Shown piece by piece: positions 1-47,249 of a DNA stretch of 47,249 nucleotides (the stretch's first letter is position 1; each line of letters begins with the position of its first letter). Both the position numbers and the translations under genes were made by a program. Origin of the DNA: a virus; IMG/VR virus record IMGVR_UViG_3300037235_000271, positions 1-47,249 of that record; one strand, written 5' to 3'. Below the pieces are notes generated by a model. That model was given only the letters and a program-made list of their open reading frames with translations, had not been told where the DNA came from and did not search any database.

Positions 1-127
1 CTGGCCCGGCTGCTCCAACGTTGTGTTTCCCCTCGTGACTATGGGCGCGTTGCAATTCAGTTCTCAGGCCTACCCCAATATCATTCAGGGAACCAAGGTC
101 GTCAAGTATAGAACCATTGGGCGGGAC
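1..127. repeat. Left copy of 127-bp exact terminal direct repeat
   Basis: Bases 1-127 are identical to 47123-47249. The repeat lies inside the portal coding sequence, and joining the ends restores one continuous reading frame, so the molecule is circular or terminally redundant with about 47,122 unique bases. A length of exactly 127 matches a common assembler k-mer, so it is probably an assembly overlap rather than a biological terminal repeat. The physical ends of the packaged DNA cannot be read from it. Confidence 0.95.
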
Positions 128-1954
128 CTCGGTCCTACGCGAGAGCGTGCCCTTCGCATCGGCCGACACATGTCCTACCAAGTGCTAGAAGAGGATGAAG
201 GCTGGGAGGAGCAGATGGACCGACTGCTGATCAACCTCAGCATCGTCGGTTGCAATTTCCTCAAAAGCTATTTCTCTTCCATGAAGGGCTATCCCACCGA
301 CGAACTAGTTCTTGCCCGTGACCTCGTGATGGACTATGGAGCAAAGTCCGTCGAGTCCTGCGCCCGCAAGACCCATGTCATCCCTATGTATCGGAATGAA
401 ATCTACGAACGCTGCCGCCGTGGCACATTCCGAGAGGAGATTCTCGAAGAGCCCTGGTTCAAATCCAACGCTCCGATGCCAGCCAATACTGCTCCCGGCG
501 TCCCAATGAATCTAGGCCCCGACCGACGCCAGGGCGTTATTCAAATCCAATCCGACCGCCAGACCAAGTTCATCATGCTCGAGCAGCATGCTGGACTGGA
601 CTGCGATCACGACGGCTATGAAGAACCTTACATCATCACCCTCGATGCTTCGTCCAAAAAAGTCTGTCGCATCGCCGCGCGAGTTGACAACCTCTCGCAA
701 ATCGAACTCCACCCGCGCTCCCGCAAGATCATCTGCATCAAGCCGACAGAGTACTTCACCAAATTCTCCTTCATCCCTTCCCCCGACGGATCCGTCTACG
801 ACATTGGCTTCGGCATCCTCCTCGGCCCCATTAACGAAAGCGTTAATTCAGGAATCAATCAGCTCCTTGATCAGGGCACACTCCAGAACGCCGGCGGCGG
901 CTTCCTGGGCCGAGGCGTTAAAATCCGCGGTGGAGTATTCACCGTTGCCCCTGGTGAGTGGAAGCGAGTTGACTCGACGGGCGACGACCTTCGTAAGAAC
1001 ATCGTTCCATTTCCCGACCGTACGCCTTCATCAGTTACCTACCAGCTCACTACCCTCCTCATCGACTACGCCAACCGAGTAATGGGCACAACCGAAGCGA
1101 TGGTAGGCGAGTCGCCGGGGCAGAATATGAAAGTTGGCACTTTCGAAGGCATGACCGAGGAGGGTCGAAAGGTCTTCAACTGGATATTCAAGCGCGTCTG
1201 GCGCTCCATGCGTGAGGGGTTTAAAAAGCGCTATCTACTAAACCGCCATTTCCTTCCCGCCCACAAGGACTTCGGCGAGGGCGATGCGTTCATCCGCCAA
1301 GAGGACTACCTCGGTTCTCCCGACTCCATCTCTCCTGTTGCCAACCCCCAGGTCACTTCCACCACCATCCGCATCCGCCAAGCCATTGCAGTCAAAGAAG
1401 ACTCTCTACGCACTCCTGGCTACGACATTATCGAGGTCACTCGAACCTTTCTCGCTGCACTTGACCTCGATGAGCATATCGATCGCCTGTTCCCCGGTCC
1501 GGGCAAAACTCCACCCTTGCCAAACCCCAAGGCCGCTATCGAACAGTTCAAGAACCAGCGGGAGCAGATGAAGCTCTCCCTCAAAAAGTGGGAAGTAGCT
1601 CAACAACTCTCCATCGCCCATGGCGAGACCATGGCGAAGATAGAGCTTATGAAGGCCCAGGCCTCCAAGCTCATCGCCGACATCGGCGCGGACAAGGCGG
1701 CTCACCAGCTTGAGGTCTTCGAATCCATAACCTCCGCCCTCACCGAGCATGGTCAGATGATTAACGAGCGGATAGCTTCGCTCACTAATAAAGGTGACGA
1801 TGATGATTCTCAACCAGCACAGTCGTCCTCTGACCCAAGCGGAGTTCCAGGAATGGATAGAGTCCCTGGGGACCAAAGCCTTCCGTCTTTACCTTCGCAA
1901 ACACCTGGCCAGCCTCCAGTCCCAATGGGCCAGCCAGCTATTCCTCTCCAGTGA
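2..1954 (+). CDS. Portal protein, C-terminal part (gene split by linearisation)
   Basis: This forms the dodecameric portal at the capsid vertex through which DNA is packaged and ejected. The frame is open from base 2 and joins in frame to the 78 codons that start at 46911, giving about 721 residues. The junction carries the FPWPGCSNVVFPL stretch typical of podovirus P22-like portals, followed by long helical regions and a low-complexity Pro/Gln/Ser tail. The GTG at base 23 is an internal valine, not a start. The gene sits between the large terminase and head-assembly genes. Its 3' end overlaps the next gene by about 150 bases. Confidence 0.9.
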   Translation, partial: WPGCSNVVFPLVTMGALQFSSQAYPNIIQGTKVVKYRTIGRDLGPTRERALRIGRHMSYQVLEEDEGWEEQMDRLLINLSIVGCNFLKSYFSSMKGYPTDELVLARDLVMDYGAKSVESCARKTHVIPMYRNEIYERCRRGTFREEILEEPWFKSNAPMPANTAPGVPMNLGPDRRQGVIQIQSDRQTKFIMLEQHAGLDCDHDGYEEPYIITLDASSKKVCRIAARVDNLSQIELHPRSRKIICIKPTEYFTKFSFIPSPDGSVYDIGFGILLGPINESVNSGINQLLDQGTLQNAGGGFLGRGVKIRGGVFTVAPGEWKRVDSTGDDLRKNIVPFPDRTPSSVTYQLTTLLIDYANRVMGTTEAMVGESPGQNMKVGTFEGMTEEGRKVFNWIFKRVWRSMREGFKKRYLLNRHFLPAHKDFGEGDAFIRQEDYLGSPDSISPVANPQVTSTTIRIRQAIAVKEDSLRTPGYDIIEVTRTFLAALDLDEHIDRLFPGPGKTPPLPNPKAAIEQFKNQREQMKLSLKKWEVAQQLSIAHGETMAKIELMKAQASKLIADIGADKAAHQLEVFESITSALTEHGQMINERIASLTNKGDDDDSQPAQSSSDPSGVPGMDRVPGDQSLPSLPSQTPGQPPVPMGQPAIPLQ

Positions 1955-2225
1955 TCCCCAGCAAACGCATCTGGCCAATGTCAATGCCTTGGCCGAGTAC
2001 AAGACTCTAGAAAATCTTCTTGACCTTAGCTATGAAAAGTATCTTGAGGTAGTTAGCAATGCAAACGAAAACACGGAATCCGATGAACAAGAGCGGCCTG
2101 CATCCCTCAGGGGAGGCGATTCTACTCCGCCTGTACGATCCGGAGACGAGGTCCTCGGCGATTTACGTTCCACCTATGGTCTCGGCACGACAGGCGATGA
2201 TCGAAACTCGGGGGATAATACTTGA
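1800..2225 (+). CDS. Conserved-looking helical protein after portal, unknown function
   Basis: This is a small protein of about 141 residues that overlaps the portal 3' end. The N-terminal 90 residues (LTQAEFQEWIESLGTKAF..., then WASQLF and a KTLENLLDLSYEKY segment) look like a family of short helical proteins often found next to phage portals. The ATG at 1800 is preceded by AAAGG; a GTG at 1794 is an alternative. The last 50 residues are low-complexity and polar and lie under the start of the GroES-like gene, an overlap of 167 bases that is unusually long. Function is not known; a head-assembly role is inferred from position only. Confidence 0.6.
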   Translation: MMILNQHSRPLTQAEFQEWIESLGTKAFRLYLRKHLASLQSQWASQLFLSSDPQQTHLANVNALAEYKTLENLLDLSYEKYLEVVSNANENTESDEQERPASLRGGDSTPPVRSGDEVLGDLRSTYGLGTTGDDRNSGDNT

Positions 2226-2496
2226 GATTGGCTCCCAGGCCTGGCTGGATGAAGACGAGCCCCGGCATGAAATTGGAGACAAGGTCCTAATCGGACGATA
2301 CTCCGGCACCATTATGGAAGGCCCGAGGGACAAGATCAAGTACCGAATGGTCAACGCGCGGGATATCTACTGCGGTATCGATGATGGACTCGAAGTCACT
2401 GAAGACATGTTTGAGTCTCAGCTAAAAGCTGAGCAGCAGGAGCTCGCTCGCCAGGTACGTGCACAACAGGGCATTACTTCAAGGAGCCCTCGATGA
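2059..2496 (+). CDS. GroES-like (Cpn10-fold) co-chaperonin homologue
   Basis: The pattern is that of a GroES beta-barrel: an opening LHPSGEAILLRLYDPE strand, RGIILEIGSQAW, then HEIGDKVLIGRYSGT and a closing KYRMVNARDIYCGI, equivalent to the GDxVLF-Y-GT and E-DI-A blocks of Cpn10. The length (145 aa) exceeds GroES (about 97) because of N- and C-terminal extensions, the latter helical and charged. Phage GroES-like proteins such as T4 gp31 work with host GroEL in folding the capsid protein, which fits the position just upstream of scaffold and capsid genes. Start ATG has GAGG 9 bases upstream. The stop overlaps the next ATG (ATGA). Confidence 0.7.
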   Translation: MQTKTRNPMNKSGLHPSGEAILLRLYDPETRSSAIYVPPMVSARQAMIETRGIILEIGSQAWLDEDEPRHEIGDKVLIGRYSGTIMEGPRDKIKYRMVNARDIYCGIDDGLEVTEDMFESQLKAEQQELARQVRAQQGITSRSPR

Positions 2497-3389
2497 GCAC
2501 AACAGAAGAAGCCCAGGCTCGGGAGCTTGGCTGGCGGCCTCAGGATGAATTCACCGGCGAGCCGTCTAAGTGGGTAGACGCAGCAACCTATATCAAAAAC
2601 GGGGAGAACGTAGTTCCTTATCTCCGTGCCGACCGACGCAAATTACTCTCAACCGTTGAACAGCTTCGAACTCAGATCGACCAGCAAGCCGCGGTCGTTC
2701 GTGCGAATAATGAGAGCATTGAAGCTCTCAAAAAGATCTCCACCTCTCAGCGAGTTACGCAGCTTGAGTCTGAGGTTAAATCCCTCCGTCAGCAACTCGT
2801 CGCTGCACGACAGTCTGGCGATGCTGCGGAGCAGGCTGAGATTGAAGAACTCCTTGACACCACCCGCGACACGCTGAAAGAGGTCCGCGCGGAAGCAACT
2901 AAGCCCTCCACAAGCACCTCTGTTTCATCCAACGGCTCACAGTCCAATGGTACCCAGTCCAACCAAGACTATGTCAATTCTCCTGAATTCCAACAATTCC
3001 TCGGTGACAATCCCTGGTTCAAAGAGGACCAAGTCATGGCGGCCGCCGCCGTGTCCCTCATGCAAGTCAAGTCCGCCGACCCAACGTTCAGAACCAAAAC
3101 TCCCGCCCAGCGTTTTATGCTCGTCGCTCAAGAGATTAGAACTCGCTTCGGCATGGATGAAGAACCTCGTCGCCAGCGAGATTCCAAAGTCGAAGGCGGC
3201 CGTGGTGGTGAACAACGCCGCACTGGCTCGTCTCGTGGCGGAACCAAATCCTTCATCGATCTCTCGCCCGGCGCCCAAGCCGCTTGCGACAAGCTCGCTA
3301 AGCGAGTCGTAGGTCCTAAGGGCTCCGGTCGAGCCTATGAAACTCTTGATGCCTGGCGGGCACACTATGCCTCCCAGGTTGAGGAATAA
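2493..3389 (+). CDS. Head scaffolding protein
   Basis: The 298-residue protein opens with AQARELGWRPQDEFTGEP followed by KWVDAATYIKNGE, a signature seen in many phage scaffolds. Residues about 45-135 are a long charged coiled coil rich in Gln, Glu and Leu, followed by a Ser/Asn/Gln linker. The C-terminal part is basic. Scaffolds direct procapsid assembly and then leave or are degraded. The gene lies two genes upstream of the capsid protein, and its start overlaps the previous stop by 4 bases. Confidence 0.75.
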   Translation: MSTTEEAQARELGWRPQDEFTGEPSKWVDAATYIKNGENVVPYLRADRRKLLSTVEQLRTQIDQQAAVVRANNESIEALKKISTSQRVTQLESEVKSLRQQLVAARQSGDAAEQAEIEELLDTTRDTLKEVRAEATKPSTSTSVSSNGSQSNGTQSNQDYVNSPEFQQFLGDNPWFKEDQVMAAAAVSLMQVKSADPTFRTKTPAQRFMLVAQEIRTRFGMDEEPRRQRDSKVEGGRGGEQRRTGSSRGGTKSFIDLSPGAQAACDKLAKRVVGPKGSGRAYETLDAWRAHYASQVEE

Positions 3390-3395
3390 CCCCCC

Positions 3396-3980
3396 ATGAC
3401 CGATATTCAGACCCCCGATCCGCGCCGCAATCCTGGCCTGTCCGCCCAGCAGATCAAAGACGGCATCCTGCCCTCTGGCCGCAAGCGTATTCCCATGAAC
3501 CTCCCCCGCCCTCGCATGGCGGTGCCGGAGATTCCTGGCTATTATCTCTATTGGTTCGCTGACTACAACCTCCCCCATGCCATAGCCGCTGGCTATGAAT
3601 TCGTCGATAACAAAGAGGTCGATGTCACCCGCAACCATCCAGGCGGTGGCAGTGGCAATACCGCCCTCGACTCTCGAGTCTCCATGGTCGGCACCCGCTC
3701 GAGCGAGGACGGAGTCCAGGTCCGTGCAACCCTTATGAAGCTCCGCCTCGAGTGGTATAAAGAGGACCAACTCTCCAAGGTCCTTCGCCAGGCCCAAATC
3801 CTCGAGGGCATATTCGACAAAGAGCAGGTCTTCAACAAAGACGGGTCGATCAGCGATGCAGGGCAGCTGACCTACTCCGAGGGTGCCTACACCGGCCACC
3901 AGGCCCAGAAGTGGAAACCCGTAATGAACCGCCCTGTCCGCAAGGCCCGTATTGGTCGTAACGGTCGGCCGACGGGCTAA
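3396..3980 (+). CDS. Putative head-associated protein, unknown role
   Basis: This 194-residue protein contains VPEIPGYYLYWFADYNL and AAGYEFVDNKEV segments that resemble a family of phage proteins encoded just before the capsid gene. No catalytic motif or membrane segment is seen. A central glycine-rich loop is followed by amphipathic helices (EWYKEDQLSKVLRQ) and a basic C-terminus. It starts 6 bases after the scaffold stop and belongs to the same operon. A minor head component or assembly factor is inferred from position. Confidence 0.6.
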   Translation: MTDIQTPDPRRNPGLSAQQIKDGILPSGRKRIPMNLPRPRMAVPEIPGYYLYWFADYNLPHAIAAGYEFVDNKEVDVTRNHPGGGSGNTALDSRVSMVGTRSSEDGVQVRATLMKLRLEWYKEDQLSKVLRQAQILEGIFDKEQVFNKDGSISDAGQLTYSEGAYTGHQAQKWKPVMNRPVRKARIGRNGRPTG

Positions 3981-4010
3981 CAGGGGCATCCGCCCCTTTG
4001 GAGCTAATTC

Positions 4011-4661
4011 ATGGCCTTTGTCAACCCCAGCAAACCAGCTGGCCTGTCCCCGGTGAAGTACCTCAATGGTGCGAACTATGATGGAAAGGTGCAAATCTAT
4101 TCCATCCTCGCTGCTAACACTAATCCATTCTACGTCGGTGACTTCGTCTCCACTGTAGGTGGTGGCACAGCCGCCGCCGGCGATGCTAATGGCATCCCTG
4201 CTATTACCCTCGCAACCGCCGGCTCGGGCGGCATCGGCGCCATCGTCGCCTTGGGCACTACTCCCTTCGGTGGTCCCTATGTCAATCCGGCGAACCAAGG
4301 TAACCAGGCCTTCCGTCCTACTGGCGCACAGCCGATCATCTACTACGCCGCTGTATCCGATGATCCCAATATCATCTACGAGGTTCAAGAGGGCGGAGCC
4401 GGCACAAACCTCACTCAGAGCTCGATCATGCGCAACGCGAACATTATCTACGCTGCTCCAGCCATCGGCGTGTTCGTATCAGGAACTCAGATCAACAACG
4501 CGACGGTTGGCGCAACAGCGACTCTTGACCTCAAGCTATTGCGCCTCGCGCCTCGCACTGACAATCACTTCCTTACCAATCCTACTACCGGCGGAGCCGC
4601 ACAGAAATGGTGGTGCTTGATTAACAACCATTTCCTCCAGGCTCGACCAGCTGCTCTCTAA
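4011..4661 (+). CDS. Putative capsid decoration protein
   Basis: The 216-residue sequence is rich in Gly, Ala, Thr and Asn with alternating hydrophobic strands and no charged catalytic clusters, as expected for a beta-structured virion protein. It contains a VGDFVSTVGGGTAAAGDANGI segment and ends with QKWWCLINNHFLQARPA. It lies directly upstream of the major capsid gene, where many phages encode a decoration or stabilising protein. A good ribosome binding site (GGAG) precedes the ATG. The role is inferred; a minor capsid protein is the alternative. Confidence 0.6.
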   Translation: MAFVNPSKPAGLSPVKYLNGANYDGKVQIYSILAANTNPFYVGDFVSTVGGGTAAAGDANGIPAITLATAGSGGIGAIVALGTTPFGGPYVNPANQGNQAFRPTGAQPIIYYAAVSDDPNIIYEVQEGGAGTNLTQSSIMRNANIIYAAPAIGVFVSGTQINNATVGATATLDLKLLRLAPRTDNHFLTNPTTGGAAQKWWCLINNHFLQARPAAL

Positions 4662-4758
4662 CCATCTTATGTCTCTCCCCTCAACCCAACCCTCAGTCTG
4701 GCCTGTTCACGACACGTCGCGCTCAGTCCCATCCCCTGAGTTCTAAGGAGCCCAACCA

Positions 4759-5682
4759 ATGGCAATTGGTGGCGTGATAACCACTGGTGCACATCCGAAG
4801 CTGCTCTGGCCCGGAGTGCATACCGTGTGGGGTCAAACTTACGCCGAACACCCGATCGAATACACTGATCTCTACGACCAGCTCGACTCCGAGATGGCCT
4901 ATGAGCAAGACGTGATGGTGACGGGATTCGGACTGGCAAATGTGAAAGAGGAAGGTGGATCATTCACCTATGACTCCGAAGTGCAGGGAGTGATTTCCAC
5001 CTACACGCATATTGCTTATTCTCTTGGCTATATTGTAACCTGGGAGGAAATCCGCGATAATCTCTATGAAAAGGTTGCGATGGAGCGCGCTCGCGCTAAT
5101 GCCTTCTCCATCACCCAAACTGTTGAGAACATCGCAGCGGTGCCGTACAACGACGCCTTCACCGGCGCGTTCTACCTCAATGCGAATGGTCAGTCACTCT
5201 GCAGTGCCTCCAACCCCAACGCAACGGGCGGGACATACTCCAATGCCCTGGTCCCGGCAGCCGACCTCCTCGAATCCTCTCTCGAGGATGCCTGCATTCA
5301 GCTCATGGGATTCCAGACCGACCGTGGCCTGTTGATCTCTGTCCTCCCTCACTGCTTGATCATTCCCCGTCAGGAATGGTTCAACGCGAACCGGATCCTG
5401 AAATCTGTCCTCCAGCCCGGCACAACGAATAACGACATCAACGTGCTGAAAGCGACCAACGCTTTCCCCTCTGGAATCAAGCTCAACCACTATCTCACGT
5501 CTCCTCATGCTTGGTTCATACGAACCAACTGCCCACATGGCATGCAGCAATTCTGGCGTGACCGTCCGTTCTTTGATCAAGATAATGACTTTGATACAAA
5601 GAATGCCAAGGCGGGTACCTACTTTCGAACCAGCGTAGGCAACACCGACCCTCGTGGAATCCTGGGTTCCAACGGGCCGTAG
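4759..5682 (+). CDS. Major capsid protein
   Basis: This 307-residue protein builds the icosahedral shell. Family-like features are the N-terminal LLWPGVHTVWGQ, EYTDLYDQLDSEMAYEQDV and the C-terminal RTSVGNTDPRGILGSNGP, a pattern common in phage capsid proteins of the HK97-like or Mu gpT-like type. A strong AAGGAG precedes the ATG after a 97-base gap with no other recognisable feature, which suits high expression. It lies downstream of scaffold and decoration genes. The exact capsid subfamily cannot be fixed by eye. Confidence 0.8.
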   Translation: MAIGGVITTGAHPKLLWPGVHTVWGQTYAEHPIEYTDLYDQLDSEMAYEQDVMVTGFGLANVKEEGGSFTYDSEVQGVISTYTHIAYSLGYIVTWEEIRDNLYEKVAMERARANAFSITQTVENIAAVPYNDAFTGAFYLNANGQSLCSASNPNATGGTYSNALVPAADLLESSLEDACIQLMGFQTDRGLLISVLPHCLIIPRQEWFNANRILKSVLQPGTTNNDINVLKATNAFPSGIKLNHYLTSPHAWFIRTNCPHGMQQFWRDRPFFDQDNDFDTKNAKAGTYFRTSVGNTDPRGILGSNGP

Positions 5683-5697
5683 AAGGAGTACCTTCCC

Positions 5698-6609
5698 ATG
5701 GCACAAACCCCAGCATCCCAACCGCCCGCCCGCAATACCTCGGGTTTCAGTAGTGACCCACCGTATGGTCCGCTGGCGGACTGTGGCAATTCAAATCCCT
5801 TCTTCTACCATCAGTTCCAAGACGACTTCGACAACCAGCTCGGCTCTGCTGGCCTCTACACCGTCTCGGCGTCCGGCGCGGGCACAGTAGCTCATACCGC
5901 TGGTGATGGAGGACTGGTTCTATTCACCACCGCGGCTGCAGCTAATAGCTTCGAGTCCATCCAACTCCCTGCCGCTTCGTTCACTCTCCCAGGTACTGGA
6001 ACCGCTCCTCCAGCAACTCAGCAAAGTTCGAAAAAGTTATTCTACCTCGTCCGACTTCAGTTAGCTAACATCACCACCAACTCGTTTATTGCTGGCTTGT
6101 GTAACACCACTGCCACACCATTTACGACTGGTGCTCAGTCCATTACCGATGGTTTGTTCTTTTACAAGGCAGCCGGTGGTACAGTACTTCAGGTCCTCAA
6201 CATTGGCTCGGCGGGAAATAGCCCTACGGGCGTTGGCTACACTAACACGTTCAACATTCCAACAGCGGCATACTCTGCATTCTTCGCTAACAATTCCTTT
6301 CTCGACCTTGCTTTTGAAATCGACCGTCAGCAGAATCTCAAGGTCTGGGTTGGTCAGCAACTTGTTGGCTGGATTACACAAAGCGGTACGGGTTCAGTAA
6401 ACTCTGCCGGTGTCTCAATTCTCCCAGTAAACGGTCCTGCGTTTGTGAACTATCAAGTAGTCCAAGGAGCAAACGCATTCTCCACCTTCGCCACACCAGT
6501 ACTCTACACCCTCGCAAACCTCAACGTTACCTTGGCCCTCAGCAACGGCGCCACCGCCTCCGCGACGACAATGATCGCGGACTTCCATTGCGTTGAGAAA
6601 GAAAGGTAG
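5698..6609 (+). CDS. Putative virion beta-sandwich protein (lectin-like)
   Basis: The 303-residue protein has a disordered Pro-rich start and then a run of alternating strands with many aromatic, Thr and Asn residues. Segments such as YHQFQDDFDNQL, LVRLQLANITTNSFIAGLC and LDLAFEIDRQQNLKVWVGQQLVGW resemble concanavalin-like jelly-roll domains used in head fibres or decoration proteins. It sits 15 bases after the capsid stop with GGAG before the start. A surface-exposed head protein is the best guess. There is no sequence signature that fixes its partner. Confidence 0.55.
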   Translation: MAQTPASQPPARNTSGFSSDPPYGPLADCGNSNPFFYHQFQDDFDNQLGSAGLYTVSASGAGTVAHTAGDGGLVLFTTAAAANSFESIQLPAASFTLPGTGTAPPATQQSSKKLFYLVRLQLANITTNSFIAGLCNTTATPFTTGAQSITDGLFFYKAAGGTVLQVLNIGSAGNSPTGVGYTNTFNIPTAAYSAFFANNSFLDLAFEIDRQQNLKVWVGQQLVGWITQSGTGSVNSAGVSILPVNGPAFVNYQVVQGANAFSTFATPVLYTLANLNVTLALSNGATASATTMIADFHCVEKER

Positions 6610-6615
6610 ATACCC

Positions 6616-6975
6616 ATGCTCTCCCAGTCAGTCGTTCAGATCCATGACTCGTCTAAGAGCCTTCGAGCTTTAGTAACTGGTTTTATCCAGCCGAAGGACA
6701 ACAGTACTCTTGAAATCTTGGATCTACATAATCTTAGCGGAGGTCCAAAGGGCCTCCGTTTGGATAGTGTAATTTGGCTAATAGAAGAAAAAGCCGGGTT
6801 GCGTCTGTACTGGGGAGATACCCTCATGCTTCCTATGGAATCTAGAAACTCTCTACGCTTGGATACTCCATTAAACAGCCCATCTAACTGGGATGGTAAG
6901 TTAGTTCTGGCCGCTGGCAAGACTGAGGAGTACCTCAAAGCCTTCTTCCTTCACCTTGATTTTGACAAGCAGTGA
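6616..6975 (+). CDS. Small head-module protein, unknown function
   Basis: This is a 119-residue protein without cysteines, membrane segments or catalytic motifs. It carries the segment IEEKAGLRLYWGDTLMLPMESRN and alternating hydrophobic positions that suggest an all-beta fold. It is 6 bases after the previous stop and 7 bases before the gp4-like gene. A decoration or head-tail joining role is inferred only from neighbours. Confidence 0.55.
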   Translation: MLSQSVVQIHDSSKSLRALVTGFIQPKDNSTLEILDLHNLSGGPKGLRLDSVIWLIEEKAGLRLYWGDTLMLPMESRNSLRLDTPLNSPSNWDGKLVLAAGKTEEYLKAFFLHLDFDKQ

Positions 6976-6982
6976 GAGACCC

Positions 6983-7711
6983 ATGGCCAATGTCCTTCCT
7001 CTGATGAACACCCCCTACCGCTGCATCCGCAACGCAATGGTGGATGCAGGGCTCCTCGGCCGCGGGCGGGACCCTAATTCTGACCATCTTATGGAATATT
7101 TCCCTCGACTTCAGGATCTCTTCAACCGCTTGCAGACCAAGGGCATTAAGCTCTGGCTCGAGCAAGACTTCCTTCTCCAGGCTCCAGTTCTCCAAGCTGG
7201 CGTCCCACTATATTCCTTTGGCCCCACTGGCAATGTTGTAATTACAAGGCCAACGAGGATAAAGGAATGTTATTTCCAGGATATCAGCACCGCCCTGCGT
7301 CCACTCATTCCTCTCTCGCGAAATGAGTGGAATCTCTTGGGCACCCATACTATCCAGGGCGAGATCAGTCAATACTATGTTGACAAGCAACAATTTACTA
7401 CCAACCTCTATCCCTGGCTAGTCCCAGACGCCGAAGCCGCCCTCGGCATTATCCATGTGATCATTCAGAATCAGGTTACCTCCCCTATCACCTTGGTCGA
7501 TACGATGAACTTCCCTCAAGAGTGGTTCGATACCCTCGAATGGAACCTTGCGGAGATCATTGCTACGGGCCAGCCTCAGGCTGTGATCGACCGCTGTACT
7601 AAGATGGCTGATAAGACTCTCGAGATCCTTGAGGATTGGGATGTCGAAGACGCCTCAATCTTCATCCAGCCGGATCCGAGGAGTCAGTATATGGGGCAAA
7701 GGTTTCAATGA
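6983..7711 (+). CDS. Head-tail connector, P22 gp4-like tail accessory factor
   Basis: The 242-residue protein follows the pattern of P22 gp4-type packaged-DNA stabilising factors: an N-terminal helical block, then FLLQAPVLQAGVPLYSFGP, RPTRIKECYF, RNEWNLLGT and a C-terminal EWFDTLEWNLAEIIA helix. These proteins bind the portal after packaging and start tail assembly. The start chosen is the ATG at 6983; the frame is open further upstream but overlaps the previous gene. The order capsid, gp4-like, gp10-like matches P22-type morphogenesis. Confidence 0.7.
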   Translation: MANVLPLMNTPYRCIRNAMVDAGLLGRGRDPNSDHLMEYFPRLQDLFNRLQTKGIKLWLEQDFLLQAPVLQAGVPLYSFGPTGNVVITRPTRIKECYFQDISTALRPLIPLSRNEWNLLGTHTIQGEISQYYVDKQQFTTNLYPWLVPDAEAALGIIHVIIQNQVTSPITLVDTMNFPQEWFDTLEWNLAEIIATGQPQAVIDRCTKMADKTLEILEDWDVEDASIFIQPDPRSQYMGQRFQ

Positions 7712-7714
7712 TAG

Positions 7715-7749
7715 ACGGGTATGATATTGTGGCCATCCCCGGGTAACAT
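7715..7749. promoter_or_regulatory. CCCGGG-type operator pair before gp10-like gene
   Basis: The 40-base gap before the gp10-like ATG holds ACGGGTATGAT (7715-7725) and ATCCCCGGGTAACAT (7735-7749), with the two GGGTA cores 24 bases apart. The same core spacing is seen at 19929-19966. The boxes match those at the early promoters. A TATGAT hexamer is present, but no -35 box is seen 16-18 bases upstream. It may be an operator, a weak internal promoter or a roadblock site inside the late operon. Confidence 0.5.
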
Positions 7750-7751
7750 CC

Positions 7752-9275
7752 ATGCCTAGTGCTCAAACCCTCTCCATCCCCAAACGCTGGCCACTGGTCA
7801 ACCGGTTTCAGTCCCGCGACATTGGCACTCCTATCACACGTGATGCCCGGCTGATTAACTGCTTCGCTGAACTAGATCCTGAGGATCAGGAATACTACAT
7901 CTACAAACGCTTGGGAATAAGCCCCACTCCTTTATGGACTGAGAGCCCTGTTGGTGGAAGCAACGCTGGAGGTCTCTACACCTATGTATTCCCCCTCAGC
8001 GCTAATCACGCCCCCTTTGTAATCTCTTCCATCGGTGCGCAGTATTACGCCGCAACCGCTGGTACAGGCACTATTGTCAACATTGGCCCTGCCCCATCCG
8101 TCGGCCCATTTACAGGATTCTTTTCTTATTTCGAAACGATTAACTCTAATCCTCAGACAGTTGTCATACAAAATCTCTTAGGTGGAGTAATCTACACCCC
8201 CTCCACTAATGCCTTTGTCAGTATCACTGATGTAAACTTCACCGCCTTGGCACTCGTTCCTGGCTGGGCCTATCTCGATGGCTGGCTATTCGTTATGGAT
8301 GTTAACGGTGCTATCTGGGGGACACAGAACCAGAACAATGCCCTAGTCTGGAGTGGCACCAACAAGATTCTTGCCTCTACCCAGGCTGACCAAGGCATGT
8401 TCATTGCAACGCAGTTGACTTATGTCATTGCCTTTAAACAGTGGACTACTCAACCCTTCTACGACGCAGGTAATCCTGTCGGTTCGCCGCTCTCTCCCAT
8501 TCCTAATGCGCAGATCCCTTATGGCTGTTTCAGTGGCTTCACTGTTCAAAAGATAGATGAGATCCTCATCTGGGTAACCGCCAACCGTGTGCCTAGCGCA
8601 CAGGTTGTGATAATGGAAAATCTCAGTACCAAGATCATCTCTACCCCCGCCATCGACCGCGTGCTTCATGCCGCGATATTTCTCTACGGCTCAGGCGGTG
8701 GTAGCGGACAAATATTCTCCTGGGTCACAAAATACTCAGGCCATCGTTGGTATGGTGTGACTTTCACCACTCTCAATATTACTCTAGTCTATGATCTAGA
8801 TCAAAAGCTTTGGTATATCTGGTCTGATCCCTCTGGTAATATGTGGCCTGTGGCGGCTATGACCTACGTCCCGCCCTTAGGCCCTGGTCAGGGTAATATC
8901 CCTGGTCAACATATTATTCAGCATACCACCAACGGTGGTATCTATACTATGGATCCGGCTGTTTACAGTGACCTTGGGGTTCTATTCCCCATGGACATCT
9001 ACACTCCCAATTTCACTGGGGGGACCCAGCGTTCCAAGTCCCTCAACATGCTTTACTTCCTCGCTGACAAAGTCCAGGGACAGCTCCTCGCCCGCTACAG
9101 CGATGATGATTATAACACCTGGTCTAACTTCCGCTCGATAGATCTGTTCGACGACCGACCCCTTCTGGACCAAGACGGCTCGTTCTACCGCCGGGCGTAT
9201 CACTTTCGCTACTTGACCAACAACAAGCTGCGGATTAAGTCCGGCGATTTGCAACTCGACATAGGTACTCTATGA
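7752..9275 (+). CDS. Tail hub / DNA-stabilisation protein, P22 gp10-like
   Basis: This 507-residue all-beta protein resembles gp10-type packaged-DNA stabilisers that close the portal and form the tail hub. Evidence is the RDARLINCFAELDPEDQEYYIYKR start, repeated propeller-like strands, GHRWYGVTFTTLNITLVYDL followed by LWYIWSDPSG, and a C-terminal WSNFRSIDLFDDRP and FRYLTNNKLRI block. It follows the gp4-like gene, as in P22. No clear Shine-Dalgarno precedes the ATG; an operator-like pair occupies that region instead. The stop overlaps the next start by 4 bases. Confidence 0.65.
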   Translation: MPSAQTLSIPKRWPLVNRFQSRDIGTPITRDARLINCFAELDPEDQEYYIYKRLGISPTPLWTESPVGGSNAGGLYTYVFPLSANHAPFVISSIGAQYYAATAGTGTIVNIGPAPSVGPFTGFFSYFETINSNPQTVVIQNLLGGVIYTPSTNAFVSITDVNFTALALVPGWAYLDGWLFVMDVNGAIWGTQNQNNALVWSGTNKILASTQADQGMFIATQLTYVIAFKQWTTQPFYDAGNPVGSPLSPIPNAQIPYGCFSGFTVQKIDEILIWVTANRVPSAQVVIMENLSTKIISTPAIDRVLHAAIFLYGSGGGSGQIFSWVTKYSGHRWYGVTFTTLNITLVYDLDQKLWYIWSDPSGNMWPVAAMTYVPPLGPGQGNIPGQHIIQHTTNGGIYTMDPAVYSDLGVLFPMDIYTPNFTGGTQRSKSLNMLYFLADKVQGQLLARYSDDDYNTWSNFRSIDLFDDRPLLDQDGSFYRRAYHFRYLTNNKLRIKSGDLQLDIGTL

Positions 9276-9499
9276 CTATTATCAGACTCCCAATTCCTCC
9301 CCCACGTGAAATATCAGTTATAGAGTCCAGCGGGAAGATGAACTTGGTCTGGTACCAGTGGTTTACCATCCTCCAACAGGACCTAGCTCTAGGCCTCACC
9401 ACCCCCGCTATCACCACTGCCAAGCTTACCACCGGCGGCGCTAATGGTTCGATGACCTTCACCTTTGGCTTACTCACCGCTGTGACGGCCGCGACATGA
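9272..9499 (+). CDS. Small virion-module protein
   Basis: This 75-residue protein overlaps the gp10-like stop (ATGA) and the next gene start. It has a Pro-rich N-terminus, a central WYQWFTILQQDLALG segment typical of small proteins found before tail-spike or connector genes, and a Thr/Ala/Gly-rich end. No enzymatic motif is visible. It is probably a minor tail or adaptor component, inferred from context. Confidence 0.55.
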   Translation: MTIIRLPIPPPREISVIESSGKMNLVWYQWFTILQQDLALGLTTPAITTAKLTTGGANGSMTFTFGLLTAVTAAT

Positions 9500-9951
9500 C
9501 AATGCTATTCAGTCGTGAGAATTTCTCTGACTGCTTCTACGAAGCCCTTCCCCTAGTCCAGAAGCACTATGATGAAATCGCCTGGAATAAGGACAATATC
9601 CCGCTCGACGTCGATGAAGATCTCTATTCCAAGCTGGACTCCGAAGGCATCGCTATATTCTACACCGGCCGGGTATATGGAGAGATCAAGGCCTATAACG
9701 TCTTTCTCCTCCGAACCAATCCCCATTATAAGTCCACTCGCTTCGCCTCCAACGACGTGATCTATATCGATCCTGAGCACCGCGGCATCGGGCGGGAGTT
9801 CATTGACTTCTGCGAAGCGGACCTTCGATCCCTTGGTACCAATATCATTACCTATCATGTGAAGCTTGCGTTCAACTGGGGCTCTATCCTCGTCCGAAAG
9901 GGCTTTACCCCTCTCGATACTGTCTGGGCAAAATATCTGGGAGAATCATAA
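9496..9951 (+). CDS. GNAT-like acetyltransferase-fold protein
   Basis: The 151-residue protein has the GNAT layout: an N-terminal helix, two strands (GIAIFYTGRVYGEIKAYNVFLL), then NDVIYIDPEHRGIGREFIDF, in which HRGIGREF resembles the acetyl-CoA pyrophosphate loop (Q/RxxGxG/A), followed by NIITYHVKLAFNWGSILVRKGFTPLD. T7 gp13 and similar proteins in podoviruses also have GNAT-like folds and sit among internal virion genes, which fits this position. Whether it is an active enzyme or a structural factor is open. It overlaps the previous stop by 4 bases. Confidence 0.65.
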   Translation: MTMLFSRENFSDCFYEALPLVQKHYDEIAWNKDNIPLDVDEDLYSKLDSEGIAIFYTGRVYGEIKAYNVFLLRTNPHYKSTRFASNDVIYIDPEHRGIGREFIDFCEADLRSLGTNIITYHVKLAFNWGSILVRKGFTPLDTVWAKYLGES

Positions 9952-9952
9952 A

Positions 9953-10555
9953 ATGGCATTCAGCGGTGCAGTCATGCTCGTCGGTTCCCTCGCAAGTGCA
10001 GGCGTAGCCGCCTACAGCGCCTCCCAACAGGGTTCGATTGCTGGCCAACAAGAAGGCATGGCGCAAACTGTATTTGGTGAGCAGCAAGGCTATGCCCAGC
10101 AGCTCGCTTCTCTCATCAACAATCCCAGCTCTGTCACCAGCCTTCCAGGCTATCAATTTAACTTTGGCCAGGGCACCGACGCTGTCACTCGTGAAATGGC
10201 CTCGAGTGGGTTTAGCGGCTCTGGAAACGAAGCCATTGCCTTAACCCAGTACGGCCAGGGCTATGCCCAAAATACATTCAATCAGTACGCTAGCTTGCTC
10301 TCCAGCCTCGCCGGCTTGAGTTCTCCTGTCAATCCCACTGGCGCCCTTGGCGGAGCTTCATCTGCTAACACTGCTGGCTATAACCAGTATGGCGGGGCTC
10401 TAGCCAGCCTTGGCTTTATGGCTGGGCAGAATAATAGCGGAGCTGGCCTCGGCGGCTTTGGTGGAGGCTGGGGCGGAGGAGGAGGATCCAGTGGTTGGAT
10501 ACCTAACTCTGGCGGTCTAACCTACGATACTGGCTTCGCTGGCATTGTCTCTTAG
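9953..10555 (+). CDS. Putative DNA-ejection (internal virion) protein, small
   Basis: This 200-residue protein starts with a hydrophobic helix (VMLVGSLASAGVAAYSA) followed by Gln/Ala/Ser/Gly-rich sequence with helical Gln repeats. The C-terminal 50 residues are glycine-rich (GGFGGGWGGGGGSSG). Such proteins are encoded first in the three-gene ejection cassettes of podoviruses and are expelled into the cell envelope with the DNA. The start was taken at the ATG 1 base after the previous stop. The two larger ejection candidates follow. Confidence 0.6.
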   Translation: MAFSGAVMLVGSLASAGVAAYSASQQGSIAGQQEGMAQTVFGEQQGYAQQLASLINNPSSVTSLPGYQFNFGQGTDAVTREMASSGFSGSGNEAIALTQYGQGYAQNTFNQYASLLSSLAGLSSPVNPTGALGGASSANTAGYNQYGGALASLGFMAGQNNSGAGLGGFGGGWGGGGGSSGWIPNSGGLTYDTGFAGIVS

Positions 10556-10564
10556 GAGCATCTC

Positions 10565-11731
10565 ATGAGTGACCTATATGGCTTCGCCTCCGGTCTTCAG
10601 GCTGCCCAACAGGGTCAGATGCAGAAGCAGGAGTTCGCCCAGCAAATGGCGGAGGGCGGACTAAAGCTTCAACAGGAACAGGTCAATCTCGATACCAGCA
10701 AGCTTGCCCTTCAGTCCCAGCAATCTATGATGAAGCGCATGGCGAGTATGGGAACCATGGGGGCTGATGATCCCACTGGCATCACCGACACTGTCGCATC
10801 ACAGATGGATCAAATGACCCAGCTGGCCTTGGCCTCCGGCCGGCCGGAGGAAGCAAAGGAATACGCTAAAACCGCCTCGACCCTTCGAACCAACCAGGCG
10901 AAGATTACCGAAGAACAGAGAAAGATCTCTAACCAAAAACTCAAGGACGTCAGCGATCTGCTTGGAAATGTCACCGATGCGAATTCCTGGCGCAGCGCTG
11001 TCAACACCTTCCAAATGCTCCATCCCGATGAGGCGAAGGATCCTCAGGTTCAGCGAATCCTCTCCATGTCCTATTCCCCTGACATGATCAGATCTATCTC
11101 CAGTGCTATTCAGAGCCAAAAGGACAAGGCAGAGATAGCCGCCGCCCAAGCGCGTGCGCAGGCTGAAAGTGCTGCCGCTCAAGAGCATACAGCTCGTTTG
11201 CCTCTCATTGAGGCTCAGACTCGAGAGGCGGATCTCAGAGGAGATAAGCTGACTAAAGAGGGGGCTATTACTAAGGCTCCAACCTCGAGCGAGATCAAGT
11301 CCATCTCCGATCTGGTTCAGGAAAAGTACAACCTAGATACTCCCGATGAACTCGCCCGCGCGCGGAATGTCTCCCGCATCGTCGCCGAGCGAATGAAATC
11401 CCTTCGTGCCAATAATCCAGCGATGACCCAGGTGGCCGCCGCCAAACAGGCCTTCCAAGAAGCCGACCGGCGGGGGGATTTTGGCGGACTGAGCTCGGTA
11501 GCCAAAACCCCTGGCGCTTCGCCTGCGAAGCCACTTCCCATGCCATCCAAGGATGGGAGGCTTAGCCCTTCTGCTCTCAAACCTAATCAGTATTACAAGG
11601 GCATCGGTAAGTATTCGGACAAGACCTATCTCTGGACCGGCGAAGCCTTCATCCCCGTCGGCACGGGGCCAGGAGAAGTTAGTGAGGAATCTTCAGAAGA
11701 TAAAGACGAAGATACTGAGGAAGCTGAATAA
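10565..11731 (+). CDS. Putative DNA-ejection (internal virion) protein, medium
   Basis: The 388-residue protein is almost entirely helical, rich in Gln, Ala, Met and Glu, with long coiled-coil stretches (about 20-75, 100-150 and 195-250). The end is strongly acidic (EVSEESSEDKDEDTEEAE). This composition and the place between a small glycine-rich protein and a 1328-residue protein match the second ejection protein of T7/P22-type phages. Its stop overlaps the next ATG by one base. No enzymatic motif is seen. Confidence 0.6.
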   Translation: MSDLYGFASGLQAAQQGQMQKQEFAQQMAEGGLKLQQEQVNLDTSKLALQSQQSMMKRMASMGTMGADDPTGITDTVASQMDQMTQLALASGRPEEAKEYAKTASTLRTNQAKITEEQRKISNQKLKDVSDLLGNVTDANSWRSAVNTFQMLHPDEAKDPQVQRILSMSYSPDMIRSISSAIQSQKDKAEIAAAQARAQAESAAAQEHTARLPLIEAQTREADLRGDKLTKEGAITKAPTSSEIKSISDLVQEKYNLDTPDELARARNVSRIVAERMKSLRANNPAMTQVAAAKQAFQEADRRGDFGGLSSVAKTPGASPAKPLPMPSKDGRLSPSALKPNQYYKGIGKYSDKTYLWTGEAFIPVGTGPGEVSEESSEDKDEDTEEAE

Positions 11732-14700
11732 TGGCTGTTTCGCTGGAGGAGATGCTTGGACAGATAAAAGCATCTCCTCCCAAACCCAGTTCTGTACCTG
11801 GCTCTGTCTCACTTGAGCAGATGACAGGGCAAGTTAAGCCAGCTAAACCATCTCTAGCGTCTGCTACTCTCGGCGCTCCGGTTCAAACTGCCAAGGACTA
11901 CTGGTCTCACTATACCGAATTGTCTAACCAATATCTCGCCGGGATTAAAAAGAACTTCGGCGATGTGGACAAGGCAGAGACTATCCTTGGCCAGCTATCC
12001 AGCGCTGCCAAGGGCTGGATGGACATACTAGGCGCGGTGTGGTCGCCGGTGGAAGCCGGAGTTGATATCATAGCCTCGCACCCTATTCAACAGGCTGTAA
12101 AGCTTGCAGGGGAGAAGGTTGAGAAACTCGCGCCGGAAAAGGGAACCAGCTCGGCGGCCATTACCAAGGCGGATGTGAGGCAAACTGTTGAGGGTCTGAA
12201 CCAGTTCATCGATATAGGACTTCAGACCGCCGTCGGTTTTCTGGGAGGAAAGGAAACTCCGAGAATGTCTAGGACTGCAGTGACTACTGAGGAAATGTCA
12301 GGGGCTGTAGCTAAGGAAGCCGCAACCACGATCGAACCTAAGGGAGATATAGTCCCTTCTCCCTCCACCTCAATCTCTAAACCTCGCGGCCGAGTGGTAA
12401 CAGGTCCTGACGGCAAGCCGACAATCGTTAGAACCACTCCCGAAGCAGCCAAGGCCCAAGTCAGCGAAGGCATGCATACTCTGAATGAAGAGCTTCGCGG
12501 TCCTGTAATGGACATGCCGTCGGCCGTGCATCCAGCATTGCAAGATTGGGGGGCTATCCAGGCTCGTATGGCGGGTGCCTATAAACAAGCCTTGGAATCT
12601 GGCACTCCACTTCCCGCCCATGGACTTCTCGATGAAATGATCCGCCATGCGGATGAAGGAGCAGCAAAGTCAGTTCTATCTAAGATCCGTCAGTTTGTCG
12701 ATAACGTTCCGGTTAACTTCGTTCGAGAACTACCTCAAGAACTATTCCCGACTAAGATACCTGAATCAGCCTACGGCCTCTACATCGGTGAAAAACACGC
12801 CGTTTGGATCAAGCCAGATCTATCTGCTGCGGGAGGAATCTCACTTGGAGGAATAGCCAAGGAATCCCGTGGTATTGCTCATGAACTTGTTCATGCTGCG
12901 ACAGTTCAATTTATTCACTCTAACCCTCTCCATCCTCTGGTTAAAGAACTGGAAAACCTTCGCCTCGAGGCCCAGAAGCAAATCGAGGATTGGGAGGCAG
13001 AGACTGGAGCTTACGCTACTCACTATGGGATGACAAATTCTAAGGAATTCGTCGCTGAGGCAATGACGAATCCAAAGTTCCAAAAGTTTCTTTCCAGAAT
13101 GAAGAGTGGAACTATTTCACTCTGGAACCGCCTTGCCTCTCTCATCGGGCGTATGTTTGGAGCACATAGTCCAGAGGAGCAGAACTTCCTCCATCGGGTG
13201 ATGACTAATGCTGAAGACCTTATGAAGGCTCAGAAGAGAATGAATACCTCTGGTGCTAATGACGTCGTAGCCTTTGCTACGGATGAAGGGCAGAAGCCTA
13301 TCATCCGAGAACAGGTTATGAATGCCGCCCGAAGAATTACTGGGGTTGAAACCAGCATCACTCGCCTCGGTGGCTATATCGAAGAGGTTCGCCGAGCATT
13401 GTATGCCGAGGGCCTTGGCCCCGCCGCCCGCACTGCTGCTTCAGTCATCTCTCGCCGGGTGGGAGAGCTTATGCACAGCGATGCCCTCGCCAACGTCGGA
13501 TCGAAGATCCGTCGGGACTATTGGCACTCGAATCCTGAAAAGGTTAACGATTTCATCCAAGCCTTTGAAACAGGTGCTCAGTTGCCCGGCCGAGAGATGG
13601 CTGAGATGCGGTATCGCTATAAAGCCTGGAATTACAACATCTATTCTCAGGACGCCGCTAACGGTATTACTTATGAGGCCCGCGACAACTATCTCTACCA
13701 CACGTTTGAGAAGTCTGACGAAGTTGCAAAGTGGTTTGAGGAGCACTTTGGCAAGAAGTGGGGCGACCCCTCATTCACCAAGGATCGAGTCTTCGACCTC
13801 TATGCCCAGGCGGTGAAGGCTGGGTTCAAACCTCGGTTTGATAATCCAGAAGACATTATGCTTGCCCGCCAACACTCCAGCAACGTTGCAGAGATGCAGG
13901 TGCAGATCCTTCAGGACCTCGAGCATTGGGGCCTGGCGAAGGAAGTATCCAAAGGAGCCGAACCCCCTAAGTTCAACTCCACTCGCCGCCGGTCACCCAA
14001 CGGGACTTGGTACTGGGTCGATAACCAAGCAACTCAGCTACTCCATAATTCCTTCGACACAACCTCGCTCTGGAATGCTAAGGGACTCAAAGGGGATGCC
14101 TTCCGCTCGGCAATGGAAGTCAAAAATCTAATCGTACCGATTAGGCTTGCGCTCAGCGGATTTCATCCCCTTCACGTTATTCACATCGATAACGCTGCTG
14201 CGACCGCCCGGGCATGGAAAGACATGCTTGCTGGCACTCGCAGTCCTCTCTCCACCTTTAAAGAGATGCTTAAAAGCGCCACGCTCTACCGCTCCTTTTG
14301 GGAAAATCCTCGGATTGGCGGACGTCTCATAAAGGTCTGGGACGGCTGGATAGCTGAGAAGGACCTCACCAAGGCGGATACCCAAAGCCTTCGCTTTATG
14401 CTCGAGGGTGGGTTTACTCCCCACTTGAGCCAAGATTTCAAGACCCAAGCGCTCTATAGCTTCCGCCAGTCGCTTCGCGAACACAGTCCCAAAGCCATCT
14501 GGCAAGCTCCGTTTGCCTTACTCGACGCCCTTCGCTATCCAATCTTCGACGTCTGGATTCCAAATCTCAAAGCTGCGAGCTTTAACCACGAAGCCGAGTC
14601 CCTACTTCGAGCCCGCCCGGAGCTAGCTTCAAACGATCTCCAGCGCCAACTTGCCCTGCGAAAGATTTCTAAGTCTATTGACAATCGCTATGGAGAGATG

Positions 14701-15717
14701 AACTACAACTCCCTCTTCTGGCCTCGATGGTTCAAAGACCTCATGGTAGCGAATACTCTAAGCCTTGGCTGGCAGATGGGATTCATCAGGGAGTTCGGCG
14801 GCGGTGCACTCGATGCTGGACAATTCGTTCGGGGCACCGATCGTGTTCAGCGAATTAAATCTGGCGCTCTTGACCGCCCCCTATTTGTCTCTTCTTACAT
14901 CCTCTCCGCCATGGCCTATGGTGGTCTTATGACCTGGGGCCTTAGTGGCCAACTGCCCACAGGCATCTATGACTACATCTTCCCCCGCATTGGCAAGACG
15001 GACTCCCGCGACCAGCCCCAGCGCATTAACACGATGTTCTACACTCGTGAATTCGCTGGGATATACAAGCATATGGAAGACCAGGGGATGGTTGAAGGGC
15101 TTGGTAAATTGGCCAGCTCTAAAGCCTCCGGCCTCATTGGACTTGCAAGTGAGGTTACTTCAGGCATCAATTCCTTTGGACAAGAAATTAGGAACCCTGA
15201 TTCGCCTTCGTATCGAAAAGTTGAGGAGACCCTTGCTTACGTGCTCTCTGACCTCGAGCCGATCTCGACACAACAGATGAAGGAGGGGGATACTCAGAGC
15301 AAGGTGCTTAGCGGCCTTGGCTTCACTCCCGCACCGAAGTATATTACCGAGTCCAAAACCGAGTCGCAGATTAGGCTGGACTATAGCAAGTATGTGAGGC
15401 CACAAGAGACGCCCTTTGAAAGGGCTAGATATGGAGCTGAGTTCACTAAGCTCAAGGATCAATATTCCAAGGGCGACGAAGGTTTTGGAGAGTCCTTGGA
15501 CAAGTTTATGGAAGTGCATCAGGTTACTCCCAGCGAGCGCCGGCGGGTGTTTAAGGCACTTAGAAGTGATACTCCCCCAAGTCATAGAATGTTCTCCAAA
15601 CTGCCGTGGGAAGTACAGAAAAGGTTGTTAGATAAGATGACCGATGAAAAGCGGGATGAGTATCTTCCTCTATCGGACAAGCAGCATCTCCGTCATCACT
15701 ATGAAGCGAGTGAGTGA
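11731..15717 (+). CDS. Large internal virion / ejection protein with zinc-metalloprotease domain
   Basis: This is the largest gene (1328 aa). The N-terminus has two short repeats (VSLEEMLGQIKA and VSLEQMTGQVKP). Residues about 330-450 form a gluzincin-like domain: HELVH at 384-388 and a downstream EFVAEAM segment that could give the third zinc ligand. The rest is helical and forms the predicted ejection body. In podoviruses such proteins pass with the genome into the periplasm, where an enzymatic domain opens the envelope; here a protease replaces the more usual lytic transglycosylase. The stop overlaps the ATP-grasp gene start (TGATG). Confidence 0.7.
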   Translation: MAVSLEEMLGQIKASPPKPSSVPGSVSLEQMTGQVKPAKPSLASATLGAPVQTAKDYWSHYTELSNQYLAGIKKNFGDVDKAETILGQLSSAAKGWMDILGAVWSPVEAGVDIIASHPIQQAVKLAGEKVEKLAPEKGTSSAAITKADVRQTVEGLNQFIDIGLQTAVGFLGGKETPRMSRTAVTTEEMSGAVAKEAATTIEPKGDIVPSPSTSISKPRGRVVTGPDGKPTIVRTTPEAAKAQVSEGMHTLNEELRGPVMDMPSAVHPALQDWGAIQARMAGAYKQALESGTPLPAHGLLDEMIRHADEGAAKSVLSKIRQFVDNVPVNFVRELPQELFPTKIPESAYGLYIGEKHAVWIKPDLSAAGGISLGGIAKESRGIAHELVHAATVQFIHSNPLHPLVKELENLRLEAQKQIEDWEAETGAYATHYGMTNSKEFVAEAMTNPKFQKFLSRMKSGTISLWNRLASLIGRMFGAHSPEEQNFLHRVMTNAEDLMKAQKRMNTSGANDVVAFATDEGQKPIIREQVMNAARRITGVETSITRLGGYIEEVRRALYAEGLGPAARTAASVISRRVGELMHSDALANVGSKIRRDYWHSNPEKVNDFIQAFETGAQLPGREMAEMRYRYKAWNYNIYSQDAANGITYEARDNYLYHTFEKSDEVAKWFEEHFGKKWGDPSFTKDRVFDLYAQAVKAGFKPRFDNPEDIMLARQHSSNVAEMQVQILQDLEHWGLAKEVSKGAEPPKFNSTRRRSPNGTWYWVDNQATQLLHNSFDTTSLWNAKGLKGDAFRSAMEVKNLIVPIRLALSGFHPLHVIHIDNAAATARAWKDMLAGTRSPLSTFKEMLKSATLYRSFWENPRIGGRLIKVWDGWIAEKDLTKADTQSLRFMLEGGFTPHLSQDFKTQALYSFRQSLREHSPKAIWQAPFALLDALRYPIFDVWIPNLKAASFNHEAESLLRARPELASNDLQRQLALRKISKSIDNRYGEMNYNSLFWPRWFKDLMVANTLSLGWQMGFIREFGGGALDAGQFVRGTDRVQRIKSGALDRPLFVSSYILSAMAYGGLMTWGLSGQLPTGIYDYIFPRIGKTDSRDQPQRINTMFYTREFAGIYKHMEDQGMVEGLGKLASSKASGLIGLASEVTSGINSFGQEIRNPDSPSYRKVEETLAYVLSDLEPISTQQMKEGDTQSKVLSGLGFTPAPKYITESKTESQIRLDYSKYVRPQETPFERARYGAEFTKLKDQYSKGDEGFGESLDKFMEVHQVTPSERRRVFKALRSDTPPSHRMFSKLPWEVQKRLLDKMTDEKRDEYLPLSDKQHLRHHYEASE

Positions 15718-17027
15718 TGAAAGTACTATTCATGGACTTTAAACATGACGAAGGGCGGGCGATGGACCTCGCCCTGCGAGCGCAAGACGCCGGCCACATC
15801 GTGCGATATTGGATGCCCTCTAACCTTCATATTGGAAAAGGGCTTGTAGATAAGCCTAAGGAATGGAAACCATCCATGGACTGGGCAGAGCTTATTGTGC
15901 TGACGGGGAATTGTGACTATCCTGAGGGTCTTGATGAATACTTCACCAAGGGCTATCCTATCCTCGGTACGAATCCGAAGGCAGCAGAGCTTGAACTCGA
16001 TCGGGGGAAAGGACAAGAGATACTCAAGCGTTATGGAGTCGAGACGCTCCCCTACACCGTCGTCTCAAGCCCTGAGGAAGCTATCGAGTTTCTGATCAAA
16101 AAGGGCAAGCCCTATGCGATGAAACCCTGGGGCGGGCTGAGCGACAAGGCTATGACCTACGTTCCGAAGTCGGTTGAAGATGCGCTGTTCACAATTCAAC
16201 TATGGAAGTCCAAGAATATATTCAAGGGCCAATTGATGCTTCAGGAGATGGTGGATGGGATGGAGATAGGGGTGTCGACTTACTTCGGCCCCGGCGGGTT
16301 CGTGCGGGCGAAGGAGGAGTCCTGGGAGCATAAGAAGTTCCTCACAGGTGACCTGGGACAGAATACTGGAGAAATGGGAACAGTTATTCGCTATACAAAG
16401 GAGAGTAAGCTATTCGACGAAGTCCTAGCTCCGATTGAGGACTATCTTCATCTCTGCAACTTCATCGGAGATGCAGGAGTGAACTGCATCATCTCCGACG
16501 GCCGACCATGGCCGCTGGAGTTTACCCTCCGCCTTGGCTGGCCGGCGACCTGTTTACAGCAAGCCGCCCTCCGAACCGACCTCATTGAATGGATGGCTGA
16601 TCTCATCTACGGTCGGGACTCGTTCAAGGTCACCTCTGATCCCATCGTTGGAGTAGTGATGACTCATGGGGACTTCCCTCAGGAGTCTGACCCCGCTCAT
16701 GACTGGTCCAAGTACCCTATCACTGGCATTTCCTCCCGAAACGAAAGGTATATTCACTGGCAACAGGTGATGGATGGAAAGATGTCAGTGATGAAGAACA
16801 AGAAGCTCAATGAAATCCCCGCGATGTGCACAGCAGGACAATATGTCTGTGTCGTAACTGGCTGCGGCCCCACCATCATTGATGCCAAGGCCGAAGCCTA
16901 TCGGACGGTGAGGGAACTCTCTTGGCCTTCAAACATCATGTATCGACTTGACATCGGCGATTGTCTGGAGGAGGAACTTCCAAAGCTTCAGAAATGGGGC
17001 TATGCAGAGGGGATAGAATATGACTGA
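15717..17027 (+). CDS. PurD-like ATP-grasp ligase
   Basis: The 436-residue protein resembles phosphoribosylamine-glycine ligase (GARS, PurD) over most of its length. A Rossmann-like N-terminal domain (about 1-95) leads into GTNPKAAELELDRGKGQEILKRYG, then YAMKPWGG, QEMVDGMEIGVSTYF, TGDLGQNTGEMGTV and NCIISDGRPWPLEFTLRLGWP, matching PurD blocks for ATP and Mg binding (EF-N-R replaced by EFTLRLG). The end is diverged. It could ligate an amine to a carboxylate on a nucleotide, peptide or virion protein; the substrate is unknown. Position in the late operon argues against simple purine synthesis. A GTG at 15714 is an alternative start. Confidence 0.7.
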   Translation: MKVLFMDFKHDEGRAMDLALRAQDAGHIVRYWMPSNLHIGKGLVDKPKEWKPSMDWAELIVLTGNCDYPEGLDEYFTKGYPILGTNPKAAELELDRGKGQEILKRYGVETLPYTVVSSPEEAIEFLIKKGKPYAMKPWGGLSDKAMTYVPKSVEDALFTIQLWKSKNIFKGQLMLQEMVDGMEIGVSTYFGPGGFVRAKEESWEHKKFLTGDLGQNTGEMGTVIRYTKESKLFDEVLAPIEDYLHLCNFIGDAGVNCIISDGRPWPLEFTLRLGWPATCLQQAALRTDLIEWMADLIYGRDSFKVTSDPIVGVVMTHGDFPQESDPAHDWSKYPITGISSRNERYIHWQQVMDGKMSVMKNKKLNEIPAMCTAGQYVCVVTGCGPTIIDAKAEAYRTVRELSWPSNIMYRLDIGDCLEEELPKLQKWGYAEGIEYD

Positions 17028-17304
17028 TGAATCAAAATATATTGACCTCATAACTCTGTTGAAACAGCTACCAACTTCTGAGAATGAAGCCTTAGTTCAG
17101 CGAGATAAAGCTGTGTTATTGGCAGCGGAGCTACAATTGGCTGTTCATCTCAAATCTGAGGGTGATGAGCTCCGGGATGGCTTAAATGTCTATCCTAATT
17201 CAGATAAGGCTAATATTGGTGCTCTGTTTTATATGCATAGTCGACTGTCTGGTTGGCGCTGGTCGACGCGTTCTAATTATCCTATAGACTGGAGTATGAT
17301 CTAA
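17020..17304 (+). CDS. Small protein, unknown function
   Basis: This 94-residue acidic protein overlaps the ATP-grasp stop by 8 bases and the next start by 1 base, so it is translationally coupled to both. It has a helical first half with many Leu, Lys and Glu, and ends in LSGWRWSTRSNYPIDWSMI. No motif was recognised. The base composition is more A/T-rich than that of the neighbours. Confidence 0.55.
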   Translation: MTDESKYIDLITLLKQLPTSENEALVQRDKAVLLAAELQLAVHLKSEGDELRDGLNVYPNSDKANIGALFYMHSRLSGWRWSTRSNYPIDWSMI

Positions 17305-17642
17305 TGGGTAGTCCTGTCAAAGGCCGGGCGGACTATTGGTCTCCAGATGATTGGGATGCAATCTGCTCCATGTGCGGTCGGAAGCGCAAAGCATCTACCA
17401 TGGTGCGGAATTGGCAAGGTCAGTATCGCTGTTTCGAGCATAATGAGCCGAGGCAGCCTCAGGATTATGCCAGGGGAATTCCTGAGAGAATTGGCTCGCC
17501 CTGGGCTCAGCCTCCGGTGGATTTATTAGTGAATGTCTGCGCACTTCAAGATCGAATGTCGATTCCGGGCTATGCCCTCCCTGGCTGCACCGTTCCCGGC
17601 ACGCCGTTCAACCCCGGTTGGCTCACGGTTCAAATCCCTTGA
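17304..17642 (+). CDS. Zinc-ribbon protein of late operon
   Basis: The 112-residue protein starts with WSPDDWDAICSMCGRKRKAS, then a strand and RCFEHNEPRQPQDYARGIPER. The CSMC pair with the later C/H residues forms a zinc-ribbon-like knuckle. Similar small phage proteins with C-x2-C, W-x-G-x-x-C and EPRxPQDF-RG blocks occur in structural modules of many phages. The C-terminal 45 residues are Pro/Gly-rich. Function is not known. The start overlaps the previous stop by 1 base. Confidence 0.65.
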   Translation: MGSPVKGRADYWSPDDWDAICSMCGRKRKASTMVRNWQGQYRCFEHNEPRQPQDYARGIPERIGSPWAQPPVDLLVNVCALQDRMSIPGYALPGCTVPGTPFNPGWLTVQIP

Positions 17643-17651
17643 GGTAGTCTC

Positions 17652-18260
17652 ATGTCCCTGTTTAACTTCATCGACAAGGTCGGGCCGACGGTACCAGCGA
17701 GCTATTACAACGCTCTTGACTTCATCCGCAACGCGATGAGTGCAAGTGCGGGGGGTGTGGTTACCCTCGCGACTACTCAGGACAATCTCGGGCGGGGAAT
17801 AAGTATCTGTCGGACCAAACTCGCTACGACCTCTCGGGCCAGCGTGACCATTCCAGCAAATGATCCGGATCTCAGCTATAATGCCTTTACCATCGGAGCT
17901 ACCTATCATATTGAAGTGCTGATCTATCCCTTCGGCACTACGACGGGGACGCAAGGAATAGATCTCAACCTGAACTACTCTGGTTCCTTCACCGCCGGTA
18001 CCGGCGTTCTAGCCGATGGCCTTGTTAACTCTATGCCTGTCGGCGACGTGTCAGCGACCATAGCCTCCTCTGTCTCTACAATCAAGTTCGGCTTCACCCC
18101 CATCGTCACTATCCAGGGTACAGATATCGTCCGCCTCGAAACCATCTTAATCCCTAACAGTGTTGGCACCTTTGCCCTCGCCTGGTCACAAAATTCCAGC
18201 AGCGCCAACGCGACCAACGTTGGTGTTGGTAGTACAATGACTATAACTCAAGTTAGTTAA
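17652..18260 (+). CDS. Putative minor virion/fibre protein, beta-rich
   Basis: The 202-residue protein has a short helical start (FIDKVGPTVPASYYNALDFI) and then alternating Thr/Ser/Val/Ile strands with FGTTTGTQGIDLNLNYSGSF, a composition typical of small fibre or baseplate-decorating proteins. It has no signal peptide. It lies between the zinc-ribbon gene and the lysis cassette. A role as a spike or fibre component is inferred from composition and position. Confidence 0.5.
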   Translation: MSLFNFIDKVGPTVPASYYNALDFIRNAMSASAGGVVTLATTQDNLGRGISICRTKLATTSRASVTIPANDPDLSYNAFTIGATYHIEVLIYPFGTTTGTQGIDLNLNYSGSFTAGTGVLADGLVNSMPVGDVSATIASSVSTIKFGFTPIVTIQGTDIVRLETILIPNSVGTFALAWSQNSSSANATNVGVGSTMTITQVS

Positions 18261-18285
18261 CTCACATCTATAACCAGAAGGACCT

Positions 18286-18525
18286 ATGAGTGAAGATCTC
18301 CCGCCTCGCTTGGTTGAGAGGATCATTTCTGAAAGGACTGAAAAATCTAGCAATGGTGGCTTTAGCCACCTTAAGGACTTGGTATTCGCGGCTGTGGTCC
18401 TTGCCGCCGGAGCTACGATCTGGGAACAGCAGAGAACAATCGACGATATTAGAACAGACATCGCAGTGCTCAAACTCCACTGTCCCGACCAGCCAGTTAG
18501 GAGGGGATCCAGCCCTGGTAGCTAG
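18286..18525 (+). CDS. Holin/antiholin-like small membrane protein
   Basis: This 79-residue protein has one membrane segment (about 29-45, LKDLVFAAVVLAAGATIW) after a charged N-terminus and before a short amphipathic helix and a basic C-terminus. AAGGA sits 5 bases before the ATG. It opens a cluster with a possible spanin, endolysin and a second small membrane protein, so a holin, antiholin or haemolysin-XhlA-like role is likely. Topology alone cannot separate these options. Confidence 0.55.
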   Translation: MSEDLPPRLVERIISERTEKSSNGGFSHLKDLVFAAVVLAAGATIWEQQRTIDDIRTDIAVLKLHCPDQPVRRGSSPGS

Positions 18526-18604
18526 TTCAAGTCCGATGATATCTGCATCCCCTGGGGCGATCGTGACCAGTGGTCCATCGCATGTGCAAGTTTTGAGAGT
18601 TGAG

Positions 18605-18898
18605 ATGGGAGATAGGTTTTTAATCCTCATGTGCACGATGATCTTAGTCATCGGTGCATGTGGAGTCATAATGGGCTTGAACCTAGCACGGCAGGCTCAG
18701 ATGGAAGAGAAATATGACGATCTTCGTCGGCAGTATAGAATGACGGAGATGAAACTGGATGACTGGACCGTAGTCGCCCACCGGGCGGGGATAGGACTTA
18801 GTGGTGATTATACCCGAGGCCCTCAGGGTAATCCAGAAGACAAGGCTTTTAACATCAAGTCGAAAGGAGAGGTAAATGGGAGCGGGCGGAGTCATTAA
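18605..18898 (+). CDS. Possible inner-membrane spanin (Rz-like)
   Basis: The 97-residue protein has an N-terminal membrane helix (FLILMCTMILVIGACGVIMG) followed by a short coiled coil (ARQAQMEEKYDDLRRQYRMTEMKL) and a polar tail, the layout of an i-spanin that helps fuse the membranes at lysis. GAGAG precedes the ATG; the frame is open upstream to 18290 but that part looks non-coding. The tail contains SGDYTRG, a peptide also at the end of the helicase at 19889-21166, because both overlap the same DNA motif. It overlaps the endolysin start by 23 bases. No separate o-spanin was found. Confidence 0.5.
   Translation: MGDRFLILMCTMILVIGACGVIMGLNLARQAQMEEKYDDLRRQYRMTEMKLDDWTVVAHRAGIGLSGDYTRGPQGNPEDKAFNIKSKGEVNGSGRSH
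18806..18833. promoter_or_regulatory. Palindromic ATACCCG-type box upstream of endolysin
   Basis: GATTATACCCGAGG (18806-18819) is followed by its near mirror image CCTCAGGGTAATC (18821-18833). The first half matches the box GATTATACCCGGGG at 19929-19942. It lies inside the spanin-like gene, 43 bases before the endolysin ATG. No good -35 hexamer is visible, so an operator role is favoured over a promoter. Confidence 0.4.
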
Positions 18899-19322
18899 CG
18901 ACATCATCACCGATGCGGTCGGTACGGCGCTTTTGAGGATATGTAAGGAGGAAGGGTTTCGGAGCAAAAAGTATCCAGATAAATATGGAAATGAGACAAT
19001 TGGCTTTGGGTTCAATATCTCTTCAGGGATCAGTATTTACTCTGCTCGAGCTCTTGCTCGAGCGCAGGTGGAAGAGCTTGATGGGGAGCTGATGAAGCTG
19101 CAATGGTATCAGGGCATCGATGTCATTCGCCGGAGTGTTTGTCTGGACATCGCCTTTAATGAAGGTATGCAGGGATTGCTCAAGTTCCCTCATATGATTT
19201 CTGCCTTGGCACAGGGCGATTGGCCGACCGCCTCGGCGGAGTGCCGGGTGGAGGATTCTAAGCTCAATGAATCTCGCTATGCGCCTCTGCGCAAGCTTTT
19301 GTTGATCGGTGGAGGGCAGTAG
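18876..19322 (+). CDS. Endolysin, T4-type lysozyme (GH24-like)
   Basis: This 148-residue muramidase cleaves the peptidoglycan glycan chain at lysis. The catalytic block reads CKEEGFRSKKYPDKYGNETIGFG; E26, D35 and T41 have the same spacing (9 and 6) as E11, D20 and T26 of T4 lysozyme. A later CLDIAFNEG helix fits the C-terminal lobe. There is no signal peptide, so export depends on a holin, in line with the small membrane proteins on both sides. Confidence 0.85.
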   Translation: MGAGGVINDIITDAVGTALLRICKEEGFRSKKYPDKYGNETIGFGFNISSGISIYSARALARAQVEELDGELMKLQWYQGIDVIRRSVCLDIAFNEGMQGLLKFPHMISALAQGDWPTASAECRVEDSKLNESRYAPLRKLLLIGGGQ

Positions 19323-19373
19323 CCCAGATTGATTGTTTGATTTACTTATCACAGTAGCGTAGGAGTATCTTCG

Positions 19374-19550
19374 ATGAATGCAACAAATACGGGGAAGATC
19401 TTTGGTTGGGCACAGTTTGGATTGAACGTCCTTGGCCAAGCACTCGCGGGTGGTTTACCGGTGAATGCAGGGGGATGGCTGAGCCTCTTGGGCTCCCTCG
19501 CTGCGGCGGTTGGGGTTCACGCGGCATCCAGCACCGACGGGACGAAGTAA
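19374..19550 (+). CDS. Small holin-like protein (58 aa)
   Basis: The short gene starts at an ATG with GTAGGAG 9 bases upstream. It encodes MNATNTGKIFGWAQFGLN, then VLGQALAGGLPVN and WLSLLGSLAAAVGVH, ending in ASSTDGTK. Two short hydrophobic or amphipathic segments and the place just after the endolysin suggest a holin or pinholin-type function. Similar small proteins follow lysozyme genes in other phages. It is the last well-supported plus-strand gene before the convergent early operon. Confidence 0.6.
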   Translation: MNATNTGKIFGWAQFGLNVLGQALAGGLPVNAGGWLSLLGSLAAAVGVHAASSTDGTK

Positions 19551-19553
19551 GTT

Positions 19554-19640
19554 CTGCGTCTAAACCTTGCTCAATGGGCGCTGTTAGGGGGATGCTTAGC
19601 CCTAACAGCGCTCTGTGTCTGGATGGGCTGGTTAGCCTAG
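19554..19640 (+). other. Hydrophobic in-frame extension after holin-like gene; possible micro-ORF
   Basis: Directly after the TAA at 19548-19550 the same frame stays open for 29 codons and encodes a membrane-helix-like peptide (LRLNLAQWALLGGCLALTAL then CVWMGWLA). There is no ATG, GTG or TTG start; a CTG lies at 19554. It could be a stop-readthrough extension, a micro-protein with a rare start, or chance, since a strong hairpin occupies 19578-19611. Confidence 0.25.
19578..19611. terminator. Perfect 12-bp stem hairpin between convergent operons
   Basis: GCGCTGTTAGGG (19578-19589) and CCCTAACAGCGC (19600-19611) pair perfectly around a 10-base loop. It lies between the last late gene and the last early gene, which point at each other. 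There is no strong U-tract on either side, so it may be a bidirectional block to transcription or an RNA-end stabiliser rather than a classical intrinsic terminator. Confidence 0.5.
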
Positions 19641-19892
19641 GATGTGCTTTTCTCCTGGGAGAGGGTTTTCCCCTCCAACTCCTCGCATTCGGTCCCAGGC
19701 AGAGTTAGCCAGTTCAATCACCTTTTCAATCGATTCCAAAACTGCAAAGGCCTGCGGCCCCTGTTGAGTCATGAGGCCGGTCCAGACTGCAGTGACTAGA
19801 GGATTTTCAATATCCTTTGTCACCTGCTTGATGTCGCCGGCTCGGAGGCCGATTGGTGTGCGAGTGGAGGCGAGGGTGAGTTTGATAATCAC
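19632..19892 (-). CDS. Small early protein at end of early operon
   Basis: The 86-residue protein (MIIKLTLASTRTPIGLRAGD...) starts at a GTG that overlaps the helicase stop (GTGA), with AAGGA 10 bases upstream. It has helical segments (GPQAFAVLESIEKVIELANSAW) and no recognised motif. A CCCGGG-type operator pair lies 37-74 bases upstream, inside the end of the helicase gene, which could give separate control. Function is unknown. Confidence 0.55.
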   Translation of the reverse strand: MIIKLTLASTRTPIGLRAGDIKQVTKDIENPLVTAVWTGLMTQQGPQAFAVLESIEKVIELANSAWDRMRGVGGENPLPGEKHILG

Positions 19893-21166
19893 TTTGTGGA
19901 GTCCTTAGTTAGGGGGAGTGATTGTGTTCCCCGGGTATAATCGCCCGACGATCCCCGGGTAGATAACTTGTCTTGTTTACTAATCGCCTTCAGCACAAAG
20001 CCTTCACTCGTATTCTCGAGGGATAAGAGTCTAGCTGATACACAGCCCTTGATCATTCCCTCAAAGTCATTCAGCTTTGTAAAGTGTTGATGCACGAATT
20101 GATAGGCAATGTGGTAAGGTACGCCTTTAGGCTGTAATCTGATATAGTCCAAAAACTTATCCGTCTGAATCGACTGTTCATTTCTCCCTATCTTAGAAAA
20201 AACCATGGGCATATCTGCCTCCAAATCTGTAACCATCTTGTGGGCGATCGCGAGATCGTCAGCGTCAATAACCATCTGGTCTCGCTTGGCGGCCGCCAAC
20301 ACCATGGCTAGCTTGTGTATATGAGTCTGTTTCCTCGCAAGATATCCTCCAAACCTCTCATCAGAAAGACCCTCTGGTCGATGGGTGTAGTGATATTGGT
20401 ACCAGGTCGTTCCCCAAGTAATTGCATCTGAAGATAAGGCGTACGGCCCAGAAAGTTCACTTGCAATATGGCATAGGTCTTGGACCAGCGCTTCGCGCTG
20501 AATGAGGATATCTTTTGGAACAGAGAGGGAAGGATAGGCGACATACTTGGCCTTTTTATCAGTATAGATGAATAGACATCGGGAGGTGAATCCGCCTCCG
20601 ATGATATATTCAGGGAAGTTACCCGCGATCCACGACGGAGTCGTGCAGGCAACCATGTTGATCCAGGGGTTTTCCACCACATCGTTTCCAGAGTCCTTTG
20701 TGACCTTTTTAAACGCACCTTGCTTTGAGTCCCAGAGAGTGACCAACAGGTCAATCATATCCCGATCCTCAGGATTGACCAGATTTCCGAACTCAGAGGA
20801 TTCAAGCGTAAGTGCACACTGAACATGCCATTCTCCATTAACCTCAAACTGTTCGCACGAGGCTGCGAAAGCAGAGACGAGTGCCTGCCAAGTAACAACG
20901 TCAGGGCCGAAGTTGACCCCAGGCACTTTTCGTAGAAGGTCCATTGCGATTGCTACTGTTGTAGATTTGGAAACGATGCCAGGAGGGGCTACGAATATGA
21001 TGTAGTGGTTTGCAAACCACTTGAAATAAGCCATGTCAATCCAGACTCGGCGGCGAAGCGCCCCTGCAATCGCTGAGACTCCAGCCCAAAAGTGCATGTG
21101 AGAGGGGGCTTCACTGAAGCCGGAATAGTTGATATAGGCCTGAAGCCAGTCATTATGGTTTCTCAT
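19889..21166 (-). CDS. DUF3987-like replicative helicase / primase-helicase
   Basis: The 425-residue protein resembles phage P-loop helicases of the DUF3987 (YfjI-like) group. It opens with a short N-terminal block (SEAPSHMHFWAGVSAIAGAL) followed by YIIFVAPPGIVSKSTT (residues 56-70, Walker-A-like with SKST), a strand LTLESSEFG as Walker B, then CTTPSWIAG and GGGFTSRCLFIY, which resemble sensor and arginine motifs. No zinc-binding primase domain is present. It follows the polymerase in the early operon and probably unwinds DNA at the fork. Its last codons overlap an operator-like DNA motif and encode SGDYTRG. Confidence 0.65.
   Translation of the reverse strand: MRNHNDWLQAYINYSGFSEAPSHMHFWAGVSAIAGALRRRVWIDMAYFKWFANHYIIFVAPPGIVSKSTTVAIAMDLLRKVPGVNFGPDVVTWQALVSAFAASCEQFEVNGEWHVQCALTLESSEFGNLVNPEDRDMIDLLVTLWDSKQGAFKKVTKDSGNDVVENPWINMVACTTPSWIAGNFPEYIIGGGFTSRCLFIYTDKKAKYVAYPSLSVPKDILIQREALVQDLCHIASELSGPYALSSDAITWGTTWYQYHYTHRPEGLSDERFGGYLARKQTHIHKLAMVLAAAKRDQMVIDADDLAIAHKMVTDLEADMPMVFSKIGRNEQSIQTDKFLDYIRLQPKGVPYHIAYQFVHQHFTKLNDFEGMIKGCVSARLLSLENTSEGFVLKAISKQDKLSTRGSSGDYTRGTQSLPLTKDSTK
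19929..19966 (-). promoter_or_regulatory. CCCGGG-type operator pair before last early gene
   Basis: Read on the minus strand, TTATCTACCCGGGGAT (19966-19951) is followed by GATTATACCCGGGG (19942-19929), with cores 24 bases apart as at 7715-7749. GATTAT or ATTATA could act as a -10 box, but the -35 position (TATCTA) is poor. The pair lies within the helicase 3' end and upstream of the gene ending at 19632. Confidence 0.5.
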
Positions 21167-21182
21167 AGGAGGACTTAGGCAA

Positions 21183-21437
21183 TTAAACAGGTCCGTAGAC
21201 AGTTATAGTTCTTTTCTCAGGACTTACTTCCTGGCATTCTATCTCATCAGGTTCATATTCATATGGAGCTTGATTTTGATATTCAGTAGCCCCTCGTTCA
21301 AAACGGGTTCGATAGAACTTGCCTTGATGTTTGAATATTACTTCATACACAATAACCCATCTACGATGGTCTATTATTGTTTCAGATATTTCTTCATCGA
21401 AAGCTTTTTCTGCCAAGAAATTTTTAGGGAATTTCAT
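21183..21437 (-). CDS. Small conserved-looking early protein
   Basis: The 84-residue acidic protein (MKFPKNFLAEKAFDEEISET...) has a central RRWVIVYEVIFKHQGKFYRTRFERGATEYQ strand pair and an ending YEYEPDEIECQEV followed by TITVYGPV. This matches a group of small phage proteins with WWxxYExVFxYxGKFYRT and ECxEVEP elements. The ATG at 21437 lies directly after the polymerase stop with GGGGAG upstream; an upstream TTG at 21479 is less likely. It sits between polymerase and helicase. Function is unknown. Confidence 0.65.
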   Translation of the reverse strand: MKFPKNFLAEKAFDEEISETIIDHRRWVIVYEVIFKHQGKFYRTRFERGATEYQNQAPYEYEPDEIECQEVSPEKRTITVYGPV

Positions 21438-21438
21438 C

Positions 21439-23979
21439 TCAGCAATCTCCCCAGGAGGTTTCTGACCATTTGAATCCAACGGGTATTATCAGTGGATCAT
21501 CATAAGGAATCGTGATTTGTGCAGCGGTTTTGAGCCTTGGCTTCCACTCTTCGAGCTCACTTGTGGAGGTTTGAAAGCAGAGCGAATCATGGACCTGCAT
21601 CAGCACCTCCACCCCCATTGAGTCAAAGGCCTCCCAGATCTTATTGATCACATTAGACACAGTGGACTGGGGAATCCAGGCTACCGCTTCCGCCAAAATA
21701 CTATCGAGTCGATCGAAAATATACCAGCGATAGCCAAATTTGTTCTCCACATATTGTCTACGGCTAATCTGATTCTCAATCCTTTTGTGCCATCGGAGGA
21801 TTCCAGGGTGAGCTCCAAACCAGAGTCTTTGAGCTCGGTCAATTTCGTGAATTGTTCGGCCGGTGTGAGCTGCCATAGTGGGTGGTTTTCCGCAATAATT
21901 AGTTCCGTGGCAAAATACTTTGGCGAATTCCCGAGTGAGCTTCTTAGGCCCTCTATGATCTCGGTATCGAGGGTGGGACTCCACAAGTTCCTCGAGCGGA
22001 GGAGGTTCCTGACGGTCAAGAACAAACGCGTTAAGTAAATGGATATCCGCCCCCATTCGCATCGCGGCTTTGAGCATTTCATCTTCAGCCTCCCAAACTA
22101 CTACCTGCAGGTCCGCCCGATCCAGATCCATATCGCAAAAAGTATAGCCTGGGTCAGGAACAAACATAGAGCGAAGATTAGGAAGTGCGTATGCTGCCCC
22201 AATTTCGTTGAAATTTCCCCTAGCCTTAGCCTTACCAGCTGACTTAGACTTGTCACTCGGGACGGCCTGAAGATTGGCTCCGCTTCCAAAGGCATTTTCA
22301 CTAGACGAAAGGCGGTAGGTCTTAGGTGCTGATTTGCCAGACTCAGATCCCCCGATGTTATAAGCACATCGCATGCGACCATCAGTGTCGAGAGCCTTGC
22401 ATAGGAAATTGGATAGGAAGATCCCGAGAGTTCGAATGTCAGATATACAATTGATGACGGGTCGAAGAAGGGGCTCTCGATGAGCAATTTTCTGCAGGGC
22501 TTCGTCGTTGAGAGTGACATGACCGGGTTTGCCTTTTTTTGCCCGAGTTTTGATAGTATCTTGGTGAAGGTCTTCGTAAAAGAGCTGCTTCATCTGCTTA
22601 GGCGAGCGAGGGTTGAGCGAGTGGCCAAGGATCTGTTTGAGAGTTTCCTCTCGGAATGAGACTTGTTCCTTTACTTCAGCTATGAGTTCATCCCGCCGGC
22701 GGGTGTCAATGCGGACTCCGCGTATCATAGTCCGCAGGACGGGATAGAACATTCGCTGTTGAGCCGCGTGAACGGCTTCGAGGCCATAGCGTTTTGACGC
22801 TTCGATCTCAACCTGAGCGACTTCGTCGGTGTAGACACAGTCTTCACAGTTATAATACCACCCTCGGTCTTCATCATTCCCGCCAGCGTTGAATTCTTTC
22901 CCTTCATTTTTCCAGTAGAAATAGTACTTACAATAAATCGAAGCTTGGTAAGCTAGGGCCTTAGGCTGATCGCTGAATAGCGAGTGCTGGGAAATTATCG
23001 TGTCCTGGGTTACTCTGGGGATGAATCTCCAGTGACGGTAGGTATATTGGCAATCGTAGAGCAGGTTCTGCCCGATGACCTGGACCAGAGGATGTGTAAG
23101 GAGGAGATAGAGAAGGTATATAATAATGGATTCTTGCTCAAGATCCCAGTAACCTTTAGGGTCAGCCCTGGACATGAACGGAATACAGAGTGCTTCAAGA
23201 GGATTCCATGAGATTCCAGCGCACGCAATATGGCCTACTCGAGTTTCGAGATCGAAACTGATTCGTAGGGATTCACCAGAGGTGAGTCGATCTATAAGCC
23301 GATGGAGGATAGAGTAACAGAGCTCAAATGTCGGGCGGATATGGAAGTTCCAGAGAGGCTTGGGATATGGTGAGCCGTCGCGGAACTGGACGGCCCGGCG
23401 AAGGTCGTTGATGACCGCCGGGCGAAAGGACCATTCGCGAAGAACCGCGGCGGGATGGATAGTGGGGATGAGCTTGTATTTTTTACTCCCAACAAGACAG
23501 GTCATCATCGATCCCCGCCAGTCAGTTATCCCCCACTGACCAGTAAGAGCCCAGAGAGGAGTATTGCCGAGGGCGATGATAATGTTAGGGTTGAGCTGGG
23601 AGATCTCTTGGTAGAGAAGGTATAGTCCTTGGTGAAAGGTTGGTGAGATGTGTCGGTTGTGGAAGGGGGTGAAGCCTGGAGGAACCTTGGTCTTGTTTTC
23701 ATAGATATGAAGTGACATGTCATCGTATGGAGGATGCTCCCGCACGACGTTGGTGAGGAAACATTCGCCCTTGGTCCAGTCCATTCCATAGCGATTGAGC
23801 TGGGAGTACCAGACCTGTTGGCCAGGAATGATACCAGACTTGCTTAGCATCTTGCCAAGTTCCATACCAGAGGCACCGACGAAGGACTGGCCGATAAGGT
23901 CCTCACCAGCTCCGGGAGCTTCGCCCACGATCATGATCTTAGCATTTCTCGGGCCAACCGGCGGGACGAGGTTAGGCAT
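21439..23979 (-). CDS. UDG - 3'-5' exonuclease - family A DNA polymerase fusion
   Basis: The 846-residue protein joins three modules. Residues 1-200 look like a family-4-type uracil-DNA glycosylase (GEAPGAGED at 19-27, FVGASGMELGKML, GNTPLWALTG, HPAAVLR at 175-181). Residues from about 235 carry a DnaQ/Pol I-like exonuclease (FDLET at 242-246, GQNLLYDCQY). The C-terminal half is a family A polymerase: motif A DMDLDRADLQ (Glu replaced by Asp), motif B REFAKVFCHGTNYCG and motif C QVHDSLCFQ with HD at 797-798. It is the phage replicase. The fused glycosylase suggests uracil excision or sensing during synthesis. Confidence 0.85.
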   Translation of the reverse strand: MPNLVPPVGPRNAKIMIVGEAPGAGEDLIGQSFVGASGMELGKMLSKSGIIPGQQVWYSQLNRYGMDWTKGECFLTNVVREHPPYDDMSLHIYENKTKVPPGFTPFHNRHISPTFHQGLYLLYQEISQLNPNIIIALGNTPLWALTGQWGITDWRGSMMTCLVGSKKYKLIPTIHPAAVLREWSFRPAVINDLRRAVQFRDGSPYPKPLWNFHIRPTFELCYSILHRLIDRLTSGESLRISFDLETRVGHIACAGISWNPLEALCIPFMSRADPKGYWDLEQESIIIYLLYLLLTHPLVQVIGQNLLYDCQYTYRHWRFIPRVTQDTIISQHSLFSDQPKALAYQASIYCKYYFYWKNEGKEFNAGGNDEDRGWYYNCEDCVYTDEVAQVEIEASKRYGLEAVHAAQQRMFYPVLRTMIRGVRIDTRRRDELIAEVKEQVSFREETLKQILGHSLNPRSPKQMKQLFYEDLHQDTIKTRAKKGKPGHVTLNDEALQKIAHREPLLRPVINCISDIRTLGIFLSNFLCKALDTDGRMRCAYNIGGSESGKSAPKTYRLSSSENAFGSGANLQAVPSDKSKSAGKAKARGNFNEIGAAYALPNLRSMFVPDPGYTFCDMDLDRADLQVVVWEAEDEMLKAAMRMGADIHLLNAFVLDRQEPPPLEELVESHPRYRDHRGPKKLTREFAKVFCHGTNYCGKPPTMAAHTGRTIHEIDRAQRLWFGAHPGILRWHKRIENQISRRQYVENKFGYRWYIFDRLDSILAEAVAWIPQSTVSNVINKIWEAFDSMGVEVLMQVHDSLCFQTSTSELEEWKPRLKTAAQITIPYDDPLIIPVGFKWSETSWGDC

Positions 23980-24148
23980 GGGAGTGGGTCCTGAGCCAGA
24001 TGAGCATCTGTCTTGATGCCTCGGCGTCGGTAACGACTTTAGCCTCCCGGCGGAGGCGATAGAGTTGTTGGCGAAGCACCTTGCACTCTAAGCACTCCCC
24101 CTTTGCATTCCGCCGGGAGTGCTTTTTACACTTGTTGAATGGAGTCAT
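23972..24148 (-). CDS. Small zinc-knuckle protein (58 aa)
   Basis: This short gene fills the gap between methyltransferase and polymerase. It encodes MTPFNKCKKHSRRNAKGECL, then ECKVLRQQLYRLRREAK and a C-terminal helix. C7, H10, C19 and C22 could hold zinc (CxxH...CxxC). The ATG overlaps the methyltransferase stop (ATGA) and the 3' end overlaps the polymerase start by 8 bases, so it is coupled on both sides. A replication accessory role is possible but not shown. Confidence 0.6.
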   Translation of the reverse strand: MTPFNKCKKHSRRNAKGECLECKVLRQQLYRLRREAKVVTDAEASRQMLIWLRTHSHA

Positions 24149-25491
24149 TTCAGCTCCTTCAGCCGCCGCACAGCGATACCATAGGCGCTCTGGTTCTTTT
24201 CCACACCTGTAGCGAAGATTTTTAGCGAATGTGCTGCGGGGAATATTGTCCCTGTCCCGGCGAAAGGATCCAGAACCCGGTCGCCAGGGTTGCAGCTTCG
24301 ACGAAGGAGGTCAGTATAGAGTGCAACCGGCTTCTGCGCCGGATGATTAAGATTCGGATCTGAGGGCCAGGTGAGCACATCTGGTGCAAGGGCTCGGCAG
24401 GGTCGATCTCCTTTGGTGGCGTAGAGAATTGCTTGCCACTTGCGCTGGGGGCCAGAATGTGGCCAGGGAGCGCGTTGACCACTAGGGTTGACCCAAATGA
24501 GAGGGGTTCTAAAGGGTTTTAGTCCTGAACTCTGAGCGATGTGCTTCAGCCAGGGAAACCAATCAATATCACAGAACCAATAGAGATGTGATATAGGTTT
24601 CATAGAGATAGAAACCATATCTATCCATTTGGGGGCTGAGGCCTTAAACATCTCTGGCTGATCATCGTAGAAATGCGCCCCCTGCGCCAGCCCATCGGAG
24701 TCTCCAAAGTCCTGCGCCCCTATCCCATAAGGCGGATCGGTAAGGACGCAGTCGAATGACTCTGGCTCCCAAGAATTGCATTTGTCCAGGCAATCTCCAA
24801 GGAGTAGAACATGACTCGCTGAGCTGAATGTCGCGCCTATTTCCTTCGCAAGGTCCTCAGCTTTTTGCAGATCCTCTTCCCGCTTAAGGATCTTAAAAGC
24901 CTCGTCGACGTTCTTAGCCTTGGAGATGAGAGGATTATCCAGGTTCCTAGAGACAATAAGTTCTTTCCTAACTGCGTCATGTGCCGCGCCAGGCTGCATA
25001 TCTGGTCTGGATTCTTTTGCAATGACGGCAATTGTAGGAGCTGGACGGTTATCGCGTTGACTCTCAAGTCGCATGAGTTCAGCCAGTTGTGAAACTGCTC
25101 GGACTCGGTCTTGCCAAGAGAGGTCCCGCCGGCGAATGTTCTCGTCGAGCTCGGCGCGGAAGGTGGTGATGTGATCGAGCTCGCCAAGGAAGTTAACTGG
25201 GACGTGGTTGATGGGAAGTTCTTCTTGACCATATTTGAGCTTCCTTCCCATCTGCCACATGAGATCGATGGCTTTGAGTCGGCATTCGCCGGCGACCAAG
25301 GTGAACCAATCGAACGAAGGATCGCGGGAGGCTGTTTCTTTATCATTGGCTCCGCGGACGATTGGGGGGTGGAATAGTCCATTGTCGGTGATGGAGTCAG
25401 CGAGCTCTACGATATACTCTGGGTCGAGATTGATGCGCTGGCGGTGGGGAGGAATGATGATGGAGCTGAAGTTAATGACATGATGGGTCAT
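24145..25491 (-). CDS. ParB-domain / DNA methyltransferase fusion
   Basis: The 448-residue protein has an N-terminal ParB/Srx-like domain (about 1-125: IVELADSITDNGLFHPPIV, GECRLKA at 68-74, ENIRRRDLSW at 117-126) and a C-terminal amino-methyltransferase with DPPYG at 252-256 and DPFAGTGT at 408-415. The motif order (catalytic DPPY first, AdoMet-binding FxGxG last) indicates a beta-class N6-adenine or N4-cytosine enzyme. It probably modifies phage DNA against restriction, or marks sites for control. No cognate restriction enzyme is nearby. Its start overlaps the preceding micro-gene. Confidence 0.85.
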   Translation of the reverse strand: MTHHVINFSSIIIPPHRQRINLDPEYIVELADSITDNGLFHPPIVRGANDKETASRDPSFDWFTLVAGECRLKAIDLMWQMGRKLKYGQEELPINHVPVNFLGELDHITTFRAELDENIRRRDLSWQDRVRAVSQLAELMRLESQRDNRPAPTIAVIAKESRPDMQPGAAHDAVRKELIVSRNLDNPLISKAKNVDEAFKILKREEDLQKAEDLAKEIGATFSSASHVLLLGDCLDKCNSWEPESFDCVLTDPPYGIGAQDFGDSDGLAQGAHFYDDQPEMFKASAPKWIDMVSISMKPISHLYWFCDIDWFPWLKHIAQSSGLKPFRTPLIWVNPSGQRAPWPHSGPQRKWQAILYATKGDRPCRALAPDVLTWPSDPNLNHPAQKPVALYTDLLRRSCNPGDRVLDPFAGTGTIFPAAHSLKIFATGVEKNQSAYGIAVRRLKELK

Positions 25492-25601
25492 GGATAAATA
25501 GCCTCTTGTAGAATTCTAATTAGCTTCACTGCTGTATCAGGGCCTAAGGATATCTCCTCTCCATCGTCATTGGGAATTATGATAAAGGTGTTATACGTCA
25601 T
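25488..25601 (-). CDS. Micro-protein (37 aa) between zinc-finger and methyltransferase genes
   Basis: The ORF encodes MTYNTFIIIPNDDGEEISLG, then PDTAVKLIRILQEAIYP: a beta strand, an acidic turn and an amphipathic helix. Its ATG overlaps the upstream stop (ATGA) and its TGA overlaps the methyltransferase ATG, so it is coupled on both sides. This tight packing is the main evidence that it is translated. Function is unknown. Confidence 0.5.
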   Translation of the reverse strand: MTYNTFIIIPNDDGEEISLGPDTAVKLIRILQEAIYP

Positions 25602-25948
25602 TCTGCGGCCCTCGTGAGTCCAATCGTCTCAGGAAACTTCTTTGCCTCCTCAAGGCCACGCGCGTAGCCCTTCTCCTCCTCACGTCGAAGAGCTACAATA
25701 TGGTCTGCTTGCAATCGCTGGATCTCGCGATGTAACTTAGTATCCTCGCTCTGGTACCGGGCGCACAGATTCTGCATAGCGCGAAACGCACGGGCGTCGA
25801 TAGTGCAAGCGGGCTGCTTGATTGGGCTGTCGCCGAAGTGATGGCGTGCCGCCTGCTGCCCTCTGAACGTTGGGGCGAAATGCTCACCGCAGTGAAAGCA
25901 CGTCCAACCGCGCTCCGGCACCTTGTTTAATTTCTGTTCAGTGGTCAT
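25598..25948 (-). CDS. Zinc-finger early protein
   Basis: The 116-residue protein carries WTCFHCGEHFAPTFRGQQAA, then RHHFGDSPIKQPAC, a C-x2-C...H...C arrangement that can bind zinc and nucleic acid, followed by a charged coiled coil (YQSEDTKLHREIQRLQADH, then ALRREEEKGYARGLEEAKKF). GAGG lies before the ATG. A similar layout is known from small phage proteins of replication modules. The exact role is unknown. Confidence 0.6.
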   Translation of the reverse strand: MTTEQKLNKVPERGWTCFHCGEHFAPTFRGQQAARHHFGDSPIKQPACTIDARAFRAMQNLCARYQSEDTKLHREIQRLQADHIVALRREEEKGYARGLEEAKKFPETIGLTRAAE

Positions 25949-25997
25949 GTCGAATTACCTCGTCAAGTCTATTCAAAGTGAATATCCTCAGGTCACT

Positions 25998-26046
25998 CCC
26001 GGCGGTGTAGCTGGCCATGTCACAGCTCTTTGGACTCACCGCCGGG
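25998..26046. other. Long hairpin in 172-base gap between SSB-candidate and zinc-finger genes
   Basis: CCCGGCGGTG (25998-26007) and CACCGCCGGG (26037-26046) are perfect inverted repeats, with a smaller inner pair AGCTG/CAGCT (26009-26013, 26023-26027). There is no U-tract. It could be an RNA processing or stability element in the early transcript. Nothing else is recognised in 25949-26120. Confidence 0.45.
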
Positions 26047-26120
26047 CGATACCTATCTCAGGGAACTAGTGGGCTTATGGGGTTATGGAGGGCTCCATCC
26101 TTGCTAGCTATAGGATTCGT

Positions 26121-26600
26121 TTAAGCCTTCGTCACCGACCCGACCTGATCGTAGATCTCCTGCGTAGCCTTGTCCACCCGGTGGGAGATCTTGATCTTCA
26201 CCCGCCGGCCCTGGAGCATGCGGAAGGTGAATGGCTGCCCGGCCGTGTTGAGATCGGTTGCTTCGCGCCACTTGCGCATCTTGTTGTTCTTCCCTGGAGC
26301 AAGATCAATAGTCTCCGCCGGGGTGAGATCGAGGAAAAGGTTGTCGGTCATGGTGAGCTTTTCGATCCCGCCCTGTTGCTGCATCACCTCGGGGTAGAGA
26401 GTGAGATCGATCTCGACAGGGATATCGATGACCTTGGAGGTTTTCTCCATCCCTGTGGTTTGGTCGGTGGACTTAACCTCACGGCCCTTGGGCTCTCCAA
26501 CAGTACCAAGGAGTTCAATCCCGGCGGGAAGTGGCGGGCGGCGGGTTGAGGCTTCGGTTATGGCGGCGTCGAGGAAACCAGAGAATGAGAAGTCAGACAT
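26121..26600 (-). CDS. Candidate ssDNA-binding / recombination accessory protein
   Basis: The 159-residue protein starts with MSDFSFSGFLDAAITEAST and has a proline-rich turn (PPLPAGIELLGTV) before a beta-rich core (KVIDIPVEIDLTLYPEV, KLTMTDNLFLDLTP) and a final helix. It resembles phage proteins with an FLDAAI...PAGEY-type opening that accompany Sak4-like ATPases and act as SSB-like partners. Similarity is by pattern only; the OB-fold is not proven. GGAG precedes the ATG. It lies two genes downstream of the ATPase. Confidence 0.5.
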   Translation of the reverse strand: MSDFSFSGFLDAAITEASTRRPPLPAGIELLGTVGEPKGREVKSTDQTTGMEKTSKVIDIPVEIDLTLYPEVMQQQGGIEKLTMTDNLFLDLTPAETIDLAPGKNNKMRKWREATDLNTAGQPFTFRMLQGRRVKIKISHRVDKATQEIYDQVGSVTKA

Positions 26601-26632
26601 TTGGTTGTGCTCCGTGGAAAAAGCTTCGTTGG

Positions 26633-26920
26633 TTAGAATGGGAGGTCATCATCGATGGTTATTGAGGTTTCTGGTAGTTTTGGTTCCTGAAGGCCATAAC
26701 TGTCGTTATGATATAGATCAGTATATACCTGTAGTGGTTTAGGCGATCTTGAGGGTTCTTTTGGTAGCTCCTTGTCTGTATCAATACTAATGCCGAAAAT
26801 AACGCCGCTTTCAAGTGGCCACTCAGCCTTGATACTATCTCTTGGGATATCTTCATAACCTAGCGAAGTGAGAATTATATCGAGCACTTCAGCGCTGGAT
26901 AGTTCAATATTCAGTTTCAC
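26633..26920 (-). CDS. Small acidic protein with SSB-type C-terminal tip
   Basis: The 95-residue protein starts at a GTG that overlaps the ATPase stop (GTGA). The N-terminal 50 residues are mixed helix and strand (LSSAEVLDIILTSLGYEDIP, then VIFGISIDTD), followed by a Pro/Ser-rich linker and ITIDDDLPF at the very end. The last six residues closely match the DDDIPF tip by which bacterial SSB recruits its partners. It may be a divergent SSB or a mimic that engages host SSB-interacting enzymes. It sits between the Sak4-like ATPase and the SSB candidate. Confidence 0.6.
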   Translation of the reverse strand: MKLNIELSSAEVLDIILTSLGYEDIPRDSIKAEWPLESGVIFGISIDTDKELPKEPSRSPKPLQVYTDLYHNDSYGLQEPKLPETSITIDDDLPF

Positions 26921-27831
26921 TTCTTTACCCCTTGTACAAATTCGCCGCCACGGGAATGCCACTTGGCCATTATGGCTGTGAATGTCGGCGGGATGCCATC
27001 GGCCCAGGGGAGGTTGCGGGCCTTGAGATCACACTGGGAATTCGCTGTGGACCAAGAGAACTTTCCCCCCTCTCGGACGGAGAGGATCACGTCGCTGAAC
27101 ATAGGAGAGAGCTTTGGAGCCAGCTTCCGCCCGAGGGTGGAGGTCATGAGCTTGACACCACCTGATACCTCATCCAGCTCCCTCTCTATATGTGCGGTGA
27201 GGATGAAGTGGCATTTGAGCCCGTCGGTGCACTGTTTGATGAATTTCTCCAAGAGATCCATCGCGGCTCCCCACTCTGGCTGAGTACGAACGGCCTTGTT
27301 CCCTATCACAATGCTGAATACAATGGGGTTGATGCCGCTGAGCGAGTCGATACAGAATACCCGGTCGGGACCCCAGGTGTCAACTGGGGAGAAGGTCTTG
27401 CCACAATGATCACACTTCGGCGCTGAGAGGGATTTGAGAAAGGTTTCGAAGTGATTATTCTTCATCTTATCTGGGTCGGTCATCTTCATCAGCGCGTCGA
27501 GAGTGTAGGTGTTGAGCTGATTCGCCGCCTTGGCGAGGATGTCAAAGCCCCCGACGGGGCGGTTCATTATGGACCAGTGAACGTTAGAAGGAATCGACCG
27601 GCCATAGTCGGTCCATCCGCCGAGGAAGGTTTCGAGCCCCTGCTCGGTGAAGGAGACGAAGACCTCGGGTACTCGCTCCGCGAGGGTGCAGAGGGCAGTA
27701 GTCTTTCCTGTCCCGCCGGGGCCTTGGAGGAGAATCTTAACTCCGGGGAGAAGTGAAAGCTTGTCGCTCGTTGTGAGCTGGGCTTGGACTGGAGGCCGTT
27801 GTAAATCGCTGTTGGTTATATGTACGTTCAT
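26917..27831 (-). CDS. Sak4-like RecA-type ATPase (annealing/recombination)
   Basis: The 304-residue protein is a P-loop ATPase of the AAA_24/Sak4 type: Walker A LLQGPGGTGKTT (37-45 core), Walker B RVFCIDSLSG, and sensor strand CHFILTAHIERE, with FVSFTEQGLETF near the start. An unusual insertion carries CDHCGKTF, a possible half zinc-knuckle. Sak4 proteins are phage single-strand annealing or RecA-like recombinases that work with an SSB, which fits the two downstream genes. It overlaps the upstream gene by 95 bases. Confidence 0.75.
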   Translation of the reverse strand: MNVHITNSDLQRPPVQAQLTTSDKLSLLPGVKILLQGPGGTGKTTALCTLAERVPEVFVSFTEQGLETFLGGWTDYGRSIPSNVHWSIMNRPVGGFDILAKAANQLNTYTLDALMKMTDPDKMKNNHFETFLKSLSAPKCDHCGKTFSPVDTWGPDRVFCIDSLSGINPIVFSIVIGNKAVRTQPEWGAAMDLLEKFIKQCTDGLKCHFILTAHIERELDEVSGGVKLMTSTLGRKLAPKLSPMFSDVILSVREGGKFSWSTANSQCDLKARNLPWADGIPPTFTAIMAKWHSRGGEFVQGVKK

Positions 27832-28165
27832 AGTGTTTGATATGAAGCTTTAGCTCTCGTAGAATGAGATAGTGAGGAAGGTCGTTTAGTAGATCCCAGT
27901 CGGTTCCCTGGCGTGTTGTGTCGTAGATGAGGGATCCAGGGATGTTTCTCTCATCATCTGGCGGACATGAAACACATGGAACCGAATGTACCGCGAACCG
28001 ACGTTCTCCGCAATCAAGTTTTGCCCAGGGAATTAGACAGAAGGGGCAGGTCTTTAGCCATTGATGGCGGGGGAACTCAGCACCGTCGGCGGGCTCGCGG
28101 AGATTAAGGTATGGATCTTCGGTAAGGATGGATACATCAAAGATTGTAAGAATAGCTTTCTTCAT
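27737..28165 (-). CDS. Cysteine-rich early protein (zinc-binding candidate)
   Basis: The 142-residue protein has KTCPFCLIPWAKLDCGE, then VPCVSCPPDDERNIPGSLIY and a DLPHYLILRELKLHIKHYER helix. Two CxxC pairs (CPFC and CVSC) could form one zinc ribbon. Similar phage proteins with CPLC...PC-SCPPD...LLREF patterns exist. The last 30 residues overlap the ATPase gene and are polar, so the functional core is the first 110. The ATG overlaps the stop of a possible upstream micro-ORF (ATGA). Confidence 0.6.
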   Translation of the reverse strand: MKKAILTIFDVSILTEDPYLNLREPADGAEFPRHQWLKTCPFCLIPWAKLDCGERRFAVHSVPCVSCPPDDERNIPGSLIYDTTRQGTDWDLLNDLPHYLILRELKLHIKHYERTYNQQRFTTASSPSPAHNERQAFTSPRS

Positions 28166-28320
28166 TTATCTGGCTTCTTTAGCTTCTCAGCTATCCAATG
28201 AAATAATCCCCCGCCGTTCAGCATTGCATGGAGCTGCATCCCGGCGAGGAATAAGAGGGCGTTTCCAATAATCTCCTTTATCGTATGAGCTTTCTCTCCT
28301 CTCTCAAAATTGGATTCCAA
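28162..28320 (-). CDS. Possible membrane micro-protein without canonical start
   Basis: The frame encodes a peptide with a likely membrane helix (EIIGNALLFLAGMQLHAML) and an amphipathic end (GGGLFHWIAEKLKKPDK). Its TGA overlaps the next ATG (ATGA), as for real genes in this operon. The start is unclear: a TTG at 28320 lacks a Shine-Dalgarno, while AAAGGAG at 28273-28279 is followed by ATTATT rather than ATG. The 5' part overlaps the nuclease gene. Confidence 0.35.
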   Translation of the reverse strand: MESNFERGEKAHTIKEIIGNALLFLAGMQLHAMLNGGGLFHWIAEKLKKPDK

Positions 28321-29327
28321 TGACGCCGCTCGAACCCAGTTTCGAGATAGGATTGAGGATTCTGGCTCAGGCAGACATCTCTAAAACTACATCCGCCATA
28401 GTCAGCACAGGCATGATCGAGATTATGGCGCCAGGAATGATGTTTGCCCTTTTGTTCCTTAGCCCAGCAGAGCTTGATATCTTCTATCCATCCAAGTAGC
28501 TCATTATACCACCGGTCGATCTGCCATTCAGGGCGGTAGGTAACGGGTTGGAGAGTGTCGTATTTAGTCTTGAGTATTGAAACCCCGCGGATGAGGAAGC
28601 CGTCGACCTTGATCCCTGCTTCACGAAGTCCCCAACAGTATCCCGTGAACTGTGCCCGGGTGTCCCACTGTTTGCCCCAGGACGAACCCAGTTGTGTTGT
28701 GGTTTTGTCATCGAGACCGAAGGTCCCGCCAGCGAAGGCCCCAACTGCGTCCATTCTACCACAGTAGAGAAGTGGATTTCCAGTCTCTGGATGATCGATC
28801 GGGAGAGGATGGCAGAAAGAGATCTCAATTCCTCTTCGTCCTGAGGGGAGAGTGATAGGAATGAATGTGTCGTGGTCTAGAGGGTAGTTAGTGAAGTAGA
28901 ACTCGAGAGCCCCTGCCATTCGTTCGGCACTTTTAGCTGAGTCGGGCGGGTAGGAAAAGGGTCCGTAGGCGGCCAGTAGAGCCTGGAGTCCCACCGCAAT
29001 TGCGGTGTCAGAGTTTCCAGGCTCGCAGCGCTGAGGTGTCCAAATTAGTTTGGGAGTGCCATGGGCGGTGAGAGCTCCTGAAGGATCTGGGAGGGCCATT
29101 TCATACTCGCCGGAGTAAAAGGCCTTCCGAGCCATTTCGAGGCCTTTGGCATAGGCGCTGCCGGCGTGGATATGGACAGAGGGTTCCTTTGCCTTCCACT
29201 CGGCTCCAGGCATGTAAGCCAAGCGGAATCGGGCGGGACAGGACTTGAAGTCTGAGAGCATTGAAGAGTCGAAGACCTCAGGGAATGTAAGCATTGCCGA
29301 CTGTATTGGTGATGATATTGTTACCAT
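28278..29327 (-). CDS. PD-(D/E)XK nuclease with Cas4/AddB-like cysteine cluster
   Basis: The 349-residue protein has the RecB-like nuclease signature: SMLSDFKSCPARFRLAY near the start, GRMDAVGAF, then GLDDKTTTQLGSSW (D...DxK) and RAQFTGYCWGL (Q-x2-x-Y motif). C31 region SCPARF and the C-terminal HACADYGGCSFRDVC give four cysteines that could bind a 4Fe-4S cluster, as in Cas4 and AddB. It is probably a 5' end-processing exonuclease that feeds ssDNA to the Sak4-like ATPase encoded downstream. No strong ribosome binding site is seen; the ATG at 29294 is an alternative start. Confidence 0.75.
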   Translation of the reverse strand: MVTISSPIQSAMLTFPEVFDSSMLSDFKSCPARFRLAYMPGAEWKAKEPSVHIHAGSAYAKGLEMARKAFYSGEYEMALPDPSGALTAHGTPKLIWTPQRCEPGNSDTAIAVGLQALLAAYGPFSYPPDSAKSAERMAGALEFYFTNYPLDHDTFIPITLPSGRRGIEISFCHPLPIDHPETGNPLLYCGRMDAVGAFAGGTFGLDDKTTTQLGSSWGKQWDTRAQFTGYCWGLREAGIKVDGFLIRGVSILKTKYDTLQPVTYRPEWQIDRWYNELLGWIEDIKLCWAKEQKGKHHSWRHNLDHACADYGGCSFRDVCLSQNPQSYLETGFERRHWNPILREERKLIR

Positions 29328-29338
29328 GTAGATAGTGC

Positions 29339-29614
29339 TCAGTGTTTGTGAGTTGACTCTGGCGTTCGGCGCTTTAGCTGTTGGTGAAAGGCTTTGAGGG
29401 TTTGTCGCATTGCGGATGAGATTTCAGAGAGGTTGTTCTCGTCATTATTAGGCTTGTATCCATCGACGATGATAGCCGCGATGACGACTATCAGGTCCTG
29501 AAGCGCCTCGTCGAGATTGTAGGTAGTGTGGGATTCTAAGAACTTTCTTACCGCCTCGCTTACAACGCAGTGGAGGCAGTGCTCAGCTTCTAGATATTTG
29601 GTGTCCTTTGTCAT
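29339..29614 (-). CDS. Small early protein with CLHCVV motif
   Basis: This 91-residue protein carries EAEHCLHCVVSEAVRKFLES followed by a helix LDEALQDLIVVIAAIIVDGY and a charged end. It resembles small phage proteins with an LHCVV-E start and a long hydrophobic helix. The ATG overlaps the upstream stop (ATGA). Function is unknown; a link to recombination is suggested only by position. Confidence 0.6.
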   Translation of the reverse strand: MTKDTKYLEAEHCLHCVVSEAVRKFLESHTTYNLDEALQDLIVVIAAIIVDGYKPNNDENNLSEISSAMRQTLKAFHQQLKRRTPESTHKH

Positions 29615-29793
29615 TCTGAGCTCTCAGGTGAGTTATTCCACTCTTCCCAATCGACCATCAAGCGGTCGGCGAAGAAATGCGGGCCGCAGAGGCCAGTTGA
29701 GTGGATGATATTAGGAGTTTCTTGAATCCCCACTACCGGGGAGGTACCACAGCGGCGGCATTCGAGGCCGAAGATGGGGAGATAGGTTTGCAC
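29611..29793 (-). CDS. Small zinc-ribbon-like protein (60 aa)
   Basis: The protein reads MQTYLPIFGLECRRCGTSPV, then a spacer and HSTGLCGPHFFADRLMVDWE. CRRC plus CGPH can make a CxxC...CxxH zinc site. It starts at a GTG that overlaps the upstream stop by one base (TAGTG) and overlaps the next start by 4 bases. Function is unknown. Confidence 0.6.
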   Translation of the reverse strand: MQTYLPIFGLECRRCGTSPVVGIQETPNIIHSTGLCGPHFFADRLMVDWEEWNNSPESSE

Positions 29794-30035
29794 TAGGTGT
29801 TCTCCTTAGAGATTTTCTCCCACTCTTCTTTAGACTTTTCGTTTAAGAAATTGCTGAGGGCAGATTGTAGCCATTTAGCTTTGTGGTTTATATCAATAGC
29901 GTTTTTGTTAGCCTCCTGATACTCTTGTATACTCTCGGCTAAGACAACGATTTGTTTAGCTTGGGCAGGGGTAAATAAATTATCCTCGTAACATAGCCGG
30001 AGGAATTCTATTGCATCTGAAAGAACTATGTTCAC
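29793..30035 (-). CDS. Small helical early protein
   Basis: The 80-residue protein (MNIVLSDAIEFLRLCYEDNL...) is predicted all-helical with charged coiled-coil character (VVLAESIQEYQEANKNAIDI). It starts at a GTG overlapping the previous stop (GTGA). The local sequence is A/T-rich compared with its neighbours. No motif was recognised. Confidence 0.55.
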   Translation of the reverse strand: MNIVLSDAIEFLRLCYEDNLFTPAQAKQIVVLAESIQEYQEANKNAIDINHKAKWLQSALSNFLNEKSKEEWEKISKENT

Positions 30036-30247
30036 AGACCCAGCTCCCCGAGCATCTCATCAGCGCTCTTCACAGGGCCCTTGGCCCGCTTTCCGCCTTT
30101 GGCTCCCTCGGCCGCCTGGGCAGCGTACCGCCCCTCACGAAGATAACGAATGGCCTCCCTAGCCTCATCCAGTGTCATCGTACCGGCAGCAGCACGCTGG
30201 CGGAGGTTGGAGAGCTTGGCTTGGATCTCTGGGGACTGCGTGGACAT
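30032..30247 (-). CDS. Small basic protein with shared C-terminal motif
   Basis: The 71-residue protein has a helical first half (LDEAREAIRYLREGRYAAQA), a Gly/Lys-rich linker (AKGGKRAKGP) and ends in SADEMLGELGL. That ending recurs in three other early proteins (ends at 30950, 33038 and 39055). It is the first gene after promoter 30292-30320. It may be a DNA- or partner-binding adaptor; this is inference. Confidence 0.6.
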   Translation of the reverse strand: MSTQSPEIQAKLSNLRQRAAAGTMTLDEAREAIRYLREGRYAAQAAEGAKGGKRAKGPVKSADEMLGELGL

Positions 30248-30280
30248 CTTAGGGGCTCCGAAAGGACAGGTGGGCGGGCG

Positions 30281-30320
30281 GTTACCCGGGGATCATACCT
30301 AATTGATCCCCGGGTGTTAA
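30281..30320 (-). promoter_or_regulatory. Early promoter with CCCGGG operator boxes
   Basis: On the minus strand TTAACA (30320-30315), a 17-base spacer and TATGAT (30297-30292) form a sigma70-type promoter. A perfect 11-bp inverted repeat ACCCGGGGATC/GATCCCCGGGT (30284-30294 and 30305-30315) abuts both hexamers. A repressor bound there would block RNA polymerase. It drives the gene starting at 30247 and the downstream replication block. Confidence 0.7.
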
Positions 30321-30339
30321 TAAAGCTATCTACCAGCTC

Positions 30340-30567
30340 TCAATCACTCTCATCATCATCTCTATTGTGATCGTGATCTTGATCGTCGTCGTTTGGCATT
30401 GTGGCCAGGAGTGAATCAACCTGTTGTGTGATCTGGGCGGTGAGGTCTTTGAGATACTTAATCCCGCCGAGAGGAATGGGGGTTGAGAGGTGTAGTTTTT
30501 TGAGCTTCCTCGCGCTCTCTTCCAGAGATTCGATCAGATCAGGGATTATGGTGCCTAGATTGGGCAT
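30340..30567 (-). CDS. Small early protein with acidic tail
   Basis: The 75-residue protein has a helical N-terminus (IPDLIESLEESARKLKKLHL), a middle helix (KYLKDLTAQITQQVDSLLAT) and a very acidic His/Asp-rich tail (DDDQDHDHNRDDDESD). AAAGGAG stands 6 bases before the ATG. Acidic tails of this kind can mimic nucleic acid or bind metal or basic partners. Function is unknown. Confidence 0.6.
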   Translation of the reverse strand: MPNLGTIIPDLIESLEESARKLKKLHLSTPIPLGGIKYLKDLTAQITQQVDSLLATMPNDDDQDHDHNRDDDESD

Positions 30568-30608
30568 TTATTGCTCCTTTGTCTATTGAATGTGGAGGAT
30601 TGTACGTC

Positions 30609-30938
30609 TCAAGTATTTTGAATACTTCGGATGAAGTCCTGAATTATCTTTCGAGCGGGAAGGCTTGCAACTGGATTCAGCTTGTACATGATGTCTGCGG
30701 CTTTGCGCAGGATATCGGTTGTGGCTAAGGAAGTTTCTATCCTAAGCTCGATGTCTTTAGCCTGCCAACCTCGGGCGAAGAAATCCCTCATGAGTTCGAG
30801 GATGAAGGCCTGATAGGCTCCCTTTGGAACTCGACCTTCGAGCGGAGACATGAGGTGAAGGTCGAGCTTGGCTCGAAGGTCTTCGGGGATAGAGGTTTCG
30901 AGACGAGTCGGGCGGATGATAAGAGGGCGGCCGGTCAT
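30609..30938 (-). CDS. Ribbon-helix-helix-like DNA-binding protein
   Basis: The 109-residue protein begins with MTGRPLIIRPTRLETSIPED, a likely beta strand, then LRAKLDLHLMSPLEGRVPKG and AYQAFILELMRDFFARG helices. The strand-helix-helix order and the segment LEGRVPKGAYQ-F match RHH-type proteins common in phages (TISLPEDL...GRxPxGA). It could be a transcription factor for the operator boxes. AAAGG precedes the start. The C-terminal half is helical. Confidence 0.55.
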   Translation of the reverse strand: MTGRPLIIRPTRLETSIPEDLRAKLDLHLMSPLEGRVPKGAYQAFILELMRDFFARGWQAKDIELRIETSLATTDILRKAADIMYKLNPVASLPARKIIQDFIRSIQNT

Positions 30939-30949
30939 TTTAACACCTT

Positions 30950-31447
30950 TTACCAGTCTCTCAGACCAAGTTCCTCCAGCATCCCCTCCACGTCCGGCTT
31001 AGGGGTGAAGCTCAGCCGGCGGTTTCGTTCGACAACAGTTCGGATGAGTTCTATATTAGAGGGAAGGGATTTGATGACCTCCATTTCGAGAAGGGATTCT
31101 CTTGGTGAGGGTTCTTTCCACTGGGGAATGTGTTCAACTACCTGGGGGGTGGCTGTGAGCTCGGCCTCCGGATTGAGATGTGTGAGCCGCCGGGCATGGA
31201 CACGCTTACAGGTTGTTTCCTGAAACATTCCAAGGAACTCTCCGTTGACCATGAGGGCTACGATCGGTCCGGCGGACCACTTGTAATTAGCCTGTTTTGG
31301 GATGAGGGTTTTTTCGACTCTTAGGGGGGATGGAGCTTGAGGAGTGGCCTGTGCTCGCTGAGTCTCTCGCTTTGCGAGCCATGCTTCTCGCTTTGCGTCG
31401 GTGAGGAGCTGATCGAGGTCGAGGAGGGAATGGGGCTGAGTGGTCAT
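30950..31447 (-). CDS. Early protein with shared C-terminal motif
   Basis: The 165-residue protein has an N-terminal basic helix (LDLDQLLTDAKREAWLAKRE), a central beta segment (WSAGPIVALMVNGEFLGMF) with CKRVHARR, and a helical end closing in DVEGMLEELGLRDW. The MLEELGL part matches the ends of three other early proteins. No enzyme motif is present. Confidence 0.55.
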   Translation of the reverse strand: MTTQPHSLLDLDQLLTDAKREAWLAKRETQRAQATPQAPSPLRVEKTLIPKQANYKWSAGPIVALMVNGEFLGMFQETTCKRVHARRLTHLNPEAELTATPQVVEHIPQWKEPSPRESLLEMEVIKSLPSNIELIRTVVERNRRLSFTPKPDVEGMLEELGLRDW

Positions 31448-31481
31448 AGGAGTGAGTCTCCAAGGATGTGATGTTGTTGGG

Positions 31482-31547
31482 TTACTTATCTAGGGTAAAG
31501 ATGCTCTCGCACTTTGGGCACTGGACTGAGCTATTTTTGTGAATCAG
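31482..31547 (-). other. Possible zinc micro-ORF continuing in frame after upstream stop
   Basis: After the TAA of the gene ending at 31557 the same frame encodes PHELIHKNSSVQCPKCESIF, then TLDK and a stop. CPKCESIF looks like half a zinc ribbon. There is no ATG, GTG or TTG; a CTG lies at 31547. It may be a readthrough extension, a relic or chance. The rest of the gap 31448-31556 shows nothing else. Confidence 0.25.
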
Positions 31548-31556
31548 CTCATGAGG

Positions 31557-31829
31557 TTAGCCGGTATATTTGTCGAGCCGATTGATGAGCTTCATCACCT
31601 CTGCGAGTCCAGAGGTCCAGACCCTTGGATCGGTAAACATCTCGCCGTCCTTAGGGAACTGGCCAAAGGCGCCCTTGGCGGCGAAGTCGATTGTGCTGAG
31701 CTGGGAATCTCGCTGGTTGAGAAGGTCTCTCAGGCGGGAGATAGTTCTCCAGGGCCAGAAGTTCTCCAGCCAAGAGTGTGGCTGCCATCTAGGGCTGATG
31801 GAGTCTTCTCGACTGATCGGTGTTATCAT
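31557..31829 (-). CDS. Small early protein, unknown function
   Basis: The 90-residue protein (MITPISREDSISPRWQPHSW...) contains a Trp-rich start (WLENFWPWRTISRLRDLLNQ) and a helical end. The ATG at 31829 has AAGGA about 8 bases upstream; an upstream start at 31871 lacks one. No motif was recognised. Confidence 0.5.
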   Translation of the reverse strand: MITPISREDSISPRWQPHSWLENFWPWRTISRLRDLLNQRDSQLSTIDFAAKGAFGQFPKDGEMFTDPRVWTSGLAEVMKLINRLDKYTG

Positions 31830-31906
31830 TTTGGTGGTCCTTTCTTGGAAGTTTCTGTATAGGGAATTCATGGGAATGGAATGGAGCCTTTGGATAAAGT
31901 CGCCGC

Positions 31907-32116
31907 CTAGATATCCCCCTCAACCGCCAGGCGGGCGGGAGGGCTCCACCATCGGGCGAGCTCGCTCTGCGAAGGCTGGCGGAGCCAGTATGGAGGCTGG
32001 CACTTACAGCCGAGGAGGTGCTGGCACCCTGGCTGGATCCGACGGGGTTTGGAATAGGAATTATATTCTTGAATATCTGTTATCATAGAACCGACTCCGG
32101 CGGTGACCGGCGACAT
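31907..32116 (-). CDS. Small cysteine-containing protein
   Basis: The frame encodes about 69 residues with IQPGCQHLLGCKCQPPYWLR, then QPSQSELARWWSPPARLAVE. The three cysteines and a histidine could bind metal. The ATG at 32116 overlaps the upstream stop (TGATG); an ATG at 32086 has its own GGAG and is also plausible. The segment is high-GC. Function is unknown. Confidence 0.45.
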   Translation of the reverse strand: MSPVTAGVGSMITDIQEYNSYSKPRRIQPGCQHLLGCKCQPPYWLRQPSQSELARWWSPPARLAVEGDI

Positions 32117-32256
32117 CACTCGCTCGGCGGAGGCAAGCCTCGGAATGAATTTCGAGGATGGAAGTGGTTCCAGGGATGTGTTTTCAACAGGGTTATAAGC
32201 AGCATGGTGAAAAATACTGCAAAGCAGCTCAAACCCAGAACCCTATGCCAGGTCAT
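32116..32256 (-). CDS. Single-pass membrane micro-protein (46 aa)
   Basis: The sequence is MTWHRVLGLSCFAVFFTMLL, then ITLLKTHPWNHFHPRNSFRG and a short proline-rich end. One membrane helix (about 5-25) is clear. Its ATG overlaps the KGG gene stop (ATGA), and its own stop overlaps the next gene start. It may act at the host inner membrane early in infection, for example in exclusion or signalling; this is inference. Confidence 0.5.
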   Translation of the reverse strand: MTWHRVLGLSCFAVFFTMLLITLLKTHPWNHFHPRNSFRGLPPPSE

Positions 32257-32597
32257 TTGGATTCTCTTCGAGAGAGGGAGATCTTCGCTCCCTTCTTCCC
32301 ACACTCCCGGGCGAACTCGGGGTTGGTGGAGAAAGTTCTGCTTTCCGGGCGGGAGACAAGACCGCCCGGGCGGCCGGCCGCAAGGGCGGTCTCAGGATTT
32401 TGGTAAAAGCTTCGCTTATGCCCCTGAACCGCCCGTCCGCCCTTTTTCCCTGCTTTTGAAGCCAGCTCGCGGTTGAGAGAAAAGCTTCGCTTTTCATTCG
32501 GGACGGAGCGTCCGCCGAGGGAGGCGATTTCGCGCTGCCTTTCGGGGGGAAGAGTGTTAAAGCCTCGACGGCGGATGGGAGGTGAGGAGTCGGGCAT
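32253..32597 (-). CDS. KGG-motif (stress-induced-like) repeat protein
   Basis: The 114-residue basic protein has repeated units of the type REIASLGGRSVPNEKRSFSL, ELASKAGKKGGRAV and EFARECGKKGAKISL. These match the KGG repeat of bacterial stress-induced proteins (GsiB/YciG-like), often separated by (S/T)FxxNPE-A turns. Start ATG 32597 has AAGGA upstream. It is the first gene after the operator-controlled promoter at 32640-32668. The role in phages is unclear; nucleic-acid binding or protection is possible. Confidence 0.7.
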   Translation of the reverse strand: MPDSSPPIRRRGFNTLPPERQREIASLGGRSVPNEKRSFSLNRELASKAGKKGGRAVQGHKRSFYQNPETALAAGRPGGLVSRPESRTFSTNPEFARECGKKGAKISLSRRESK

Positions 32598-32630
32598 AGG
32601 GAAGTGTCCTTGTGGGGGATGGCGGTGCGC

Positions 32631-32668
32631 CACCCGGGTATCATCGGCCAATCATACCCGTATGTCAA
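32631..32668 (-). promoter_or_regulatory. Early promoter with CCCGGG/ATACCCG operator boxes
   Basis: On the minus strand TTGACA (32668-32663), 17 bases, GATGAT (32645-32640). The spacer starts with TACGGGTATGAT and the -10 is followed by ACCCGGGTG, so operator-like boxes cover the spacer and start site. It lies between a terminator (32702-32735) and the KGG gene, forming an insulated transcription unit. Confidence 0.65.
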
Positions 32669-32701
32669 CAAAGCAATCACGAAGCAATCTATGTTCTAGA
32701 T

Positions 32702-32735
32702 CAAAAGAAAAGGCCAGGGGTTTAGTCCTGGCCTC
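32702..32735 (-). terminator. Intrinsic terminator (minus strand)
   Basis: Read on the minus strand, AGGCCAGG pairs with CCTGGCCT around an 8-base loop (32734-32711) and is followed by TTTCTTTTG, a good U-tract. It ends the transcript from the 33810-33838 promoter just before the next promoter. Confidence 0.75.
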
Positions 32736-32812
32736 TTCCCGCCGGGATGACGTCGCTGGGAGACTCACTTCACAACGATGTCGGTCCGACTCGCCCCTTG
32801 GGGCTATTGGTC

Positions 32813-32920
32813 CTACCAGCAGCTGAGATCACAATACTCTGGAGGAGTGTATGAAGGGATCGGAGCCGCCGGCGGCTGGGTGGTGAATAACATGGCTAAG
32901 AGCAAAATTGCGTGGGTCAT
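32813..32920 (-). CDS. Secreted micro-peptide candidate (35 aa)
   Basis: AAAGGA lies 7 bases before an ATG that encodes MTHAILLLAMLFTTQPPAAP, then IPSYTPPEYCDLSCW. The first 18 residues look like a signal peptide or membrane anchor, and the rest is a Pro-rich peptide with two cysteines. It sits between the gene ending at 33038 and the terminator. It could be exported to the periplasm. Real expression is not proven. Confidence 0.45.
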   Translation of the reverse strand: MTHAILLLAMLFTTQPPAAPIPSYTPPEYCDLSCW

Positions 32921-32975
32921 TTAGGGTCCTTTGGTTGGTAAAATATTGGCTACAGTACTACTACTAAGGCAGGGA

Positions 32976-33023
32976 GGGAGCCAGGAGTACTTCTGAAATA
33001 CTCCCCTGTCAGCTCTGGCTCCC
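32976..33023. other. Two-part hairpin just downstream of gene 33038-33748
   Basis: GGGAGCCAG (32976-32984) pairs with CTGGCTCCC (33015-33023), and inside it GGAGTA (32984-32989) pairs with TACTCC (32999-33004). It starts 15 bases after the stop codon at 33038. No U-tract follows. It may protect the mRNA 3' end or attenuate transcription into the micro-peptide gene. Confidence 0.45.
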
Positions 33024-33037
33024 GCCCTGTCGAGGGC

Positions 33038-33748
33038 TCAGCCCAAGCCCACCGATGCCAGAAGCGCGTCGGTATTGACGTGGGAGTTCTTCGCCGCCTT
33101 CTCCGCCTCGATCCGGTCGATCGTCGGCTTGATCTTTGAACTTGCCCGTAGGGCGAGCTTTTCCTTTGGTGATTTTGCCTTGAGAAAGGCCTTCATCTCC
33201 TCAACGGACTTGCCGGTGAGCTCCACTAGGGCCTTGAGCAGGACACTCGTTCCTGACATCCCTCCACCCTCACGAACCATCGACCACTCGCCTTTATTCA
33301 GCTGGTCGATGAGCTCTTCAACCTCCAGAACCATATCATCAACATCCTCAATCCCCGCGGTCTCGTCGCCGAGCTTTTGCTCAGCTCCATGGAGGGCAAA
33401 CTGGGTAAAGAGGCTCTCGGGGAGGATGAAATTCAGCACCCGCCCGTTGCGGAAGTTCAGCCGGACGAAGGCTGGAATGGTCTCGCCGAGGTCGTTCTGG
33501 CGAGGGAGGAAGGACTCTTTGAGCATCCGCCGGGCGCCGACGAACTCGACATTCCGACCGTCTTCCATTGTGATGACCTCAACTTCGCGGGTCTTCTTAG
33601 CCTTCGCCGGTAGGCCGACCGGCGGCTCAAAAGACCCGTTGGATGGCTCGATCTGCGCTTGTGGATGGGGCTGTCCGGTGTAGCCGGCGGCGTGGATTTG
33701 AGCGCTGTGAGCGCTGTGAGCGCTGTGAGCGCTGTGAAACTCGTTCAT
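33038..33748 (-). CDS. Conserved-looking early protein with SAH repeats and shared C-terminal motif
   Basis: The 236-residue protein starts with MNEFHSAHSAHSAHSAQIH, a tripeptide repeat from a 9-bp tandem repeat, then a Pro-rich linker. The body (VEVITMEDGRNVEFVGARRM, FVRLNFRNGRVLNFILPESL, HGAEQKLGDETAG, LNKGEWSMVREGGGMSGTSV) resembles a family of unknown phage proteins of early modules. It ends VNTDALLASVGLG, related to the MLxELGL endings elsewhere. AGGAGA precedes the start. Its own promoter lies at 33810-33838 and a terminator follows at 32702-32735. Function is unknown. Confidence 0.65.
   Translation of the reverse strand: MNEFHSAHSAHSAHSAQIHAAGYTGQPHPQAQIEPSNGSFEPPVGLPAKAKKTREVEVITMEDGRNVEFVGARRMLKESFLPRQNDLGETIPAFVRLNFRNGRVLNFILPESLFTQFALHGAEQKLGDETAGIEDVDDMVLEVEELIDQLNKGEWSMVREGGGMSGTSVLLKALVELTGKSVEEMKAFLKAKSPKEKLALRASSKIKPTIDRIEAEKAAKNSHVNTDALLASVGLG
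33701..33736 (-). repeat. Four tandem copies of a 9-bp unit in coding sequence
   Basis: AGCGCTGTG (plus-strand reading) occurs four times in a row and encodes the SAH repeats near the N-terminus of the 236-residue protein. The unit length is a multiple of three, so copy number changes would keep the frame. Confidence 0.85.
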
Positions 33749-33809
33749 TTTCTGGTCTCCTAAGTACTTAGTTTATTCAGCCTATCGACACATGTCGATT
33801 GGGGGGTGG

Positions 33810-33838
33810 AGTCTAGTCCACCCCCATGGGGTTGTCAA
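33810..33838 (-). promoter_or_regulatory. Early promoter with GGGGTGGA hairpin
   Basis: On the minus strand TTGACA (33838-33833), 17 bases, TAGACT (33815-33810), about 60 bases upstream of the ATG at 33748. The -10 lies in an inverted repeat GGGGTGGA/TCCACCCC, and a palindrome CGACACATGTCG lies downstream. It lacks CCCGGG boxes and may answer to a different regulator. Confidence 0.6.
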
Positions 33839-33846
33839 TCAAGGAT

Positions 33847-34056
33847 TTAAAAGGCTTTCTGATCTGTAATATGGGCTATTTCGCCTCGGACGATTCTATC
33901 CCCCTTGGGCGCATCTATTCCAATTCGAATGTCTTTGTCATTGACACTTGAAACGACAGTGATGATTATCTCATGCTCCGTCCCAGGGTTGATGATGATC
34001 TGGCTCTTGAGAGAGCTGTGTCGGCTGCTTAGCGGCCGGCGGGTTAGGATAAGCAT
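33847..34056 (-). CDS. CsrA/RsmA-family translational regulator
   Basis: The 69-residue protein starts MLILTRRP and contains IIITVVSSVNDKDIRIGIDA, then PKGDRIVRGEI, matching the CsrA signature (MLILTRR...ITVTVL...VRIGxxAPKxxxVxREEI). CsrA dimers bind GGA motifs in mRNA leaders and block or aid translation. Here the loop after LTRR is several residues longer than in bacterial CsrA, and VHREEI is replaced by IVRGEI, so the key arginine is kept. It could reprogramme host carbon metabolism or control phage mRNAs. Confidence 0.8.
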   Translation of the reverse strand: MLILTRRPLSSRHSSLKSQIIINPGTEHEIIITVVSSVNDKDIRIGIDAPKGDRIVRGEIAHITDQKAF

Positions 34057-34058
34057 TT

Positions 34059-34130
34059 TTAATCCCCGTCGAAGACGAAGAATTGAATATTACCAGCTCC
34101 ACGGTCATCCCAAATTATAATAGTCTTCAT
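34059..34130 (-). CDS. Micro-protein (23 aa) before csrA-like gene
   Basis: The ORF encodes MKTIIIWDDRGAGNIQFFVF, then DGD. GGAG stands 7 bases before the ATG and the stop lies 2 bases before the CsrA-like ATG. It looks like a strand-turn-strand peptide. It may be a leader peptide coupling translation to the regulator. Confidence 0.4.
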   Translation of the reverse strand: MKTIIIWDDRGAGNIQFFVFDGD

Positions 34131-34156
34131 AACTGATCTCCATTGCGAATGTTGGC

Positions 34157-34303
34157 TTAAGCCTCTTCGAATATCCGCTCTATCGCGCGCTTTAAACCCA
34201 ACCGGGCACTGAATCTCCGGCCGTGGATATAAAGCTCATTTGACCCATCTCTGGAATAAAAGCGCACTTTGTTAATTTTCCATATGGGGGTAGAGGTTTC
34301 CAT
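34157..34303 (-). CDS. Small basic protein (48 aa)
   Basis: The ORF encodes METSTPIWKINKVRFYSRDG, then SNELYIHGRRFSARLGLKRA and a final helix IERIFEEA. It follows the UvrD-like helicase gene region in reverse order (its start is 8 bases from the helicase stop). Basic strands and a short helix suggest nucleic-acid binding. No Shine-Dalgarno is evident. Confidence 0.45.
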   Translation of the reverse strand: METSTPIWKINKVRFYSRDGSNELYIHGRRFSARLGLKRAIERIFEEA

Positions 34304-34310
34304 ATGAATG

Positions 34311-35795
34311 TTATTGGGTTGCGCCGAAGGTAAGGCGGTCGGCCGCCCGGGTGATCCCGACGTACATGAGGTTCTCCTCCTGCTCTACCTGCTCTAGACT
34401 CCTTGCGAAAATCGCTGGGATGAGATCCGGGCGGAGGATATAGACCCGAGGGTGCTCCAGCCCCTTGGCCTTATGAATCGTGCTGAAAATCGTCCCGTTT
34501 TGGGATTCGCCAAGGCGCTTGAGCATCGAGAGCATGTCTTCAACCTTGGTGAATTCACTCGCTACCTCCCGGGCGGTTTCATAGCGATCTTGGAGATAAT
34601 GAAGCTTAGCCATGAATCCCTCCTCCCTCGCCTCCGTGCTCTTTCGAGCGAACCAGCTATCGAGCTTTGGAATGAGCTCCGAAGTCATCTGTAACTTAAA
34701 CCCCCTTATCCAGTTGGTGAAATTATCGAGGAAGTTCGTCCGAACCTGACAGGGACGCTTCGCCCGGATATAGCTCAGAATGACCTTAAACATTGGTGCG
34801 TTGTTTCGACAGAGGACCATTTGGTCGCCGAAATCTGAGGGGGCGAAGTTATCAGGAGGGGTAATCACCACCTCGCCCTTGGGCGCTCCCTCTCTGGCTG
34901 TGATCTCGGGGCAGTATTTCTGTGCCCACTCCACTACGCTTTTCGGACAGCGGTAGGTGATGCTGAGCGGGAGCTCGGTCATCGCAAAGCGAGAGCCGAG
35001 AATGCCCATGGAGTTGCTCAGCGCGCCTCTAAATCCATAGATCGCCTGTCGCCGGTCCCCGACCGCGATCAGGCGGGCGCCCTTATTCACTAACTTGGTG
35101 ATGAAAAGGTGCTGGATTTCGTTCAGATCTTGAGCCTCGTCGATGATGAGATTGCTGAAATGGGGGAACTCCCACTTGTGGTATAGCGGTCCATAGATCT
35201 GATCATCGAAATCAAAGATGTCGGTCCGCCCGACGGCTTGGATAAACACCCGGCGAGCGAGATCAGAGATCTCTTCCTCCCTCCCCATCGGAAGGTCGAG
35301 GGAGAACTGGTCTGAGAGTTCGAGGAACTGCTCCACCTTGAGTGGATTATGATCCAACCCTAGTCCATGGGCCTTGCCCAACCCGACCAGGCGGGAGATG
35401 AGTCCCGAGAATTCTTTAAAGACCTGTGACCCCTCCCCAATCAGGGATTTGAGAATGAGATAGCTCTTCTTCGGCTCGAGTTTCGCCTCTCTGAGATATT
35501 TAAACCAAAGTCTATGTCCGAGGGAATTGATCGTCCTGACGATCTGTTTACTCAGCCCGGTCTTGACCCTCAGGGCCTCGGCAATATCAGCATTAAAGGC
35601 GAGGAAGAGGTAGGAACCTGAGAGATGATTGAGTGATTCGATAATCGTTGTGGTCTTTCCACTCCCTGCGACCGCCTGGATTAGAAGATTATCATTTCTC
35701 TCCCGAGCGAAGCTAAAGATCTCCTCCTGAAGTCTTGACCACTTTGTCATTGTCGTCCTGGTCATGGAGGCTATTGGCTCATCTATCAGGTTCAT
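34311..35795 (-). CDS. UvrD/PcrA-like superfamily 1 helicase
   Basis: The 494-residue protein carries Walker A LIQAVAGSGKTTTI (38-51), motif Ia LFLAFNADIAEAL, Walker B LIIDEAQDLNEIQ, motif III AVGDRRQAIYGFRGA, motif IV SITYRCPKSVVEWA, motif V FSTIHKAKGLEHPRVY and motif VI NLMYVGITRAADRL. All SF1A helicase motifs are present in a shortened framework compared with UvrD (about 720). It probably works in repair or recombination-dependent replication, or removes proteins from DNA. Its ATG overlaps the previous stop (ATGA). Confidence 0.9.
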   Translation of the reverse strand: MNLIDEPIASMTRTTMTKWSRLQEEIFSFARERNDNLLIQAVAGSGKTTTIIESLNHLSGSYLFLAFNADIAEALRVKTGLSKQIVRTINSLGHRLWFKYLREAKLEPKKSYLILKSLIGEGSQVFKEFSGLISRLVGLGKAHGLGLDHNPLKVEQFLELSDQFSLDLPMGREEEISDLARRVFIQAVGRTDIFDFDDQIYGPLYHKWEFPHFSNLIIDEAQDLNEIQHLFITKLVNKGARLIAVGDRRQAIYGFRGALSNSMGILGSRFAMTELPLSITYRCPKSVVEWAQKYCPEITAREGAPKGEVVITPPDNFAPSDFGDQMVLCRNNAPMFKVILSYIRAKRPCQVRTNFLDNFTNWIRGFKLQMTSELIPKLDSWFARKSTEAREEGFMAKLHYLQDRYETAREVASEFTKVEDMLSMLKRLGESQNGTIFSTIHKAKGLEHPRVYILRPDLIPAIFARSLEQVEQEENLMYVGITRAADRLTFGATQ

Positions 35796-36091
35796 TTATA
35801 TATTTCCTTCAGCTTCTCAAGAAAGAGTTCGAGATTTCGCTTGGCTTCTCTAAAGCCAGCTATGTAAAACTCCCTATCGTCCTTGTCTTGACACTCAGCC
35901 CATGAAAGAGCCTTGGCAAAGGTTTGGATTAGTTCCCCCAGCTTGCTCCAATCCGGAGCGCTTTTATTGGCCCAATTCATAGCTCGATCCGCGAGCCAGA
36001 GTCCAGCTCTTTGAACTTCTTCATCACTATATCCCTGAGGATTTTTGGTGATGAAGACGGAGAGATTGAGGTCCAGTTCTATATATCTCAC
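35792..36091 (-). CDS. Small helical protein upstream of helicase
   Basis: The 99-residue protein begins at a GTG overlapping the upstream stop (GTGA). It has a short strand (YIELDLNLSVFI) and then helices (RAGLWLADRAMNWANKS, KALSWAECQDKDDREFYIAG, ELFLEKLKEIYK). The frame is open further upstream but that part is out of register with two better genes. Function is unknown; it is coupled to the helicase. Confidence 0.55.
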   Translation of the reverse strand: MRYIELDLNLSVFITKNPQGYSDEEVQRAGLWLADRAMNWANKSAPDWSKLGELIQTFAKALSWAECQDKDDREFYIAGFREAKRNLELFLEKLKEIYK

Positions 36092-36204
36092 AGCGTCTTG
36101 TCCTCTTTGAGATATCTGATCAGCCCATTGAACTCGTTGATTGCGTGGCCCTTGACCTTTAGGATCCCGGCGGCCCGCCACTCCGCCTTCCCCATTCTCA
36201 CCAT
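36088..36204 (-). CDS. Micro-protein (38 aa)
   Basis: From the ATG at 36204 the ORF encodes MVRMGKAEWRAAGILKVKGH, then AINEFNGLIRYLKEDKTL. It is basic and helical. It overlaps the upstream stop by 7 bases and the next GTG by 4. The open frame extends upstream to 36318 within another gene. Function is unknown. Confidence 0.45.
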   Translation of the reverse strand: MVRMGKAEWRAAGILKVKGHAINEFNGLIRYLKEDKTL

Positions 36205-36428
36205 ATGCTCTGCGACGATGAGACAGGTGTTGCTGGAGAGACAAAAGGTCTGATCAGGAATGAGCGAGGGAGGGGAATGACATTTGAATCCTTCCCTTCC
36301 CTCGCTCGCCCGGCGCACTCTGGACTGAGCACATAAGATCCATTACATACCTCGCGGCGTGTTGCACCACAATTCCTACAGATCTGCTCTCCATTCACCA
36401 AGTGTTCTGAAGTAAAAACATGTCTCAT
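36198..36428 (-). CDS. Small zinc-ribbon-like protein
   Basis: The 76-residue protein opens with MRHVFTSEHLVNGEQICRNC, then GATRREVCNGSYVLSPECAG. CRNCG with the later C...C pair gives a four-cysteine zinc site, as in small phage zinc ribbons. GGGGAG lies 6 bases before the ATG. A strong hairpin (36464-36492) lies just upstream. The C-terminal 30 residues are low-complexity. Confidence 0.55.
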   Translation of the reverse strand: MRHVFTSEHLVNGEQICRNCGATRREVCNGSYVLSPECAGRAREGKDSNVIPLPRSFLIRPFVSPATPVSSSQSIW

Positions 36429-36463
36429 CTGTTTCTCCCCTTTCTCACTAAGCCCATTTATCA

Positions 36464-36492
36464 GACCGAGGGCAGAGCCACTGCCCTCGGTC
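36464..36492. other. 12-bp perfect stem hairpin in early transcript
   Basis: GACCGAGGGCAG (36464-36475) and CTGCCCTCGGTC (36481-36492) flank a 5-base loop. It lies between the stop of the gene ending at 36502 and the ribosome binding site of the zinc-ribbon gene. No U-tract is present on either strand, so it may be an RNase III site or a stabiliser of the mRNA 5' end. Confidence 0.5.
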
Positions 36493-36501
36493 TCAGATCT
36501 C

Positions 36502-36756
36502 TCAGTCATTACAAACCGGATCCCTCACACATCGGCCAAGGACCAGACATCTCTCCCGTGATGAGCATGAAGGCTGTCCTATTGCCCTCTCTCCTCTCAC
36601 CCACTTTTCCACATTCACAACCATATATATCAAATCCTCTAAATCCTTCTCACTCAGATAGTCCTTATTCAACTCCACCTTGGTCTCCTTATCCTCCCCG
36701 ATCTCAATAACTAGTAAAAGGGCCTTTATCATTGCCAGATGATTAATTTTCGCCAT
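36502..36756 (-). CDS. Small early protein, unknown function
   Basis: The 84-residue protein (MAKINHLAMIKALLLVIEIG...) has a hydrophobic helix, an acidic-charged middle (EDKETKVELNKDYLSEKDLE) and a cysteine-containing tail (CSSRERCLVLGRCVRDPVC). Four cysteines in the tail could hold zinc or form disulphides. No ribosome binding site is clear. No family was recognised. Confidence 0.5.
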   Translation of the reverse strand: MAKINHLAMIKALLLVIEIGEDKETKVELNKDYLSEKDLEDLIYMVVNVEKWVRGERAIGQPSCSSRERCLVLGRCVRDPVCND

Positions 36757-36761
36757 GGGAG

Positions 36762-36965
36762 TTATTTCTTCGCTATTTCCGATCCATTCTCACTCGTATC
36801 CTCCACACACTTCCATTTCTCATCCCACTGGGTGATGAGATTCGCTCCCTGAGCCTCGCACTGCGCTTCGCGCTCAAAATGTTTCATCACCAACATCCCC
36901 TGCGCCGCGTCCTGCAGCCCTGATCCCATTCCACTATTCAGCCAAATGATTAAAAGCCATTTCAT
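36762..36965 (-). CDS. Small protein with hydrophobic N-terminus
   Basis: The 67-residue protein starts MKWLLIIWLNSGMGSGLQDA, which could be a weak signal peptide, and continues with a charged helical part containing two cysteines (AQCEAQGANLITQWDEKWKC). Its ATG overlaps the stop of an upstream zinc micro-ORF (ATGA). Secretion or membrane association is possible; function is unknown. Confidence 0.5.
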   Translation of the reverse strand: MKWLLIIWLNSGMGSGLQDAAQGMLVMKHFEREAQCEAQGANLITQWDEKWKCVEDTSENGSEIAKK

Positions 36966-37081
36966 AACTTATCCTTTGCTCGCTTTGCGAGCCAACTGAG
37001 CTTTTCTCTCCTCGCACACTCAACACAGTTAGAGGTTGAAACATACCTAACCCTATGTCCGAAGGAACATTTCCTTCCAAC
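36962..37081 (-). pseudogene. Zinc-finger micro-ORF lacking a canonical start codon
   Basis: The frame encodes VGRKCSFGHRVRYVSTSNCV, then ECARREKLSWLAKRAKDKL. The pattern GRxCxxGHxxxRYVSxxNCVECxR is shared by many small phage and bacterial zinc-binding proteins. GAGGAGGGG stands at the right distance before a GTT codon at 37081, where ATG or GTG is expected, and no start codon lies between the upstream in-frame stop and this point. The stop overlaps the next ATG. It may be a start-codon mutant, a sequencing error or a gene using a non-standard start. Confidence 0.45.
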
Positions 37082-37157
37082 GTACTTAACCCCTCCTCTC
37101 GCCTAGGCTAGGCTCTTTGCCCTGATTGCTTCACTTCTAGAGAATATTATAGCTTTC

Positions 37158-37544
37158 TCAACCCTTCGTTGGATAGGGAATCGGGCACTTTGGCCCGAAG
37201 TCTGGGGGAGATTCTCCCCCTTCGGGCGGCTCAATGGTGGTCGGGGATTGAGGCCTTGCTATCCCCTTCGAGATTCTCACCAACTCCTCTAGCAGATCCC
37301 TATCCCTCCCCTGCTCTCTAAGCCCTTCGGTCCTCAGCTCACTTTCCCCCAAAGTCTTTCCTCTTAAAACCTCCTGCCACGCTTCCCTTCTGACAATCTT
37401 TCCAATCTGCGCCGCACCAACCTCGAACTCGCGGCTCAGCCTCCCCTGGCTCCACCCCTCTTCATGATAGAGGTGGAAGATTTCCAGAACCTGCTCCCCA
37501 GAGAGCTTCGCCGCCCGGCGGTTGTGGGCTTTAAACTTCGTCAC
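37158..37544 (-). CDS. Helix-turn-helix DNA-binding protein
   Basis: The 128-residue protein has LSGEQVLEIFHLYHEEGWSQ, then GRLSREFEVGAAQIGKIVRR, a clear HTH (WSQGRLSREFEVGAAQIGKIV). It resembles phage HTH proteins with an AKLTxEQVxEIRxLY start and R-E-W end. The C-terminal part is Pro/Gly-rich. It starts at a GTG overlapping the previous gene by 14 bases. It is one candidate for the repressor or activator acting on the CCCGGG boxes; evidence for that is only co-occurrence. Confidence 0.65.
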   Translation of the reverse strand: MTKFKAHNRRAAKLSGEQVLEIFHLYHEEGWSQGRLSREFEVGAAQIGKIVRREAWQEVLRGKTLGESELRTEGLREQGRDRDLLEELVRISKGIARPQSPTTIEPPEGGESPPDFGPKCPIPYPTKG

Positions 37545-37758
37545 GAGCTAAAACCCTGCCACACGCGTGCGCGGCTTCCACCGTTCCCATTTCCCTCTCC
37601 CAGATCCTCGCTATCACATATTGCCCAGTCCTATGTGGTGCGTTGATCCAAGCTAATGCGGTCTCTTCATCTGTAAACGGCCCTATCACCTCCCCATCCA
37701 TTCTTGTTTCGATGATATAAGTCTTGGTTGATATAGCTGCTGTCTTATTACTTTTCAT
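37531..37758 (-). CDS. Small early protein, unknown function
   Basis: The 75-residue protein (MKSNKTAAISTKTYIIETRM...) has two strands, a GEVIGPFTDEETALAWINA helix and a final VIARIWEREMGTVEAAHACG segment. It resembles small proteins with a FTDEETAxAW motif but no function is known. It overlaps the genes on both sides by 11-14 bases. Confidence 0.55.
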   Translation of the reverse strand: MKSNKTAAISTKTYIIETRMDGEVIGPFTDEETALAWINAPHRTGQYVIARIWEREMGTVEAAHACGRVLARDEV

Positions 37759-38626
37759 CGAGACCGCCTTCGCTCTCCGTCAGTACTAACCACTCACAAC
37801 CATAGGCTTTCATATCAACCAGGATTTGCACGACATCTTCCGCGAAGGCGGTCAACTGTTGATCTGTGGCGCAGGCAGCTGAGGTGGCAACATTGGCAAC
37901 ATTGGCTGCATAGGCTGCATTGGCAACATTAGCTGCATCGGCGGCTGCATAGGCAACATCGGCAACATTGGCTGCATAGGCGGCTGCATAGGCTGCATCG
38001 GCTGCATAGGCTGCTGCATCGGCGGCTGAGGCAGCGTAGTCAGCTGAGGCATCGGCTACATAGGCAGCGTAGTCAGCTGAGGCGTCGGCTGCATCGGCTG
38101 CATAGGCAGCTGAGGTATAGGCGGCTGAGGTATAGGCGGCTGAGACATAGGCAGCTGAGGCATAGGCGGCAGTGCAAGCTTCCTCAGCATTTTCCCGAGT
38201 TGGCTCTAGCTCGCATGCCAGAGCGGCTTTGAGCATGGCGTCCTTTTTCTGTTCATTTCTACAAATGCTGGCCGCCGCCCGGAGAGCGATTGGAACCTGG
38301 GTCTGGATTGCAAGCCGCGCAATGCGCTGCACGAACTCCTTCTCATCTAACGTGCCAGCCGAGCCGAGCTGGGCAAGAGCTAGACGACGCAGCCCCTTGG
38401 ATCGCGCCATATTGGATGACCAGCGCGCATCGTTCAAACGAATCTTGAGACGGCGCAGAGATGGGGCGACGCAGGTTGGTTGGTCTCCATGTGGCAGGCC
38501 CATGGCGTAACACACCGCGGCCTCGACACACATCTTGCCGGGGATCGGCTCGCCTATGCTGGAGACCAGGCCAGCGTCAACCACCTGAAGAACCTTGCGT
38601 GCGACAGTGATATCAATTTCCATCAT
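37748..38626 (-). CDS. Alanine-rich repeat protein (immunity-protein-like family)
   Basis: The 292-residue protein has a globular N-terminus (ARKVLQVVDAGLVSSIGEPI, then GKMCVEAAVCYAMGLPHGDQ and RLKIRLNDARWSSNMARSKG), a long repeat region (about 150-255) made of five-residue units of the type AAY(A/T/V)S and AADA(A/N), and a helical end (LTAFAEDVVQILVDMKAYGC, then EWLVL). Similar bacterial and phage proteins with Ala-rich repeats are sometimes labelled putative immunity proteins. The repeats could form a helical or solenoid rod. AGAGG precedes the start. The biological role is unknown. Confidence 0.65.
   Translation of the reverse strand: MMEIDITVARKVLQVVDAGLVSSIGEPIPGKMCVEAAVCYAMGLPHGDQPTCVAPSLRRLKIRLNDARWSSNMARSKGLRRLALAQLGSAGTLDEKEFVQRIARLAIQTQVPIALRAAASICRNEQKKDAMLKAALACELEPTRENAEEACTAAYASAAYVSAAYTSAAYTSAAYAADAADASADYAAYVADASADYAASAADAAAYAADAAYAAAYAANVADVAYAAADAANVANAAYAANVANVATSAACATDQQLTAFAEDVVQILVDMKAYGCEWLVLTESEGGLDEK
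37867..38180 (-). repeat. Degenerate 15-bp tandem repeats coding Ala-rich pentamers
   Basis: About twenty imperfect copies of units such as GCATAGGCGGCTGAG and GCATCGGCAACATTG (plus-strand reading) follow each other within the Ala-rich gene. They encode five-residue steps and keep the reading frame, so slippage or recombination would change protein length without breaking it. Confidence 0.7.
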
Positions 38627-38791
38627 TGTTTCCTCTGTGAAAATAAGATCGGATCGGCCAAACGTACGTCATTCTCTCCTCGGGCGGCGGTCCATCGATC
38701 ATATCGCCAAACCCACCCCCGGTCAATCAAGTATTGGCAAAGCAATATGGTCATCTTCATCCCACATTACGAACTACGAGACTCTCGCATT

Positions 38792-38914
38792 CCGTTCCCG
38801 GGAACATTCCCTTGCGTCCCTGAGAGTTTGTGTGTGTTGTAGTGTAGTAGATAAAAAAAATATTATGACTACACTACACACTCCCTCAGGGGACGGATCT
38901 CTCAGTGGGAACGG
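38792..38914. other. Nested inverted repeat with A/T-rich centre, candidate origin or control site
   Basis: Three arm pairs share nearly one centre (about 38855): CCGTTCCC/GGGAACGG (38792-38799, 38907-38914), GTCCCTGAG/CTCAGGGGAC (38816-38824, 38885-38894) and TGTAGTGTAGT/ACTACACTACA (38838-38848, 38868-38878). The 19-base loop has eight consecutive A and is the most A/T-rich patch noticed. It lies in the 428-base gene-free stretch 38627-39054, which otherwise holds one CCCGGG-type promoter candidate and short GC palindromes. Confidence 0.6.
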
Positions 38915-38931
38915 ACCTAAGGGGCCAAGGC

Positions 38932-38960
38932 ATTATACCCGGGGGACATCCCCGGGAACA
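38932..38960 (-). promoter_or_regulatory. Early promoter candidate with CCCGGG boxes
   Basis: On the minus strand a perfect TATAAT (38937-38932) follows CCCGGG, with a second CCCGGG box overlapping the -35 region. The -35 hexamer at 17 bases (TGTTCC) is poor. The gene starting at 38626 lies downstream. An activated or tightly repressed promoter is possible. Confidence 0.5.
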
Positions 38961-39054
38961 TTTTGGGGGCCCCCCGTAGATCGGAATGGGGGATGATGAA
39001 GATGACATGCCTAGTCTCCCTCATTCCTTTGACCTTTCTCAGCGCCTGGCGATC

Positions 39055-39606
39055 TCAGTCCCGCAGCCCCTTTTCTTCCTCCCCTGAGAGTCCCAGCTCA
39101 CTGAGCATTTCCTCAGGATCGATCTTGCTCGCCCCCTCAGCCCGAATTTCATCAGCAAAAGGCTTCAATTTCGCTGAGTTCAGCAAGACCTTAACATCTC
39201 CCCCAGTTTTCCCTTTCACCCAGCCTTCAACATCATCCATCTTCGCCCCTGCGCGTTTCAACACCCTAATCAGCAGACCTTTCTCCCCGCCTATCCCATT
39301 CCCTTCACTTCTCCCCGGACTCCATTCCTCAGCTCCGGAGTTATACCATTCACAGAGCTCTGCCATGGCGTCAAACTTGTCTTTCGAACTCGCAGGCTTA
39401 CCTGTTTCCCTACTCCGAGAGAGTGCGGCGGCATCGCGAATTCGCTGAATCATTCCATGAGTCAGCCCTGCTCTCGCATTCGCCTCGCTTAAGAGCTTGA
39501 GATCCAGCGTTAATTCCCCAATCTCCTCAACCTTGAAAATGATACAATCGCTAAAAATCTTGTGTGAAATCACGCCGTTGGCTCGCTTTTTGCCTTCGCT
39601 AGTCAT
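39055..39606 (-). CDS. Early protein with shared C-terminal motif
   Basis: The 183-residue protein (MTSEGKKRANGVISHKIFSD...) has a strand-rich start (IFKVEEIGELTLDLKLLSE), an Ala-rich helix (MIQRIRDAAALSRSRETGKP) and a KFDAMAELCEWYNSGAEEWS segment. It ends IDPEEMLSELGLSGEEEKGLRD-like, containing the MLSELGL motif found in three other early proteins. AAAGGA is 8 bases before the ATG at 39606. Two tandem operator-controlled promoters stand upstream, so it is probably among the first proteins made. Function is unknown. Confidence 0.65.
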   Translation of the reverse strand: MTSEGKKRANGVISHKIFSDCIIFKVEEIGELTLDLKLLSEANARAGLTHGMIQRIRDAAALSRSRETGKPASSKDKFDAMAELCEWYNSGAEEWSPGRSEGNGIGGEKGLLIRVLKRAGAKMDDVEGWVKGKTGGDVKVLLNSAKLKPFADEIRAEGASKIDPEEMLSELGLSGEEEKGLRD

Positions 39607-39667
39607 TTTAGTTTCCTTTGATTTGAACCGTGTTCTGTTGTTACCCGAGGATGAGGCCCTGTGGGTG

Positions 39668-39696
39668 ATCATACCCGGGCATTATCTCTCAGTCAA
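39668..39696 (-). promoter_or_regulatory. Early promoter (proximal of tandem pair) with CCCGGG box
   Basis: On the minus strand TTGACT (39696-39691), 17 bases, TATGAT (39673-39668). CCCGGG directly precedes the -10 hexamer, and a second box (CATCCTCGGGTAAC) lies just downstream, 39654-39641. The site is about 60 bases upstream of the ATG at 39606 and exactly 71 bases from the distal promoter. Confidence 0.7.
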
Positions 39697-39738
39697 CTCT
39701 CGTTACTTAACCTCGTGAACCTTCCTCATTACCCGGGG

Positions 39739-39767
39739 ATTATACCATGATCGTTCCCGGGTATCAA
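39739..39767 (-). promoter_or_regulatory. Early promoter (distal of tandem pair) with CCCGGG boxes
   Basis: On the minus strand TTGATA (39767-39762), 17 bases, TATAAT (39744-39739). CCCGGG directly follows the -35 hexamer and CCCCGGGTAATG directly follows the -10 hexamer. This is the best consensus match in the window and probably the main early promoter. Confidence 0.75.
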
Positions 39768-39774
39768 CCAAAAC

Positions 39775-39915
39775 TCACTCCCAAACCTTTAATCTCCTCA
39801 GCCTAAAGCTCCACTCCGTCGAGAGGCGTTCCGCCCGGGCTAACTTCGCCGCCCGTCTCGCCCGGGCGAGCTCACCCAGCACTGCCATAACCAATTGAGT
39901 CTTAACCTTCTCCAT
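39775..39915 (-). CDS. Small basic helical protein (46 aa)
   Basis: AGGAG lies before the ATG at 39915. The ORF encodes MEKVKTQLVMAVLGELARAR, then RAAKLARAERLSTEWSFRLR and RLKVWE: one long amphipathic, Arg/Ala-rich helix. It is the first early gene of the minus strand, upstream of the tandem promoters. It could bind DNA or RNA; this is inference from charge only. Confidence 0.5.
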   Translation of the reverse strand: MEKVKTQLVMAVLGELARARRAAKLARAERLSTEWSFRLRRLKVWE

Positions 39916-40051
39916 CTCCCTCTCCTATTATGTTTGTACCCCAAGCCGGCCGCCCGGTACACACATCCCATCACAGCCGCCATGCGTTACTCAAGCAACC
40001 TCGTTACGAGTTTCACCCTGCACGAGCAACATTGTTGCTTTCTCCGTTCCC

Positions 40052-40102
40052 GCCTTATGTTATATCCAGCCCCAGCACAAAGCGTACCATTGAACATAAG
40101 GC
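40052..40102. repeat. Inverted repeat in divergent control region
   Basis: GCCTTATGTT (40052-40061) and AACATAAGGC (40093-40102) are perfect 10-bp inverted repeats 31 bases apart. Smaller palindromes (CTCGTTACGAG, AGCAACATTGTTGCT) lie just upstream. The 398-base stretch 39916-40313 between early and late operons contains these, one CCCGGG box and the late promoter, but no convincing gene. Confidence 0.5.
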
Positions 40103-40169
40103 CGGGAGGGGTAAACTTGGAACTCGCCCACACCCACCCTAATGCTCCTCTCCGGGCTCACAGTTCTGT

Positions 40170-40186
40170 GATCTTACCCGGGCATC
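40170..40186. promoter_or_regulatory. Single CCCGGG operator box between early and late operons
   Basis: GATCTTACCCGGGCATC matches the boxes at the early promoters. A TAAGAT hexamer directly follows CCCGGG on the minus strand, but no -35 is seen. It is 52 bases upstream of the late promoter -35 and could let one regulator act on both divergent operons. Confidence 0.45.
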
Positions 40187-40237
40187 TCCTCAGCCCTCCA
40201 GCTATTCAATCGCTTTTGGATTTTAGGGTTAAAGGGC

Positions 40238-40266
40238 TTGACAAGGAGGGAGGAAGGGGGTATGGT
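40238..40266 (+). promoter_or_regulatory. Candidate late promoter
   Basis: TTGACA (40238-40243), 17 bases, TATGGT (40261-40266), about 48 bases before the first plus-strand ATG at 40314. The spacer is purine-rich (AGGAGGGAGGAAGGGGG). It is the only consensus promoter found at the head of the late operon. Confidence 0.6.
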
Positions 40267-40313
40267 TGGCCGGCCGCCCGCGAACCCCCACTGGATAGTC
40301 CCTGGAGAACCCA

Positions 40314-40817
40314 ATGCCCTTGGCAAATAGCCCTCAGACTCTGGTAAATACCCCCGACGTTCCGATGGAACAAACGGCCGCCTTACTAACAGGCGCCACG
40401 CCGACCGGCTCCGCCGGTGGGTCATCGAGTCAAGCAGAGCCAGCTCCAGCCAAGGTTGATAGCTCGGCCTTGGGCAAGCCGATGGATATTGAATCCCTAG
40501 CGGAGTCCATCCTGACCGGAGCCTATGCCACGTTTGAGTCGAGGATTCAGGGGCTGGAGCACGATCTCGCCGCGGCGAAGAGGGCCCTAGCCTCTCTGGG
40601 GAAAGTCACGCATTCAGGGCAAGGCCATGGAGGATGGTTTAGAAAGTGGCTGGATGCGACCTTTGGGGCGGAGCCCGAGCCGGCGGTGCCGGAGGGAGAG
40701 GTGCCCTCATCGCCCGCCGGTCCGATGGCTCAATCTGTAATGTCTGGCTCTCAACTATCTGAGAGCCTCCAGGCTCCGCCTGGCGGTCGGCCATCTCCAT
40801 CTGAGGGTTCAAAGTGA
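40314..40817 (+). CDS. First late-operon protein, unknown function
   Basis: The 167-residue protein has low-complexity Ala/Pro/Ser ends and a central helical part (LAESILTGAYATFESRIQGL, then EHDLAAAKRALASLG) followed by GGWFRKWLDATFG. GGAG precedes the ATG by 6 bases. No enzyme or membrane motif is visible. The 3' end contains one copy of a 23-bp direct repeat and overlaps the next start (GTGA). Confidence 0.55.
   Translation: MPLANSPQTLVNTPDVPMEQTAALLTGATPTGSAGGSSSQAEPAPAKVDSSALGKPMDIESLAESILTGAYATFESRIQGLEHDLAAAKRALASLGKVTHSGQGHGGWFRKWLDATFGAEPEPAVPEGEVPSSPAGPMAQSVMSGSQLSESLQAPPGGRPSPSEGSK
40780..40802 (+). repeat. 23-bp direct repeat, copy 1
   Basis: The 23 bases at 40780-40802 are identical to 41097-41119. 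This copy lies at the end of a coding region, 11 bases before the next start codon. Confidence 0.85.
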
Positions 40818-41095
40818 TCCCTCCAACCGTCGGTCGGGTGGTTTGGTTCACTCCCGCCCGGGCGAATGATAATCGAGTGGATATCCGCCAGACTCTTCCC
40901 TCCCTCGTTGCCTATGTGCATAACGATCGGCTGGTGAACCTTGCCGTCTTCGACCAAACCGGCAACCCGGCGGGAGGTCATTCGCAGGTAGTTTTACTTC
41001 AAGATGATGATGCCAAGCCTGAGGACGGATATTTTGCCTCTTGGATGCCGTATCAGATAGGCCAAGCCGCCCGACATAGGGCCTCCGGCCCTTAG
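40814..41095 (+). CDS. Small conserved-looking protein, unknown function
   Basis: The 93-residue protein begins MIPPTVGRVVWFTPARANDN and continues with a LPSLVAYVHNDRLVNLAVFD strand pair, NPAGGHSQVVLLQDDD and SWMPYQIGQA. This IPPTVGR-VW...A-V-YVHNDRLVNL-VFD...WMPYQ pattern is widespread in phages and prophages without known function. It probably forms a small beta-barrel. It starts at a GTG overlapping the previous stop. Confidence 0.7.
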   Translation: MIPPTVGRVVWFTPARANDNRVDIRQTLPSLVAYVHNDRLVNLAVFDQTGNPAGGHSQVVLLQDDDAKPEDGYFASWMPYQIGQAARHRASGP

Positions 41096-41096
41096 G

Positions 41097-41119
41097 CTGG
41101 CGGTCGGCCATCTCCATCT
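41097..41119 (+). repeat. 23-bp direct repeat, copy 2
   Basis: Identical to 40780-40802. This copy lies in the 68-base gap before the Tad2-like gene. The pair 317 bases apart may reflect a past duplication or recombination point. Confidence 0.85.
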
Positions 41120-41163
41120 CACCTCCATCTCTCACCAAGCTCTCAACCAAAAGGATTATTCAA

Positions 41164-41454
41164 ATGGATTTCGGAAGTGCGATCAGTGCGATCAAGTCAG
41201 GGGAAAAGGTTCAGCGTTCTATCTGGGTGACCGAAGGAAGGAACTGGCTTTTGATGCTGACCGAAGGGCTTACCAGCGTCCCGGCGGGCTCATTTACCAA
41301 CGCCGCCCTGGCGGTAATCGTCGCGGATCTTCCCGGCGGGGTAGTTAATGTAGCGCCAGTGCTAACTCTCTTCGTCCCTGGTAATGGAGTTCATTTCGGC
41401 TGGGTGCCAGAGGCAGTGGATGCGCTGGCGACGGACTGGAACGTAATTACCTAA
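41164..41454 (+). CDS. DUF2829 / Tad2-like protein, anti-Thoeris candidate
   Basis: The 96-residue protein follows the DUF2829 plan: MDFGSAISAIKSGEKVQRSI plus W (FGEALEALKxGKKVxRxGW in the family), a middle strand region with LTLFVPGNGV, and the ending GWVPEAVDALATDWNVIT (W-PS-D-LAxDW-V). Tad2 proteins bind and sequester the cyclic ADP-ribose-type signal of Thoeris defence. Here the central loop is longer and richer in Ala/Val than typical. It sits in the accessory start of the late operon. AAGGA precedes the ATG. Confidence 0.7.
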   Translation: MDFGSAISAIKSGEKVQRSIWVTEGRNWLLMLTEGLTSVPAGSFTNAALAVIVADLPGGVVNVAPVLTLFVPGNGVHFGWVPEAVDALATDWNVIT

Positions 41455-41468
41455 GAACTTCTCTCCCT

Positions 41469-41522
41469 GAGGTGAAGGATATAGCTGATTATCTACTCCC
41501 CTTTGGCTTTATCCTTCACCTC
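41469..41522 (+). other. 13-bp perfect inverted repeat covering the leader of the next gene
   Basis: GAGGTGAAGGATA (41469-41481) pairs perfectly with TATCCTTCACCTC (41510-41522), 28-base loop. The 5' arm holds Shine-Dalgarno-like sequence and the 3' arm ends 2 bases before the ATG at 41525. It may control translation or act as a transcription pause site. Confidence 0.55.
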
Positions 41523-41524
41523 TC

Positions 41525-41737
41525 ATGCCAACAGAAAATCTCATCGAAGTCCTCATCGGCGCCCTCGGCGCCTTGGCAATGATCATCTGGACCATGGTGA
41601 GTTACGAGATTAGAAAGCTTAGAGAGGTCGTGCACGAAACACGAAATGCTGTCTATGCCGTCAATACAATCGTCTCTATTCTAGCTAAAAAGCAAGGTCT
41701 CGACTGGTCCAACCCAGCTATAAAGGAAAGATCGTGA
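41525..41737 (+). CDS. Small membrane protein
   Basis: The 70-residue protein has one membrane helix (LIEVLIGALGALAMIIWTMV) and then a coiled-coil segment (YEIRKLREVVHETRNAVYAV). No Shine-Dalgarno is seen because the leader is one arm of a hairpin. A holin-like or superinfection-exclusion role is possible. Its stop overlaps the next GTG. Confidence 0.55.
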   Translation: MPTENLIEVLIGALGALAMIIWTMVSYEIRKLREVVHETRNAVYAVNTIVSILAKKQGLDWSNPAIKERS

Positions 41738-42177
41738 AAATGATAATGAGAATTCTCTCTACGCTCTGCGCTACGTATGTTATGGCGCCTTGCGCCTTGG
41801 CCCAGATCACCGATCCGCCGGCGACCAATATTGTATTTAAGTGGTCTCCACCCATCACCAACACCGACGGATCGACTATCACAGGCGCTCTGACCTACAA
41901 CCTCTATCAGGGCCCCAGCGCTGGTCCCTTCACCAAGGTGGTGACTAACACTAATCTCACTACCGCAACCATTACCAGTCTTACTCCTGGCGGCTGCTTT
42001 ATACTCACCACCGTCGAGGCGATCGGTACGACATCGACAACCGAGTCCGCAGCTACCTCCCAAATCTGTCCGATTATTCCCAGTGCGCCCACTGGACTAA
42101 TTGTCACCGTCGTGCTGAGCTTCTCCACCTCCAGCCCATCAACCTCAACCTCCAGCTCTCAGGTCCCGGCGAAATGA
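41734..42177 (+). CDS. Exported fibronectin type III domain protein
   Basis: The 147-residue protein has a signal peptide (MKMIMRILSTLCATYVMAPC then ALAQ) and a beta-sandwich of FnIII type (IVFKWSPP, LTYNLYQGPSAGPFTKV, CFILTTVEAIG), followed by a Ser/Thr-rich tail. FnIII and Ig-like domains on phages usually aid weak binding to surfaces. The signal peptide is unusual for a virion protein and suggests release to the periplasm or envelope. GTG start overlaps the previous stop; ATG 41740 is an alternative. Confidence 0.6.
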   Translation: MKMIMRILSTLCATYVMAPCALAQITDPPATNIVFKWSPPITNTDGSTITGALTYNLYQGPSAGPFTKVVTNTNLTTATITSLTPGGCFILTTVEAIGTTSTTESAATSQICPIIPSAPTGLIVTVVLSFSTSSPSTSTSSSQVPAK

Positions 42178-42785
42178 ATAGTTCAATCCCTGAAGTCTCT
42201 ACTCCTCAGGCGGGTGCATCTCCTCCAGCGCTAAAGCACTTCCGACTGATTACTCAGGGATTGGACATCGCCCCAGCGCTCTCTGAGATTGCCCGACATA
42301 AGACTCTCTGGCCTTTGATGGATCTCCGCCAGCGCTATGGCCCCTCCCACAAGGACACCGAGACCATTGCGCTTCGCGGACCACCGTCCCTCTATGACAT
42401 CCAGAACAATCTCGAATCGATGAACTACACCGTCTGGAATTCGTTTACAGAACTGGGCAAGCTGTTTCTCGAACTTGTCTCAATCATTGGAGCCCGCGAG
42501 GTCGGGCGGGTAATGCTCGTCAGGCTAAAGCCCATGGGCATTATCACCCCTCATCGTGATGAAGGAGTCTACGCCCGCTATTACTCTCGGTTTCATCTTG
42601 CCTTAGCAAGTGAACTTACCTGTTCGTTCAGCGTCGGAGACGAAACCATTCACATGGCTCCAGGGGAACTCTGGTGGTTTAACCATCAACTCTCTCATCA
42701 TGTAATCAATCTCAGCCCTATTCCCCGAATCCATCTCATCTTTGATAGTTGTGCTCCCGGCTATACCGGAGCCCTCATTCCATGA
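42174..42785 (+). CDS. Aspartyl/asparaginyl beta-hydroxylase-like 2OG-Fe(II) dioxygenase
   Basis: The 203-residue protein carries VMLVRLKPMGIITPHRDEGV (H-x-D iron motif), RFHLALASE, and APGELWWFNHQLSHHVINLS with the distal histidine, then RIHLIFD for 2-oxoglutarate binding. This is the cupin core of Asp/Asn hydroxylases. Such enzymes hydroxylate protein side chains; a target on a virion or host protein is possible. It overlaps the next gene by 4 bases, which suggests joint action with that protein. Confidence 0.75.
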   Translation: MNSSIPEVSTPQAGASPPALKHFRLITQGLDIAPALSEIARHKTLWPLMDLRQRYGPSHKDTETIALRGPPSLYDIQNNLESMNYTVWNSFTELGKLFLELVSIIGAREVGRVMLVRLKPMGIITPHRDEGVYARYYSRFHLALASELTCSFSVGDETIHMAPGELWWFNHQLSHHVINLSPIPRIHLIFDSCAPGYTGALIP

Positions 42786-43240
42786 GCTTCGAACAGATCG
42801 CCTCGTGGATAAAGGGCTTGTCCCGCTCCCGCCCGGAGTTCAATGATCAGCCTGCCTGTCCCTTTGCCTCTAAGTCCATGTGGGACCTCATTAACCGCAA
42901 CAGTGCTTCGGCGGTTATACTAACCTTACGCCAGGTCTCACTCCCCCTCGGTCGGGTGTTGATCATTAAGCTTCTCAGCGAAATCCCAGAGATCGACCAG
43001 CTGCTCATCAGCGAGAACCATTTGCTCGCTTCTCGCGACCATATTGCAATGTATTCCGATCCCTCCCAGCCTATCATCGTCAACGGCTACCAAACTACTC
43101 AGGCCTTCGCCCGCCTTATCATTCTCCAGCGACTTAGCGAACTCGAGGCCGTTAGGCCTTGGCTGAGTAAAAAGGGCTATTATTCCAAATGGAGCCCCTC
43201 TGACCTTGCCAGAATCGGAGCCCAGTTCTATGTCAAGTAA
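42782..43240 (+). CDS. Partner protein of hydroxylase, unknown function
   Basis: The 152-residue protein has FNDQPACPFASKSMW near the start, LPLGRVLIIKLLSEIPEIDQ in the middle and ends SPSDLARIGAQFYVK. A CPFA motif followed by a mixed alpha/beta fold is found in several small uncharacterised families. It is coupled to the hydroxylase (ATGA) and overlaps the terminase small subunit start. Function is not known. Confidence 0.55.
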   Translation: MSFEQIASWIKGLSRSRPEFNDQPACPFASKSMWDLINRNSASAVILTLRQVSLPLGRVLIIKLLSEIPEIDQLLISENHLLASRDHIAMYSDPSQPIIVNGYQTTQAFARLIILQRLSELEAVRPWLSKKGYYSKWSPSDLARIGAQFYVK

Positions 43241-43799
43241 CATTCTCGACCAGCTTCTCCCCAACAGCTCAGACTGGCCGAATTATTCTCCCGCTCCGAT
43301 TCAAAAGATCCGCTACACTCACGACGCGATGATTGATCAGATCATTGCTAATCCGACTATCTCTCAGGACCAGCTCGCGATTGTCTTCGGCTACACTGCC
43401 TCATGGGTTTCAATTATCATCAACAGCGACACATTCCAGGCCCGCCTCGCTGAACGGCGAAAGGAGCTCGTCGATCCCGCCGTGCTCACCGCGGTGGAGA
43501 CCCAATTCAAGGGCCTTGTCTCCCGCTCTCTAGCGGTTCTGATGGAAAAGCTTGATAAGCCCGCGGAAGCAATCCCTGACCAGCTCGCTCTGCGAGCGTT
43601 CGAAATCTCATCCCGTGCTGCGGGCTACGGCGCCAAGCCCGACGTCACCATCGTTAATCGGAATGAGGTGACTCTCAGCCTCGAGGCCCACGGCGACCAA
43701 CTTGTCAATCTCCTCCGGCGTAAAAAGGCCGAGGTCCTTGGACATCAAACTATCTCTCAGGAGTCTAAAAATGAGCCGAGCAAAGATCTCGCCCCATAG
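43230..43799 (+). CDS. Terminase small subunit
   Basis: The 189-residue protein has an N-terminal HTH-like part (IDQIIANPTISQDQLAIVFG, then YTASWVSIIINSDTFQARLA) followed by a helical oligomerisation region (LVSRSLAVLMEKLDKPAEAI, FEISSRAAGYG) and a basic tail. This matches phage small terminases that recognise the packaging site. It lies upstream of the large terminase with four small virion genes between. The start overlaps the previous gene end by 11 bases. Confidence 0.75.
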   Translation: MSSNILDQLLPNSSDWPNYSPAPIQKIRYTHDAMIDQIIANPTISQDQLAIVFGYTASWVSIIINSDTFQARLAERRKELVDPAVLTAVETQFKGLVSRSLAVLMEKLDKPAEAIPDQLALRAFEISSRAAGYGAKPDVTIVNRNEVTLSLEAHGDQLVNLLRRKKAEVLGHQTISQESKNEPSKDLAP

Positions 43800-43950
43800 C
43801 CCGATGTCTCCCGGCGGCTCTATCCCCCCAATGTACGACCCCAGCTTCGAGGTCGCCCATCAAATGGAGCCAACGCCCGAGCGTCCTATCAGCCAGCACC
43901 ATGAATATGCTGGTCATGAAGTTCCTGGTAACCTACCCAAGCACAACTAG
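43771..43950 (+). CDS. Small Pro/His-rich protein (59 aa)
   Basis: CAGGAG precedes the ATG at 43771. The sequence (MSRAKISPHSPMSPGGSIPP...) is rich in Pro, Ser and His (SFEVAHQMEPTPERPISQHH) and looks unstructured. It overlaps the terminase small subunit end by 29 bases. It may be a small virion or linker protein; no family was recognised. Confidence 0.5.
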   Translation: MSRAKISPHSPMSPGGSIPPMYDPSFEVAHQMEPTPERPISQHHEYAGHEVPGNLPKHN

Positions 43951-43961
43951 GCCCCACTCCT

Positions 43962-44540
43962 ATGGCTGCAGTTAGAGAGCTCGCGTTCAACTTCACCGCG
44001 GCGAATCAGTTCTCCCCCTGGCTCATGCATAACGTGTGGGAGAACCCCTTCAACGTCACCCTCGCAGTGTACTTCGGCTTCGGCCTAGCCGCGACCCTTC
44101 AGGTCCAATACATCGCCGACGACGCCTCGAGGGCGGCGGAACGCCAAGTCTGGCTGAGCCAGACCACCAACACCATTACCGTCACCGACCCAGGTCCTAT
44201 CATCCAGGGTCAACAGGTCGCTGGCCATGGTCTTGCCGTCGGCGATTACGTTAATCTCCACGGCACTCCCGGCGGGACGGTTGACGGCGACTACAACGTA
44301 GCTACGGTGGTCAGTGCCCAAGTCTACACCCTTACCTCCACTGTGAGCCAGACCCTAGCTCTAACCCAGAGCTTTTCTCTCTCCGGCCGACTGTTTACCC
44401 ACGCAACCCTCATAGGCCTTACTGCCCGCGCTAGTGGCAATTACAACTTCCCTACCTTCGCTTCGCGCCTACTCTGCACCGCCTTCACTACCGGCGGTTA
44501 TGGTTTCCTCGTTGCGCTCCAGGGCGGAGGAGCATCCTAA
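43962..44540 (+). CDS. Putative virion beta-structured protein
   Basis: The 192-residue protein has FNFTAANQFSPWLMHNV, then strands with IQGQQVAGHGLAVGDYVNLH and TVDGDYNVATVVSAQVYTLT repeats typical of tail or head fibre domains. No signal peptide or enzyme motif is seen. It heads a group of three short beta-rich proteins before the large terminase. A head-fibre or spike role is inferred. Confidence 0.55.
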   Translation: MAAVRELAFNFTAANQFSPWLMHNVWENPFNVTLAVYFGFGLAATLQVQYIADDASRAAERQVWLSQTTNTITVTDPGPIIQGQQVAGHGLAVGDYVNLHGTPGGTVDGDYNVATVVSAQVYTLTSTVSQTLALTQSFSLSGRLFTHATLIGLTARASGNYNFPTFASRLLCTAFTTGGYGFLVALQGGGAS

Positions 44541-44959
44541 TGGATGGAGTAACCCAAGCCCCTGGTGTCTCTGCTATGCCAGCTGGCGGCCAGCAGCTTT
44601 TGTATATACTACGAGGCGCTGACTTTACTCTCACCACTGACCAGGCCTTTACAAAGATCTACCTCGGCTATGCCTGCGTACCACAGCCCACCAGCATCAT
44701 CGCTGTCTGTACCAGTGGAGCGTTCAGTGGTGCTTGCATTGGGGGTATCTATTCTGGCCCAGGCAAAACGGGGATGATCATTTCCTCTGCAACTCAATCT
44801 TGGTCAGGTCTAACTGGCCCTGGTTACTCAATCCATCCCGCAGCGGGAACTGTAAATCAAGTAATGAATAACAACGCTGTTCCGTACTTGTCCTTAACTA
44901 TTGGTAATGGGGCTCCACTTACCTGCGATCTATTTATCTTCGGCCCTTGCATAGACTAG
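44540..44959 (+). CDS. Putative virion protein, beta-rich
   Basis: The 139-residue protein starts at an ATG overlapping the previous stop by 1 base. It has GGQQLLYILRGADFTLTTDQ, then many Gly, Ser, Thr and Cys residues in short strands (VCTSGAFSGACIGGIYSGPG) and ends LTCDLFIFGPCID. A jelly-roll or fibre-head subunit is likely from composition. Exact role unknown. Confidence 0.55.
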   Translation: MDGVTQAPGVSAMPAGGQQLLYILRGADFTLTTDQAFTKIYLGYACVPQPTSIIAVCTSGAFSGACIGGIYSGPGKTGMIISSATQSWSGLTGPGYSIHPAAGTVNQVMNNNAVPYLSLTIGNGAPLTCDLFIFGPCID

Positions 44960-44962
44960 CCC

Positions 44963-45274
44963 ATGAACCGAATCGTTATCCCTGCCAAGCGTCAGAATGA
45001 GTCGATTAAATTCCCCTTCGACTTTACCTCTCAGCTTCAGGCCGGCGAGACCATCACCTCAATCGCCGGAACTCTCTCTGTCGTCTATTGGGGATTGGAT
45101 CCTAGCCCCAATACTGTTATCGGCACGACTAGCATCGCCTCCCCCGTGATTAACGTTATGCTTCAGAACGGAGTCCTTGGAACTATCTACACCATCACCA
45201 TAACCGCCGGGACCTCCCTAGGAGAGTTCCTTACCCTCGCGGGCGCCTTGGCTATCATCCCGGACCTGCAATAG
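44963..45274 (+). CDS. Ig-like small virion protein
   Basis: The 103-residue protein has IKFPFDFTSQLQAGETITSI, then GTLSVVYWGLDPSPNTVIGT and a strand series ending LGEFLTLAGALAIIPDLQ. The F-DF-SQL-AGETI pattern is known from many small phage structural proteins with an Ig-like or Hoc-like fold. It lies just before the terminase gene and overlaps its GTG start by one base. Confidence 0.65.
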   Translation: MNRIVIPAKRQNESIKFPFDFTSQLQAGETITSIAGTLSVVYWGLDPSPNTVIGTTSIASPVINVMLQNGVLGTIYTITITAGTSLGEFLTLAGALAIIPDLQ

Positions 45275-46737
45275 TGCCTACTCTCCTCACCGCAGAAAAG
45301 CTAGAAGCCTTCTCCGGCATCTACCTCGCCCCGCGGTATGATAGTCCCCAACCCACCCCCGACTTCCACCGTGAGGGTTGGGAACTCTATTGCTCTCCCA
45401 TAATCGCCGCCGGCCTCGCGGCCCCCCGTAACCACGCAAAGTCCACCGCTTTCACCCACGATTTTATCCTCGCTAATGTTTGCTTCCGAATCGAAGACTA
45501 CATCATCCTCATCGGTGCGACAGAGGAGATGGCTGTGGAACACCTTGGTGATATTGCTACCGAGCTTCGAGAGAATGAGGAGCTTCGTCGAGACTTTTTC
45601 ATCAAAGGGTTTATCCAAGATCAGAAAACCGACATCGTTGTTGAGTGCACCGACGGCTATCAATTACGCATTGTCGCTCGCGGAGCGGAGCAAAAGATTC
45701 GGGGTAAGAAATGGAGGGGCCGCCGCCCTGGTCTCATCGTCGGTGACGACATCGAAGACGATGAGATGGTCGAGTCTAAAGATCGAAGGAAGAAATTCCG
45801 CCAATGGTTCTTTCGTGCCTGCAAGCAGGCCCTTAGAGATGGCGGGCGGATTAGAATCCATGGAACGATGCTGCATAAAGAATCCCTTCTCATGCGCTTG
45901 TCGCATAACCCTTCCTGGCGATTTAGAGTCTACAAGGCCCACCGCTCGTCTAGTGACTTTCGTGACATTCTCTGGATCGAGAAGTTTGATGAAGTTCGCC
46001 TTCGCTCGATCAAATCTGAATTCGAATCTGAGGGTGACACTGCTGGCTATGCTCAAGAGTATCTCAACGATCCTGCTGACGATGATAACAAATATCTCCG
46101 CGAAGAGTGGTTCCACTCCATGACCGAAAAGGACTTCGAAGAATTCGGCGCCGTCGGCGTGGGATGCGATTTCGCTGTGTCCAAAGCTGATTCAGCCAAC
46201 CGAACCGCCTTCGTCGTAGGGAAGAAAACCATAGGTAACTTTAAACATGCCTTAGCCTTCTACGCCGGCCGATGGGATTCCAAGGAATGGATCGATCAGA
46301 TGTTCGACATCCATCAGCAATTCCAGCCTGAGTTCTGGTTCGTTGAAGATGGCGTCATTTGGCTCTCCGTCCGCCCGACTATTATAGAAGAGATGCGAGA
46401 GCGCGATATCTATTTCAACATCATTGAAATCCGCCGAACAAAGGACAAGCCTGCCTCTGGCACGCCCTTCCGAAAGCAGATGAAAGCCGGGACATGGAAG
46501 TTCAACAAGCTTCACGGCGATTATCCTGAGTTCCAAAGCGAAGCCCTGGACTTCAGCCAGACCGCCGAAGCTAAGCTTGATGATCAAACCGATGCGATTT
46601 TCAATCTTGCTATTGGTTTCAGTGATATTCAACTTCAGGAGGGCGATGATATGACCGAAGAGGAACAGGAGTTTGTCCTCCAACGCGAGCGGCTCAAATC
46701 CGGCGGCGATGGTCGTAGTGAAGTGACAGGTTACTAA
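45274..46737 (+). CDS. Terminase large subunit
   Basis: The 487-residue motor-nuclease packages DNA. Walker A is the variant APRNHAKST (50-58), motif around IILIGATEEMA, Walker B LIVGDDIEDDE (154-164) with the catalytic Glu, and coupling motif IHGTML. The nuclease domain shows GVGCDFAVSKAD (D299), FVEDGV and KLDDQTDAIFN acidic residues. The start is a GTG overlapping the previous stop. Packaging type cannot be told by eye; the P22-like head genes would suit headful packaging. Confidence 0.9.
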   Translation: MPTLLTAEKLEAFSGIYLAPRYDSPQPTPDFHREGWELYCSPIIAAGLAAPRNHAKSTAFTHDFILANVCFRIEDYIILIGATEEMAVEHLGDIATELRENEELRRDFFIKGFIQDQKTDIVVECTDGYQLRIVARGAEQKIRGKKWRGRRPGLIVGDDIEDDEMVESKDRRKKFRQWFFRACKQALRDGGRIRIHGTMLHKESLLMRLSHNPSWRFRVYKAHRSSSDFRDILWIEKFDEVRLRSIKSEFESEGDTAGYAQEYLNDPADDDNKYLREEWFHSMTEKDFEEFGAVGVGCDFAVSKADSANRTAFVVGKKTIGNFKHALAFYAGRWDSKEWIDQMFDIHQQFQPEFWFVEDGVIWLSVRPTIIEEMRERDIYFNIIEIRRTKDKPASGTPFRKQMKAGTWKFNKLHGDYPEFQSEALDFSQTAEAKLDDQTDAIFNLAIGFSDIQLQEGDDMTEEEQEFVLQRERLKSGGDGRSEVTGY

Positions 46738-46738
46738 A

Positions 46739-46924
46739 ATGGGAGAAGTAGTCAATCTCACCCCCAGAACCAGAGTCGACACAGTTCTAGAACTCGCTTG
46801 GGTCTGCGGATGTGGCAGTCAAACTTGGCTCTTGTTCTCCGACGGGAAGTGCGTCTGTACCAATTGTGAATGCTATTCGACCTGTATAAAAGTTATCGAG
46901 ACGAAATCTAATGCTCGAACTTGA
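46739..46924 (+). CDS. Small cysteine-rich zinc-binding protein (61 aa)
   Basis: The protein reads MGEVVNLTPRTRVDTVLELA, then WVCGCGSQTWLLFSDGKCVC and TNCECYSTC. C-x-C, C-x-C-x2-C-x-C and later Cys residues form a zinc-ribbon-like site. It is between the large terminase and portal genes, overlapping the portal start by 14 bases. Similar CGCGS-x-F-L..G-x-x-C-x-NC proteins occur in other phages. Function is unknown. Confidence 0.6.
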   Translation: MGEVVNLTPRTRVDTVLELAWVCGCGSQTWLLFSDGKCVCTNCECYSTCIKVIETKSNART

Positions 46925-47249
46925 TTCACATTTCCATCTCACCCCCGACGTGATCAAGTCGTCTAACCTCTGTGACAAATTTAGCGATCATGACCTTGCC
47001 CAGATTGGCGAGTACGCCTGGGAAGGCTTCGTCAGGGACAAGAACTCCCGCTCGGTTTGGGAGCGCAGGAATGAGGCCGCGATGGATCTCGCTATGCAGG
47101 TCCAACAGGCTAAGACCTTTCCCTGGCCCGGCTGCTCCAACGTTGTGTTTCCCCTCGTGACTATGGGCGCGTTGCAATTCAGTTCTCAGGCCTACCCCAA
47201 TATCATTCAGGGAACCAAGGTCGTCAAGTATAGAACCATTGGGCGGGAC
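46911..47249 (+). CDS. Portal protein, N-terminal part (continues at window start)
   Basis: The ATG at 46911 opens MLELDSHFHLTPDVIKSSNL and runs in frame through AMQVQQAKTFPWPGCSNVVF into the 127-bp repeat, then continues at base 2 of the window. The first 78 codons are unique to this end. Joined, the protein has about 721 residues. It overlaps the cysteine-rich gene by 14 bases. Confidence 0.9.
   Translation, partial: MLELDSHFHLTPDVIKSSNLCDKFSDHDLAQIGEYAWEGFVRDKNSRSVWERRNEAAMDLAMQVQQAKTFPWPGCSNVVFPLVTMGALQFSSQAYPNIIQGTKVVKYRTIGRD
47123..47249. repeat. Right copy of 127-bp exact terminal direct repeat
   Basis: Identical to bases 1-127. See the left copy. It marks the point where the circular assembly was opened. 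Confidence 0.95.

Follow-up and report, generated by a model that had tools for sequence, protein, structure and literature searches.

A small orphan phage protein with an SSB-like C-terminal tip, encoded between a Sak4-like ATPase gene and a tail-less SSB candidate

A 95-aa protein, P0001, encoded on the minus strand of a 47,249-base IMG/VR virus record (the whole stretch analysed here, referred to as the window), ends in DDDLPF, an exact and non-random SSB-like tip whose occurrence is beyond chance. The reading that we favour, with a probability of about 0.4 and on the basis of sequence comparison, is that P0001 is an accessory, recently acquired protein that supplies an SSB tip in trans, which would dock on SSB-tip pockets and recruit Sak4 and/or host repair enzymes.

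The gene and its neighbours

P0001 lies in a recombination/replication cluster whose order along the minus strand is PD-(D/E)XK nuclease, 142-aa protein, Sak4-like ATPase, P0001, P0002, 116-aa protein, ParB-methyltransferase fusion, UDG-DNA polymerase A fusion and DUF3987 protein. A first-pass annotation of the window had described a protein with an SSB-like DDDLPF end at 26633-26920, lying between a Sak4-like gene and an SSB candidate. Translation and the statistics given below confirmed the former, and the neighbours proved to be as described. The main features are as follows:

29327-28278, minus strand: PD-(D/E)XK nuclease of the recombination/replication cluster
26917..27831, minus strand: Sak4-like RecA-core ATPase (PHROG 124 "Sak4-like ssDNA annealing protein", E=9.5e-12; Pfam AAA_24)
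26633..26920, minus strand: P0001, orphan protein of 95 aa with the C-terminal SSB-like tip DDDLPF (by translation)
26780..26920, minus strand: P0001 head, residues 1-47, a small predicted alpha-beta-beta unit of low confidence (single-sequence model)
26654..26779, minus strand: Pro-rich, probably disordered linker of P0001, residues 48-89, with 6 Pro (pLDDT <50 for residues 60-90)
26636..26653, minus strand: codons of the tip DDDLPF, followed by the stop TAA at 26633-26635
26121..26600, minus strand: P0002, OB-fold, distantly DUF669-like SSB candidate without an acidic tip (from homologues beside sak4 and a model)

The translation of 26633-26920 (minus strand) is VKLNIELSSAEVLDIILTSLGYEDIPRDSIKAEWPLESGVIFGISIDTDKELPKEPSRSPKPLQVYTDLYHNDSYGLQEPKLPETSITIDDDLPF, followed by the stop, with SITIDDDLPF at its C-terminus. 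Its GTG start overlaps the stop of the Sak4-like gene by 4 nt (..AAG AAGTGA), and a Shine-Dalgarno-like AAGGGG is found 7 nt upstream of the start. A second IMG/VR contig, IMGVR_UViG_3300037248_000413, carries an identical 11,270-bp stretch, which is uninformative on evolution but renders it unlikely that P0001 arose from an assembly or frameshift error. The third-position GC content (GC3) of the P0001 gene is 0.344, compared with 0.689 in sak4 and 0.731 in the ssb gene (P0002), and the gap between sak4 and ssb in relatives is either empty or occupied by unrelated small ORFs, some of them HNH-type-like by eye. By this GC3 contrast and the variable slot, the P0001 gene looks like a recent insertion.

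The two fusion genes of the cluster join a ParB-like N-terminal region to a DNA methyltransferase (24145-25491, minus strand) and a uracil-DNA glycosylase domain to a family A DNA polymerase (21439-23979, minus strand). Elsewhere in the window, a 292-aa protein (37748-38626, minus strand) has a long run of AAYAS/AADAA-like repeats. The 142-aa protein was considered as an SSB (PHROG 378, E=0.02) and rejected, the match being weak and partial.

P0001 is an orphan and P0002 the SSB candidate

Bacterial SSBs (E. coli DDDIPF; S. aureus SsbA DDDLPF, PMC10573954) likewise end in a hexapeptide after a disordered linker, and the tip of P0001 is identical to the S. aureus form; unlike there, no OB-fold ssDNA-binding domain is attached to it. 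As judged from sequence and model, P0001 has the features of an SSB-tip ligand, namely a D/E-rich C-terminal hexapeptide, a Pro-Phe-COOH end and a predicted flexible linker. It shares the acidic tip ending in PF with bacterial-type SSBs (PF00436), but the OB fold of that family was not detected: P0001 has no Pfam or PHROG match, and its head is predicted, at low confidence, as alpha-beta-beta. The single-sequence model (mean pLDDT 53) contains one helix and two strands within residues 9-46, forming an alpha-beta head of about 47 aa, and is disordered after it, with pLDDT <50. A fold search with this model, which is too poor for the purpose, gave no match below E 0.78. No homologues of P0001 were found in phage records (E<=1), plasmids, PDB sequences, Pfam, PHROGs or 47 related viral records. 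With the head alone as query (E<=10), the sole match was to 27 residues of Pseudomonas jumbo-phage entries, most of which are annotated as tail sheath (E=4), and we took it as chance.

The neighbouring P0002 has a different profile. A homologue adjoins sak4 in most of about 80 related loci, and the two genes are <=200 bp apart in 44 of the 63 loci having both. The P0002 model (39-row alignment) reaches pLDDT 91, and its best PDB match is PrgE of plasmid pCF10, an OB-fold ssDNA-binding protein (E=5.9e-4), followed by weaker matches to yeast RPA and SSBs. The TM-scores with PrgE are modest (0.41-0.57), and therefore the OB assignment rests on match ranking and the mostly-beta layout. As modelled, P0002 is the candidate for the real phage SSB. 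Pfam DUF669 matches one of 42 family members, weakly (E=0.0028). None of 63 distinct P0002-family sequences has a C-terminal PF, PY or PW, or a tip like NDYPPF of phage HK620; P0002 itself ends in ..SVTKA, the SSB of contig G051 in ..ARVDAVSVV, and one member, from Vibrio phage VS-ABTNL-3, in the acidic DEDEE. The distant Sak4 relatives L004 and L005 have no P0002-type SSB family. A scan of genome contigs gave one weak partial match.

The first-pass annotation had proposed that P0001 may be the real SSB of this phage. The SSB-like tip and the position beside sak4, the usual place of an ssb, speak for this proposal, but the predicted head offers neither an OB fold nor an SSB family match and the role is filled by the adjacent P0002, the conserved partner of sak4, so that we consider it extremely improbable that P0001 is itself a phage ssDNA-binding protein. 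P0001 is an orphan and in all likelihood not the phage SSB.

Recurrence of the tip

Given the composition of the 2,475 ORFs (>=60 aa) fetched from related loci, a DDD[ILM]PF C-terminus is expected at 3.3e-8 per ORF, or about 2e-6 per 60-gene genome. In the same ORFs, [DE][DE][ILVFM]PF is found at a single one of 374,741 internal positions and five times at C-termini, where 0.007-0.013 are expected; among these five are the window and the contig that shares the identical stretch. At the DNA level, a scan of 51 whole records with the pattern [DE][DE]xPF-stop gave five matches, each of them the true end of a gene, and none with the reversed pattern used as a control. A relaxed pattern added one true case (NDIPF, in L075), but it is uninformative alone, because its control gave six matches; two further relaxed-pattern matches were dropped, as their terminal codons were TGG, not stops. 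That the tip is incidental, a chance product or a remnant on a protein with some unrelated function, is thus very unlikely given the chance figure of about 2e-6 per genome and the strong C-terminal enrichment in the related group, even though P0001 is an orphan without demonstrable conservation. The linker, furthermore, is unlike any sampled SSB tail, and we rejected P0001 as a broken SSB tail on the same lack of similarity to sampled SSB linkers.

The tip recurs on unrelated small proteins of related phages, so that it gives the impression of a transferable module and not of an accident. In L021, which has the same sak4 and tail-less ssb pair, its bearer is a protein whose gene ends immediately upstream of sak4. 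Two relatives with that pair carry it on phrog_2479-like proteins (DPDDIPF in L045 and EDDNDIPF in L075), and in several relatives the tip gene does not adjoin sak4. A zincin-like family of small phage proteins with an HExxE-type motif carries the tip in three further relatives with that pair, L044 (556-987), L035 (83-205, cut by the contig end) and L221. In these three of eight members, DDDIPF stands behind non-aligning linkers, and the other five end at the core domain or in an unrelated end. Such a pattern would be expected of a modular, selected tip and, as far as sequence can tell, gives the best indication that selection favours the tip as a module outside SSBs. It is no proof for P0001, an orphan without a diverged relative.

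A wider sample of viral contigs with DDD[ILM]PF-TAA comprised at least 80 contigs. The pattern closes an open frame in nearly every one of the 80 matches listed, 2 or 3 frames being too short or cut to judge. Among the matches listed, the top Pfam families of 75 tip proteins are SSB (17), gp32 (7), DUF3127 (4), DUF669 (3) and SSB_1 (3), and PHROGs label several small tip-bearing families as SSB. Non-SSB bearers among the same matches are helicases (two by Pfam, PHROG 16) and a polymerase processivity factor (PHROG 947), besides four members of PHROG 1811 (73 aa) and many unassigned proteins. The tip is thus a frequent but unreliable marker of SSB-type proteins. The DDDIPF-ending helicases and processivity factor lie at L157:942-2774, L124:4836-6524 and L155:6511-7689. 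In the PHROG 1811 proteins (73-75 aa; L099, L114, L121 and L154) the DDDIPF end lies mostly beyond the profile.

A different C-terminal sequence was seen in the window, where ELGL-type tails end, or nearly end, apparently unrelated small proteins, all on the minus strand:

30032-30247, minus strand: tail SADEMLGELGL, then stop
30950-31447, minus strand: tail EGMLEELGLRDW, then stop
33038-33748, minus strand: tail TDALLASVGLG, then stop
39055-39672, minus strand: tail PEEMLSELGLSGEEEKGLRD, then stop

Proteins of 70-88 aa in L058, L072, L073 and L077 end in SDDLLKELGL or SDDLLGELGL. From these sequences, the ELGL-type tail is a possible second C-terminal docking motif in related phages.

Recruitment or blocking by a tip in trans

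P0001 combines a small head, a flexible Pro-rich linker and a DDDLPF peptide in the form recognised by SSB-partner proteins. In the favoured reading, the head would most likely associate with the phage recombination complex (P0002, Sak4 or ssDNA), the tip would dock in an SSB-tip pocket of Sak4 and/or of host SSB partners (RecO, RecQ, PriA, Exo I, chi), and the docked partners would be brought to phage single-stranded DNA. We infer the binding to a pocket, the identity of the partner and recruitment as the outcome by analogy with phage HK620, in which the tail NDYPPF of the DUF669 SSB is required for binding of Sak4 to SSB-covered ssDNA (Hutinet 2018, PMC5928155) and accounts for most of the stimulation of recombineering (PMC5928155). 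As in HK620, a sak4-like gene here adjoins an OB-fold SSB and a tip-like peptide is found in the same cluster; in HK620, however, the tip is within the SSB, whereas here the SSB lacks it and a separate protein bears it. Given the requirement for the HK620 tail, a tip gene lying between sak4 and a tail-less ssb is of interest, though most relatives show neither. Against a tip in trans, more than 60 related loci keep sak4 and the tail-less ssb and in most of them no tip gene was found (many of these contigs are fragments, in which such absence is not proof of absence), which argues against a general need of Sak4 for a tip in the related group; binding of the P0001 head to P0002, Sak4 or DNA is, moreover, putative.

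The chief rival takes P0001 to act outside the phage complex, its free tip filling the SSB-tip pockets of host Exo I, RecQ, RecJ, RecO, PriA and chi and denying these proteins access to SSB-coated DNA; P0001 would then counter nucleases or serve host takeover. It has this rank because the gene is accessory and no DNA-binding domain can be recognised in P0001. Its low GC3 (0.34 versus 0.69-0.73) and a slot held elsewhere by unrelated small ORFs and HNH-like genes are as expected of host-interaction genes, and the unrelated scaffolds bearing the tip do not always adjoin sak4. Small RecBCD-binding phage proteins such as Abc2 and gp5.9 would offer a parallel in acting on the host repair machinery, but in the available part of the source they are not described as SSB-tip peptides (PMC9836394). 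The position of P0001 and its translational overlap with sak4 speak against such a decoy. Isolated SSB tips are weak binders, and blocking would thus need a high dose or an oligomeric head. Blocking is possible, if rather unlikely, and recruitment is preferred because of the gene position, the overlap with sak4 and the HK620 precedent.

We rate as clearly improbable that the tip serves phage partners only and is unconnected with the host, its docking site being an SSB-tip pocket in a replication protein of the phage (the helicase, the polymerase or Sak4). The DDD[ILM]PF ends of the helicase (PHROG 16) and the processivity factor (PHROG 947) indicate that phage replisomes use the peptide widely. 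Like P0001, these are non-SSB phage proteins with an SSB-like tip, but they are enzymes or clamps of known type and P0001 is a small orphan; the pocket on the phage side is putative, and sequence data do not separate this reading from a tip in trans. The earlier suggestion of a hub that captures host repair proteins survives in part, unlike that of a real SSB: it fits the sequence and the recurrence of the tip on accessory proteins, but a phage partner (Sak4) is equally likely, given HK620.

A doubtful but broader form of the favoured reading is a split SSB hub, with the OB fold and the docking tip on separate chains and the tip on interchangeable small scaffolds (P0001 and the L021-type, phrog_2479-like and zincin-like proteins), so that recruitment could be swapped without change to the SSB, perhaps because phage SSBs trigger the AbpAB and Hna defences. 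AbpAB is reportedly activated by phage SSBs (PMC10732053), as is Hna, with further systems named alongside (PMC13381803); that a tip encoded apart from the SSB could be of importance for these defences is speculation.

In the literature searched, which covers part of the journals, we found no paper describing phage proteins that mimic the SSB tip. The recurrence of the tip would be a warning that a phage gene should not be named SSB from the tip alone. No docking peptide in bacterial DNA repair has been studied more thoroughly than the SSB tip, which is usually treated as belonging to SSB. Related phages with a tail-less SSB and the tip on unrelated small proteins would serve as a natural experiment in which the tip acts alone, and would show whether it recruits or blocks.

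Follow-up and report, generated by a model that had tools for sequence, protein, structure and literature searches.

The 47,249-nt virus record IMGVR_UViG_3300037235_000271, from an uncultured phage, analysed over its whole length and called the window below, carries a 30-bp operator-like unit, the dyad CCCGGGKATWAT-N6-ATWATMCCCGGG. Dyads of this kind occur in an exact 24-bp register and recur at matching positions in diverged relatives, and they are probably dispersed operator-like sites that one phage-coded regulator reads. We think it rather likely that each box forms one half-site of a 30-bp operator and that their regulator is, most likely, the small ribbon-helix-helix-like (RHH-like) protein encoded at 30609-30938, one strand residue of which covaries statistically with the box. 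The system as a whole would be a dispersed-operator regulon, a known kind, with a putative natural recognition code.

The initial annotation had proposed a family of early promoters locked by CCCGGG boxes and had suggested a motif search against shuffled controls. The bare box is not enriched in the window (22 copies versus 17.3 +/- 3.7 in dinucleotide shuffles), and for the bare box this is the outcome that the annotation itself had named as speaking against its reading. In contrast, pairs of CCCGGG at exactly 24 bp are far above chance, with three in the window versus an average of 0.005 over 200 shuffled sequences. One further pair, with a degenerate box, lies in the same register and brings the dyads of the window to four (three exact, one degenerate), and at most eight are listed in any relative. 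Exact pairs at this spacing number seven in G005, four in G007, three in G035 and four in G038, and other spacings have a mean of at most 0.07. Across 28 dyads, the halves read CCCGGG-K-A-T-W-A-T, beyond which a preference is not clear. The perfect 11-bp arms described at 30284-30315 are present in the sequence. The dyad at 19930 had been missing from the earlier list.

The boxes are real at the promoters described in the initial annotation, and the hexamers of 39767-39739, 39696-39668 and 30320-30292 with their N17 spacing, as well as TTGACA-N17-GATGAT at 32668-32640, read as it had claimed (Table 1). At 38960-38932, TATAAT and the boxes were confirmed, with an unusable -35, but the box pair falls outside the 24-bp register. 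The promoter family is also not uniformly marked, as the early promoter-like sequences at 38726-38698 and 33838-33810 carry no boxes. At 11 of 30 sites, a -35-like word oriented with the gene lies no more than 24 nt away, and at 4 of 30 one is found in the opposite direction, a count that includes the window's 39650, which is in fact a single box (30 bp). Such words accompany site C in five of five cases, site B in three of five and both A sites of the window, but none of the six A-type sites outside the window; among the D, E and F sites there is 1 in 12, and all four opposite-direction matches fall there.

Table 1. Dyads, promoters and the candidate regulator gene in the window
Feature	Position	Strand	Boxes and promoter hexamers	Context
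Site A dyad	39732..39761	-	both boxes CCCGGG (39732/39756); inside promoter 39767-39739, TTGATA-N17-TATAAT	upstream of gene with start placed at 39606
Second tandem promoter of site A unit	39668..39696	-	TTGACT-N17-TATGAT; single CCCGGG at 39674	box unpaired: 30 bp, not 24, separate it from its neighbour CCCGAG at 39644
TATAAT with box pair	38932..38960	-	two CCCGGG 13 bp apart (38938, 38951); no usable -35	upstream of ORF 37748-38626
Site B dyad, degenerate	32633..32662	-	CCCGGG / CCCGTA (32633/32657), 24-bp register, inner anchors 8/8; overlaps promoter 32668-32640	after gene 33038-33748
RHH-like protein gene (109 aa)	30609..30938	-		proposed box reader; strand residue tracking the box is glutamate 14
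Site C dyad	30285..30314	-	both boxes CCCGGG (30285/30309); overlaps promoter 30320-30292, TTAACA-N17-TATGAT	upstream of gene 30032-30247
Site D dyad	19930..19959		both boxes CCCGGG (19930/19954)	end of leftward early block; inside poorly conserved 3' end of DUF3987 ORF (codons about 402-412 of 425)
Weak candidate dyad	7714..7743		GACGGG / CCCGGG, two core mismatches	within the 40 bp that separate late ORFs 6956-7711 and 7752-9275

Pattern scans of IMG/VR alone led to distant relatives with dyads, seven contigs in which these lie at about six matching positions, A to F (G003, G005, G007, G010, G035, G036 and G038). Site B has counterparts in G005, G007, G035 and G038, site C in G003, G005, G007 and G038, and site D in G005, G035 and G038. 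Dyads away from early promoters lie where the early block ends (D), after a putative capsid gene (E) and before a putative small terminase gene, ahead of the late genes (F). The recurrence at matching positions in diverged relatives supports the earlier proposal of dispersed sites under one phage-coded regulator; its restriction to early transcription units does not hold, as the sites are not confined to early promoters. CCCGGG-rich L061/G037 (40% GC) was considered as a second system and set aside, its sites lying inside predicted ORFs as far as checked and a relative of the window not being found. Only 3 of 50,697 annotated phage records contain a relative of the phage group's nuclease (E 1e-5), and among the papers listed in our literature search, in a library with few subscription journals, none describes the sites or the phages. 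No tRNA or Rfam match at gathering scores was found in the window.

Among the candidate readers put forward in the initial annotation, covariation with the box favours the RHH-like protein, which is probably the regulator. The HTH protein (37158-37544) was rejected, because tblastn (E 1e-4) gave no match in G005, G007, G035 or G038, all of which have the same boxes. The family of 39055-39606 was likewise dropped as a regulator gene exclusive to CCCGGG phages, since G016, G017 and G022 carry a member as well. The RHH-like phage proteins are 58-125 aa long, and AlphaFold2 monomers (pLDDT 90 and 84) show an extended stretch followed by helices at 19-29 and 41-56 (41-87 in the window protein), from which an RHH fold of the 30609-30938 product may be proposed; no Pfam or PHROG RHH family and no useful PDB sequence match was obtained, and Foldseek with two models did not return an RHH chain. 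In MW202489, the RHH-like protein is present and the dyad is absent.

The operator frame can be written generally as BOX6-xATTAx-N6-xTAATx-BOX6, and in other relatives the same frame holds other hexamers, namely CGAACG, GRCGYC, CACCCG, CGCACG and GGGGYG. Box similarity tracks one residue of the RHH-like protein above every other column (Mantel partial r 0.58, P 1e-4) in a set of 26 phages that was compiled by hand, not blind, and from which eight non-Glu cases were dropped. In the putative code, glutamate at this strand position accompanies CCG-centred boxes (11 phages), glycine ACCG (2), asparagine mostly boxes of the GCG, CACCCG or CGCACG types, histidine GAAC (strongest in L161, L156 and L137) and threonine GRCGYC (G027 only). 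The exact dyad was found at five of six Glu loci versus none of 57 others. Boxes of the form CC..GG also occur without the strand glutamate in L205 and L236. Contacts between strand residues of the protein and operator bases may be proposed from this tracking of the box by a single residue, although the strict held-out test given below failed.

Further comparisons gave mixed results. A pre-set test on held-out loci, counting exact CCCGG pairs at 24 bp, failed (Glu 2/5 versus others 5/27, p 0.30), so that exact CCCGG was abandoned as a predictor of Glu phages, and CCCG-type boxes appeared in all five held-out Glu loci only under a relaxed, post hoc box reading. The five-mer keys were not reproduced in that set either (His, 1 pair versus 0.67 in controls; Asn, 1 versus 0.83; Thr, 0 at 2 loci). 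At loci with an RHH-like protein besides the five CCCGGG phages, a set that includes six Glu loci, 40 dyads lie at 24 bp versus 4-15 at other spacings between 20 and 28. Two earlier spacing tests at non-CCCGGG loci did not make 24 bp stand out: promoter-associated inverted pairs number 10 at 24 bp but 16 at 22, 15 at 14 and 11 at 19, and of the inverted pairs that are exact and repeated, three lie at 24 bp and four at 29. By the criteria used in counting the 40 dyads, the 24-bp register is represented in only 27 of the 95 distinct phages with an RHH-like protein (63 of the first set and 32 held-out), and an independent-pairs test on the tree gave three pairs for, none against and one undecided (p 0.25). 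We regard it as an even question whether, in a family of uncultured phages, one frame has had its hexamer key repeatedly rewritten through substitutions at a single residue of RHH-like regulators that form a new, unlisted family.

It is also conceivable, although we consider it unlikely, that genuine operators are read by a different phage protein, for example the paralogues 39055-39606 and 33038-33748 or one not recognised, the RHH correlation being due to hitch-hiking or chance. The 39055 family is widespread in the group and adjoins site A in the window, G005, G007 and G038, and the failure of the strict held-out test would fit this proposal. So would the correlation of the rest of the RHH-like protein with the box, which in the non-Glu phages alone (r 0.32) nearly equals that of the residue (r 0.36, P 0.004). 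However, no other RHH column ranks as high as the single strand residue, and once this residue and the rest of the RHH-like protein are controlled, the nuclease that served as a control for relatedness retains no association with the box.

If the RHH-like protein is the reader, the paired N-terminal strands of one dimer would read each six-base box, and two dimers 24 bp apart would bind jointly, assisted by the AT-rich inner arms. Dimers at B and C, and in the window also at A, would cover the -35 and -10 of sigma70-like early promoters, so that early transcription may be shut off or tuned, including that of the unit between B and C that holds the regulator's own gene. At D, E and F, bound dimers may serve as road-blocks or in late control, and across the family the frame would be kept while the six-base key shifts with the strand residue. 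Activation rather than repression at E and F, as late promoters without a -35, seems distinctly improbable to us: the scarcity of -35-like words at D, E and F and the place of F ahead of the late genes agree with it, whereas the B and C dyads cover the core promoter, a poor position for an activator.

Sites D and E would suit a role in the transcript, where the dyads would work as terminators or as processing or stabilising stems. Site D lies where the early block ends, in G005 between convergent ORF ends; site E follows a capsid-like gene in G035 and, in G005 and G007, a gene seemingly at the equivalent position. In G007, three of the five dyads form perfect 12-bp stems, and at the G005 dyad 18866 the outer flanks are complementary and one strand has a T-rich stretch. 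However, in none of five phages do the two halves of a dyad match better than shuffled ones (P 0.51-0.96; allowing wobble, 0.37-0.96), and this absence of covariation argues for a protein operator and not an RNA hairpin. The arms are frequently mispaired in the window and G005, and the B and C dyads overlap the -35 and -10, upstream of the transcript in which they would act. We therefore rejected hairpins as a very unlikely role. That the phage exploits a regulator or promoter feature of its host is hardly credible: the promoters do resemble ordinary sigma70 promoters, but the box differs between related phages while the frame stays constant, and the strict dyad was met in genome contigs at seven places, all in Clostridia or Eubacteriales and none with similarity to the window. 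Six of these seven adjoin a stretch that we take to be a T-box leader.

The initial annotation had likened the sites to mycobacteriophage stoperators, and the likeness holds for placement but not for architecture. According to PMC9283540 and PMC6550527, cluster A stoperators are more than 20 asymmetric 13-bp sites, aligned with transcription and bound by a monomeric two-domain repressor; as there, one regulator would act throughout the genome on sites that lie at promoters and in short gaps between genes, and site motif and regulator would differ together among relatives. The phage dyads are, in contrast, symmetric, 30 bp long and about four to eight per genome, with a putative RHH reader. The stoperator repressor belongs to temperate phages and, when bound, stops elongation; no PF00589 integrase was found in the nine records searched here, some of which are fragments.

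The AlphaFold2 models of these phage proteins have a longer loop between their two helices than Arc of phage P22. Arc is a small RHH phage repressor, and its strand residues Gln9, Asn11 and Arg13 contact bases (PMC12645479); the candidate reader here would likewise be a small RHH repressor of a phage, but its two boxes lie 24 bp apart and no sequence match to a solved RHH protein was found. NikR of Helicobacter pylori, as described in PMC5385501, is an RHH tetramer bound to a pair of half-sites that are spaced by about two helix turns, with 20 nt between centres rather than 24 bp, and is a nickel-controlled bacterial regulator. In E. coli, RHH dimers of RelB bind hexads within 12-bp palindromic half-sites and tolerate no half-site spacing, in toxin-antitoxin autoregulation (PMC2812701).

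The phage group is known almost solely from metagenomes, and the finding, if true, would offer a regulatory handle on it. If the pairing of residue and hexamer is true, it would amount to a recognition code for beta-strand DNA readers that arose by natural evolution, with some two dozen natural protein-operator pairs of one geometry that differ at the key residue and the hexamer. Direct tests would then be open of the way in which such readers encode specificity, and of how phage regulators shift specificity jointly with many dispersed sites.

The CCCGGG boxes of the window form a 30-bp dyad, in which two boxes are set 24 bp apart. The five boxed early promoters described in the initial annotation are present, as are the 11-bp arms that it placed at 30284-30315. 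Its expectation of a box frequency above that of shuffled controls holds for the pair and not for the single box: the bare hexamer is not enriched, whereas pairs at exactly 24 bp are (3 vs 0.005 in shuffles). Two further sigma70-like early sites of the window (38726-38698 and 33838-33810) have no boxes; the boxes therefore mark a subset of promoters. Promoter-like sites at window 38731 and 33843 (minus strand) have a longer common upstream stretch, about YCTTGRTTGACA, which recurs at many sites, including 10531, 16831 and 19366 of the related contig G027 and other loci of the group, and may represent a feature of host promoters or another regulatory element.

Dyads and boxes of the window, and classes of matching dyad positions (sites A to F) in the window and related contigs (G numbers)
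Feature	Coordinates or contigs	Place
Exact dyads (three in the window)	window 19930, 30285, 39732	
Degenerate dyad	window 32633	
Weak candidate dyad	window 7714	late intergenic gap
Single CCCGGG box	window 39674	in second tandem promoter
Box pair 13 bp apart	window 38938/38951	
Site A	window, G005, G007, G038	adjoins 39055-family gene
Site B	window, G005, G007, G035, G038	after 33038-family gene
Site C	window, G003, G005, G007, G038	before 30032 gene
Site D	window, G005, G035, G038	after DUF3987 gene, end of early block
Site E	G035; G005 and G007 by position	after capsid-like gene
Site F	G005, G007, G010, G035, G036	before putative small terminase
Dyads fitting no class well	G005 3450, G035 1848, G035 47172	

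An RNA structure is a poor explanation of the dyad: in each of five phages its halves are pair-matched no better than halves drawn from different dyads, which argues for a protein site. The consensus of 56 halves, from dyads chosen on the core and, where the core was mismatched, on the inner arms too, reads CCCGGG, K, A, T, W, A, T, with no clear preference thereafter.

When searched against IMG/VR, the pattern CCCGGGNATN12ATNCCCGGG matched 12 stretches, seven of them in five contigs. One of these contigs belongs to the same phage as the window (G002/L012, 100% over 13,206 bases); the other four come from distant relatives (G003, G005, G007 and G010). For the remaining five stretches, tblastx found no similarity to the window. 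Of the 20 stretches found with a second pattern, 13 are in related contigs (newly G035, G036 and G038) and seven do not match the window. As controls, 14 relatives identified only through protein similarity lack the dyad at up to two mismatches across their whole records, and of eight more, searched at up to three mismatches, one gave a single weak match; many of the records are fragments.

Across the window and its relatives, the dyads lie at matching positions. The candidate at G005 7986, which resembles a coding coincidence, and three-mismatch matches in G038 and G022 were excluded. Among the gene names, DUF3987, the UvrD helicase and the methyltransferase were assigned by Pfam, and the PD-(D/E)XK nuclease lies just below its cut-off; PHROGs assigned the terminase large subunit and the Sak4-like protein, with weak matches for the portal and major head protein. 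The name "small terminase" (43206-43799 family) is given by position only, and "capsid" in G005 and G007 by position. A −35-like word (TT[GA]A[CT]) is found no more than 24 nt from the site, in the direction of the gene, at 11 of 30 sites, a set that takes in the single box at 39674 and counts the G036 array once; the background is 0.05-0.10 per 26 nt. By class, it is found at 5/5 C, 3/5 B, both window A sites, 0/6 other A-type sites, and 1/12 D/E/F sites; in the opposite direction it occurs at 4/30 sites, every one at D/E/F. The G036 site (L058 4298-4377, 5' of the putative small terminase gene) is an array rather than a pair, with four consecutive CCCGGG boxes at spacings of 24, 24 and 26. 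In L030, a relative of G005, dyads with a GGGCGG-type core stand at sites C and D (463 and 8833); the RHH-like protein was not found on this contig.

The small RHH-like protein (window 30609-30938), present in 81 of 98 sequences, is the probable reader of the dyads. In its alignment, one strand position (window E14) is Glu in all five CCCGGG phages in which the protein is covered and is not Glu in nine other aligned phages. Matched by pattern, E14 takes the place of Asn11 of Arc, described as a base contact in a passage of PMC12645479. Because no convincing match to the family was found in Pfam, PHROGs, the PDB by sequence (none below E 0.3) or Foldseek searches with the models, the ribbon-helix-helix assignment is a reading by pattern. 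In the monomer models (pLDDT 84 and 90), two helices follow an extended start, and the loop between them is longer than in Arc.

Loci were also collected through the nuclease, without reference to box or regulator, which gave 80. Among 63 distinct phages with the RHH-like protein, the exact CCCGGG dyad is found in 5/6 Glu phages vs 0/57 non-Glu phages (Fisher 8.5e-7, with no kinship correction), and no other column of the protein separates dyad from non-dyad phages. The sixth Glu phage, L132, has CCCGGC/CCCGGT 24 bp apart within TTGACA-N18-TACAAT and a second pair with CCGGG; promoter dyads with up to two mismatches occur in 0/57 non-Glu loci. On a nuclease tree built by a quick method Glu needs four changes, and an independent-pairs test gave three for, none against and one undecided (p 0.25), too few pairs to decide.

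A second nuclease scan (best 80 of 426 relatives) added 79 loci; 53 of these were distinct and previously unseen, and 32 of the 53 have the RHH-like protein. The prediction fixed beforehand, that exact CCCGG pairs at 24 bp occur in all Glu loci and in no others, failed: it held in 2/5 Glu loci and was broken by 5/27 others (p 0.30). Nor did the held-out loci reproduce the proposed five-mer keys for His, Asn and Thr. A post hoc, box-agnostic search found CCCG-type boxes in the held-out Glu loci: CCCGTA and TCCGGG in L165, CCCGGA in L168, CCCGGT in L169 and CCCGAA in L171; L217 has CCGGGG/TCCGGG. Under a relaxed reading made after the data were seen, CCG stands at box positions 2-4 in 11/11 Glu phages (in L217 in one half only) and in 0/15 others of the covariation set. 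L028 has a box of the same kind, ACCGGC; the regulator gene was not found on its contig.

In loci without CCCGGG dyads, a spacing of 24 is not singled out among promoter-associated inverted pairs (10 at 24, 16 at 22, 15 at 14) or repeated exact inverted pairs (3 at 24 vs 4 at 29). When one hexamer had to be paired at least three times per phage in either orientation, there were 10 entries at 24 bp vs 0-3 elsewhere (spacings 10 to 40), the non-CCCGGG ones including L161 (CGAACG, 4) and L137 (GAACAC, 3). G027 has GRCGYC boxes at five of seven listed places (4101, 13717, 19378, 26408, 34415), with matches to D, E (judged by neighboring gene) and F. Exact-box pairs with inner AT anchors, counted outside the eight CCCGGG contigs, number 41 at 24 bp, 28 at 26 (some perhaps identical dyads read in shifted register) and 2-12 at the remaining spacings between 18 and 33; a stricter arm score gave 40 at 24 bp vs 4-15 at other spacings from 20 to 28, and both sets take in the Glu phages not among the five. 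Of 95 distinct phages that carry the RHH-like protein (the 63 above and the 32 held-out), 27 have one or more such dyads.

Over 26 phages, with a hand-compiled and not blind box list, box similarity correlated with the strand residue (r 0.63), three strand residues at the Arc 9/11/13 places (0.50), the rest of the protein (0.33) and the nuclease (0.24). The set uses 19 of the 27 dyad-bearing phages, omitting eight, all non-Glu (L107, L130, L102, L111, L215, L202, L170, L194), of which L102, L215 and L170 had an arm score of 10/12, equal to the retained L169 and L171, and adds seven (G038, L132, L217, L161, L156, L095, L205). Residue and box remained correlated with the rest of the protein and the nuclease controlled (0.58, P 1e-4); nuclease and box, with residue and rest controlled, did not (r 0.00, P 0.46). 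With only the nuclease controlled, the strand residue is the top column (0.60; next 0.41). In the 15 non-Glu phages alone, the values are 0.36 for the residue (P 0.004), 0.37 for the three residues and 0.32 for the rest of the protein.

Several early proteins (window 30032-30247, 30950-31447, 33038-33748 and 39055-39606, and G005 and G007 homologues) have a common C-terminal motif, approximately (I/V)D..(L/M)L.ELGL, which could be a shared docking tail. The 39055-39606 and 33038-33748 proteins are paralogous, with relatives in several phages of the group and no Pfam or PHROG match. The early protein at 37748-38626 carries a long degenerate Ala/Tyr/Asp repeat with a nine-base period, and the 26633-26962 protein ends in DDDLPF, which we take to resemble the tip of single-strand binding proteins.

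The window-type dyads resemble stoperators in placement and RHH repressors in their likely mode of reading, and are assigned to neither class. The geometry and recurrence of the dyads are firm, and we infer that they would act in repression. We conclude that they constitute a dispersed-operator regulon in a phage group known almost only from metagenomes.
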